From: Bacteroidales bacterium
Lineage (GTDB): Bacteria > Bacteroidota > Bacteroidia > Bacteroidales > F082
DNA: 42,346 nt
Direction: 5' to 3'
Assembly (NCBI GenBank): GCA_017428285.1
Contig: JAFRRE010000027.1
Span: forward strand, 1 to 42,346
The notes beneath the pieces were generated by a model. It ran no database searches. It was not told the origin of the DNA and was given only the letters and a program-made list of their open reading frames with translations. Shown here piece after piece: positions 1 to 42,346 of this stretch (positions within the stretch are counted from its first letter, which is position 1; each line of letters opens with the position of its first letter). A program made the translations under genes and the position numbers.

Positions 1-2257
1 AATGGGGATATTCTACGGGAAGTGGGTCGAGGCCATGGTGTTCGCGGTTGGTCCGGATATACTCGATGGCGTTGTAGAGGTGTTCGTCGGAGTTGATATA
101 GGTATTGCCGAATTTTCTTCCCCATAGGGAGCACTGCGTGATGCCTTTTTTCGGAAGATTGTCGTCCGGTAGGGTAGCGTCCGGTAGGGTCAGCGGGTCA
201 TGACCCGCTGTCGCTATCACGGTCGTACCTACCGGGCTCTTCGTCGTCGCTACTTTTGTCGACACCGTTCTGCCCATGGCGATATTCACGGCTCGCGCTG
301 TCATCGACTTTATCTTTCCCACTATTTTCGGCACTTCTTCTTCCTCGCACACAAGCAATAAGTGCATGTGGTCGAAGCAGATGTTGTAGGCAAGAACGTT
401 CAGCTTGTCTTCCTCCACAATCTTCGCCACGGTCTCCGTGATGATGATTTCCTCTTCCGTGCTCAAAAGCATCGGCTCAGGGTAAGGTCGTGTGCCGTGG
501 TCGCGAAGCCGCCTCACGTCGTATTCTATCATTCTATCGGAAGTTCGGCTATCGTGAACGGCCGTGGTGATATGCCATGGTCGCTTTTGCTTTTCACGGA
601 AGATTTTCGGGAATTCCTTCTCCCAACAGAAGGCCTTGTCGCCAGCAATGGTTGGATCATCGATGAGGGAGTTGCCGCATTTGATGTTGTTGTTGAGCGA
701 GTTCAGTTTGCGGTGGGGCTTGGCGGTGCGGAGCCACAATGACAGCTTGGCAATCTCGACGCTCTCTTCGTTGATGTCTACACCGTAGAGGTTGTTTTCC
801 AAGATGGAGTTTTCGACGTTGGGGAACACGATGGCGGCACCCTCGACCTTGGCCTGCATCTCATCGATGAGCTTGTGCTCGGCGATGAGGAAGTTCAAGG
901 CAGCATTGAGGAAGGCACCACTTCCGCAAGCGGGATCGCAGATGGAAATCTGCAGGAGCCAGTCGCGGTAGGCCTCCAGCTTCTCGATGAGGGCCTTTTT
1001 GGTGGCCACCTGGCGTTTTTTGTCGGTGAAGTACTCGCTTTCATCGATACCGAGTTCCGCTTTCTTTTCGCGACAGAGCTTGCCTACGGTGTTTTCAACG
1101 ATGTACTTGGTGATGTATTGTGGTGTATAGAAAACGCCGTCTTTCTTGCGCTTGCTGATGGTGGGCGCTTCGCCCTGCTGGAGCTTGGTGGTAATTTCTT
1201 CAATCTCGGTCAGCGAGTTCTCGAAGATATGGCCAAGGATGTTGACATCGACATCGCTCTGGAAGTCGTAGTCGGAAATCTTCTTACAGTAGCACATCAG
1301 CACTTCATCGGAGATGATGAGACCGTCAAGGATTTCATCCGGCTTGAAAAGACCGCCATTGTAGGCAAAGACCTCGTAGTTCTTGCCTTGAAAGCCAGTG
1401 TTCATGTAGCCGAAATATTTCTTCAGACGATTGTAAAACGGCTGGTATTCGTCAAGGTCTTTCAGCTTCTCCCACTGGTTGATGATGAGCATGATGGAGT
1501 TGGGTGGCAGCAGCCCACGGTCTTCGGCGAAGAAGATGAAGAGCAGCCTGTCGAGGAGTTTCTGAGTCTTTTTGAACAATAAAATCTTATGCTCCGTGTC
1601 GTCGGTCGGGTTGTGCTGAACGATGTCTTCAAACAAATCTCGCTTGAAGTTGGAGTAGTCCTTATAGAGGGCGTTGGTTATCTGGTCTTCATTAGTGAGG
1701 CTGGCTGCCTTGATTTGCTTGGGGAGATTCTTGGCGATGTTCTCATATGCCAGGCATATCCAAAGCCGAGCGAAGTCATCGCGTGTGAGGCGAAACAAGT
1801 CAAACTCCTCGAAGTCAACGGCGTTGTCGATGTAGAAACGCAGCTTCTCGAAGTTGGAGATGACTACGTAGACGGCTTCTTTGTGCTGGCTCTTATAGTT
1901 GAAGGCCTGAGCCTCAACTTTGCTAAGGTCAGGCGTTTTGTGGTCTTTCAGCTCAATCACACCCACAACCTTGCCATCGACAAGAATGGCACCATCGGCT
2001 TTTTTGCTGTTGGTCTCGTTTTTCTTTTCGGTGGTAAGGTTGAAATTTGGGTCGGGATTCAGAGTGTAGCCGAGAATCTTCACAAACAATTCGCGAAGGA
2101 AACCTTCTTGGAACTGCTCTTCCTTGCTGTTGAGGATATTGGCCTGCCTTTCAGGATCCAGGAAGAAGTTAGTGAAAGTCTTGTATCGCTCATCAATCAG
2201 CGTGTTATCAAGACCTTCAATGTATTTGTTGAGGATATTGTGTTGGAAGATTTGCAT
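1..2257 (-). CDS. Eco57I-like restriction-methyltransferase with embedded RAYT domain (5' part)
   Basis: The minus-strand frame is open from an ATG at 2257 to the left edge, so at least 752 residues are coded and the C-terminus lies outside the window. Residues about 85-120 carry a PD-(D/E)xK nuclease pattern (ADGAILVDG, then IELKD, then a Q in AQAFNYK). About 375-395 read GVFYTPQYITKYIV (methylase motif X region) and about 440-455 read CDPACGSGAF, the SAM-binding motif I of N6-adenine methylases. This matches single-chain type IIG enzymes that cut and methylate DNA. Where the NPPY motif is expected, after EKEFPKIFRE (about residue 550), the frame continues instead into a RAYT/Y1 transposase-like domain: HITTAVHDSR, an HUH motif DHMHLLL near residue 630, and NAIEYIRTNREHHGL near 735. 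A palindromic repeat at about 163-236 is translated inside this domain. Known: Eco57I methylases and RAYTs are separate families. Inferred: a fusion or in-frame insertion. The start is the first ATG after the upstream terminator. Confidence 0.85.
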   Translation of the reverse strand, partial: MQIFQHNILNKYIEGLDNTLIDERYKTFTNFFLDPERQANILNSKEEQFQEGFLRELFVKILGYTLNPDPNFNLTTEKKNETNSKKADGAILVDGKVVGVIELKDHKTPDLSKVEAQAFNYKSQHKEAVYVVISNFEKLRFYIDNAVDFEEFDLFRLTRDDFARLWICLAYENIAKNLPKQIKAASLTNEDQITNALYKDYSNFKRDLFEDIVQHNPTDDTEHKILLFKKTQKLLDRLLFIFFAEDRGLLPPNSIMLIINQWEKLKDLDEYQPFYNRLKKYFGYMNTGFQGKNYEVFAYNGGLFKPDEILDGLIISDEVLMCYCKKISDYDFQSDVDVNILGHIFENSLTEIEEITTKLQQGEAPTISKRKKDGVFYTPQYITKYIVENTVGKLCREKKAELGIDESEYFTDKKRQVATKKALIEKLEAYRDWLLQISICDPACGSGAFLNAALNFLIAEHKLIDEMQAKVEGAAIVFPNVENSILENNLYGVDINEESVEIAKLSLWLRTAKPHRKLNSLNNNIKCGNSLIDDPTIAGDKAFCWEKEFPKIFREKQKRPWHITTAVHDSRTSDRMIEYDVRRLRDHGTRPYPEPMLLSTEEEIIITETVAKIVEEDKLNVLAYNICFDHMHLLLVCEEEEVPKIVGKIKSMTARAVNIAMGRTVSTKVATTKSPVGTTVIATAGHDPLTLPDATLPDDNLPKKGITQCSLWGRKFGNTYINSDEHLYNAIEYIRTNREHHGLDPLPVEYPH
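163..236. repeat. REP-like nested palindrome inside the RAYT coding region
   Basis: Bases 191-210 form a perfect 20-base palindrome (CAGCGGGTCA / TGACCCGCTG). It is flanked by two direct copies of CGTCCGGTAGGGT ending near 176 and 190, and by an inverted arm CCTACCGG at 228-235, giving a nested hairpin. The frame of the surrounding gene stays open across it and codes a low-complexity Thr/Pro/Asp-rich stretch. RAYT proteins are known to process REP hairpins, so this is a candidate substrate-like element lying in the RAYT domain itself. Confidence 0.7.
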
Positions 2258-2314
2258 GGCGATTTGCGTCTTTGAGGCGGTAAAGATACTAAAAAACGAC
2301 GGAGTTGGATATCA

Positions 2315-2346
2315 CAAAAAAAATCGCGCCTCAAAAAAGCGCGATT
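2315..2346 (-). terminator. Rho-independent terminator after frdB
   Basis: On the minus strand an 8-base stem AATCGCGC / GCGCGATT (arms 2339-2346 and 2322-2329) is followed by a T run (2315-2321). It sits 10 bases beyond the frdB stop and ends the nqr-frd transcription unit before the methylase gene starts at 2257. Confidence 0.85.
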
Positions 2347-2355
2347 CTTATTATC

Positions 2356-3111
2356 TTATTTCCTGTCTCGTCCAAACAACGCCCCAATCCACTGCCTATT
2401 GAGTCTTGAGATGTTCTGCCGCTTGATGAGTTTCGGGCATTCGGCCTCGCAGGCGTATGTGTTGGTGCAGCTGCCAAAGCCCAGCTCGTCCATCTTGCAG
2501 ACCATTTTGTGAACGCGGTCGGCAGCCTCAATTTGCCCTTGCGGTAACAAGGCCAAATGGCTGACCTTGGCACCTACAAACAGCATGGCGCTGGCATTCT
2601 TACAAGCAGCCACACAGGCACCGCAACCGATGCAAGATGCGGCATCCATGGCCATGTCGGCTTTATGCTTCGGAATCGGAATCGTGTTGGCATCAGGTAC
2701 GCCGCCCGTGGTGGTGCTGATGTAGCCTCCTGCTTGGATGATCTTGTCGAAGGCGGAACGGTCTACCACAAGGTCGCGGATGACAGGGAAAGGCTTGGCG
2801 CGCCAGGGCTCAATCCAAATGTCGTCTCCATCATGGAATTTGCGCATGTGCAGTTGGCAGGTAGTGATGCCGTCGTCGTTGCCATGCGGGCGGCCGTTGA
2901 TATAGAGTCCGCACATGCCGCAGATGCCCTCGCGACAGTCGTTGTCGAAGCACACGGGATGGGCTATGCGGTCGTTGATGAGCTGCTCATTCAGGATGTC
3001 AAGCATCTCAAGGAAAGAGCAGTCGGATGAGATGCCTTCCAGAGGATAGGTTTCGAAATGGCCCTTTGCGCGGGCGTTCTCCTGTCTCCAAATATGTAAT
3101 GTGAACTTCAT
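2356..3111 (-). CDS. frdB: Fumarate reductase / succinate dehydrogenase iron-sulfur subunit
   Basis: This 251-residue subunit carries electrons between the flavoprotein and the membrane cytochrome b of quinol:fumarate reductase. Three cluster motifs are visible in order: a plant-type [2Fe-2S] motif [14 protein letters not shown] at about residues 54-67, a [4Fe-4S] motif [12 protein letters not shown] near 160-171, and the CEAECPK motif of the [3Fe-4S] site near 222-228. Length and motif order are normal for the Bacteroidota-type enzyme. The gene follows frdA by 3 bases and is the last gene of the frdCAB set, just before a terminator. The same enzyme family runs in either direction; fumarate reduction is inferred from the anaerobic context, including the nearby aspartase. 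Confidence 0.96.
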
Positions 3112-3114
3112 GGC

Positions 3115-5049
3115 TTACTTGTAATTACGGTTTGCGATTTGGATGTGTTCATAGACCAACGGCTCCTTATCCATAGTCTCGGGTTGGCCGTGACCATGGT
3201 ATTCCCAAGCGGCGACATACATAAAGTGCTCATCGTCGCGTAGGGTCTCACCATCTTGGGTCTGGTGCTCGGTGCGGAAATGACCGCCGCACGATTCCTC
3301 GCGATGCATGGCGTCATCGATGACGAGTTGTGCCAGTTCAAAATAATCTTCAAGTCGATAGGCTTTCTCCAACTCGGGGTTGAACTCATTGGAAGTGCCA
3401 GGGATGAAGACAGACTTCCAGAACTCATCTTCCAATTGTGAGACTAGCTTCTTCGCTTTGGTGAGGCTCTCTGTGTTGCGTGCCATGCCGCAGTATTCCC
3501 ACATGATCTTGCCTAAAGCCTTGTGGAAATGATCCACGGTCTTGTCGCCTCCAATCGTTATCAATTTGTTGAGACGTTCGCGTACAGCCACTTCTGCTTT
3601 GTCGAATTCTGGCGTTGTGGCCGAAATCTTCCCCACATAGATCTGGTCGGCGAGATAGTTCTGCATGGTGTAGGGCAACACGAAATAGCCGTCGGCCAAA
3701 CCTTGCATCAAGGCTGAGGCACCGAGGCGGTTGGCACCATGGTCGCTGAAGTTGGCTTCGCCAGCAGCGAAAAGTCCCGGAATGGTGGTCTGCAGTTCGT
3801 AGTCGACCCAAAGTCCACCCATGGTATAGTGGATGGCGGGATAAATCATCATCGGAGTCTCGTAAGGGTTCTCGTCCGTGATTTTTTGGTACATCTGGAA
3901 GAGGTTGCCGTATTTCTGTTCGACGACATCCTTGCCCAGGCGCTGGATAGCATCTGCAAAGTCGAGGTAGACGGCATAACCTATGCCTATGCCATAGCCG
4001 GCGTCACAGCGCTCCTTGGCGGCACGGCTGGCCACGTCACGGGGAACGAGGTTGCCAAAGGCGGGATAACGACGCTCCAGGTAATAGTCGCGGTCTTCCT
4101 CAGGGATGTCGTTTGCACGCAGCTTGCCCGCACGGATAGCTTCGGCATCTTCCTTTTTCTTGGGCACCCAGATGCGGCCGTCGTTACGGAGGCTCTCGCT
4201 CATCAGCGTGAGTTTGCTCTGGTAGTCACCATGCACAGGGATGCAGGTCGGATGGATCTGCACATAGCAGGGGTTGGCGAATGCGGCACCCTTCCGGTGG
4301 CATACCCATGCTGCACTGCCGTTGCTGTTCATCGCGTTGGTGGAGAGGTAATATAGGTTGCCGTATCCGCCAGTGGCGAGTACCACAGCATGAGCCGCAT
4401 AGCGCTCCAAGTCGCCGGTGACGAGGTTGCGGACGATGATGCCACGGGCGCGACCGTCGACCACGACGAGGTCCATCATTTCGCAGCGCGTGTGCAGTTT
4501 CACCGTGCCTCGGGCAATCTCACGACTTAAGGCACCGTAGGCGCCGAGCAGCAGTTGTTGGCCCGTCTGGCCTTTGGCGTAGAAGGTACGGCTCACTTGT
4601 GCACCGCCGAAGGAACGGTTATCGAGCAGACCGCCATAGTCGCGGGCGAAAGGCACGCCTTGGGCCACACATTGGTCGATGATGGCACCGCTGACCTCGG
4701 CCAGACGGTACACATTGGCCTCACGAGCGCGATAGTCTCCGCCCTTGATGGTGTCGCGGAAAAGGCGTTCCACGCTATCGCCGTCGTTTTGATAGTTCTT
4801 GGCCGCATTGATGCCACCTTGGGCAGCGATGCTATGGGCACGGCGCGGCGAGTCTTGGATGCAGAAGATGTCTACATTGAAGCCCATGGCACCAAGCGAA
4901 GCAGCTGCCGAGGCACCAGCCAGACCAGTGCCGACCACGATGATGTCAAGTTTGCGCTTGTTGGCTGGATTGACCAGCTTCTGCGAGGCTTTATAATTGG
5001 TCCATTTCTCAGCAAGCGGACCTGCGGGTATCTTAGAGTCTAGTTTCAT
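3115..5049 (-). CDS. frdA: Fumarate reductase / succinate dehydrogenase flavoprotein subunit
   Basis: This 644-residue catalytic subunit carries covalent FAD and interconverts fumarate and succinate on the cytoplasmic side. The Rossmann FAD motif [18 protein letters not shown] lies near residues 37-54, followed by [18 protein letters not shown], which contains the usual histidine for FAD attachment. The substrate-site segment HPTCIP and the conserved [17 protein letters not shown] are also present. The length fits the long Bacteroidota and epsilonproteobacterial form rather than the roughly 590-residue E. coli type. It lies 113 bases after frdC, a gap holding an inverted repeat, and 3 bases before frdB, so the three genes are probably co-transcribed. 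Confidence 0.96.
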
Positions 5050-5070
5050 ATCATTGTATGTCTTTTAATT

Positions 5071-5159
5071 AGGAATGCTGAATGTGGAATGCTGAATGCT
5101 GAATTCTTAGAACATTGTTATTTAGACATTCATAATTCAGCATTCATAATTCAGCATTA
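5071..5159. repeat. Inverted A/T-rich repeat between frdC and frdA
   Basis: The 113-base gap consists almost wholly of copies of a GAATGCTGAAT word on one arm (5072-5107) and its complement ATTCAGCATTC on the other (5130-5158), so the transcript could fold into a long hairpin. It is not followed by a T run. It may be a REP-type insertion or an mRNA processing or stabilising element within the frd transcript; the sequence alone does not decide. Confidence 0.7.
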
Positions 5160-5162
5160 TTA

Positions 5163-5969
5163 TTATAGTCCGAAATACACCCCGATGACCACGACAGCGA
5201 ACATCAGGCACACTACCCAAGTGTATATTTGGCCAAGCACCTCAATGGCTTTGCCGTATTTGTAGTTATACAACCCAAAGGTCTGGAAAATAGCAGGGAA
5301 GCCGTGCCGTAGATGGAACCATACAACAGTGAAAAACACCAAGTAGGCAATGACAATGTGTAAGATCTTGAATTTCTCGCGAGCTTGGTGGTAAAAGTCA
5401 GGCTCGACTTCAAGTCCGGCAGCCTCAAGAACAGCCTTGTCTTCTTTGTCGAAGTTGGTGAGCCAGTTCTCCTTGGCGGAATACTCTCCATGCTGTTCGG
5501 CATAGTTGAATGCGTCGGGTTGCGTTGTTTTCAGGGCTACGACATCTTCCGTTTTGGCCATGTATTTTCCTTTCACCCAGCCGATCTTCACGAAATAAAA
5601 ATCGGTGAAGTGCATGATGAGACAGGCAAAGATGAGGATGCCCGTCCACATCTGGATTTTGGAACCAGTGTGCGTTTTGGAGCGTTGCGGCTTATGATAA
5701 CCTTTGGGCCGAGCCATCTTGTTGGTCACGGCCAGCCAGATGGCCAAAACCGCGTGCAGCAGCAGTGCGGCAAATAGGCCTATCTCCATCACCTTGACGA
5801 TGACGTAGGTGCCCATAAAGTGGCAGAAAGCGTTGTACCATTCGCCACCGTCATGCCTCAAAATGAGCAGATTGGCGCTGGCATGGAACAGCAGGAAGAA
5901 ACTCAGGAATGCGCCCAAGGCGCCTACGAGGATCTTCTTGGAAATGGAATGTATCTTTGGTAAATTCAT
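5163..5969 (-). CDS. frdC: Fumarate reductase / succinate dehydrogenase cytochrome b subunit
   Basis: This 268-residue membrane anchor binds haem b and quinone for the frdAB dimer. Hydrophobic segments lie near residues 12-32, 55-80, 105-128, 205-225 and 240-265, fitting five helices. Histidines suited to haem binding occur in FCHFMG, IMHFTDFYF, KILHIVIAY and WFHLRHGFPA. Between the third and fourth helices a polar stretch of roughly 65 residues (about 132-197, rich in Glu, Lys and Asp) makes the protein longer than minimal relatives of this family. The gene begins 21 bases after the nqrF stop, so fumarate reductase is probably read through from the nqr operon. Confidence 0.93.
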   Translation of the reverse strand: MNLPKIHSISKKILVGALGAFLSFFLLFHASANLLILRHDGGEWYNAFCHFMGTYVIVKVMEIGLFAALLLHAVLAIWLAVTNKMARPKGYHKPQRSKTHTGSKIQMWTGILIFACLIMHFTDFYFVKIGWVKGKYMAKTEDVVALKTTQPDAFNYAEQHGEYSAKENWLTNFDKEDKAVLEAAGLEVEPDFYHQAREKFKILHIVIAYLVFFTVVWFHLRHGFPAIFQTFGLYNYKYGKAIEVLGQIYTWVVCLMFAVVVIGVYFGL

Positions 5970-5990
5970 GATGATAAGTATTTCAGTTTG

Positions 5991-7316
5991 TTATTTCTTA
6001 GGTGCTCCTCCACCGAAGTCATCATACAAGATGTTCTCGGGCGCCACACCCAAATTGTCAAGCATTTTGACCACGGCAGCACTCATCGGGCCGGGACCGC
6101 ACATGTAGTACTCGATGTCCTCGGGAGCTTTGTGGTCCTTCAGGTAGGTGTCGTACAACACATTATGCACAAAACCGGCAGTATATTTCACACCCTGTGC
6201 ATCGGCAGCGGGGTCGGGACGGTCCAAAGCCAAGTGGAAATGGAAGTTGGGGAAGACTTTCTCCAACTGCAGGAAGTCTTGCAGATAGAAGACCTCGTTC
6301 AAGGCACGAGCGCCATAGAAGTAATGCATTTCGCGGTCCCTTACATTCAAGGTACGTGTCAAATGCATGATTTGTGCGCGCAAAGGTGCCATACCAGCAC
6401 CGCCGCCCACCCAAATCATTTCGGGCAATTGTGTAGGGCTGTCACACTGTGGCAGCCGTACATTATTGGCCGAATGATCCTTGACGTGAAATTCTCCATA
6501 AGGTCCTGACATGATAACCTTATCACCCGGTTTCAACGAGAAGATATAGGATGAGGCAATGCCCGGATTGACATTCATGAATCCCGAACGATCGGGGTTG
6601 AAAGGTGGCGTTGCGATGCGCACCGTCAGCATAAAGACATCGCCCTCGGCGGGATAGTTGGCCATCGAATAGGCACGGATGGTGGGTTCAGTGTTGACGC
6701 ATCGCAGGTCAAACATCTTGAATTTCTCCCACGAAGATAGGTATTCCTCCCCTATTAGTTCCTTGTCGAAGTCGGCATATTTGATGTCGAACTTCGGTAT
6801 CTTAATTTGTGCGTATGAGCCAGGCACGAAGTCCATGTGCTCACCGGCGGGCAGCTGCACCTTGAACTCCTTGATAAAAGTGGCCACGTTGCGGTTGCTG
6901 ACCACCGTGCATTCGTATTCTTTCACGTTTAGAATCGACTGCGGCACCACGATTTTCAGGTTTTCCTTTACCTTCACTTGGCACCCCAAGCGCCAATGGT
7001 CTTGAATCTGCTTGCGGGTGAAGAATCCTACTTCGGTAGGCAGAATTGTTCCGCCTCCTTCCACTACACGGCATTTGCACTGGCCGCACGAGCCTTTGCC
7101 ACCACAGGCAGAAGGCAGATACACTTTCTGTTCGGCCAGCGTGGCAATCAGCGTGTTGCCCGTCGGGACGGTCAGCACTTTGTCGTCGTTGATGGTGATT
7201 TTCACTTCACCTTTGGGCATGAGTTTGTTACGCACCCATAGCAACAGGGCAACAAGCAGCAAGACGATGCCTAAAAAAACAACAATGCTAAGTAATATAT
7301 TGGTTGTAAAATCCAT
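5991..7316 (-). CDS. nqrF: Na+-translocating NADH:quinone reductase subunit F
   Basis: NqrF is the electron input of Na+-NQR: it oxidises NADH with FAD and passes electrons to a [2Fe-2S] cluster. The 441-residue product starts with one membrane helix (about 6-28). The cluster cysteines are C71, C77, C80 (ACGGKGSCGQC) and C112 (RLGCQ). The flavin motif RAYS is at 214-217 and the NADH-binding segment GGGAGMAPLRAQ near 310-320. The C-terminus has CGPGPM and a terminal DDFGGG, as expected for this reductase fold. It starts 4 bases after nqrE and is the last nqr gene, with frdC 21 bases downstream. Confidence 0.96.
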   Translation of the reverse strand: MDFTTNILLSIVVFLGIVLLLVALLLWVRNKLMPKGEVKITINDDKVLTVPTGNTLIATLAEQKVYLPSACGGKGSCGQCKCRVVEGGGTILPTEVGFFTRKQIQDHWRLGCQVKVKENLKIVVPQSILNVKEYECTVVSNRNVATFIKEFKVQLPAGEHMDFVPGSYAQIKIPKFDIKYADFDKELIGEEYLSSWEKFKMFDLRCVNTEPTIRAYSMANYPAEGDVFMLTVRIATPPFNPDRSGFMNVNPGIASSYIFSLKPGDKVIMSGPYGEFHVKDHSANNVRLPQCDSPTQLPEMIWVGGGAGMAPLRAQIMHLTRTLNVRDREMHYFYGARALNEVFYLQDFLQLEKVFPNFHFHLALDRPDPAADAQGVKYTAGFVHNVLYDTYLKDHKAPEDIEYYMCGPGPMSAAVVKMLDNLGVAPENILYDDFGGGAPKK

Positions 7317-7320
7317 AATA

Positions 7321-7935
7321 TCAAATTTTTATGCCCATAAAGGCCATGAAAGCGATGCCCATCAAGCCAGTGATGATAAATGAAATGCCTACACCCTGCA
7401 GACCTTTGGGAACTTTGGAATAGCGCAATTTCTCGCGGATGGCAGCGATGGCCACAATGGCCAGCAGCCAGCCAATGCCTGAGCCGAGACCGAACACAGC
7501 AGCTTCGCCCACATTGCTGAAGTTGCGCTCCTGCATAAAGAGCGAGCAACCCAAGATGGCACAGTTCACCGCAATCAGCGGAAGGAAAATGCCCAAGGCG
7601 GAATAGAGCGACGGCGTGAAGGTCTCAATCACCATCTCCAGAATCTGCACGATGGCAGCGATGATGGCGATGAAGAGGATATAGGTCAGGAAGCTCAAAT
7701 CGACAGAAGCCAATTTTGGGCTGATCCATGATAAAGCACCAGGCAAAAGCAAATATTTGTTGATCAGATAGTTGACTGGAACGGTAACGACCAACACGAA
7801 AGTCACGGCCAAACCCAAACCGGCACTGGTCTTGACGGTCTTCGAAACGGCAAGATAAGAGCACATGCCTAAGAAATAGGCAAAAATCATATTGTCGACG
7901 AAGACGGATTTAATAAATAGTCTGAAAAATTCCAT
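7321..7935 (-). CDS. nqrE: Na+-translocating NADH:quinone reductase subunit E
   Basis: This 204-residue integral membrane protein is homologous to NqrD and RnfA/E. Six hydrophobic segments are visible. The cysteines in GMCSYLAVS (near residue 25) and ILGCSLFM (near residue 119) match the positions that, with their counterparts in NqrD, hold the intramembrane iron-sulfur centre in characterised NQR. The start [15 protein letters not shown] is typical of the family. It lies 6 bases after nqrD and 4 before nqrF. Confidence 0.96.
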
Positions 7936-7941
7936 AGCCGT

Positions 7942-8568
7942 TTAGTTTTGGTTATTCTCTTGCATTTCGGGGTTACGGGTACGCTGAATCCAAATGATGA
8001 TACCTACCACAATGAGTGCCATGGGAGGTAAGATCATTAAACCATTATTTTGGTAGCCAACCTCATAGAATGATTGGGGTATAATCTGATAGCCTAAAAG
8101 CGTTCCTGACCCAAACAATTCACGGAAGAAGGCTACGATGACAAGTATCAAGCTGTAACCCAGTCCGTTGCCTAAGCCGTCCAAAAATGACTCTCCAGGC
8201 CCATGCGACAAGGCAAAAGCCTCCAAACGCCCCATGATAATGCAGTTGGTAATGATAAGACCCACATAAACAGATAGTTGTTTGCTTACGTCATAGGCGA
8301 AGGCCTTAAGGAATTGGTCAATCAAGATGACCAAGGTGGCCACAACAACAAGTTGCACGATGATACGGATACGGTTTGGGATGCCCTTTCGCAGCAGCGA
8401 GATGATGAAATTCGACAACGCTGTCACGACCGTCACTGAAAGGCCCATCACCAAGGCAGGCTTGAGTTGGGCGGTCACGGCAAGGCAAGAGCAGATACCC
8501 AACACCAACACGGTGACAGGATTGGTCTTGCGCAGAGGTTCTATAATGAGTTTCTTCAGGTTAGCCAT
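7942..8568 (-). CDS. nqrD: Na+-translocating NADH:quinone reductase subunit D
   Basis: This 208-residue membrane subunit partners NqrE. The ATG at 8568 (MANLKKLIIEPL) is preferred over one 33 bases upstream because it matches the family's N-terminus and avoids overlap with the preceding ATPase stop at 8576-8578. The cysteines in GICSCLAV and TNCIIMGRLEAFA match the iron-binding positions, and HGPGESFLDGLGNGLGYS is a family signature. In usual nqr operons nqrD follows nqrC directly; here an ATPase gene separates them, and nqrD begins only 7 bases after that gene, so its translation may depend on it. Confidence 0.95.
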   Translation of the reverse strand: MANLKKLIIEPLRKTNPVTVLVLGICSCLAVTAQLKPALVMGLSVTVVTALSNFIISLLRKGIPNRIRIIVQLVVVATLVILIDQFLKAFAYDVSKQLSVYVGLIITNCIIMGRLEAFALSHGPGESFLDGLGNGLGYSLILVIVAFFRELFGSGTLLGYQIIPQSFYEVGYQNNGLMILPPMALIVVGIIIWIQRTRNPEMQENNQN

Positions 8569-8575
8569 AGTTTGA

Positions 8576-9709
8576 CTACATTTTAGAGTATTCTTGAACA
8601 ATCCATCGCTTCAGAATCGGGTCTTGGATTTGGATTTCTTTTCCTGTCACATCGATAAGGTCACGTTTTTTTAGGGCGTCTTTCAGGATGCGGATGTTTC
8701 CGCTGGTGCCCAGATGATAACGTTGCAGCGTATCGGAAGCGGAGAAGTTTTTCACTCCATCGCTGACTGCACACAGGAAGTTTCTTTGCTTTTCGGTGAG
8801 CGTGTCCATTAAATTGACAAACTGCAAGTTGAGCGAATTTAGCATGGCTTGTAATGCCTCGTCGATGATATTTTCCGAACAAGTGTCTGATGTGCGAAAC
8901 CATGTGTATTGGGCAAGCTGTTGCACATAATAAGGATGGTTTTCCACCTGTTCTGCAAGGTGTCCGGCGAGGTCGGGTGTGATAGATTTCCCCGTGTCTC
9001 TGAATCTTCCGACGATGAACTTTTTCCATTCCTCGTTGGTGATTTTTGGGAGGAACATCATGTCGCCGAAGCGATAGAACGGGCTGTTGTATTCACCAAA
9101 AATGTGCAACATCATGTGCTTTTTGCTGCCATAGAGTATGTACGCCACATCGGAGTGTGTTTGCCAATGGCTGCGGAGCGTTTTTTGGAATTTCAAAGTG
9201 TTGGCAAATTCTCCAATTTGTTGGAATTCATCGATGCAAACGACCACCTTTTTCTTCTTCTTTGTCGCTATTTGTTGAGGCAAATCCAAAATGTCTTCTT
9301 CAATGGGGGTGCTCTTTACATCAACACCCAATGCGATTTCATATTGATTTGACGGGTCAGAAATGGTAAGTTTTGGCAACAATTTGGAAATGAATTCTTT
9401 GGCGTTCGAAAGCAGTGATTCTGCCGAAGTGGAGATTTCCTCCATGGTTTTCTTTGCGAACAGGCTATAAAACTCTTGTGGCGTTTCGCATTTGAAAATG
9501 TTCATTCTCACAAACAGGATGTCTTTTTGTTCCGCTTTGACCGCCTTAATAGCTTTCGCGACCAAAGAGGATTTTCCCCAACGGCGGGGCGAGATGATGG
9601 CGGTATTGGTAAGCGACAAGAAGTTGCTCATCAAATGGGCAGTTTCGTCCGTCCTGTCGGTGAAATCAACGTCTTCAACAATCTTTCCGTATGCAAATGG
9701 TATGTTCAT
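8576..9709 (-). CDS. AAA ATPase (archaeal-type ATPase family) inserted in the nqr operon
   Basis: This 377-residue soluble protein has an N-terminal P-loop ATPase domain: Walker A ISPRRWGKSS at residues 39-48 and Walker B VVVCIDEFQQ at 155-164, followed by a sensor-like VAYILYGSKKH near 190-200 and a winged-helix-like C-terminus. This matches the ATPase_2 / 'ATP-binding protein' family, abundant as stand-alone genes in Bacteroidota and of unknown role; some relatives accompany mobile or defence genes. It has no known part in Na+-NQR. It splits nqrC from nqrD, with a 65-base A/T-rich gap before it that holds a promoter-like TACATTTGC, and only 7 bases after it. Its base use looks more A/T-rich than the nqr genes. 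A late insertion is inferred. Confidence 0.9.
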   Translation of the reverse strand: MNIPFAYGKIVEDVDFTDRTDETAHLMSNFLSLTNTAIISPRRWGKSSLVAKAIKAVKAEQKDILFVRMNIFKCETPQEFYSLFAKKTMEEISTSAESLLSNAKEFISKLLPKLTISDPSNQYEIALGVDVKSTPIEEDILDLPQQIATKKKKKVVVCIDEFQQIGEFANTLKFQKTLRSHWQTHSDVAYILYGSKKHMMLHIFGEYNSPFYRFGDMMFLPKITNEEWKKFIVGRFRDTGKSITPDLAGHLAEQVENHPYYVQQLAQYTWFRTSDTCSENIIDEALQAMLNSLNLQFVNLMDTLTEKQRNFLCAVSDGVKNFSASDTLQRYHLGTSGNIRILKDALKKRDLIDVTGKEIQIQDPILKRWIVQEYSKM

Positions 9710-9724
9710 CTTTTGAAATTTTCT

Positions 9725-9733
9725 GCAAATGTA
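9725..9733 (-). promoter_or_regulatory. Bacteroidota -7 element before the ATPase
   Basis: Read on the minus strand, TACATTTGC fits the TAnnTTTG -7 consensus and lies 16 bases before the ATPase start. The -33 region is only T-rich. The 9734-9774 stretch also has a direct repeat (GATATAAAATTAT and GATATAAGATTAT). The ATPase may thus have its own promoter inside the nqr operon. Confidence 0.5.
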
Positions 9734-9774
9734 ATAAAATGATATGATATAAAATTATATGATATAAGATTATT

Positions 9775-10389
9775 TCATTTTTCTGCTTTTGCAAATTTTA
9801 TCAAATAAGCCGAATATTTCTCCAAAGTATTGTCAATCATTTCTTTAACTCCATTCGAAGTCTTGGTTGCTCCAGTGATGGCATCAAATTCTATAGGAAC
9901 CACATTGCCGTTGTTCATGATTTGCTTGCCAGCAAATTGGCCTTGGAACTTTTCGGTCGTAATCTCTCCTCCCAAGCCTGGTGTTTCCGACTTGTGGTCG
10001 AAGTTGGCACCCAAAATGGTCTTGCCATCGGCAGCAATGGCGAGATAACCCCAAATGGGGCCCCAAAGCCCGTTGCCCTGCATAGGGATAACGCTGATTT
10101 GTCGATCGATGACAAATAAAGGAAGGGTGCCGTCCTCAGCGATATTGCCGCTCTCATCCAAGAGAAACGAACCTGTGCAATGCTTCTCGAAAAGCAATGG
10201 GGCGTTTTTGGCATCCACATTGGGAATGCCCGCCGCCGTAAGGATGCTGATGCGTTTCTCGTTCTTCTTGTTGCGGTCTTGGAAGGGCTGTAGCCACAAA
10301 GCCGTCACCGTGAGCAACACCGCCACAATAACGATTAAAATAGTGGCGTACAAGAAGATATATCGATTGCTATTGACATCTTTCTTCAT
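9775..10389 (-). CDS. nqrC: Na+-translocating NADH:quinone reductase subunit C
   Basis: This 204-residue subunit has one N-terminal membrane helix (about 11-33) and a periplasmic FMN-binding domain. The flavinylation motif DAITGATKT at residues 169-177 places covalent FMN on Thr177, attached in relatives by ApbE. GLWGPIWGYLAI and FDHKSETPGLGG are family signatures. It is shorter than the roughly 255-residue Vibrio protein but complete at both ends. The ATG overlaps the nqrB stop by 4 bases, suggesting translational coupling; downstream coupling to nqrD is broken by the inserted ATPase. Confidence 0.95.
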   Translation of the reverse strand: MKKDVNSNRYIFLYATILIVIVAVLLTVTALWLQPFQDRNKKNEKRISILTAAGIPNVDAKNAPLLFEKHCTGSFLLDESGNIAEDGTLPLFVIDRQISVIPMQGNGLWGPIWGYLAIAADGKTILGANFDHKSETPGLGGEITTEKFQGQFAGKQIMNNGNVVPIEFDAITGATKTSNGVKEMIDNTLEKYSAYLIKFAKAEK

Positions 10390-11573
10390 GACTTAACGGT
10401 TTTTGAGAGTTTAAAGGCACGATGTTGACGCATTTTGATGTTCCTGGCCACCACGCAATGGTCGATGAGTGGGGCGAAGCAGTTCATGAGCAGAATGCTG
10501 AGCATCATACCCTCGGGATAGGCCGGGTTAATGACACGGAGCATCACGGCGAAAATGCCGATGAGCAGGCCATAGATCCACTTGCCTGTGTTGGTTTGAG
10601 CCGCAGTAACAGGGTCGGTGGCCATAAAGACCGCACCGAACATGAAACCGCCCATTAGGTAATGGTAGTAGAACGGCACTTGCATATATTCGTTGGCTCC
10701 AATGGCATTGAATAACAAGCCCATGAGACCACCACCAAGGACGACAGAGAGCATGACACGCCAACTGGCGATACCCGTGAACAACAACAGAATGGCACCT
10801 AACAAAATGGCTATCACAGATGTCTCACAGGTAGATCCAGGGATTGTTCCGATGAACATATCCAAGGCGGAAGCCGAAGGATGCACACCAGCGGCCAGTT
10901 CAGCCAAAGGCGTGGCGCTTGTGATGGCATCGGTGCCCCAGAGGTCGGCGGCAATCCATACGTTGTCGCCCGACATTCGAGTGGGATAAGCGAAGAAGAG
11001 GAAGGCGCGCGCCACCAAGGCAGGATTGAGGAAATTCATGCCCGTGCCGCCGAAGACCTCCTTGCCGATAATGACGGCAAAGGCCACTGCCATAGCAAGT
11101 TGCCACAAAGGTGTGGTGACCGGCACAATCATCGGGATGATGAAACCTGTAACCAAAAAGCCTTCGTTCACCTCATGGTGACGAATCTGCGCGAAGGTGA
11201 ATTCGATGCCCAAACCGACGATATACGACACTGCCAACATAGGCAGCATTCTCAAAAAGCCAAACCAGAGGCAATACCACCAACTGGCCACGGTACCCAG
11301 TTCGTAAGGCCAATCCGTGGCGTGGAGTGAAGTCTGGTAGCCGATGTTCCACATGCCAAAGAGCATGGCAGGAACGAGGGCGATGACCACCATAATCATG
11401 GCGCGTTTCAAATCGATAGCGTCGCGAACGTGGCTGCCGCGCTTGGTGACCCGATTGGGTGTGAAGGCAAAGGTTTCGAAGGCCTCAAAAGTGCTTTGAA
11501 GCCATGCGAATTTCCCGCCCTCCACAAAGTTCGGCTTGATTTTGTCAACAAAACGACGTAGGTTATTGAACAT
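10386..11573 (-). CDS. nqrB: Na+-translocating NADH:quinone reductase subunit B
   Basis: This 395-residue membrane subunit, related to RnfD and urea-transporter folds, forms the main Na+ path and binds FMN and riboflavin. It has about ten hydrophobic segments. The FMN attachment motif reads DAITSATPL (residues 215-223), with Thr221 the likely FMN site; Ser replaces the Gly usually seen before Ala-Thr. Conserved GKEVFGGTGMNFLNPALVARAFLFFAYP is present (about 170-197). The start overlaps the end of nqrA by 1 base and the stop overlaps nqrC by 4 bases. Confidence 0.95.
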   Translation of the reverse strand: MFNNLRRFVDKIKPNFVEGGKFAWLQSTFEAFETFAFTPNRVTKRGSHVRDAIDLKRAMIMVVIALVPAMLFGMWNIGYQTSLHATDWPYELGTVASWWYCLWFGFLRMLPMLAVSYIVGLGIEFTFAQIRHHEVNEGFLVTGFIIPMIVPVTTPLWQLAMAVAFAVIIGKEVFGGTGMNFLNPALVARAFLFFAYPTRMSGDNVWIAADLWGTDAITSATPLAELAAGVHPSASALDMFIGTIPGSTCETSVIAILLGAILLLFTGIASWRVMLSVVLGGGLMGLLFNAIGANEYMQVPFYYHYLMGGFMFGAVFMATDPVTAAQTNTGKWIYGLLIGIFAVMLRVINPAYPEGMMLSILLMNCFAPLIDHCVVARNIKMRQHRAFKLSKTVKS

Positions 11574-13018
11574 TACAATCCCTCCTTTCTCAGTTTTTCC
11601 AAAGCCTCTCGGATGATGGCTTGGATGTCGGTTTTGGATGTGTCGATGAACTCACAAAGGGCGAAGTCTTCGGGCTCGACCTCGTAAATGCCCAAGTTCT
11701 CCATCAGCTCGATGTCGCCGATGATGCAGGCCTTGATGAGTTGAGTGGGATAAATGTCGAAGGGGAAGACCCGTTCGAAATTGCCCGTGAAGACCAAGGG
11801 GCGCAAGTCGCCGTGGGTGTTGGTGTCGAATTTCCAAAGGTTTTCGAAACGCGGTAGCTCGATGCCCATGGGCTTGAAGGTGCTTTTCGGCATGAAGCCA
11901 CTGAGGAAAGTGCGCGAGAAGCTGAACTTCCTGAAGCCAGGCATCAGCCAGCCCATGAAGTCGTAATAGTCGCCTTCGGGCAGGATGCTCACCAAGTCAT
12001 CGTAGGCACTCAGAAAACCATCAGCGGCGATTTGCGTGCCGCTCAGGATGTCGCCCGAAATGACGCGGTTTTCCATCGTGGCATCGTTGGCATCCATCTT
12101 AGGATATTCATTGTTAAGCAGTTGTGCTTTGGTAATCTCATCCAGACAAGCCCCAAACCTTACACGGTAATAATGTGGGTTCTTGATATTGGGTCCAGCT
12201 ACAGCGACAGCGCGCTCAGGCTTGTAAATGCCCGTGGCAACCAATTCACCCAACACGGCAACGTCCTGAAGGTTCATCGTCCAGATGATTTCTCCTTTAT
12301 TAATAGGGTCAATGTAGGCGATTTGTGTGCCGATGTTTCCAGCAGGATGAGGGCCGTTTATAAAGTGGATGTTGAACTGTTGATTGTTTAATTGTTTAAT
12401 TGTTGAGGCAAGATGCTGATTGGGACGGAAACAAATATGGACTTTTCCACTCGTCAATTTAGCCAGCGCCTCAAGGCCTTTTTTGAGTGCCTCTTCCCTA
12501 CCCCGCATAATGAAATCATAATCAGGTGCCAGAGGTGCACTACTGAAAGCGCTGACGAAAATGGCCTTTGGCTTGTCATCAGGGTTGGCGACGGTGCCAA
12601 AAGGCCGTTGACGCAATTGAGGCCATAGACCACTTTGCAGCATGGCTTCTTTGATTGCATCTGCCGTAGTCAAAGCCGCTGTCGCGGATTTATAATCCGC
12701 GATGGTCGAGCCTGCGGATTTGCAATCCGCTTCCACAACCACCTCCAAAAGCTTGCGTTTCTCGCCTCTCACGATGGCCTTCACCTGACCGCTGACGGGT
12801 GAAGTGAAGCGGATGCGTTCATCGTTCTTGTCGCAAAACAAGGCATCGCCGACAGCCACCCTATCGCCTTCCTCAACCAGCAATCGCGGCGTGAGACCCA
12901 CAAAGTCAGTGGGCTTCATGGCGTAGGTCGTGATGCTGCGCGCATCGGTGAGGCGTTTCTCAGCCGCTCCACTGATGGGCAGGTCGAGACCTTTCCGTAT
13001 CGTTATGGTCTCAGACAT
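11573..13018 (-). CDS. nqrA: Na+-translocating NADH:quinone reductase subunit A, with in-frame repeat insertions
   Basis: NqrA is the membrane-bound quinone-handling subunit of Na+-NQR, related to RnfC. The 481-residue product is about 30 residues longer than the usual 445-450. Family segments include GLDLPISGAAEK at the start, the lipoyl/biotinyl-like SPVSGQVKAIVRGEKRKL near 75-92, GLWPQLRQRPFG near 130, APLAPDYDFI, and GPHPAGNIGTQIAYIDPINKGE. The extra length falls at two places that coincide with dispersed repeats: ADCKSAG..IADYKSA (about 97-112, bases 12682-12730) and TIKQLNNQQ (about 205-215, bases 12371-12408). Both keep the frame. The gene follows the ferredoxin-like gene by 1 base. 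Confidence 0.95.
   Translation of the reverse strand: MSETITIRKGLDLPISGAAEKRLTDARSITTYAMKPTDFVGLTPRLLVEEGDRVAVGDALFCDKNDERIRFTSPVSGQVKAIVRGEKRKLLEVVVEADCKSAGSTIADYKSATAALTTADAIKEAMLQSGLWPQLRQRPFGTVANPDDKPKAIFVSAFSSAPLAPDYDFIMRGREEALKKGLEALAKLTSGKVHICFRPNQHLASTIKQLNNQQFNIHFINGPHPAGNIGTQIAYIDPINKGEIIWTMNLQDVAVLGELVATGIYKPERAVAVAGPNIKNPHYYRVRFGACLDEITKAQLLNNEYPKMDANDATMENRVISGDILSGTQIAADGFLSAYDDLVSILPEGDYYDFMGWLMPGFRKFSFSRTFLSGFMPKSTFKPMGIELPRFENLWKFDTNTHGDLRPLVFTGNFERVFPFDIYPTQLIKACIIGDIELMENLGIYEVEPEDFALCEFIDTSKTDIQAIIREALEKLRKEGL
12371..12408 (-). repeat. A/T-rich dispersed repeat, translated inside nqrA
   Basis: On the minus strand the stretch CAACAATTAAACAATTAAAC, then AATCAACA, also occurs between the anti-sigma-like gene and the hydrogenase-like gene (20985-21012), base for base over about 28 positions. 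In nqrA it is read as STIKQLNNQQ. Similar shorter words fill 20131-20173. Confidence 0.8.
12682..12730. repeat. Paired REP-like palindromes translated inside nqrA
   Basis: Two adjacent palindromes, TCGCGGATT-TAT-AATCCGCGA (12682-12702) and GCGGATT-TGC-AATCCGC (12714-12730), are separated by 11 bases. They code the repetitive peptide ADCKSAGSTIADYKSA on the minus strand. Short palindromes of this GGATT..AATCC form are common dispersed repeats in Bacteroidota. Confidence 0.85.
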
Positions 13019-13019
13019 T

Positions 13020-13322
13020 TTATTTGAGGTTAAGCAAGGGATAGATCTGCTTCACAAAAAGATTCTCGGCATTCTCCTTGGTGACATGATGCAGGAGAAA
13101 ACCGTCATCACAAAGCGTCATATTCGGCATCTCCTGGTTCATCATGGATCCAGTCTCGCACTTTACATTCACGCCGTTGATGCACTCGTTGAAGCAAAAA
13201 CTAGCTTTCAGTTCGATCAAGTCTTCGACATCGTATTTCTTCAGCAAACCCTTGAATTCCTGAATCACATCGTAAGAACCATTGAGGTGACACGAACTCC
13301 CAGTACAAATCTTTATTATCAT
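13020..13322 (-). CDS. Thioredoxin-like [2Fe-2S] ferredoxin
   Basis: This 100-residue protein has the cysteine pattern of NuoE/HydC-type thioredoxin-like [2Fe-2S] proteins: CTGSSCH at residues 6-12 (C-x4-C) and CFNEC near 44-48 (C-x3-C). Such proteins pass electrons in NADH dehydrogenases and bifurcating hydrogenases, and small stand-alone versions accompany [FeFe]-hydrogenase regulatory modules like the one at 15264-22402 here. It is the first gene of the nqr-frd unit, 1 base before nqrA and next to a promoter-like site. Its link to NQR is by position only; it is not a standard NQR subunit. Confidence 0.85.
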   Translation of the reverse strand: MIIKICTGSSCHLNGSYDVIQEFKGLLKKYDVEDLIELKASFCFNECINGVNVKCETGSMMNQEMPNMTLCDDGFLLHHVTKENAENLFVKQIYPLLNLK

Positions 13323-13437
13323 TGTTACCTTATTTATTTATTATACTTTGTCATTATTGGCATTTCCATACCTTATTTATACAATCAAGCTACTCGCCCA
13401 CTAATTCGATATGTTTTTATCGTATCTGTATCTCGCT

Positions 13438-13446
13438 GCAAAATTA
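13438..13446 (-). promoter_or_regulatory. Likely promoter of the ferredoxin-nqr-frd unit
   Basis: In the 380-base A/T-rich divergent gap 13323-13702, the minus strand has TAATTTTGC, a good -7 element, about 116 bases before the ferredoxin start. The region 20-35 bases further upstream is T-rich (TTTTGCTTTTTTTTCG) and gives a plausible though not exactly spaced -33 site. Nothing else gene-like was seen in the gap. Confidence 0.55.
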
Positions 13447-13596
13447 CGACATTTATTTTGATTTTCGCGAAAAAAAAGCAAAAATTTTCAAAATTGAGGT
13501 TTTAGGCAGGTTTTATGTTTTTGTATTATTTATAACAATTTATATTCCAATATATTAAGCTTAATTTCGAATAATAGTTTGGAATTATTTCGTTTT

Positions 13597-13630
13597 TTTG
13601 TTTCAGGTATTTGATTTCTTTGTACTTTTG
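13597..13630 (+). promoter_or_regulatory. Likely promoter of aspA
   Basis: TTTG at 13597-13600 and TACTTTTGC at about 13622-13630 are about 21 bases apart, matching the Bacteroidota -33/-7 pattern. The predicted transcript start is about 65 bases before the aspA ATG. Confidence 0.65.
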
Positions 13631-13702
13631 CAAACGATAAAAATATATCGATTATAAAATAGTAATTATTATAATTAATTGAAAATCAAAACACTTGAAG
13701 CC

Positions 13703-15124
13703 ATGACAGCCAAGACAACAAGTAAATTCCGCACCGAGAGCGACCTTCTCGGAAGCAAAGAAGTTCCAGAAGAGGCCCTCTATGGTGTACAGACAACACG
13801 CGCCATTGAAAACTTCCATATCAGTGGCAATTTGATGGTCAGTTACCCCAATTTCATCAAAGGTATGGCCATCACGAAGAAAGCCGCAGCACTCGCCAAC
13901 TATGAAGTGGGCATGATCACGGTACAACAAGCCAATGCCATCTGCCAAGCTTGCGACGAATTGATTGCCGGACAGCACCACGACCAATTTCCGATCGACA
14001 TGATCCAGGGTGGTGCTGGTACCTCAACCAATATGTGCGCCAATGAGGTGATTGCCAACCGTGCCCTTGAAATCATGGGTTACCAACGCGGTCAATACGA
14101 GTTCTGCTCGCCCAACGATGTGGTGAACGCCTCGCAATCCACCAACGACGCTTATCCTTGCGCTATCCACATGGCCATGTTCCTTGAACACGAGGAGTTC
14201 CTCCCCCACCTGACCCAAATGATCGACGCCTTGGAGAAGAAAGCCAAAGAATTTGCCGAAGTCATCAAGATGGGTCGTACCCAATTGCAGGATGCTGTCC
14301 CCATGACCTTGGGACAGACGTTCAGTGGCTTTGCCGCTTCGCTCCGTGGCGAGCTGCGCACTTTGAACAGCGCCGCCCGCGAGTTCCTCACCGTCAACAT
14401 GGGTGCCACCGCCATCGGTACGGGCATCTGCTCCAAGCCAGGCTATAGCATGGCATGCATCAAGGCCTTGCGCGAGATTACGGGATGGAGCATCCATTTG
14501 GCCGACAACCTCATCGAAGCCACCAGTGCCACGAGCTGCATGATCCAATACAGCGCGGCCATGAAGCGCCTCTGCATCAAGATCAATAAGATGTGCAACG
14601 ACCTCCGTCTGATGAGTTCCGGCCCTCGCTGCGGCTTCAACGAGATCCACCTGCCCGAACGCCAGCCCGGTTCTTCCATCATGCCTGGCAAGGTCAACCC
14701 CGTCATCCCCGAAGTGATGAACCAAGTGTGCTATAAGGTGATCGGCAACGACATGACCATCACTTTCGCCTCCGACAACGGCCAGCTCGAACTGAACGTG
14801 ATGGAACCCGTCATCGCCTACAGCCTTTTCGAGTCCATCCACCTGCTCACCAACGGCCTTGACACCCTGCGCAAGTACTGCATCGAAGGCATCGTGGCCA
14901 ACGTAGAGCGTTGCCGCCAACTGGTTGAAGGCAGCATCGGCATCGTCACCATGCTTAACCCCATCATAGGCTATAAGCAATCCACCAAGATTGCCAAGGA
15001 AGCCAGCGAAACCGGTCGCGGCGTTTACGAGCTGGTCCTCGAGCACAACCTGCTCAGCAAGGAACAACTCGACAAGATTCTCCGTCCCGAGAACATGCTT
15101 AAGCCCATCGACATTAAATTGTAG
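13703..15124 (+). CDS. aspA: Aspartate ammonia-lyase (aspartase)
   Basis: Aspartase converts L-aspartate to fumarate and ammonia. The 473-residue product shows the fumarase/aspartase signature GSSIMPGKVNP near residues 315-325, the N-terminal ESDLLGSKEVPEEALYGVQT typical of aspartases, and the segments GGAGTSTNMCANEVIANRALE and SPNDVVNASQSTNDAYP. The ATG at 13703 (MTAKTTSKFRTESDLLG) is chosen over an upstream TTG because it gives the family's N-terminus. A class II fumarase is the alternative, but the SDLLG start and the overall wording favour aspartase. The gene diverges from the nqr-frd unit and supplies fumarate, the acceptor for the reductase coded there. A strong hairpin terminator follows. 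Confidence 0.94.
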   Translation: MTAKTTSKFRTESDLLGSKEVPEEALYGVQTTRAIENFHISGNLMVSYPNFIKGMAITKKAAALANYEVGMITVQQANAICQACDELIAGQHHDQFPIDMIQGGAGTSTNMCANEVIANRALEIMGYQRGQYEFCSPNDVVNASQSTNDAYPCAIHMAMFLEHEEFLPHLTQMIDALEKKAKEFAEVIKMGRTQLQDAVPMTLGQTFSGFAASLRGELRTLNSAAREFLTVNMGATAIGTGICSKPGYSMACIKALREITGWSIHLADNLIEATSATSCMIQYSAAMKRLCIKINKMCNDLRLMSSGPRCGFNEIHLPERQPGSSIMPGKVNPVIPEVMNQVCYKVIGNDMTITFASDNGQLELNVMEPVIAYSLFESIHLLTNGLDTLRKYCIEGIVANVERCRQLVEGSIGIVTMLNPIIGYKQSTKIAKEASETGRGVYELVLEHNLLSKEQLDKILRPENMLKPIDIKL

Positions 15125-15146
15125 GAAGAATAAAAGAATTGCTTTG

Positions 15147-15184
15147 AATAACGGTGTCGCATCAAGCGGCGCCGTTATTTTTTT
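15147..15184 (+). terminator. Rho-independent terminator of aspA
   Basis: An 8-base stem AATAACGG (15147-15154) / CCGTTATT (15172-15179) with a further GC-rich inner stem is followed by a T run to 15184, 23 bases after the aspA stop. Confidence 0.88.
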
Positions 15185-15213
15185 GAGTTTTTCGTTATTT
15201 AGAAAATAATTCA

Positions 15214-15222
15214 TAAATTTGC
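15214..15222 (+). promoter_or_regulatory. -7 element before the first DRTGG gene
   Basis: TAAATTTGC fits the TAnnTTTG consensus and lies 42 bases before the ATG at 15264. No convincing -33 element was seen at the usual distance. Confidence 0.5.
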
Positions 15223-15263
15223 AGTCCAATAGTAACGAAACACAAGATTTAAAACGATAAACA

Positions 15264-15599
15264 ATGAAAGTAAAAGAATTAGTCGAAAAACTCAATCTGA
15301 AGGTCCTTTCGGGCGCGAACGGCCTTGACAGAGAGATCGATGGCTGCTACATCTCCGACCTTTTGAGCGACGTGATGGGCAATGCTATGGAAGGCAACAT
15401 CTGGATTACCCTCCAAACCCACAAGAATGTGATGGCCGTAGCCTCGCTGAAGGAAATGTCGTGCATCATCCTGGTGAAAAACCTCATGCCGAACGACGAG
15501 ACCATCGAGCAGAGCAACGACGAAGATTTGCCTATCTTGCAAACCAACCTTCCAACATACGAGATCGCTGGATTGGTTTATAATCTGTTAAACAAATAA
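15264..15599 (+). CDS. DRTGG-domain protein (hydrogenase-module type)
   Basis: This 111-residue soluble protein resembles small DRTGG-domain (PF07085) proteins found in clusters with [FeFe]-hydrogenase-like proteins, PHP phosphoesterases and HATPases. Typical stretches are KLNLKVLSGANGLDREIDG, YISDLLSDVMGNAMEGNIWI and TYEIAGLVYNLL. The biochemical role is unknown; DRTGG domains occur in phosphotransacetylases and CBS proteins and may bind a small ligand. A second copy lies at 20176-20520, about 30-35% identical by eye. It begins the first half of the module and is separated from the PHP gene by a hairpin-forming repeat. Confidence 0.85.
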   Translation: MKVKELVEKLNLKVLSGANGLDREIDGCYISDLLSDVMGNAMEGNIWITLQTHKNVMAVASLKEMSCIILVKNLMPNDETIEQSNDEDLPILQTNLPTYEIAGLVYNLLNK

Positions 15600-15610
15600 A
15601 TAGACGGTTT

Positions 15611-15684
15611 GTAGGGCTGTCGTACCACGGCAGCCGCTTATCGCATATTGCGGAATAGCGGCTGCCACGATGTGACAGCCCTAC
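15611..15684. repeat. Long REP-like hairpin between DRTGG and PHP genes
   Basis: Outer arms GTAGGGCTGTC (15611-15621) and GACAGCCCTAC (15674-15684) pair perfectly, as do inner arms GGCAGCCGC and GCGGCTGCC (around 15629-15637 and 15658-15666). The hairpin fills the intergenic gap. No T run follows, so it is more likely a dispersed palindromic repeat than a terminator. Confidence 0.85.
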
Positions 15685-15696
15685 AGCCACATCGTT

Positions 15697-16473
15697 ATGG
15701 AATTAAACGCATATAGAGCGGATTTACACATGCACACGGTGCTTTCGCCGTGCGGTGACCTCTATATGAGTCCCTCCGCCATCGTCGAGCAGGCCAAGAA
15801 ACTCCATTTGGATGTCATTGCCATCTGCGACCACAACACCACACGGCAGGTGAAGGTGACGCAAAAAATCGGGCGTGAAAACGGCATCTTCGTTATCGGC
15901 GGCGTCGAAATCACAACGCAGGAAGAAGCCCATGCCCTCGCCTATTTCGAGAATGATGAGCAGTTGGACAAATTTCAAGAGTTCCTTGATGCACACCTTC
16001 CCCACATCCCTCTTGATGAGGAAAAGTTTGGCTATCAGCTCATCGTTGATGAGAATGAAGAAGTGGTGGGCGAAGAGGAATGGCTACTGTGGTCGGCCCT
16101 AGATGCCGATTTGAACCAACTCTATGATGTGGTGCACGAAATCGGAGGGCTGTTTGTTCCAGCGCATGTCAACAAGCCCGCGAGCAGTTTGGTGAGTCAG
16201 TTGGGCTTTGTGCCGCCCGACATCAAGGCCGATGCCTTGGAAATCTCGAAGCATGTCTCCAAGCCTGAGTTCCTGAAGAAATACGCCTACCTGAAGAAAT
16301 TCAACTTCACCAAAAGCAGCGATGCCCACTTCCTGCATATCATCGGCGAGGTGCATTGCGTGCTGCACATGTACGACAAGACCTTCGACGAGTTCCGTAA
16401 GACGCTCCACGGCGAGGACGGACGCTACATCGACACTGAACCCAAGGAAAAACTACAACTCCTTTTTGGATAA
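15697..16473 (+). CDS. PHP-domain phosphoesterase
   Basis: This 258-residue protein has the PHP metal-binding layout: an HxH in ADLHMHTVLSPCGD (about residues 9-22), a second site in VIAICDHNTTRQ (near 45), EITTQEE-AHALAYF (near 70-80), PAHVNKP (near 154-160) and SSDAHFLHIIG (near 208). Such proteins hydrolyse phosphoesters using a trinuclear metal site; the substrate here is unknown. The same family recurs beside DRTGG, HATPase and [FeFe]-hydrogenase-like genes, which suggests a signalling or cofactor role rather than DNA polymerase or histidinol phosphatase function. Confidence 0.88.
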   Translation: MELNAYRADLHMHTVLSPCGDLYMSPSAIVEQAKKLHLDVIAICDHNTTRQVKVTQKIGRENGIFVIGGVEITTQEEAHALAYFENDEQLDKFQEFLDAHLPHIPLDEEKFGYQLIVDENEEVVGEEEWLLWSALDADLNQLYDVVHEIGGLFVPAHVNKPASSLVSQLGFVPPDIKADALEISKHVSKPEFLKKYAYLKKFNFTKSSDAHFLHIIGEVHCVLHMYDKTFDEFRKTLHGEDGRYIDTEPKEKLQLLFG

Positions 16474-16502
16474 GTAAATGAACAATATTAGCATACACAT
16501 CG

Positions 16503-16577
16503 GACGCGAGACTACGAGACACGAGACGCAAGACATTGAGGTTGACCCGCGTCCCGAAGTCCCGAGTCCCGCGTCAA
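16503..16577. repeat. Imperfect inverted repeat (GACGCGAGAC family)
   Basis: GACGCGAGACTACGAGACAC at 16503-16522 is mirrored imperfectly by GTCCCGAGTCCCGCGTC ending near 16577. A related copy, CGCGTCCCGAAGTCCCGAGTC, lies at 20110-20130 before the second DRTGG gene, so the same dispersed repeat flanks both halves of the module. Confidence 0.7.
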
Positions 16578-16587
16578 TAATAAGACT

Positions 16588-17136
16588 ATGAAAGAACTAT
16601 CAATGCATGTTTACGACCTGATGGAAAACTCGACGGCGGCCAACTCCACCCTCGTCGAACTAACCATCAAGGACAGCCTGAAAGACAACATATACGCCTT
16701 CACCATCAAGGACAACGGCAAAGGCATGACGCCCGAGTTTTTAGCCAAGGTGACCGACCCTTGGACAACCTCACGCACAACACGTAAGGTCGGCCTCGGC
16801 CTGCCGCTCATCAAAATGAACACCGAAAACGCCGGCGGTGGCATGAAGATTGAAAGTGAGGTCGGTAAAGGCACCGTGTTGAACTTCTGGTTCCAGCACG
16901 ACCACTTAGACCGTCCCCCAATGGGCGACCTAGCTGGCTCGTTGGTGATGCTGTTCGCTGCGCACGAGGACATCCATTTCATCTACAAGCACATCACCGA
17001 CGACGGCGAGTTCGTCTTCGATACTGATGAAATCAAGGAAGCCCTTGATGGCATGTCGATGAACGACGTCAGCATCATGAAATACCTGAAGGAGATGATT
17101 CAGGAGAATTTGGAAGAAATACATTATAATGATTAA
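16588..17136 (+). CDS. HATPase-domain protein (sensor-kinase-like)
   Basis: This 182-residue protein consists of a GHKL ATP-binding domain: N box YDLMENSTAANS (residues 9-20), G1 box DNGKGM (near 42-47), and G2 box VGLGLPLIK (near 68-76). It has no dimerisation histidine, membrane segment or sensor domain, so it is not a complete histidine kinase. The C-terminal 60 residues (after FQHDHLDRPPMGD) are acidic and not recognised. Related proteins sit between PHP and hydrogenase-like genes in other anaerobes. It may act on a partner protein in an anti-sigma-like manner; that is inference. Confidence 0.85.
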   Translation: MKELSMHVYDLMENSTAANSTLVELTIKDSLKDNIYAFTIKDNGKGMTPEFLAKVTDPWTTSRTTRKVGLGLPLIKMNTENAGGGMKIESEVGKGTVLNFWFQHDHLDRPPMGDLAGSLVMLFAAHEDIHFIYKHITDDGEFVFDTDEIKEALDGMSMNDVSIMKYLKEMIQENLEEIHYND

Positions 17137-17157
17137 TGCGAGATTCGAAAAAATGTG

Positions 17158-17166
17158 TATTTTTGC
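17158..17166 (+). promoter_or_regulatory. -7 element before the MNT gene
   Basis: TATTTTTGC fits the -7 consensus 18 bases before the MNT start. No clear -33 partner was seen. It would let the MNT gene be expressed separately from the upstream HATPase gene. Confidence 0.45.
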
Positions 17167-17184
17167 TGCAAATAGCATAAAACT

Positions 17185-17499
17185 ATGAGCCACTCCGACA
17201 TCCTTCATCGAATCCAGCAACTAGGCAAACGCGTTCTTCCGCCAGATGCCCATTTGTTGCTTTATGGCTCCCGTGCACGAGGCGATTATCGCGAGGATTC
17301 CGATTGGGACTTGCTTGTTTTGCTTAACCGTCCGCAAGAAGCGTCTGATTTCCAAAATATTGCCTATCCGATTATGGAACTTGGATTTGATATGGGTGAG
17401 TATTTTAGTGTGCAAACCTATTCCCAAGAGGAATGGGAAGCAATGAGTTTCTTGCCCTACTACAAGAATGTTGAACAAGACAAAATCGTGTTGGTATGA
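17185..17499 (+). CDS. MNT-domain nucleotidyltransferase (antitoxin type)
   Basis: This 104-residue protein is a minimal nucleotidyltransferase: LLLYGSRARGDYREDSDWDLLVLL (about residues 24-47) holds the GSxARG loop and the paired aspartates DWD. MNT proteins usually pair with a HEPN-domain partner as a toxin-antitoxin system in which the MNT enzyme modifies and silences the HEPN RNase. The HEPN partner follows at once here but is broken. The MNT frame itself looks intact. It interrupts the hydrogenase-like module and has its own -7 element. Confidence 0.88.
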   Translation: MSHSDILHRIQQLGKRVLPPDAHLLLYGSRARGDYREDSDWDLLVLLNRPQEASDFQNIAYPIMELGFDMGEYFSVQTYSQEEWEAMSFLPYYKNVEQDKIVLV

Positions 17500-17682
17500 G
17501 TTTGAATGATGAAGGAAACGAGTATTCTACCAAAGGAAGATGGCGCATTTTATTCCCAACTTCAGACTTTGCGGGAAAAGAGCGACTACAATTGCACTTA
17601 TTATGCGACAGAAGCAGACACAGTGCCTCGAATTGCTTTAACGGAAGTATTTATTGAGAAAGTGATTGGGCTGATAAAATGA
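17496..17682 (+). pseudogene. HEPN-domain gene, internally deleted and frameshifted
   Basis: The start overlaps the MNT stop (ATGA at 17496), as in intact MNT-HEPN pairs, and codes MSLNDE. Within a few codons the reading switches to another frame, in which 17506-17682 codes a recognisable HEPN C-terminus: EDGAFYSQLQTLREKSDYN, then an acidic tail ending in EVFIEKVIGLIK. The middle of the usual 120-140 residue domain, including the Rx4-6H catalytic region, is missing. The remnant cannot be an active RNase, leaving the MNT gene without its partner. Confidence 0.8.
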
Positions 17683-17690
17683 AGATAGAA

Positions 17691-17717
17691 GGCGCGATAA
17701 TCATGTCGCGCCTTTTT
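17691..17717 (+). terminator. Rho-independent terminator after the MNT/HEPN remnant
   Basis: Stem GGCGCGA (17691-17697) / TCGCGCC (17706-17712) is followed by TTTTT (17713-17717), 8 bases after the HEPN-frame stop. It would end plus-strand transcripts of the first half of the module. Confidence 0.88.
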
Positions 17718-17766
17718 GCTGTCTTTTCTGTTTTGCATTGGAAAATCGAATGAATTAGGAATTGTT

Positions 17767-19653
17767 TTATTCGGTTTTTCCCCATTTATTCCATGTGCCA
17801 TCTATAGTCCAATGTTCAGTTATTGTTTCTGAAAGAGTACCAACAGTTTGACTTGAATAACTAGGGGTAGTCAATACCCGAGTTTCTGTCATTTCAAAGG
17901 TACATTTATTAGAGCTTTTATCAATAATAAATTTATTCAATCGCTCTATTTTTTTGTGATGTGTACCCCAAGAATGTGTTATGAGATTAGTTTCAAAGCT
18001 CCAATTAAAGACAAATTCTTCTTTAATACAGAAGATGTTGTTTTGTTCAAAATACCAAGTAATAATGAATACCCCATTTAATTCATCCAAATCATAAGGA
18101 TCAGGCAATTTGCAGGGAAATATAACCCTACGTTCATCAACATAATTATGGGGATACGGGTCAAAATCAAGATAATTATGTTCAAATCCTTTTTTGCATT
18201 TATTTCTACCAAAATCAACACTATCATTAGTAAAATTCAAGTAGTCATCGTAACAACTCAAATTGCAATTACCAAAATAGAACGAATTAAAAACACCCAT
18301 GTCTAATGAATTTGTTGTAGTATTAGTATTCGTTTCATTGTGGAAAGAAGAATAAGTACTAGTAAAATAATTATAACCTTCTCCAACCCTTTCTGTCCAA
18401 GTTCTTGAAATCGTTTTGCTTCCTACCCCCATAGTAAATTGTACATTATCAAATAGTGTTCCTGCAAAATACCCAGTAGCAGGCGAATACATAATTCTAG
18501 CCATTTCCAATGCTTCATCCAAATCAAGTTCTCCATTGCTGTTTTGTCTGATGGCTGCTTTCACGGCGGCAAGTGCTTGCACCGCTGTGATGTTCTTGCC
18601 ATCTTCCCCAATTGTTCCCTTGATGACTTGGTTGATGTAACACAATGCTTGAGGTGCGGCAAAAGAGGTTGAACCACCGTTAGGGCCAGAAGCAAAATAA
18701 GGATGCTCTTTGATATAGCAGAAATCACCATACTCAGTACTTGTATTTGCAAAGGCAGAGTAATCAGACACAAAAATCATATTCTCTTCCAAAATAGTTT
18801 TGTATTTTGGATTGGATTTAAGGTCATTTATCATCTGCGCCATTTCAGGGCATTTTTCGTTTCCTGCCGCTTGAGCAAAAACGATATCAATGCTAGGACT
18901 CATTCTCTTTAGCCATATAATCTTGTCAAGTATCAGTTTCACAGACATTTTCCATCCTTTAGTGAAATTCTGCTTTTGTTCTTCTGTCATAGATTGCCAA
19001 TCATCATCATTATTTCCATATCCATTTGACCAATTAACCAGAACTTGGTTTTGGGACAACAGATTACCGAATTTAAACCTACAAAGGTTAAGTGCCACCC
19101 CTCCAAACATTGGTACCCAATTCGGTATACGGGATGTATATAGATTTATTTCATTGATTACAGAACCGTTTTGGCAGTCAGAAAGAATACTGCTCACTTT
19201 CTTCCCGTGCTGAATACCATTAACATCAATAAAATCATCAAAAACAAAGTAGTCATATTTTTCTTTAGGATATTCGACAATGTTAAGGTCTGCTGTGATG
19301 TTCAGTTTATTCATTGCTGTCAAAAAAGCATTTTCACTTCCAATAGCAACCTCTACCAAATAATCTCCATATTGCGGGTATTGTTGGATGATTTTTCCAC
19401 CATTGGCATTCACTGCATTGACAACTGTGTTATGGTCAACATCAGCACTAAGGATAATTTGTCCTGGAATTGCCTCAATTTCGTATGTAACTCCGTCCTC
19501 TGCATATTCAATGTTTTCTGGTGCGGGATATTCACCTTGGTATTCGATGATTTCATCATTGGTATTATTGCCATTGTTATCCTTGTTGCAAGAGGCAAAA
19601 CCAATTGTAAGGAATGCAAGAAGTGTAATCCTTATTAATTGTAGAGTTTTCAT
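17767..19653 (-). CDS. Subtilisin-like (S8) secreted lipoprotein
   Basis: The 628-residue product starts at 19653 (MKTLQLIRITLLAFLTIG), with a signal peptide ending in FASC at Cys22, so a lipoprotein is expected. A Ser/Asn/Asp-rich linker and a pro-like domain (about 55-130) precede a compact subtilase core: Asp139 or Asp140 in VFDDFID, His149 in IQHGKKVSSI, Asn265 in AQAAGNE, and Ser330 in GGSTSFAAPQ. These match the Asp, His, Asn and Ser of S8 peptidases, although the Asp-His spacing (about 10) is unusually short. The last 250 residues are Asn/Thr/Tyr-rich and end in a beta-rich domain not recognised. The gene is A/T-rich compared with its neighbours and lies opposite to the module it interrupts, suggesting acquisition. 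Confidence 0.75.
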   Translation of the reverse strand: MKTLQLIRITLLAFLTIGFASCNKDNNGNNTNDEIIEYQGEYPAPENIEYAEDGVTYEIEAIPGQIILSADVDHNTVVNAVNANGGKIIQQYPQYGDYLVEVAIGSENAFLTAMNKLNITADLNIVEYPKEKYDYFVFDDFIDVNGIQHGKKVSSILSDCQNGSVINEINLYTSRIPNWVPMFGGVALNLCRFKFGNLLSQNQVLVNWSNGYGNNDDDWQSMTEEQKQNFTKGWKMSVKLILDKIIWLKRMSPSIDIVFAQAAGNEKCPEMAQMINDLKSNPKYKTILEENMIFVSDYSAFANTSTEYGDFCYIKEHPYFASGPNGGSTSFAAPQALCYINQVIKGTIGEDGKNITAVQALAAVKAAIRQNSNGELDLDEALEMARIMYSPATGYFAGTLFDNVQFTMGVGSKTISRTWTERVGEGYNYFTSTYSSFHNETNTNTTTNSLDMGVFNSFYFGNCNLSCYDDYLNFTNDSVDFGRNKCKKGFEHNYLDFDPYPHNYVDERRVIFPCKLPDPYDLDELNGVFIITWYFEQNNIFCIKEEFVFNWSFETNLITHSWGTHHKKIERLNKFIIDKSSNKCTFEMTETRVLTTPSYSSQTVGTLSETITEHWTIDGTWNKWGKTE

Positions 19654-19939
19654 TTTTTGATCCCTAAATACGTCAATCGGGCGCAACCTTTAATTTCCTT
19701 TCCAGCACCTCAAAGGATGTATTCTACAAAAGAAGCGTGGTACCGAAATACTATTCTTCGTAAGAGGTTGTGAGATGACCTTGAAAAGAGAATGAGCAAT
19801 ACGGTCCACGCTAAATGCGCGAACCATCATGTCTCAATCCTGCTTTTCTAAGAAGTTTCTCACATTTCTTACGACAAGACGAGCATAACGCTTCGTGTTT
19901 CTTTATTTCGGCGGCACAAAATCCGCCATAAGAACCGAT
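19654..19939 (-). other. Long 5' leader or possible structured RNA before the S8 lipoprotein
   Basis: About 286 bases separate the predicted promoter from the lipoprotein ATG. The minus strand contains a GGCGG..CCGCC hairpin near its 5' end (19909-19927) and a CTAAGAAG..TTTCTTAC hairpin (around 19850-19880). One frame has a short Cys-rich run (HEALCSSCRKKCEKLLRKAG) with no ATG, perhaps a gene remnant. No known riboswitch or RNA family was recognised. Confidence 0.45.
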
Positions 19940-19968
19940 GCAAATATACGAAGAAATCGGAAAAGCAA
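19940..19968 (-). promoter_or_regulatory. Promoter-like site for the S8 lipoprotein
   Basis: TATATTTGC (19940-19948 on the minus strand) is a strong -7 element, with TTGC about 17 bases upstream (19965-19968), slightly closer than the usual 19-21. Confidence 0.6.
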
Positions 19969-20021
19969 GCGGATTTGGAGATTTTTATTATAAAATTCCG
20001 TTCTAATATTCAAAAATGATT

Positions 20022-20029
20022 TATTTTTG
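20022..20029 (+). promoter_or_regulatory. -7 element upstream of the second DRTGG gene
   Basis: TATTTTTG fits the -7 consensus about 146 bases before the DRTGG start. Two repeat elements lie between it and the gene, so the leader is long. Confidence 0.4.
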
Positions 20030-20046
20030 TGCAATTAAACACAAGC

Positions 20047-20082
20047 AACACTCTGGATTGCTTCGTGCCTCGCAATGACGCA
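20047..20082. repeat. Dispersed palindromic repeat (ATTGCTTCGTGCCTCGCAAT family)
   Basis: The segment GGATTGCTTCGTGCCTCGCA with ATGACG following belongs to the GTCATTGCGAGGC-type palindromic repeat seen in many bacterial genomes, including Bacteroidota. ATTGC and GCAAT form a short stem around it. It lies in the leader of the second DRTGG operon. Confidence 0.65.
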
Positions 20083-20103
20083 AAGCGGCAACAAAACCGT
20101 CCT

Positions 20104-20173
20104 ACGTCTCGCGTCCCGAAGTCCCGAGTCAACAAACAATTCAACGATTAAACAATACAACAATTCAACAATA
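20104..20173. repeat. GTCCCGA repeat followed by A/T-rich CAATTCAACAA repeat
   Basis: 20104-20130 matches the GTCCCGAAGTCCCGAGTC repeat at 16545-16577. 20131-20173 is a run of AACAATTCAAC-like units related to the elements at 20985-21019 and inside nqrA. Together they fill the leader of the second DRTGG gene. Confidence 0.65.
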
Positions 20174-20175
20174 CA

Positions 20176-20520
20176 ATGAAACTCAGAGAAATATCTGAAC
20201 TTTTGAACGCCAAGGTGCGTTGCGGCGAAGACCGTTTGGACGAAGAACACGAAACCGCCTTCGCCTCCGACTTGATGAGCGACGTGCTCACCCTCGGCGA
20301 CTACAACCCGGTCATTTTGACCGGACTCTGCAACATGCAGACCATCCGCACCTGCGAGATGGGCAACCTCGACATCATCGTCTTGGTTAGGCGCAAGAAA
20401 GCTACCGAGGAGATGATTGAGGAGGCCGAGGATGAAGGCATGGTGGTCATGGAAAGCGACTTCTCCATGTTCAAAGCCTGTGGACTGCTCTTCAAGGCGG
20501 GCATGCTACCCATTTTCTGA
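20176..20520 (+). CDS. DRTGG-domain protein, second copy
   Basis: This 114-residue protein is a paralogue of the one at 15264-15599: it starts MKLREISELLNAKVRCGED, followed by the shared SDLMSD segment and a C-terminal VMESDFSMFKACGLLFKAG. In related clusters one or two such proteins accompany the HATPase and [FeFe]-hydrogenase-like proteins. Function is unknown. It heads the second half of the module and lies 22 bases before the anti-sigma-like gene, so co-transcription is likely. Confidence 0.82.
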   Translation: MKLREISELLNAKVRCGEDRLDEEHETAFASDLMSDVLTLGDYNPVILTGLCNMQTIRTCEMGNLDIIVLVRRKKATEEMIEEAEDEGMVVMESDFSMFKACGLLFKAGMLPIF

Positions 20521-20542
20521 TGTCTCACCAAAATCGAACGCC

Positions 20543-20956
20543 ATGCACTTAGAATACCAAGTATATGAAGCGGACTTCGTGAATGCAGGAGCCGCATCGA
20601 GCGCCATCAAGAAGACCTTGAAGCAGCTCAACGTCAGCCCTCAAATCGTGAAACGGGTGGTCGTTGCCTTATATGAGGCTGAAGTCAACGCCATCGCACA
20701 TGCCTACGGCGGCATGATTTATGCCGACATCGAACCCGACAAGATTATCCTGAAGGTGGAGGACAAAGGTCCCGGCATCCCCGACATCGACTGGGCCATG
20801 CAGGAAGGCAACTCCACCGCCTCGCCCGAGGTGCGCAACATGGGCTTCGGCGCAGGCATGGGTCTGCCCAACATCCAAAAGAATGTCGACAAACTGAATG
20901 TGACCTCTACTGTGGGGGTTGGCACCACCGTCGAGATGGAGGTGAATTTCGTGTGA
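20543..20956 (+). CDS. RsbW-like anti-sigma factor / HATPase
   Basis: The ATG at 20543 gives a 137-residue protein consisting of a single GHKL ATPase domain: N box ALYEAEVNAIAHAYGG (about 42-57), G1 box VEDKGPGIPDID (about 71-82), and G2 region FGAGMGLPNIQKNVD (about 101-115). This is the RsbW/SpoIIAB type, which binds a sigma factor or phosphorylates an anti-antagonist. A longer frame starting at 20417 is rejected because it overlaps the DRTGG gene and adds no conserved sequence. No sigma factor or STAS partner is seen nearby, so its target is unknown; position suggests it works with the hydrogenase-like protein. Confidence 0.87.
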   Translation: MHLEYQVYEADFVNAGAASSAIKKTLKQLNVSPQIVKRVVVALYEAEVNAIAHAYGGMIYADIEPDKIILKVEDKGPGIPDIDWAMQEGNSTASPEVRNMGFGAGMGLPNIQKNVDKLNVTSTVGVGTTVEMEVNFV

Positions 20957-20961
20957 TTTGT

Positions 20962-21019
20962 GAGACGCAATCATTGCGTCTCTACAACAATTAAACAATT
21001 AAACAATCAACAATTAAAC
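20962..21019. repeat. GAGACGCAA palindrome plus CAATTAAACAA repeat
   Basis: GAGACGCAA (20962-20970) and TTGCGTCTC (20974-20982) form a near-perfect hairpin without a T run. The next 35 bases (20985-21019) are the A/T-rich element also found in frame in nqrA at 12371-12408. Together they fill the gap before the hydrogenase-like gene. Confidence 0.8.
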
Positions 21020-21022
21020 GAT

Positions 21023-22402
21023 ATGGAAAAGACCCCTTTCTTCCACGCCCTGAAAATCGATGAAGACACCTGCATCGGCTGCTCGCGCTGCATGAAGATT
21101 TGTCCTACGGAAGCCTTGCGTGTCCGCGACGGCAAAGCCGTCCTGATGCCCGACCGCTGTGTCGACTGCGGCAACTGTTTCAAGGTGTGCCCCACCCGTT
21201 CCATCTACATCGAACAAGACGACTTCGAGGACATCTTCAACTTCCCCATCCGCGTAGCCTTGGTGCCTGCGGTCTTCATGGGTCAGTTCCCTAACGACAT
21301 CACCGTGTCGCGTATCTACGGCATCCTCAAGGATTTGGGATTCACGCATGTGCTGGAAACCGAGTCTTCCATACCCATATATACGGCCGCCAAGAACAAA
21401 TATGCCGCTGAGAACCCCGACATCAGGCCACTCATCTCGACCTTCTGTCCAGCTATCGTGCGCCTCATCCAGGTGAAGTTCCCTGGATTGACGGAGAATC
21501 TCATCCCCTTGCGTGCGCCGCTTGACATCTCGGCGATGTACATCCGCCGCAAAATTAAAGAAGAACTGGAGGTGAAAGACGACCAGATTGGCATCTTCTA
21601 CATCACGCCTTGCGCGGCAAAGATTGCCGCCGTGAAGAGCCCTGTGGGCGAAGAGAAGTCGTTGGTCGACGGTGTCATCAATATGGACTCGCTCTACAAC
21701 CGTGTTTATAAGGAAATCAAGAAGCAAGGACACGGCTATAAGGAACAGAAACTGCCCGTCTCGCAACTCTCCGCCGACGGTGTACTGACCTCATTGACCA
21801 ACGGCGAACGCCGTCTCTCCGATGCCAAACACTCCTACTCCATCGATGAAATCCACAACGTCATCGAGTTCTTGGAGAAGGTGGAAAACGAAGAGATTGA
21901 GGATGTCGACTTCCTCGAACTGCGCGCCTGCGACCAAAGCTGCCCTGGTGGCATCTTGACTTGCGACAACCGTTTCCTGATGTGCGAGCGCGTGTTTGGT
22001 CGTGCCCGCAAAATCGCCGACCGCGAGCGCAAAGGCGAACAGACCAAAGACCACGAATTGGAGGAAGAGCGCAATTACTTGATGCGCCACATGAAAGTCG
22101 GTGAAATCAAGCCGCGTTCCATGCTCGTACTTGATGACAACATCGCCGTGGCTTTGGAGAAGATGAAGAAGATTGACGAATACCGTGCCCGTCTACCCCA
22201 GACCGATTGCGGCATCTGTGGCGCACCCACTTGCGACGCCTTGGCCCGCGACATCGTGTGCGACAACGCCGAGTTGACCGACTGCGTCTTCATCCAGCGC
22301 AATCTCGAAGCCCGAGGCAATATGGACGTGCAGGAGTCTCTCAAGATCATGGAGGTGATTTGGGGCAAGGCTAAGATGAATGACTATGTGAAGAAGAAGT
22401 AA
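21023..22402 (+). CDS. [FeFe]-hydrogenase-like iron-sulfur protein (probable sensor)
   Basis: The 459-residue product starts at 21023 (MEKTPFFHALKIDEDTC). Two [4Fe-4S] ferredoxin motifs lie at residues 17-27 and 46-56. The H-cluster domain follows, with ligands Cys142 (STFCP), Cys197 (TPCAAK), Cys303 and Cys307 (ACDQSCPGG). In catalytic [FeFe]-hydrogenases the first motif is TSCCP, the first Cys serving proton transfer; here Phe141 replaces it. A C-terminal PF04060-type cluster motif has Cys396, Cys399, Cys404 and Cys421. This layout matches the putative sensory hydrogenases (HydS/HsfB type) rather than the main H2-producing enzymes. With the DRTGG, PHP and HATPase genes it may sense redox state or H2; this is inference. 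No maturation genes (hydE, hydF, hydG) are in the window. Confidence 0.88.
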   Translation: MEKTPFFHALKIDEDTCIGCSRCMKICPTEALRVRDGKAVLMPDRCVDCGNCFKVCPTRSIYIEQDDFEDIFNFPIRVALVPAVFMGQFPNDITVSRIYGILKDLGFTHVLETESSIPIYTAAKNKYAAENPDIRPLISTFCPAIVRLIQVKFPGLTENLIPLRAPLDISAMYIRRKIKEELEVKDDQIGIFYITPCAAKIAAVKSPVGEEKSLVDGVINMDSLYNRVYKEIKKQGHGYKEQKLPVSQLSADGVLTSLTNGERRLSDAKHSYSIDEIHNVIEFLEKVENEEIEDVDFLELRACDQSCPGGILTCDNRFLMCERVFGRARKIADRERKGEQTKDHELEEERNYLMRHMKVGEIKPRSMLVLDDNIAVALEKMKKIDEYRARLPQTDCGICGAPTCDALARDIVCDNAELTDCVFIQRNLEARGNMDVQESLKIMEVIWGKAKMNDYVKKK

Positions 22403-22424
22403 AGTGCATCGTTATATTATCACA

Positions 22425-22458
22425 AAAACGGCCGTCCTCGGATGAGGGCGGCCGTTTT
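22425..22458. terminator. Bidirectional terminator between converging genes
   Basis: AAAACGGCCG (22425-22434) and CGGCCGTTTT (22449-22458) pair, with CCTC/GAGG extending the stem. It has an A run on one side and a T run on the other, so it can end both the hydrogenase-like operon (plus) and the C10 protease gene (minus). Confidence 0.9.
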
Positions 22459-22478
22459 CATCTAAGCATCACAGTTGA

Positions 22479-25400
22479 TCATTCCTTGCGCTTACCGCCG
22501 AGGATAACATCCTTGGCTTTCGCTCCCGTCTGAAAGATCAGGGTCTTCTCCTCATCGCTATTGGAATAGTACATGATGCCAAATCCGGGTTCAAACGCCT
22601 CCATATCCCCAAACCACTCGCCATCATACTCCGTCATACCGTAGTCGGTTTGGATTCGGTCTCCTTCTGCAGCCTCGAAACCGGCAAGGGCAGCATTGAC
22701 TTCGATTGCCTCGGCGCTCGGGAATCCAATAAAGTTCCAACCCTTATGGATGGGGATCTCGTAATCGCCGACATTCGCAGGCGCACCCGTCAGCACCACC
22801 GTGCATTCATTAATAACATTAACGAAGTATCCCTTCTCGTTCGCTAAACCGATCTCATCCAAGTCACCGAACCACTCCTCGCCGTCATACTCCGTCATGT
22901 AATCCTCAGACTGGATTCCCGTAGCGTTCTCGCCAAGCGATGCCTCCAGCATGTCAAGCATCCCAACTGGATCCTCTACCGCAAGGTAAGTGCTGATCAA
23001 GTTCCAACCTTGAGAAAGGGTGATGGTTTGTGCCACCGCCGGAGTATTGATGCCAAGGATTATCTGGTTCTTCACAGAGAAACGAGTGCCGCTATATTCT
23101 GAAGGATTGTAAGGATCGTAGTTGGTATTGTCACTATAAACACGAATGGACTGATAACCTTGACTATTAAACACCCGACAAGCCATGCCACCATAATAGT
23201 ATCCCATGTTGTCATCAATAACAATAGCAAGGTTGGATGTGCCATCGTAGGCAAACGGCGTGTCAAGGACAATGGTGGTCCAGTATCCTTTTGTCATAAC
23301 CACATTGCCACTAAATACAAGGTCGGCCTCTGTAACTGGAATCCAATCTTTGTTGTTATCGAAAGTGGTCTTACTGGTATGCACCAAGTAGATGTTATAC
23401 TTGCGCGTCTGGGTATAACCAGCGTTGAAATATGAAATGGAGGTAATGCTTCCCGCAGTACCTATCTCATCTGGTGTATATATCTGTTGGGAAAGGCTAT
23501 ATCTCCAATATGAATGGCTCGGCAGAGACTCGTTTGATGATTCGCCTTGTCCTATTAGTATCCCTTCAATGGGCATAAAGATTGCCTCAATCTCAGCCTC
23601 TTCAGTCACTGCAAAACTATAGGTGGCGTTGCAACTGACCACCTCGCCATTCTTGCTCCAGTTCAGGAACAAATAGCCTTCATTTGGAGTTGCACTCAAC
23701 GTACAGGTGCTGCCGTAATCAAAAGAGCCTGCTCCTGTGGTGGTTCCTCCTTCGGCTATATTGGGTGTAACAGAAATAGCCAAAGGTAGTGTGAAACGAG
23801 CCTCTAAATTGCGATCGGATGTGACAAGGAAAGAATAGGTGGCATTGGTCGAGACCTGCTGACCATTCTCTAACCAGAAGCAGAATGTATAACCCACGTT
23901 GGGCGTAGCAGTCAGCGTGACAACCGTGCCACTCTCATACGTACCCGCACCTTCCACAACACCGCCCTCTATGGGATCGGCAACAGCAGTAATGGTGCGA
24001 GGCGCAGTGGCAGTCGCACAGTTGACATAAAGCTCTTGCTGGAAATTGGCATTCAGACTCGAGCCATGGTATATCGGAACATCATTTTCAAACTTAATGT
24101 CGAATGAGCATCGGTTGGCATATGTGCCTTCAATCCATGACAAGTTAATAGTACTACCAGTTGCAACCTCACGGGAATAGGAAGCCGATGAACCATTTTC
24201 CAAAGTAAACTGTTCGGAAGTGCCATCACTATAATCTACGACCAAGTAGTTACCACTCCAACCATTTTGGTAAGAGACGTGCAAATCAAAGACAATAGTG
24301 CATGTTGATTCGCCTTCAACAAAGTTGGCCACCAAGTTCCTGTCGCCATTGACTGTGAAAGAATAGTCGGCATCGTACGTCACCACTCCACCATCCTCTG
24401 TCCAATTCAGGAAGTAATACCCAGCATTAGGCGTGGCAGTCAAGGTGCAAGTCATTCCATAAGGATAGATACCTCCACCGCTTACCGTGCCACCTTCAAC
24501 AGGATTGGCTGTAGCTGTGACTGTTTTGGGTTGACGGAACACAACTTGGTTCTTCTCAGTCATGAGCGTACCCGTGTAACCAGATGGATTGGTAGGGTCA
24601 TAATCCGTACCATTAGAGCCATAGATGCGAATAGCTTGGTTGCCTTCCGTCCCGAATGTGCGACAACTTGTTGATAAATTATAGCTGCTTGAATTGTCGT
24701 CTACAATCAGTGCGACATTGGACGTGCCGTCATACTGAAATGGTGTGTTGAAACAGACGGTCACCCAGCTGCGGGAAGTCAAAGTGACATCGCCAGTGAA
24801 CACCAAATCATTTTCGGAAACAGGAATCCAATCGGAAGTACCTGTAAATGAGGTTTTATCAGTGTGAACCAAATAAACATTCCAATTACGAGTTCTGCTA
24901 GAACTACCAGTATTGAAGAATGATACGCTAGAGATTTCAACTGCAGTCCCTCCCATTTCATTTGAGGTGTAGATTTGTTGCGTTAGGGAATTGTAATAAT
25001 AAGTAGGAAGATATGAGCTGGTGTAGGTGCCATCTCCAATCACTATGCCCTCCGGTTTCAATTCAAAATGAGCCACATATTCCGCCGATGCTGTCACAGT
25101 CAGGTTGTATTTGGAAGTATAGGAAACTATTGTTCCATTCTTGGCCCAGTGGCTGAAAATGTAACCCTCATTGGGTATGGCGGTAAGGGTGATGGGTTGG
25201 TTGAGGTAGCACAGGCCTCCTCCACTTACCGTGCCGCCCCCTTCGGAACCGACAGAAGCAGTCACCGTATAATCATAGCTGGGAATGCCAAAAATGACTT
25301 GATTCTTCACGTTCATGCGTGTACCTGTATAACCAGTTGTATTGTACGGGTCATAATCCGAGTTACCGTAGACGCATATAGCCTGGTTGTCTTCCGTCCC

Positions 25401-27386
25401 GAATGTACGACAATTACTAATTGTATAGCTTTTCGAATTGTCATCCACAATTAGGGCGACATTGGATGAACCATCATATAGGAATGGCGTGCTGAAATAG
25501 ACGGTTGTCCAATTATGGGCAGTCATGGTTATGCTGCCGCTAAACACCAAATCGTTTTCCGAAACAGGAATCCAATCGGAATTGCTCTCAAACGAGGCCT
25601 TATCGGTATTGACCATATAGACATTCCAATTGCGAGTGGAACTATAATTATTCGTGTTGAAGAATGACACGCTGGAGATTTCGGTTGATGTTCCACCCAT
25701 TTCACTCGCGGTGTAGATTTGCTGCGTCAGGGAATAATAATAATAGGAAGGAAGATAGCCATTGGCGTTGGTTCCATTTCCTATCACTATACCATCCACC
25801 GGTTCGAAATACGCCACATATTCCGCAGGCTCAGTTACGTTCATGTTCAATGTGGAAAGGTATGAAAAATCCACACCGTCCTTAGTCCACTTGTAGAACA
25901 CATAACCTTCATTGGGCGTTGCCGTGAGGGTGACTTGCTGATTATAGTGGCAAATCCCACCTTCGCTCACCGTTCCTCCTGCCGCGGGATTAGCCGAGGT
26001 GGTGATATTGAATGGTAGTCCAAAATGAGCTACCAGATTTCTATCGTTCATAGCTATGAAGGAGTAGGAAGCTTCAGAGGAAACCTGCTCACCATCTTCG
26101 GTCCAATACATGAAGGAATAATCTCCAATAGCAGTTGCTGTCAATGTGCAGGTCTCTCCACAATCGTATGTACCTGCACCGCTAACGGTTCCTCCATTTG
26201 AAGGGTCAGTTGTAGCTGTTATCTGATAGGTCGTGCCTGCTGTGCAGCCAGGACGAATGTTGATGATGGCAGCATTACTGACATTAAATGCATAACCTTG
26301 AACATTTAAAGCTCCATTGGCAAAATAGCCGTTTGAAGTACCTCCCCATCCCCAGTTAAAGTGCAGAAAGTCGTTGGAGTCATAGCCATCACAGACAAAG
26401 GCGTGACCGCCTCCCCCATTTGCATCTGAACCTCTATAATGAATAGGACAACTCAAATCAAGACAACTCTTCATTAAAGCCAACCAATTAGAATCGGTAT
26501 AATTGTCCCTGTAAACGATGCTCAACTCGTTGGAATAACCGAAATAGTTCAACAAAGCCGATGGGATATACGAGGAGGATGCTCCGGAACCATAGGGGCC
26601 GTAATCCATATCAACTGCCACACCACAATGCCACATCAGAGTAGAAACCGCATCGACTTGGGTTGAAGAAGATGAGGAAGACAAGCTATTGGGCATATTA
26701 GCCCAGTCGTATGTGGTCGCGCCAAAATTGGCTGTCTGTTGAGGATATCCATAAGGAGTATAAGTATGCGATCCCATACCTTTAGTAGGATAGCCCCAAT
26801 AGTGTAAAATCTGCGCAAAAGAAGTTGCAACACAGCCTGTTACAACATGTCCGCATGGACCATTTGGATTAGAAGGACATTTGTTGTTATAATAACAGCC
26901 TTGACTCCATGTGTCGGTCAGCAAAGGTGCAACGGCTGTAGTGGCTCTTTGCTCGATGAGATGGCCGATAGCCCGGACCATCTCCCACTGCCGCGCCGTG
27001 GCTTCATCGGCTTCTAAATGGTTTTCGATACCATATTGTATCTGATTCACAAAGCCTTGAAAATAGTCTTGCAATTGGATTGGAATGTCATCTGCGTCAA
27101 ACGGACCTTCATCGGAATAGGCAAGTATAGGCTTGGCGCAGTCATCGGCCGAAACGATGACAAAGCCGTTGGGTGTGTTGAAAATGTGGAAGGCCGCATC
27201 GCCTCGGGAAATGTTGTAGGTGGTCACCCATTGGAGATCATCAGTGCTTCTTAATGGGGTTTTCGCATTAGCATTCATGAACTTCACCGCCACTTCGCGG
27301 GCAGTGCGCATGTCTACAGGATTGGCTTCTGCTGTAAATACGGCTGTCAGCAGGAGCATCGTTAGGGTAAGGATTCTTTTTTTCAT
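22479..27386 (-). CDS. Secreted C10 (streptopain-like) cysteine protease with repeat modules
   Basis: The 1635-residue protein has a signal peptide (about 1-21, cut near AEA-NP), a streptopain-type propeptide (about 22-140) and a C10 protease domain (about 150-378) with the nucleophile Cys185 in VVTGCVATSFAQ and His328 in GGGGHAFVCDGY. Then follow alternating modules: InlB-like repeats of about 70 residues (pattern GGTVSGAGTY..LTATPNEGY..W..NG) and three roughly 175-residue modules with the signature SQQIYT or TQQIYT, plus one FDLHVSYQNGWSGNYLVVDY module. The last about 180 residues are the duplicated GWN module shared with three neighbouring genes, ending in a basic GGKRKE tail. C10 enzymes of Streptococcus and Bacteroides cut host proteins. 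Extracellular or surface location is inferred; no classical T9SS C-terminal signal was recognised. Confidence 0.9.
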   Translation of the reverse strand: MKKRILTLTMLLLTAVFTAEANPVDMRTAREVAVKFMNANAKTPLRSTDDLQWVTTYNISRGDAAFHIFNTPNGFVIVSADDCAKPILAYSDEGPFDADDIPIQLQDYFQGFVNQIQYGIENHLEADEATARQWEMVRAIGHLIEQRATTAVAPLLTDTWSQGCYYNNKCPSNPNGPCGHVVTGCVATSFAQILHYWGYPTKGMGSHTYTPYGYPQQTANFGATTYDWANMPNSLSSSSSSTQVDAVSTLMWHCGVAVDMDYGPYGSGASSSYIPSALLNYFGYSNELSIVYRDNYTDSNWLALMKSCLDLSCPIHYRGSDANGGGGHAFVCDGYDSNDFLHFNWGWGGTSNGYFANGALNVQGYAFNVSNAAIINIRPGCTAGTTYQITATTDPSNGGTVSGAGTYDCGETCTLTATAIGDYSFMYWTEDGEQVSSEASYSFIAMNDRNLVAHFGLPFNITTSANPAAGGTVSEGGICHYNQQVTLTATPNEGYVFYKWTKDGVDFSYLSTLNMNVTEPAEYVAYFEPVDGIVIGNGTNANGYLPSYYYYSLTQQIYTASEMGGTSTEISSVSFFNTNNYSSTRNWNVYMVNTDKASFESNSDWIPVSENDLVFSGSITMTAHNWTTVYFSTPFLYDGSSNVALIVDDNSKSYTISNCRTFGTEDNQAICVYGNSDYDPYNTTGYTGTRMNVKNQVIFGIPSYDYTVTASVGSEGGGTVSGGGLCYLNQPITLTAIPNEGYIFSHWAKNGTIVSYTSKYNLTVTASAEYVAHFELKPEGIVIGDGTYTSSYLPTYYYNSLTQQIYTSNEMGGTAVEISSVSFFNTGSSSRTRNWNVYLVHTDKTSFTGTSDWIPVSENDLVFTGDVTLTSRSWVTVCFNTPFQYDGTSNVALIVDDNSSSYNLSTSCRTFGTEGNQAIRIYGSNGTDYDPTNPSGYTGTLMTEKNQVVFRQPKTVTATANPVEGGTVSGGGIYPYGMTCTLTATPNAGYYFLNWTEDGGVVTYDADYSFTVNGDRNLVANFVEGESTCTIVFDLHVSYQNGWSGNYLVVDYSDGTSEQFTLENGSSASYSREVATGSTINLSWIEGTYANRCSFDIKFENDVPIYHGSSLNANFQQELYVNCATATAPRTITAVADPIEGGVVEGAGTYESGTVVTLTATPNVGYTFCFWLENGQQVSTNATYSFLVTSDRNLEARFTLPLAISVTPNIAEGGTTTGAGSFDYGSTCTLSATPNEGYLFLNWSKNGEVVSCNATYSFAVTEEAEIEAIFMPIEGILIGQGESSNESLPSHSYWRYSLSQQIYTPDEIGTAGSITSISYFNAGYTQTRKYNIYLVHTSKTTFDNNKDWIPVTEADLVFSGNVVMTKGYWTTIVLDTPFAYDGTSNLAIVIDDNMGYYYGGMACRVFNSQGYQSIRVYSDNTNYDPYNPSEYSGTRFSVKNQIILGINTPAVAQTITLSQGWNLISTYLAVEDPVGMLDMLEASLGENATGIQSEDYMTEYDGEEWFGDLDEIGLANEKGYFVNVINECTVVLTGAPANVGDYEIPIHKGWNFIGFPSAEAIEVNAALAGFEAAEGDRIQTDYGMTEYDGEWFGDMEAFEPGFGIMYYSNSDEEKTLIFQTGAKAKDVILGGKRKE

Positions 27387-27409
27387 ATTGTTTGGGTTTG
27401 TTTGTGGGA

Positions 27410-27439
27410 CAAAGTTAGAGAAAAAAAATCAATTATCAA
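27410..27439 (-). promoter_or_regulatory. Promoter of the C10 protease gene
   Basis: On the minus strand TTG (27437-27439), 19 bases, then TAACTTTG (27410-27417) fit the Bacteroidota -33/-7 pattern, 24 bases before the ATG. Confidence 0.65.
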
Positions 27440-27486
27440 GGGGTTTGACGAAACTTTCGAGAGATTGACTTCATCGAATGCGAAGC

Positions 27487-27503
27487 ATTTCCCTGCGGGA
27501 AAT
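27487..27503. repeat. Short palindrome ATTTCCCTGCGGGAAAT
   Basis: A 17-base palindrome with neighbouring GAATGCGAAGC in the gap between the two protease genes; it resembles other dispersed palindromes in the window and has no T run. Confidence 0.5.
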
Positions 27504-27529
27504 CTCCTCACGCTCCGGAAGCCGCCAAC

Positions 27530-27565
27530 AAAAACAGCCACCCTCTTTCGAAAGCGGCCGTTTTT
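27530..27565 (-). terminator. Terminator of the 1952-aa gingipain-like gene
   Basis: Read on the minus strand, AAAAACGGCCGCTTTCGAAAG leads into GGCTGTTTTT: a slightly imperfect hairpin with an inner CTTTCGAAAG palindrome and a T run, 20 bases after the stop at 27585. It is a diverged member of the GGCCG terminator set. Confidence 0.75.
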
Positions 27566-27584
27566 ATCAAATCATCACAAAAGA

Positions 27585-30500
27585 TTATTCCTTGCCCTTC
27601 AGTGAAATGACGCTCTTGCCTCCCGCTGTCGTGGAAAAGACTAAAGTCTTCGGTTCGGTGCTGTTCGAATAGTACATGATGCCAAATCCGGGTTCAAACG
27701 CCTCCATGTCGCCAAACCACTCGCCGTCATACTCCGTCATACCGTAGTCGGTTTGGATTTGGTCTCCTTCTGAAGCCTCGAAATCGGCAAGGGCAGCATT
27801 GACTTCGATTGCCACGGCGCTCGGGAAGCCAATAAAATTCCAACCCTTATGGATGGGGATCTCGTAATCGCCGACATTCGCAGGCGCACCCGTCAGCACC
27901 ACCGTGCATTCATTAATAACATTAACGAAGTATCCCTTCTCGTTCTCTAAACCGATCTCATCCAAGTCGCCGAACCACTCGCTGCCGTCAAACTCCGTCA
28001 TGTTATCCTCTGACTGGATTTCCGTAGCGTTCTCACCAAGCGACGCCTTCAGCATGTCAAGCATCTCGATCGGATCCTCTACCGCAAGGTACGTGCTGAT
28101 CCAGTTCCAACCAGCGGACAGTTCTATCGTCTGCGTTGTCGATGTCATGAAACCAAGGATAATCTGGTTCTTGACAGAATAGCGTGTTCCAGAATAACTT
28201 GAAGGAGCGTACGGGTCGTAGTTGGTACCGTCGCTGTAAACGCGAATGGCCTGAATGCCGTTGGCATTGAACACACGACATGCCATGTGAGGAGCACCCG
28301 TATAACTTCCTGTATTATCATCAATGACAATGGCGAGATTTGAAGAACCATCATAGGCGAACGGAGTGTCAAGAACGATGGTAGTCCAATAACCTGTAGT
28401 CATGTTCACACTGCCACTATACACAAGGTCGGACTCAGAAACTGAAATCCAATCGGCATTGCTTACGAATGCCGTCTTTTCTGTATATACCATGTAGATG
28501 TCATAACTGCGGGCCTCAGGTCCACCTGCATTGAAGTAGGAAATAGAACGAATGACACCGGTCTCTCCTATTTCATCAGGCGTGTAAATCTGCTGAGAAA
28601 GGGTATAGCTGTAATAGGAATAGCTAGGCAGATATTGGTTCGTCGACTCGCCTTGTCCGATGAGCGCACCTTCAAGGAGCATGAAGACCGCCTCAATCTC
28701 AGCCTCTTCTGTCACGGAGAAACTGTAAGTAGCATTACAACTGACCACTTCGCCGTTGTTGCTCCAGTGCAGGAACAGATAGCCTTCGTTCGGGGTGGCT
28801 GTCAGCGTGCAGGTATTGCCTAAGTAATACTCTCCTCCTCCTGTAGCGGTTCCTCCTTCGGCCATATTGGTCGTAACGGTAATGTTCATTGGCAATGAGA
28901 ATCGAGCTACCAGATTGCGGTCGGTTGAGACAAGGAAGGAATAGCTTGCATCTGCCGAAACTTGCTGCCCATTTTCAGACCAATAGCAGAAACCGTAACC
29001 TACGTTGGGCTCAGCAGTCAGCGTGACAAGCGTGCCGCTCTCATAGGTTCCTGCACCTTCCACAGTACCGCCCTCTATAGGATCGGCAACAGCAGTAATG
29101 GTGCGTGGCGCAGTGGCAACCGCACAATTGATGTTGAGTTCTTGCTGGAAACTCGAGTTGAGACCTGTTTTGTGGTATATCAGAACACCGTTATCAAACT
29201 TGATGTCAAAAGAGCACTCACCTATATAAGAGCCCGCAATCCATGTCAAGGCAATATCGCTTCCTGTTTCGACTGATCGAGTATATGAAGCCGACGAACC
29301 GCTTTCAATGGTGAATTGCTCGGAATTGCCGTCGCCATAATCAACGACCAAGTAATTGCCGTTCCATCCATCGCCATAAGAGTCATGCAAGTCAAAGACA
29401 ATGTTGCACATGGATCCTCCTTCCACGAAGTTAGCCACCAAATTTCTGTCTCCATTGACGGTGAAAGAATATGTGGCATCGTAGGAAACCGCAGTACCAT
29501 CCTCAGTCCAATTCAAAAAGTAATAGCCCGTGTTAGGCGTAGCTGTCAAGGTGCAAGTCGCACCTTGGGAATAGGCACCAGCACCGCTAACTGAACCGTA
29601 ATCAGTTGGATTGGCAGTGGCTGTGATATAATAAGGTAAACCAAGTATAATCTGGTTTTTCACCGACATGAGGGTTCCATTGTATTCTGAAGGATCGTAG
29701 GGATTGTAATTGGTGTCATCGTTATAAACACGTATGGCTTGGCTCCCTTCAGTATTAAACACACGACATGTCATGTTGCTATAATCCCAGTAACCTGTGT
29801 TATCATCCACAATAAGGGCAAGATTGGATGTGCCGTTATAGGAGAAAGGTGTGTTGAAGACAATTGTAGTCCAATTATTATTCCTCATTGTGACACTTCC
29901 CGTGAATACCATATCTGCTTCGGTAACAGGAATCCAGTCATTGGTGTTTTCGAAAGTAGACTTGTCTGTATGAGCCATATAAATTGTATAGGTACGGCTT
30001 TTCTGTGCACTAGTATTGAAGAAAGATATGCTTGAGATTTCGCAAGCCGTTCCTATTTCATCAGAGGTATAGATTTGCTGAGACAAAGTGTAATTATAAT
30101 AAGAGTAACTGGGGAGATAGTAGTTTGACAATGCGGCATCACCAATAGCGATGCCATTAGAGACCAATTGGAATTCCGCCACATATTGAGCGTTGCTTGT
30201 CACAGTGAAATTATAGGTTGATAGGCCCGAAACGGGTGAGCCATTCAAAGTCCACCTGAGAAACACGTAGCCTTCATTGGCAGTTGCAGTAACCGTAGCA
30301 GTGGTTCCGTAATCATACTCGCCTGTACCTGACACTGTGCCGCCTTCCATTGGATTGGCGGATACTGATATACTGAGAGGCAAGGAGAAATTAGCGACCA
30401 GGTTGCGGTCGGTTGCTACAGTAAAAGAATAACTGGAATTGTTTGACACCACACTACCATTTTCAGTCCAATACATAAAGGTGTACTCACCTGACGATGA

Positions 30501-33443
30501 TGCGGTCACAGTGCATGTCATTCCAGGAATATATTTTCCTTCTCCAGCAACTGTGCCGCCGTTTTCCGGGTTTGCCACGACGGTGATAATGGTGTTTCTT
30601 AATACCTCTGAACCTTCAGCATATAAATTGCCATCGGCATTCAAGGTGAATGTGATTGGTATTATTTCCGTGTCGGGACAATCGGAAGCGATAACGACAT
30701 CGAATGTGCATTCAACTTGCGAATTGGCCTCCAATGTGCCCACCTCATAAGTCTCGTTGACTATAGTGAGATATTGGCTTGGGGAAGCGATGTGTGCGAC
30801 TGTATTGGCAGCCATATAGTGGCCATTGTTCTTGAATGTGGCAGTAAGGGTCAGCGTTTCTCCCGCATCGAACATCTCTGCCCATGACATACCTACATAT
30901 ACAGGTACGGCTTGGATTGCCTTGATGACCAACTCTCCTGTCCATGTTTCTTCCCCACAAGTCATGGTGACATTGAGGTGGAATCTTGTATTGTCTGGAA
31001 CATTTTGTGCTATGATGAAACTGAATTCATTTTCCAACGAAACGACTTGATTGCCACCCAGTGCACCAAATTGGCCTATTCCGTCTATAATGGTCAGTCT
31101 GTCATCATTTGAATTAATGGTTACATAAGTTGTACCTGATGTAGCATCCAATCCAACATTCCTGAAATTCACGCTAAGCGAAGTTTGCTGATTGACAGGA
31201 GTGGCATTGGGAGTATAGCTATCAACCACCATGTATGATCCTGCTGCTGGCACCACCTCAATGGTGTCTTCATAACGAAGATAGTCTTGTCCCGTAACCA
31301 CAATATTTATAACCGTAGGAGGCGCTTGGGGCTCAAACTCGACTGTTTGCGAGCTACCTGTAGCCGTAGCCACAGCAAGAATGTCCCAGCCTCCGTCTAA
31401 ATTAGCTTTCACTATACTGATTGTACATCCTTCCGGTGCCGAAACCGAAATGGAACTGCCACCTGCGACAATCGCAGAGGTATGCGCTACCTCCATCGTC
31501 CTTGGCACTTGGGTATATAGTCTCAAGAAAGCATCGCAGTGAGCAGTGAACATCTGATAAGTAATAACTTTCACACTGGAGCCACTAGTCCATGAACTTT
31601 GTTGAAGGAAATACTTTCCTGCGACATTACCAAAGGCGGGTTGCCAGTTACCGTGATAATTGGCGTAAGGGCCATAATTAGGAAGAAAATCAGGATCGTA
31701 TTGGTCCATCAATCCCCAAACGTAGGTATCATTGACAAACGAATAAGAGGTCTCTGTAGGTCCAAGACAGCCCACTGCACCGGCATTTTGGCCATTGTAG
31801 GTGCGTCGCATGAAAGCTTCGATAAGACAGTCTGAATCATAGTATGAACTATAGTCAAAGGTACCTGTCTTACAATTGATGGTGTTTACGAAGGTCAACT
31901 TGCCTACATTAGTCATCTGATTGACATTGCTATTGCTGAATACCGGTTGGCCCCATCTTTGATAGCTGCCATGATCGCGGTGCTGGAGCATCATTGTCCC
32001 ATTGTTTACTGCATTGACAACATCAGCCCCTGTGCCTCCAGTCCAGCCTCCAAGTTCATTAGGAGATGCAGGAATATAACCTTGTCCGTTAGGGCCAAAG
32101 TAATTGACTACTGTAGACGTATTTGAGGCGGATGACCAAATATCGGCAGGTGCTGGGAATTCATAAATCTCGTTGATACGAACAGGATGTTTTCCTTGAT
32201 TCCTCCAATAGCCTCCCACAACTTCCGAACAAAGCTGGAACCAACGCTCGGTTTGCCAGCCCAAGGCCGTGACAGGATGGTCGTATGATGATGCATCCAT
32301 GTTGGGATTGCTGAATTCGTATTCAATCTGCTTGCTCACCATCATCTGGGCTTCAGTGGCATTAGCAGCTACAAGTCGCGAAAACACCATATCCGGCAGG
32401 TTGTCGCCCGTTGGGTCGGCATAGCCGTTGTCGCTAATGCACGAGCCTCCCTGAGGATGCGAAACCGTTTCGGCAGGGATAAATTGACTCATATCAGTAC
32501 CATGGTCGCCAAAAAGCAACACAGCCACAGGGGGTATCGTCCAAGTGTTATAGGCATTGTGGAACCAAGCTTTCATCTCATCAATGGAGGATGCGGGCAT
32601 TTCATCAAGACGATACACCTCGGTCAGAATGCCTTGGCGTGTGCGGTAGTTCTTAAGTTGGTTGGCATACTCGGCCCAACCGTCGTTGTTAGGCGTGATG
32701 ATAAGGTATTCTGCACCGTCAGCATCATCGCGCAACCATTGCTGCATACGGGCAGTATAGTCGATGACAGGAAGCTGATCGTAGTTCATCAACTCAGCAG
32801 CGAGAATAGGATCCCAATAAGGAGAGCGTAAACGGTCGTCACCAAAATGGCCATTACCTCCTTCGAAGCTCACAGAAAGCTCGATATTGGTATACACCCT
32901 CAATTCCTTGGTCACAGGATTGTACTGGAAGGGTGAAATCGACACGGCCACGACATCTACACCACGAATAGAAGACCTATCAATCGTGAAGGGTTGTTCT
33001 GGATAAAAGGCATTTTTCTCATAAACATCCCGGTTTTTCACGTAATTGAACTCTGGTTCCTCGCTTTCAGCTTGGATTCGCAGGGCGGGAGCGACATTAA
33101 CGTCCCTGACGACTTCACTCTCGGCATTGATGATGTTCAGCCGTGCATTTGCGCCTTGAGGAATCGCTAGCATACGGCTCTCAACGGGCAAGTCCGGACA
33201 GCCTTCGATATTTGGCAAGACCATGCCCGAAATGCTGATCTCGGACATGTCTTCTCCTCGATAGTTAAGTTGTCTCAGCGAAAACTGGCCTAAATTGTAG
33301 TTGACATGCAACCCGTCTCTGGTCTTCTCTGATATGGAAAAACCTTGTTTCCCTTTTACTGGATACGTAAAAGTCTGTGCCATTGCAAGATTGGAAAAAA
33401 ACGCAATCATTGCAATAAAAATCATTTGTGGGACTCTTTTCAT
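27585..33443 (-). CDS. Gingipain-like C25 cysteine protease with repeat modules (1952 aa)
   Basis: The signal peptide covers about residues 1-22 (NLAMA-QTF). A C25-type propeptide (about 23-235, IPQGANARLNI and SPYWDPILAAELMNY) precedes the protease domain (about 244-620), with the likely catalytic His491 in LQHRDHGS and Cys524 in NTINCKTG, matching the His-Cys dyad of Porphyromonas gingipains. An Ig-like region follows, then InlB-like repeats, two SQQIYT modules (about 1095-1265 and 1595-1765), one FDLHDSYGDGWNG module (about 1350-1460), and the duplicated GWN C-terminal module (about 1770-1952) ending in a basic LKGKE tail. Gingipains are surface or secreted proteases that digest host and dietary proteins. 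The protease half is close to that of the 2309-aa neighbour, so the two arose by duplication; their C-terminal modules are far more alike than the protease halves. Confidence 0.92.
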   Translation of the reverse strand: MKRVPQMIFIAMIAFFSNLAMAQTFTYPVKGKQGFSISEKTRDGLHVNYNLGQFSLRQLNYRGEDMSEISISGMVLPNIEGCPDLPVESRMLAIPQGANARLNIINAESEVVRDVNVAPALRIQAESEEPEFNYVKNRDVYEKNAFYPEQPFTIDRSSIRGVDVVAVSISPFQYNPVTKELRVYTNIELSVSFEGGNGHFGDDRLRSPYWDPILAAELMNYDQLPVIDYTARMQQWLRDDADGAEYLIITPNNDGWAEYANQLKNYRTRQGILTEVYRLDEMPASSIDEMKAWFHNAYNTWTIPPVAVLLFGDHGTDMSQFIPAETVSHPQGGSCISDNGYADPTGDNLPDMVFSRLVAANATEAQMMVSKQIEYEFSNPNMDASSYDHPVTALGWQTERWFQLCSEVVGGYWRNQGKHPVRINEIYEFPAPADIWSSASNTSTVVNYFGPNGQGYIPASPNELGGWTGGTGADVVNAVNNGTMMLQHRDHGSYQRWGQPVFSNSNVNQMTNVGKLTFVNTINCKTGTFDYSSYYDSDCLIEAFMRRTYNGQNAGAVGCLGPTETSYSFVNDTYVWGLMDQYDPDFLPNYGPYANYHGNWQPAFGNVAGKYFLQQSSWTSGSSVKVITYQMFTAHCDAFLRLYTQVPRTMEVAHTSAIVAGGSSISVSAPEGCTISIVKANLDGGWDILAVATATGSSQTVEFEPQAPPTVINIVVTGQDYLRYEDTIEVVPAAGSYMVVDSYTPNATPVNQQTSLSVNFRNVGLDATSGTTYVTINSNDDRLTIIDGIGQFGALGGNQVVSLENEFSFIIAQNVPDNTRFHLNVTMTCGEETWTGELVIKAIQAVPVYVGMSWAEMFDAGETLTLTATFKNNGHYMAANTVAHIASPSQYLTIVNETYEVGTLEANSQVECTFDVVIASDCPDTEIIPITFTLNADGNLYAEGSEVLRNTIITVVANPENGGTVAGEGKYIPGMTCTVTASSSGEYTFMYWTENGSVVSNNSSYSFTVATDRNLVANFSLPLSISVSANPMEGGTVSGTGEYDYGTTATVTATANEGYVFLRWTLNGSPVSGLSTYNFTVTSNAQYVAEFQLVSNGIAIGDAALSNYYLPSYSYYNYTLSQQIYTSDEIGTACEISSISFFNTSAQKSRTYTIYMAHTDKSTFENTNDWIPVTEADMVFTGSVTMRNNNWTTIVFNTPFSYNGTSNLALIVDDNTGYWDYSNMTCRVFNTEGSQAIRVYNDDTNYNPYDPSEYNGTLMSVKNQIILGLPYYITATANPTDYGSVSGAGAYSQGATCTLTATPNTGYYFLNWTEDGTAVSYDATYSFTVNGDRNLVANFVEGGSMCNIVFDLHDSYGDGWNGNYLVVDYGDGNSEQFTIESGSSASYTRSVETGSDIALTWIAGSYIGECSFDIKFDNGVLIYHKTGLNSSFQQELNINCAVATAPRTITAVADPIEGGTVEGAGTYESGTLVTLTAEPNVGYGFCYWSENGQQVSADASYSFLVSTDRNLVARFSLPMNITVTTNMAEGGTATGGGEYYLGNTCTLTATPNEGYLFLHWSNNGEVVSCNATYSFSVTEEAEIEAVFMLLEGALIGQGESTNQYLPSYSYYSYTLSQQIYTPDEIGETGVIRSISYFNAGGPEARSYDIYMVYTEKTAFVSNADWISVSESDLVYSGSVNMTTGYWTTIVLDTPFAYDGSSNLAIVIDDNTGSYTGAPHMACRVFNANGIQAIRVYSDGTNYDPYAPSSYSGTRYSVKNQIILGFMTSTTQTIELSAGWNWISTYLAVEDPIEMLDMLKASLGENATEIQSEDNMTEFDGSEWFGDLDEIGLENEKGYFVNVINECTVVLTGAPANVGDYEIPIHKGWNFIGFPSAVAIEVNAALADFEASEGDQIQTDYGMTEYDGEWFGDMEAFEPGFGIMYYSNSTEPKTLVFSTTAGGKSVISLKGKE

Positions 33444-33535
33444 AATAAAAACAGTTTAAATGAAACGAAAATGGTTACTATTTAGATAATAAAAACATAT
33501 TCCACAGCCCAGCAGTGTTAGTTGTAATTTTATCA

Positions 33536-33569
33536 GCAAATATAGAAATAAAACTGATATGTTGCAAAA
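33536..33569 (-). promoter_or_regulatory. Promoter of the 1952-aa gingipain-like gene
   Basis: On the minus strand TTTTGC (33564-33569), 19 bases, then TATATTTGC (33536-33544) match the -33/-7 consensus almost exactly. The ATG is about 93 bases downstream, so the leader is fairly long. Confidence 0.8.
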
Positions 33570-33631
33570 GAAACATTGGAAAAAATAGATCAAGAATGGA
33601 ATAACATCGCCTATCACTCCATATAACACAC

Positions 33632-33667
33632 AAAAACGGCCGCCCTCGGAGGAGAGCGGCCGTTTTT
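33632..33667. terminator. Terminator of the 2309-aa gingipain-like gene
   Basis: AAAAACGGCCG and CGGCCGTTTTT arms enclose CCCTC/GAGAG, 19 bases after the stop at 33687. It closely resembles the hairpin at 22425-22458. Confidence 0.9.
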
Positions 33668-33686
33668 ATCCAATCTTCACTGATAA

Positions 33687-36600
33687 TCATTCCTTCCGCT
33701 TCCGCAAGAAGACTCTCTTGCCTCCTGCTGTCGTGGAAAAGACCAAGGTCTTCGGTTCGGTGCTGTTCGAATAGTACATGATGCCAAATCCGGGTTCAAA
33801 CGCCTCCATGTCGCCAAACCACTCGCCGTCATACTCCGTCATACCGTAGTCGGTTTGGATTCGGTCTCCTTCTGAAGCCTCGAAATCGGCAAGGGCAGTA
33901 TTGACACCGATTGCCACAGCGCTCGGGAGGCCAATAATGTTCCAACCGTTATGGATGTTGATTTCGTAATCGCCGACATTCGCAGGTGTACCCATCAACT
34001 CAACCGTGCAATCATTATTAACATAAATGAAGTATCCCTTCTCATTCTCTAAACCGATCTCATCCAAGTCGCCGAACCACTCGCTGCCGTCAAACTCCGT
34101 CATGTTATCCTCAGACTGGATTTCAGTAACGTTCTCGCCAAGCGATGCCTTCAGCATGTCAAGCATCTCAACCGGATCGGCTGCAAGGTATGTGCTGATC
34201 AGGTTCCAGCCTTGGGAAAGGGTGAGAGTTTGTTGCGTACAGTTTTCCTGAATATTGGTAAACACATTCCAACAGGCCGCAGATTGATATGTCTCCATAC
34301 ATCCGCAGTGAACATAGACTGGTATATTCCTCGGAACATTATTGAAAACATTTGTGCTCGTCAATGTAGGAGGCGTTACAGCAAAAATGGTCAATGAAGT
34401 CAATCCTATACAATTATAGAAAGCACAATTACCTATCGAGGTGACAGAATTGCCAATGGTCAATGAAGTCAAACCGCTACAATTCCAAAAAGCGCCAAAT
34501 ACTATCTTAGTGACAGCATTGGGAATGGTCATATCACCCGTCAAGCCACTACAGCCTAAGAAAGCATATTGGCCAATTGTTGTTACGGAATTGGGAATAA
34601 TCAACGAACCTGTCAAATTAGTACAATTATGAAAAGCATCATCGCTTATCGAAGTCAATCCAATAAAATACTGTAGCTCTTCAAATGAAGTGATTTCATC
34701 ATTGTAACTAAACAATTTTCCTATAGTTGTCACCATGGCGGCCTCAGCATAGCTTAATTCTCCATCTCTATTGGTATCCCAATTGGCAACACAGATGGCT
34801 TTTACGTTAGCATCGGCAAAATCAATGTTCCCATCCGATACAAAATGGGCTACCAAATTGCGATTGACGGAAACGGTAAATGTATACTCGGCTTGAGTAG
34901 AAACAACGATACCATTTTCCTTCCAACAAACAAAAGCATAATCCTCATTAGGTGAGGCAGTAATTGTACACAAAGTGCCAGGGTCAAAAACTCCAGCCCC
35001 GGTAACCACTCCTCCTTCAGATGGGTCGGAAGAAACGGTAATAGTTCCCGAAGAGCACATTCCATTTATATTGGAAAAACTATCCCAACCTTGAGCATTT
35101 TGGTATGCTGCAACAGATCCGCATGGTACATACATTGGAATGTCAATAGATATGCCACTTAACACACTCGTCCCCATTGCCGGAGGCATCTCTGCAAAGA
35201 TAGCCATAGATGTCAAACCACTACAACCATAAAAAGCATTATTGGCTATAGAAATGACAGAGCTCGGTATGGTTAACGAACCTGTCAAGCCGCTACAACC
35301 TTCAAAAGCAGACAAGTTTATGGAAGTAAGTGAATTGGAAATAGTCAGAGAACCCGTCAAACCACTACAACCTTGGAAAGCTCGATAACCCATCGAGGTA
35401 ACAGAATTCGGAATGGTCAATGAACCCGTCAAACCGCTACAATGACCAAATGCCCAGTCGCCAATCGAAATGACAGAATTGGGAATTATCAATGAACCCG
35501 TCAAACCCCAACAACCATAGAAAGCGGAACCCCCTATCGAAGTCACGGAATTCGATAGGGTCAGAGAACCTGTCAAGCCACTGCAATCTCTAAAAGCGGA
35601 ACTCCCTATCGAAGTCACAGAATTCGGAATAATCAGTGAACCTTTCAAGTTCCTGCATCCATAGAAAGCAAAATCACCTATTGAAGTGACAGAATTTGAA
35701 ATATTCAATGAAGTCAAACATGTGGCTCCATAAAAAACATAAGGCTTTAGTTCAGTTACAGTTTCAGGGATTACTAAATTGGTCACCAATTCATTATTAA
35801 TGAACAGCTTACGGGCATAAGAAAGAGGATTAGAGTATTGGCTTCCAAATGAAATATTACACCATCCGGCCACATCGCCCATATAACGTACTTCTGTAAA
35901 GCCGCTACAACCATAGAAAGCATAATTGCCTATTGATGTCATAGAATTTCCGACAGTCAAAGAAGTCAAGCCACTGCAACCATAGAAAGCATAATTGCCT
36001 ATGAAAATAACAGGATCGGGAATAGTCAGTGAGCCCGTCAAATTACTGCAATTGCTAAAAGCATAATTGTGTATAGAGGTCAAACTAATAAAGTATTGTA
36101 GTTCTTCAAATGAGGTAATGGTGGTATTCTCCCTGAACACAGTGCCAATACTCCTCACCGATGCGGCTTCCACATAGCTCAATTCACCATCGCCATCGGT
36201 GTCCCAATTGGCCACACAAATGGCTTTCACGTTGGCATCGGCAAAATCAATGTTTCCCTCAGGTACAAAATGAGCCGTCATGACACTTTCTCCAACCACA
36301 ACGAAGCTATACTCTGCATCAGATGAAACCACATTCCCGTTTTTTGTCCAATGGGCAAAGCAATAACCTTCGTTTGCCGTAGCGGTAACAATACAAGTAT
36401 CGCCCATGTAGTTTGCTCCATTGCCGCTTACAATGCCTGCCTCTTCTGGACTAGCAATGATCGTGATAGTGACAGGGTCAGTCGATGGCATCAGTTTAGT
36501 AAACACAACCTGATTCTTCATACTACCTCGAGTACCAGAATAATCAGCAAGGTTGGTAGGATCATAATCGATTTGGGCACTACTCACACGGATTGATTGG

Positions 36601-39600
36601 TATTCCCCAGTATTAAAGACTCTGCATTTCATGCCGCTTGAACTGTTATAGTTCTCATCGACAATCAAGGCAAGATTTGCGGAGCCATTATAATAAAATG
36701 GTCGGTCAAAACTAATGTAGGTCCAGTCACCAACTGTCATTATGACATCACCACTGAACACCTCATCGGTTTCTATGACTGGAATCCAATCATTCCCATT
36801 AGTGAAACTGTTTTTATCAGTATGCTTCATGTAAATGGTGTAATCAAGTATATTTTGACTGCCTGTGTTGAAGAAAGCGACGCCCGTAATCATGCACGCG
36901 GTTCCTATCTCATCCGCAGTATAGATTTGTTGTGAAAGAGAGTATTTATTAGAATAATCCGAAGTGCTGGGGAGATTGTTACTTGCGCTCACAGCGTCTC
37001 CGATGGCAATTCCGTTGGGAGCCCATTCAAAGTTGGCCACATAGTTGGCCTCTCCCAAAACATTGAAAGTATAGGTGGAAAAATAAGAAACCGCAGTACC
37101 GTCTTTGGTCCAATAATCAAAGACGTAGTTTTCGTTGGCTAATGCCGTAAGGGTACACGCTTCACCATAACCGTACAGCCCATCTCCAGTCACTACACCT
37201 CCCTCTTCGACATTAGCACCTACGGAAATGGCAACTGGAGGCATAAAATGTGCAACGAAATGATGATCGGCCATGACCGTAAAGGAATAGGTGGGATTGG
37301 TGGAAACCACAACGTCGTTTTCTGTCCAGTTGACAAAGGTATAAGTCTCATTTGCAACGGCTGTAATGGTACAGGTCTCGCCCGGTTCGTAACTACCTCC
37401 TCCTGTCACGCCTCCTCCTTCTGATGGTTCTGCGCTGACAGCAACATTAAGAGGTGAGAATTGGTCATCGCAGTCCATGTCAAATTCACACAACAATCCT
37501 GCATGGAGATTTGATCCCTGATATAAGACAACCCCATTTTCATATTCCACAGTAAAAGAGCACGCTTCAGTATAGGAGCCAGAAACCCAACTCAAGGAGA
37601 CATGAACACCCTCACCAATTTGAACAATAAAAGATTGGGAATTTTGCCCATTATCAAGATAGAGCCCCATAGTTGGAGTACCATCACTAAAATCTACTAC
37701 CAATACGTTATCATGCCAACTCGTTCCTAAAGAAGTGTGAAGATTAAAAGTGAGATTGCAGGTATTCCTCAACACGTCAGAAGCTTCAGTTGAAACCTCA
37801 CCATTTGCACTTATAGAGAATACAAGAGGTATTTGTTCTGTCCTTGGGCAATTGGAAGAAATATCGACATTATATGTACATTCAACTTCATCATTTATCC
37901 CAACGGTACCTATTTCGTATATTTCACTTTCAAATGAAACAAATGGACTTGTCGAGGCTATCTGGGCAACCGCACCAGCAGCACCATTATGGCCAATATT
38001 TTTAAAAGTAGCCGTGACGGTTAATGTTTCTCCAGGAACGAAACCTCCTGCCCATGACATACCCATATATTCAAATGATGCCTGTTGGGCGGTAATGACG
38101 CCATAGCCTGTCCAAGTCTCCTCACCACAACTCATGGTTACCTCAACAGGAAACTCTGTTCCATCCTCTACCCCATCGGCAATGATGAAACTGAAGGCAT
38201 TGTCCAAGTTGATGGTAGCATTAGGCGCAATTGTTCCCAATGTGGCCGTGTCATCGATGATGTTGAGTCTTTCATCCGATGTGCTAAGATTAATGGTTGT
38301 AGTACCCGAAGAGGCCATATTACCCAAATTCCTGAAACTCATGCCAAGATTGGTTTGTTGGTTAACTGGAGCGGCATGAGGATTATAATCCTGCACGATA
38401 AGGTATGCGCCATTGGGTGAGTCCACTTCTATTACCCCTTCATAACGGAGATAATTCTGTCCCGTAACCACGATCTTGATTTCCGCTGCAGCTTGTTGAG
38501 GTTCAAAAGTTATGTTTTGATATGTACCCGTGGCCGTAGCGACAGCCACAATATCCACACCTCCTTCTTGATTCGCCTTCGACAAGCAGATGACGCAGCC
38601 CGCAGGTGCCATGACAGTGATTTCACTTTGGCCTGCAATGACACTTGCAGGATGAATCGTTGCCGTTTCCTGCGGGACTTGGGTATAAAGACGTAAAAAA
38701 GCATCACAATGGGCGGTAAACAAATTAAATGTAATGTCTTTATAATATCCATCTGATTCCCATGAAGTTTGTGAAAGAAAACACTTCCCAGCCACATTTC
38801 CAAAAGCAGGCATCCAATTCCCCGTATTCTCCATATTTGTTCCGAATGTTGGCATAAAGTCCTCTTCAAAATAATCATACATTCCCCAATAAAGCAATTC
38901 ATTGACACAATTATACGAAACCTGAGTAGCACTGATTACGCCTACAGCACCTGCATTATTACCATCATAGGTATGCCGCATCCAGGTTTCAGTAAAACAA
39001 TCTATTGAAGCATTGAATTCACCCGTAGAGCAATTGCTCATAATAACAAAGGGAAGTTTTCCGATGTTAGTAGTTTGGACCACATCGCTATTTTGCATAA
39101 AAGGTGTCCCAATATGAGCAATATTGCCATGACCATCATTATGGAACAAAAAAGCACCTTCATTGACCGCTTGCACTATCTGTCCAGCTGTTCCGCCAGT
39201 CCAACCACCCAACTCGTATGGGGTAGCGGGAATGTATCCAGTCCCATTAGGCCCAAAATAATTGACTATTTTCCATGAATCTGACCAATTTGACCAAGAC
39301 TCTCCTGGCATTGGTTCTGGCTCATTGTTACTAATACTATTGATACGACGAGGATGATAACCATGGGTACGAAAATAGCCACCAGGAATCTCAGCGCCAA
39401 GCGCAGACCACATCCCTGGATCCCATCCACAGCTTGTAATAGGTTTGTTGTAAAAATTGTAATCCATATTAGGATTGGTATATTCGTATTCAATTTGCTT
39501 GCCTACAAAGACAGGCAGTTCTGAGGCATTTTGTGCCACCAATCGCGAGAAAACCATGTCTGGCAAATTGTCACCTGAGGCATCGGCATAGCCGTTGTCC

Positions 39601-40616
39601 GTGATACAATCGCCATAACCTGACGAATGGAATATGGTCTCCGCTGGAATGTATTGGTTCATATCAGTGCCATGGTCACCCAAAAGGCATACTGCTACTG
39701 GAGCAATCTCCCATGTGTTGTAGGCATTGTGGAACCAGGCTTTCATTCCATCAGTCGTGGTAGCAGGCATTTCATCGAGGCGAACTACTTTGGTAAGTAT
39801 GCCTTGGCGGGTGCGGTAGTCCCTCAACTGGTTGGCATATTCCGCCCAGTCATCGTTGTTAGGCGTAATGATGAGGTATTCGGCACCTTCGGATCCATCG
39901 CGCAGCCATCGTTGCATTCGAGCTTCATAATTAATGACGGGCAACTGGTCATAATTCATCAGTTCTGCAGCAAGAATAGGATCCCAATAGGGCGAACGCA
40001 GGCGGTTTTCACCATAATGGCCAGTCCCGCCCTCGTAGGTCAGCGAAAGCTCAACATGGGTGTAGACAACCAAATCTTTGGTAACGGGATTGTACTGGAA
40101 AGGCGAGATGGACAAGGTCACAGCATCAACACCACGAATATGGGATGTGCCCATGACAAAAGGTTCGGCCGGATAATAGGCGTTCCTACCGTAAACGTTC
40201 ATGTCTTTCACATAGTTCATCTCGGGTTCCTCATCCATAGCTTGGATGCGAAGAGCAGGAGCAATGTTTACGTCACGGATGATTTCTGTTTCAAAATGCA
40301 CTACATTGAGTGTGGCATTTGCACCTTGAGGAATGGCTATCATGCGGCTTTCCACGGGCAAATCGGGACAGCCTTCCGCGTTGGGCAAAAACACACCCGA
40401 AATGGTGATTTCGGACATGTCTTCACCGCGATAGTTGAGTGGGGTCAATGAAAACTGACCCAAATTGTAGGTAACGTGCAAACCATCCCTAGTCTTTTCG
40501 GACAAAGAAAAGCCTTGAGCCCCTTGCACAGGATAGGTGAAAGTTTGCTGCGACATGACAAAATTTGAAATTGCCAGAAGCACTGCAATAAAAATTAAAT
40601 ATAAATGCTTTTTCAT
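33687..40616 (-). CDS. Gingipain-like C25 cysteine protease with BspA-type leucine-rich repeats (2309 aa)
   Basis: A signal peptide (about 1-22) and C25 propeptide precede the protease domain (about 245-640), with His496 in HNDGHGN and Cys529 in IMSNCSTG as the likely catalytic pair. Downstream come an Ig-like region, one FNLHTSLGTSWHDNVLVVDF module (near 955-1055), InlB-like repeats and one SQQIYT module (about 1200-1375). Unlike its paralogue it then has two BspA-type LRR_5 arrays (about 1500-1830 and 1990-2100; units like SIGNYAFYGCSGLTSLTI), each introduced by a repeated NIDFADANVKAICVANWDT stretch with a DxDGDGELS calcium-loop-like motif. The end is the duplicated GWN module (about 2130-2309) with an LRKRKE tail. 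BspA repeats bind host matrix proteins in oral Bacteroidales. Surface location is inferred. Confidence 0.92.
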   Translation of the reverse strand: MKKHLYLIFIAVLLAISNFVMSQQTFTYPVQGAQGFSLSEKTRDGLHVTYNLGQFSLTPLNYRGEDMSEITISGVFLPNAEGCPDLPVESRMIAIPQGANATLNVVHFETEIIRDVNIAPALRIQAMDEEPEMNYVKDMNVYGRNAYYPAEPFVMGTSHIRGVDAVTLSISPFQYNPVTKDLVVYTHVELSLTYEGGTGHYGENRLRSPYWDPILAAELMNYDQLPVINYEARMQRWLRDGSEGAEYLIITPNNDDWAEYANQLRDYRTRQGILTKVVRLDEMPATTTDGMKAWFHNAYNTWEIAPVAVCLLGDHGTDMNQYIPAETIFHSSGYGDCITDNGYADASGDNLPDMVFSRLVAQNASELPVFVGKQIEYEYTNPNMDYNFYNKPITSCGWDPGMWSALGAEIPGGYFRTHGYHPRRINSISNNEPEPMPGESWSNWSDSWKIVNYFGPNGTGYIPATPYELGGWTGGTAGQIVQAVNEGAFLFHNDGHGNIAHIGTPFMQNSDVVQTTNIGKLPFVIMSNCSTGEFNASIDCFTETWMRHTYDGNNAGAVGVISATQVSYNCVNELLYWGMYDYFEEDFMPTFGTNMENTGNWMPAFGNVAGKCFLSQTSWESDGYYKDITFNLFTAHCDAFLRLYTQVPQETATIHPASVIAGQSEITVMAPAGCVICLSKANQEGGVDIVAVATATGTYQNITFEPQQAAAEIKIVVTGQNYLRYEGVIEVDSPNGAYLIVQDYNPHAAPVNQQTNLGMSFRNLGNMASSGTTTINLSTSDERLNIIDDTATLGTIAPNATINLDNAFSFIIADGVEDGTEFPVEVTMSCGEETWTGYGVITAQQASFEYMGMSWAGGFVPGETLTVTATFKNIGHNGAAGAVAQIASTSPFVSFESEIYEIGTVGINDEVECTYNVDISSNCPRTEQIPLVFSISANGEVSTEASDVLRNTCNLTFNLHTSLGTSWHDNVLVVDFSDGTPTMGLYLDNGQNSQSFIVQIGEGVHVSLSWVSGSYTEACSFTVEYENGVVLYQGSNLHAGLLCEFDMDCDDQFSPLNVAVSAEPSEGGGVTGGGSYEPGETCTITAVANETYTFVNWTENDVVVSTNPTYSFTVMADHHFVAHFMPPVAISVGANVEEGGVVTGDGLYGYGEACTLTALANENYVFDYWTKDGTAVSYFSTYTFNVLGEANYVANFEWAPNGIAIGDAVSASNNLPSTSDYSNKYSLSQQIYTADEIGTACMITGVAFFNTGSQNILDYTIYMKHTDKNSFTNGNDWIPVIETDEVFSGDVIMTVGDWTYISFDRPFYYNGSANLALIVDENYNSSSGMKCRVFNTGEYQSIRVSSAQIDYDPTNLADYSGTRGSMKNQVVFTKLMPSTDPVTITIIASPEEAGIVSGNGANYMGDTCIVTATANEGYCFAHWTKNGNVVSSDAEYSFVVVGESVMTAHFVPEGNIDFADANVKAICVANWDTDGDGELSYVEAASVRSIGTVFRENTTITSFEELQYFISLTSIHNYAFSNCSNLTGSLTIPDPVIFIGNYAFYGCSGLTSLTVGNSMTSIGNYAFYGCSGFTEVRYMGDVAGWCNISFGSQYSNPLSYARKLFINNELVTNLVIPETVTELKPYVFYGATCLTSLNISNSVTSIGDFAFYGCRNLKGSLIIPNSVTSIGSSAFRDCSGLTGSLTLSNSVTSIGGSAFYGCWGLTGSLIIPNSVISIGDWAFGHCSGLTGSLTIPNSVTSMGYRAFQGCSGLTGSLTISNSLTSINLSAFEGCSGLTGSLTIPSSVISIANNAFYGCSGLTSMAIFAEMPPAMGTSVLSGISIDIPMYVPCGSVAAYQNAQGWDSFSNINGMCSSGTITVSSDPSEGGVVTGAGVFDPGTLCTITASPNEDYAFVCWKENGIVVSTQAEYTFTVSVNRNLVAHFVSDGNIDFADANVKAICVANWDTNRDGELSYAEAAMVTTIGKLFSYNDEITSFEELQYFIGLTSISDDAFHNCTNLTGSLIIPNSVTTIGQYAFLGCSGLTGDMTIPNAVTKIVFGAFWNCSGLTSLTIGNSVTSIGNCAFYNCIGLTSLTIFAVTPPTLTSTNVFNNVPRNIPVYVHCGCMETYQSAACWNVFTNIQENCTQQTLTLSQGWNLISTYLAADPVEMLDMLKASLGENVTEIQSEDNMTEFDGSEWFGDLDEIGLENEKGYFIYVNNDCTVELMGTPANVGDYEINIHNGWNIIGLPSAVAIGVNTALADFEASEGDRIQTDYGMTEYDGEWFGDMEAFEPGFGIMYYSNSTEPKTLVFSTTAGGKRVFLRKRKE

Positions 40617-40693
40617 CGTTTATGTTTTTTGGGGGTTAAATAATAATATATAATAACAAAAGCGACCGAGAATGGTCTCTATTTAGAAGTGCA

Positions 40694-40727
40694 GCAAAAG
40701 TAAAACAAATAATTTGAAAAAGCAAAA
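40694..40727 (-). promoter_or_regulatory. Promoter of the 2309-aa gingipain-like gene
   Basis: TTTTGC (40722-40727), 19 bases, then TACTTTTGC (40694-40702) on the minus strand give a near-consensus promoter, 78 bases before the ATG. Spacing and sequence nearly repeat those of the paralogue's promoter at 33536-33569. Confidence 0.8.
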
Positions 40728-40890
40728 TCACCAGTGTCTTCTATAAATGCCGTTGATAGCTTATCCTCAATTCGGGTGCAGGCAGCAACAGGTTTGTCAT
40801 CCCAACACTGAATAAAGCAGGCCACAGGAAACATGTCATCTCTACAGTGGACATGCAATCATGGGAACTGTGTTTTTGGAGCTATACTAA
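40728..40890. other. Intergenic stretch with no recognised feature
   Basis: Between the promoter at 40694-40727 and the terminator at 40891-40927 no gene, repeat or structured element was recognised. Short open frames here have no support. Confidence 0.5.
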
Positions 40891-40927
40891 AAAACAAAGG
40901 CCGCCCTCCTCCGAGAGCGGCCGTTTT
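40891..40927 (-). terminator. Terminator of the 232-aa C-terminal-module gene
   Basis: GGCCGC (40899-40904) and GCGGCC (40917-40922) pair, with an A run before and TTTT after; on the minus strand a T-rich tail follows. It is a member of the same GGCCG terminator set, 20 bases after the stop at 40948. Confidence 0.8.
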
Positions 40928-40947
40928 CATCCAAGCATCACGGATGA

Positions 40948-41646
40948 TTATTCATTTCGCTTCCGCAAGATGACACGCTTCCCTTTCGCTCCCGTCTGGA
41001 AGATTAGGGTCTTCTCCTCATCGCTGTTGGAATAGTACATGATGCCAAATCCGGGTTCAAACGCATCCATGTCGCCAAACCACTCGCCGTCATACTCCGT
41101 CACGCCGTAGTCGGTTTGGATTTGGTCTCCTTCTGAAGCATCGAAATCGGCAAGGGCAGCATTGACCTCGATTGCCACAGCGCTCGGGAAGCCAATATAG
41201 TTCCAACCGTTATGGATGTTGATTTCGAAATCGGCGACATGAGCAGGCGTACCCGTCAGCTCAACCGTGCATTCATTAACAACATTAACGAAGTATCCTT
41301 TCTCGTTTTCTAGACCGATTTCATCCAAATCGCCGAACCACTCGCTGCCGTCAAACTCCGTCATGTTATCCTCAGACTGGATTTCCGTAGCGTTCTCGCC
41401 AAGCGATGCCTTCAGCATGTCAAGCATCTCAACCGGATCGGCTGCAAGGTATGTGCTGATCAGGTTCCAACCGGATGACAACGCTATCGTCTGGGTCTCG
41501 GTTGAACCACAAAAAGCGCTTTGGTGATCATCCAATCCGTGCATCGAGGGTAGGCATGGACCTTCAAAATTCTGAGCTTGTACTTTCATCATGGCCGTCA
41601 TAATGAACGCGACCATCATTGCAATTGTAAATAACTTTGTTTTCAT
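40948..41646 (-). CDS. Small secreted protein made of the shared GWN C-terminal module
   Basis: The 232-residue product has a signal peptide (about 1-24, MKVQA-QNF), a roughly 25-residue linker with two Cys (GPCLPSMHG, SAFCGST), and then the complete duplicated C-terminal module of the neighbouring proteases from TIALSSGWNLISTYL (about residue 53) to a basic LRKRNE tail. The module consists of two related halves, each with GWN..I, MTE(Y/F)DG..WFGD and a G(Y/I)..Y strand. It has no protease or repeat domain. It may be a deletion product formed by recombination between module copies, or a free-standing partner that uses the same binding or export route; the sequence does not decide. The frame is intact, with its own terminator. 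Confidence 0.8.
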   Translation of the reverse strand: MKTKLFTIAMMVAFIMTAMMKVQAQNFEGPCLPSMHGLDDHQSAFCGSTETQTIALSSGWNLISTYLAADPVEMLDMLKASLGENATEIQSEDNMTEFDGSEWFGDLDEIGLENEKGYFVNVVNECTVELTGTPAHVADFEINIHNGWNYIGFPSAVAIEVNAALADFDASEGDQIQTDYGVTEYDGEWFGDMDAFEPGFGIMYYSNSDEEKTLIFQTGAKGKRVILRKRNE

Positions 41647-41732
41647 TGTTTATGTTTTATTATCGTTACTCAATTTGTTCGCTTTTATTATAAGTAACTG
41701 TTCAAAAATAATGTATAGTATTCTTGGCTGTA

Positions 41733-41800
41733 AGCTATCAGCCGTCAGCTATCAGCTCGGTAGCACCAAGGCTGACTGCTGATGGCTGACTGCTGACGGC
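41733..41800. repeat. GCTGATAGCTGAC-type dispersed repeat
   Basis: AGCTATCAGCCGTCAGCTATCAGCT (41733-41757) consists of two direct AGCTATCAGC units and is mirrored imperfectly by GCTGACTGCTGATGGCTGAC and its continuation (41771-41800). Such arrays are common between genes in Bacteroidota. Confidence 0.75.
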
Positions 41801-41854
41801 CAAATTCTCGCGTCTATTATGTAAACTATATTTGTTCATCTACTTATTTGGAAA

Positions 41855-42346
41855 TTAATTGTTTACAGGGTTCACCAAGCGCACAACATTTCCAGTACTT
41901 CGATTATTCACACTATTACCAAAACCGACATAATTATTGCCAAAATAAACACAGTACGCGTTGTTAATATCACTATGAGTGGATGACCAGTAATTACAGT
42001 TATTGGTTATTGAAGTCCCATTGCGGCCAACTGTTTTGGGCAAAAAGACTGCTCCATTGGCTTCAAGAATCGTAGTCCAATCCGTTGCACTTATGGTGTT
42101 AGCATTGAAACCTCCATAATCATCATTTGTTTCGTTCAGCGTGTAGGTAGAGGCATCCCAATTGTCGGGCAACAAGATGAGGCCATCCACACCATTCACA
42201 CTACCCATAGCAAATCGGATACCTGATGCAGTATTACGTCCAGTGAGAATATAGGTCCATTCGTCATGGGTCAGTGTGCGCCATCCGCTGTTTTCTTGGT
42301 TGCCGCCGTTACGTATTGCGTTGTAACCCCAGTCGGCCTGGCCTGT
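41855..42346 (-). CDS. Surface protein with FISUMP/DUF1566-like C-terminal domain (3' part)
   Basis: The minus-strand frame is open from the right edge to a TAA at 41855, so 163 C-terminal residues are seen and the start lies outside. Visible motifs are GWRTLTHDEWTYILTGR, GLILLPDNWD, GAVFLPKTVGRNG, NYWSST and NVVRLVNP. This pattern (W-R-x-L-T-x-x-E-W, then YWSS, then VRLV at the end) is typical of a lectin-like domain in Bacteroidota and Fibrobacter surface proteins, often annotated Fib_succ_major or DUF1566. It lacks the GWN C-terminal module of its neighbours. Function unknown; extracellular binding is a guess. Confidence 0.75.
   Translation of the reverse strand, partial: TGQADWGYNAIRNGGNQENSGWRTLTHDEWTYILTGRNTASGIRFAMGSVNGVDGLILLPDNWDASTYTLNETNDDYGGFNANTISATDWTTILEANGAVFLPKTVGRNGTSITNNCNYWSSTHSDINNAYCVYFGNNYVGFGNSVNNRSTGNVVRLVNPVNN

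Follow-up and report, generated by a model that had tools for sequence, protein, structure and literature searches.

An in-frame RAYT-like HUH domain that separates the methylase halves of a Type IIG restriction enzyme from Bacteroidales, and the hairpins gathered in the genes that carry it

Among bacterial transposases that have been domesticated, REP-associated tyrosine transposases (RAYTs, or TnpA_REP) are the standard example, and Rickettsia palindromic elements are in-frame palindromes that sit within protein genes and are spread over unrelated genes. In the classification of stand-alone TnpAY1 proteins, RAYTs form class 2, with group 4 RAYTs as subclass 2.4 (PMC6006769); the sections of that paper covered here describe in-frame REP insertions in subclass 2.4 genes, give NH[IFV]H and YIxNNP as the signature of the subclass, and state that unexpectedly long fusion proteins were removed from the set. 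Our search of the open-access literature (titles and abstract beginnings) returned no description of a fusion between a Type IIG enzyme and a Y1 domain, and the word transposase is absent from the covered part of a paper that lists IIG enzymes of Flavobacterium psychrophilum (PMC11837570).

The window analyzed here is the entire contig JAFRRE010000027.1 of a Bacteroidales bacterium (assembly GCA_017428285.1), 42346 bases in length, and at its left end a single open frame (2..2257, minus strand) leaves the window across the edge. Because the window is the whole contig, this edge is the end of the assembly and not a stop. The features of the frame are as follows.

2..2257, minus strand: fused Type IIG enzyme, open frame of 752 aa starting at an ATG, left end cut by the contig end
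1946..1996, minus strand: PD-(D/E)xK-like nuclease residues D88, E102 and K104 (HSDR_N at 25.3 bits; ExK-type motif in relatives)
911..937, minus strand: methylase motif I, DPACGSGAF (SAM site), read from the sequence
596..601, minus strand: joint, where F553 closes the first methylase half and R554 opens the insert (from insert-less L071, L078 and L080, matches to P0119 ending at 551-555, and the PADLOC match ending at 554)
2..598, minus strand: Y1/HUH insert minus its last residues, with GGFD-NPPY past the contig end (from profiles, fold and alignments)
362..373, minus strand: HUH motif DHMH, residues 629-632 (from alignment with other inserts and the ISDra2 profile match)
137..262, minus strand: loop of residues 666-707 between the HUH and the W/Tyr part, predicted to be disordered (pLDDT mostly 26-44)
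183..218, no strand assigned: REP-like element in the loop, in frame, with the perfect palindrome CAGCGGGTCATGACCCGCTG at 191-210, GGTAG at 183-187 and a degenerate CTATC at 214-218
59..61, minus strand: Tyr733 of YIRTNREHHG, the putative catalytic residue, which aligns with Tyr132 of ISDra2 TnpA

Like the Type IIG enzymes (PADLOC REase_MTase_IIG; relatives of MmeI and Eco57I), the fused enzyme has a nuclease-like N-terminus, an N6-adenine methylase and a TaqI_C-type specificity part, and it differs from them in adding a Y1/HUH domain between the methylase halves. With RAYTs the domain shares the HUH motif and one Tyr, a fold match (4er8) and GTAG-type feet on the palindromes of the window clade; unlike a RAYT it is not a gene of its own and scores under the curated RAYT model, and whereas RAYT REPs occur in many copies per genome, the hairpins of the fused domain lie mostly in the host gene. 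Subclass 2.4, as described in the covered sections of PMC6006769, resembles the fused genes in holding in-frame REPs between the HUH and Y motifs, but its signature is absent from the window (DHMH and YIRTNR) and from most inserts (DH[MLIV]H and YIxxNR), and the fused inserts differ further in sitting within a restriction enzyme and in having hairpins outside the Y1 part as well. The TnpA proteins of IS200/IS605 (ISDra2, IS608) have the same fold, with HUH and Tyr aligning to ISDra2, but no left and right ends are seen for the common fused type. In contrast to the Rickettsia elements, the fused system has one main gene family, which itself encodes the candidate enzyme.

PADLOC and Pfam identify residues 1-553 as the first half of a Type IIG restriction-methyltransferase. 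The REase_MTase_IIG profile scores 762 bits and places residues 1-554 on its positions 1-554 of 1066, the remainder of the profile being cut off in the window. Pfam finds HSDR_N at 81-145, barely above its cut-off (25.3 against 25.1 bits), MmeI_hel at 230-304 and N6_Mtase at 406-531, followed by Eco57I at 488-557, which covers positions 1-73 of a 171-position profile and is thus broken midway, and by Y1_Tnp at 601-658 (29.7 bits, cut-off 23). Residues D88, E102 and K104 are, from what is known of the motif, presumably the catalytic nuclease site; among the first halves of the fused genes, 153 of 158 have an ExK-type motif. EKEFPKIF ends at position 599. A first-pass annotation of this DNA had proposed one frame running from the nuclease and motif I through EKEFPKIF into the HUH motif, and all of these motifs are present at 2..2257 on the minus strand, as are the Eco57I and Y1_Tnp matches that it had suggested searching for. 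The interval that it gave, 1..740, contains the insert, which itself spans 2..598, the rest being the end of the first methylase half.

An AlphaFold2 model of the window protein (35 alignment rows, mean pLDDT 74, pTM 0.50) reaches pLDDT 81-91 at residues 561-570, 601-660 and 711-740, with low confidence at 491-560 and 571-600 (pLDDT 49-69 in the latter). Its top Foldseek match is MmeI (E 6e-5), followed by three Y1 proteins, each at probability 1.00: ISDra2 TnpA, the RAYT of E. coli (4er8) and IS608 TnpA. The E-values of these Y1 hits begin at 3e-3 (3e-3 to 5e-3 for ISDra2 TnpA and the E. coli RAYT), none falling below 0.001. Sequence comparison agrees, in that a profile of 26 inserts matches ISDra2 TnpA at E 1.3e-7 with HUH and Tyr132 aligned. 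The proposed likeness of residues 555-752 to Y1 transposases is therefore borne out by both Foldseek and Pfam Y1_Tnp. The more specific identification as a RAYT holds for the fold, the HUH motif and the Tyr and fails at the curated model, NCBIfam REP_Tyr_transpos, which scores 40.4 bits at 595-752 against a cut-off of 80; for this reason we call the window domain RAYT-like, and it is not a proper RAYT. On the same model the inserts of L135, L070 and L170 score 46-49 bits, and only that of L166 passes (87.6).

Both His and the Tyr are invariant across 26 diverse aligned inserts. Among 158 distinct inserts the HUH motif is found in 157 and YxxNRxxH in 152, and the six exceptions to the latter retain the Tyr at that place by eye. 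For 39 gene pairs with similar first halves (80%) and similar Y1 domains (at least 65%), the median dN/dS was 0.073 in the Y1 core (33 usable pairs, dS 0.1-2.5) and 0.058 in the methylase half (26 usable pairs), with the proviso that picking pairs for Y1 similarity favors low values. From these sequence comparisons the Y1 core looks to be under purifying selection and about as constrained as the enzyme around it.

The remainder of the enzyme is visible in relatives. Five of them (P0002, P0003, P0004, P0016 and P0018; 94-96% overall identity) continue in frame to GGFDVVIGNPPY, so that motif IV, NPPY, is read there and in the window lies beyond the contig end. TaqI_C is present in P0003 and P0006, and the Type IIG profile is matched before and after the insert in fused P0119 and P0003, TaqI_C being among the matches. 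The expectation that GNPPY and a specificity part would follow downstream in the same frame is thus confirmed through relatives, the contig ending within the gene. Close insert-less enzymes read ...EFPxVF-EKGGFDVVIGNPPY and fused enzymes ...EFPxVF-[Y1]-AFRxEYxGGFDVVIGNPPY; the insert-less sisters are joined exactly where the window insert begins, and one of them, L071, matches the full PADLOC Type IIG profile. Homologues with and without the insert consequently fix the border at F553/R554, and together with the fold and profile matches and the catalytic residues conserved in relatives they uphold the central proposal of the first-pass annotation, that an HUH domain of RAYT-like character is set in frame after the SAM site and before NPPY.

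Genome searches place the joint similarly. The enzyme occurs at E <= 1e-40 in 28 of 395 sampled Bacteroidota genomes, about six of which carry the Y1 domain as judged from match coverage; in insert-less genomes the matches to fused P0119 mostly end within residues 551-555, with one ending at 546, and a strong second match starts at 742 in three genomes. The Y1/HUH domain between the methylase halves measures about 167-280 residues, and the same joint can hold another insert of ~73 residues (L072-L077, L171-L174). The label "coil" that we use for this shorter insert is a reading of its sequence only. The model of a full-length fused relative still gives a methylase, similar in kind to CamA, BrxX and M.TaqI, and there was no Y1 protein among its best 50 structure matches, all methylases, so that this model supports the methylase part only. 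The case also shows that an N6-adenine methylase can have a loop which accepts whole foreign domains.

A homologue search in which 7634 of 7997 scored sequences passed E <= 0.001 had Y1 and Eco57I together in 119 of the 120 homologues listed, the exception being P0063. Eighty loci were kept of 335 that encode a relative; these are mainly from Bacteroidota, with further loci in MAGs of Ignavibacteria, Melioribacteraceae and Balneolia, and about 10 of the 80 are insert-less or coil-type. Named isolates with relatives include Flavobacterium psychrotolerans, Jejuia pallidilutea and Pedobacter changchengzhani. Database names vary, some fused proteins being named for one half and others for both.

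Beyond what the first-pass annotation had reported, perfect hairpins are concentrated in the genes that carry Y1. The REP-like element in the window loop had no match in 100 shuffles of the window, and in L001-L003 the place of its CTATC (214-218) is taken by GGTAG on the coding strand. Its palindrome at 191-210 falls within the interval 1..740 of the first-pass annotation, which had not remarked on it. Perfect palindromes of at least 20 nt occur in 18 of 19 relatives' loops compared (that of L010 has one mismatched pair), many of them with the form ACAANGGG-N4-CCCNTTGT. With a minimum arm length of 9, the 47 fused genes of a first set contain 106 perfect palindromes, a density of 0.69 per kb, whereas 515 kb of flanking sequence yields 25, or 0.049 per kb; at least one is present in 45 of the 47, with 1 to 10 hairpins per gene at varying positions. 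In a larger set of 64 fused genes, from which exact repeats had been removed, 62 contain palindromes (137 in total) and two fall below the threshold. Only 1 of 42 insert-less genes has any (two palindromes of another type), or 2 of 43 when L167 is counted, which is insert-less by sequence and has two palindromes of other kinds; none in these genes is of the CAANGG type, to which both palindrome-bearing genes among about 10 of the coil type belong. Codon shuffles yielded 0.8 palindromes against 156 observed in an earlier, partly redundant set that counted some genes twice (L010/L117, L134/L145). Within 62 fused genes (the 64 minus two in which an anchor motif was missing), and with arms as short as 8 counted, hairpin density was 4.7 per kb in the Y1 loop, 2.3 behind the Tyr, 0.73 in the C-tail, 0.36 in the N-terminal part and 0.09 in the target-recognition domain (TRD), and 46 of the 62 have a palindrome between HUH and Tyr. 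In one hairpin set the selection itself required 8 or more of 10 pairs; pairing is thus built in, and the informative feature is the variety of pair types.

Outside the fused genes such hairpins are sparse in most genomes. A CATG-centred pattern has 0-11 copies across 27 genomes, 14 of which have any, and cognate REPs in many genome-wide copies were not found there; G029 is an exception. A strict form of the pattern occurs in 16 of 395 Bacteroidota genomes (reversed control, 1), and of 16 short loci from the strict-pattern genomes one is a fused gene. In G057 and G085 a pattern copy lies, by coordinates, at or just past the end of the fused gene; the fused gene of G085 reads as two frames. G029 has 38 pattern matches against 4 for the reversed control, eleven of them on the contig stretch of the fused gene and others in MmeI-type genes without Y1, in an EcoRI-type methylase gene and in genes unlinked to restriction, and because of these outside matches the hairpins are to be described as mainly, not exclusively, in cis. 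The scan that gave the G029 count took in eight genomes, with the sites told apart in five of them. In G029 and in G535 the fusion is the sole Y1_Tnp (PF01797) hit, a statement that is provisional since the genomes are drafts. A TTGCAA-centred pattern has 43 matches in G314, where further centres are seen as well, 42 in G118 and 23 in G337; these copies may be another family.

Comparisons of the parts of the enzyme indicate that Y1 domains are exchanged between backbones, as judged from trees and pairwise identities. Mapped on a tree of 101 first halves, the Y1 label requires 19 changes, where shuffling gives a mean of 24.6, and well-supported branches force 9 of the 19. L046 and L047 have first halves 93% identical with Y1 at 45% and C-terminal parts at 41%, L047 and L057 have first halves at 66%, Y1 at 74% and C-terminal parts at 37%, and Y1 identity is below 65% in 10 of 32 pairs whose first halves are at least 85% identical. 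The HITWVT-type Y1 (10 rows) is rejected as one clade on the first-half tree (lnL difference 601, p-AU 2.7e-6) and is compatible with a single origin on the Y1 tree, long branches being present in both trees. Insert-less L071 falls next to Y1-bearing genes, at 85% first-half identity. Additionally, a short stand-alone Y1 protein, P0121, starts like the enzyme N-terminus, and two others, P0124 and P0127, end in AFRTEY, so that these three look like carriers of remains of fusion borders. The movement may proceed through homologous recombination or through Y1 itself.

L166, in genome G535, has a different RAYT at the same joint, with NHVH and YIDNNP, flanked on both sides by REPs in frame. Ten of the 16 REP matches in G535 lie inside this fused gene, and hairpins at both insert ends are found in L166 only, the common type being without seen element ends. 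By its sequence features L166 is an independent arrival of another RAYT at the same joint. Furthermore, a separate Y1-like ORF lies within about 5.5 kb at 8 of 48 insert-less or coil-type loci (609 kb), and five of the eight are directly downstream on the same strand (L080, where the frames overlap, L190, L195, L198 and L217). Of these eight ORFs, three score above the Pfam cut-off and one falls short of it; the remaining four lack a Pfam hit and were assigned via similarity to the L080 protein. Across 21 genomes there are 4 same-strand Y1 neighbours within 100 bp against at most 0.003 expected from at most 131 Y1-like matches in about 47 Mb, though the genomes are related and the neighbours are not fully independent events.

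We somewhat favor the reading that an active RAYT-like HUH module resides in a Type IIG restriction-modification enzyme, which serves as its vehicle, with hairpins seeded mostly in cis. The Y1 domain would nick and join single-stranded DNA at the hairpins, as IS200/605 TnpA and RAYTs do, and would act while the gene is single-stranded during replication. New hairpins would be seeded mostly in cis, only in-frame copies in loops surviving, and the joint would be such an insert-tolerant loop; the module would persist by riding on a restriction gene that is retained and transmitted. This carrier reading accounts for the hairpins, for the exchange of Y1 and for its dispensability. Also in its favor are the fixed joint, the conserved catalytic residues and purifying selection, the second RAYT in L166 with most REP matches of its genome in that one gene, and the fusion as sole Y1_Tnp hit in G535 and G029. 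Against it count the hairpins outside cis (those of G029 in the MmeI-type and methylase genes and elsewhere, and those in 2 of some 10 genes of the coil type), the pair selection that favors low dN/dS, and the finding of REPs at both insert ends in L166 only. The constraint on Y1 and the Y1 ORFs beside insert-less enzymes would suit a host function equally. It is these last two that a working partnership accounts for, in which HUH would supply the defence enzyme with a working third activity, for example single-strand nicking of replicating phage DNA, and the hairpins are a by-product. The Y1 core is constrained like the enzyme (0.073 against 0.058), a separate Y1-like ORF is near 8 of 48 insert-less or coil-type loci, with the 4 close neighbours in 21 genomes against at most 0.003 expected, and at least two kinds of Y1 occur with this enzyme. 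Many close sisters nevertheless do without Y1 (L071; about 6 of 28 genomes carry it), and of the eight neighbour ORFs, which come from related genomes and are not independent, only three pass the Pfam cut-off. We consider partnership rather unlikely; the carrier and partnership readings can both be true.

Other explanations account for less of the data. That the hairpins lie in the very gene that encodes Y1, with at least one near Y1 in nearly all fused genes, would suit autoregulation, the Y1 domain binding hairpins of its own gene or transcript and lowering its own expression, but they are deep in the coding region and vary in place and number (1 to 10), which makes this improbable. Swapping of the TRD by Y1 via the surrounding hairpins drew on the exchange of TRDs in 20 of 26 fused pairs (first halves at least 85% identical) and on hairpins that flank the TRD on both sides in some genes. 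A first sample had given 31 of 54 fused against 0 of 619 insert-less pairs (first halves at least 95%), using an insert-less query that included the start of one TRD; when the insert-less set was picked by the first half only, its pairs exchanged TRDs equally often (52 of 55), so that the exchange needs no Y1, and the idea, which we rate as very improbable, was dropped; Y1 might still make such exchange more frequent. A functionless remnant or artefact, from chance in-frame insertion or chimeric assembly, could be suspected because the contig end truncates the window gene, whose Y1 scores under the NCBIfam RAYT cut-off. It is refuted by the same architecture in 119 of the 120 homologues listed and in named isolates, by low omega and by conserved catalytic residues, and we give it hardly any credence.

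The first-pass annotation had offered two functional ideas, hairpin recognition added to a restriction enzyme and a selfish element that survives by staying in frame; the evidence leans to the latter, with an active enzyme, since the hairpins gather in Y1-carrying genes and another RAYT reached the same joint with its own REPs. These results suggest that a small mobile element lives within a defence gene without breaking it. More broadly, and only tentatively, a class of RAYT-type elements may have adopted Type IIG enzymes as carriers, with HUH as a built-in third activity that spreads hairpins through the carrier gene and may add a single-strand anti-phage activity. If this is true, element and defence system would be one selective unit. 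The fusion makes two questions testable in one protein, namely whether the enzyme moves hairpins in cis and whether the host makes use of it. The insert-accepting methylase loop is in addition useful for protein engineering and for annotation.

At the fixed joint of the Type IIG restriction-methyltransferase, after the first methylase half and before GGFD-NPPY, the Y1 domain is one of several occupants. Ten relatives (L072-L077 and L171-L174) carry an insert of ~73 residues that is unrelated to Y1 at this same position, and its sequence (YLKLIKEKSAEAQLKAEQGIALSKEALEITKQLAEYADKL) looks like that of a coiled coil. In the tree of first halves, a Y1-bearing gene (L053) is nested within the clade of these ~73-residue-insert genes. 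The joint of the Kaistella yonginensis relative (L079) is occupied only by the short in-frame stretch NTSLRGTKQS, apparently a fragment of a different dispersed repeat.

The target-recognition cassette of the family lies between NPPY and the conserved C-tail. Cassette exchange was very frequent among pairs whose first halves were at least 85% identical, both in fused genes (20 of 26 pairs) and in insert-less genes (52 of 55 pairs).

The Y1 domain was also encountered outside the joint. P0121, a protein of 204 residues, opens with the N-terminal residues of the enzyme and runs directly into a Y1 domain, as if all of the intervening enzyme sequence had been deleted in frame. A separate gene, whose loop encodes a 20-nt hairpin twice, was located as follows:

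L080, 11677-12633: separate Y1 gene, its start overlapped by an insert-less enzyme gene

Hairpins of the same kind as those concentrated in fused genes were identified within the frames of two MmeI-type restriction genes of one genome (G029) that lack a Y1 domain, with four in L087 and two in L091. The strict hairpin pattern matched 42, 43, and 23 copies in Bacteroidota genomes G118, G314, and G337, respectively, with a TTGCAA centre in all copies among the matches listed for G118 and G337; these copies possibly constitute a separate REP family.

Repeats elsewhere in the window were as follows:

6432-6458, 15610-15638, and 15657-15685: TGTAGGGCTGTC repeats, inverted pairs with a GTAG-type foot
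22424, 27530, 33632, and 40893: similar hairpins (AAAACGGCCGCCCTC...)
34399-36050: 72-nt periodic repeats within the repeat-rich stretch 22411-41500

The stretch 22411-41500 is a family of repeat-rich genes, with four long segments that are 86-90% alike over 300 nt and spaced ~5.1-7.3 kb apart. The 12-mer of the TGTAGGGCTGTC repeats has three exact copies in the window, and five when up to two mismatches are allowed, vs. 2.3 expected; these repeats are perhaps another REP family.
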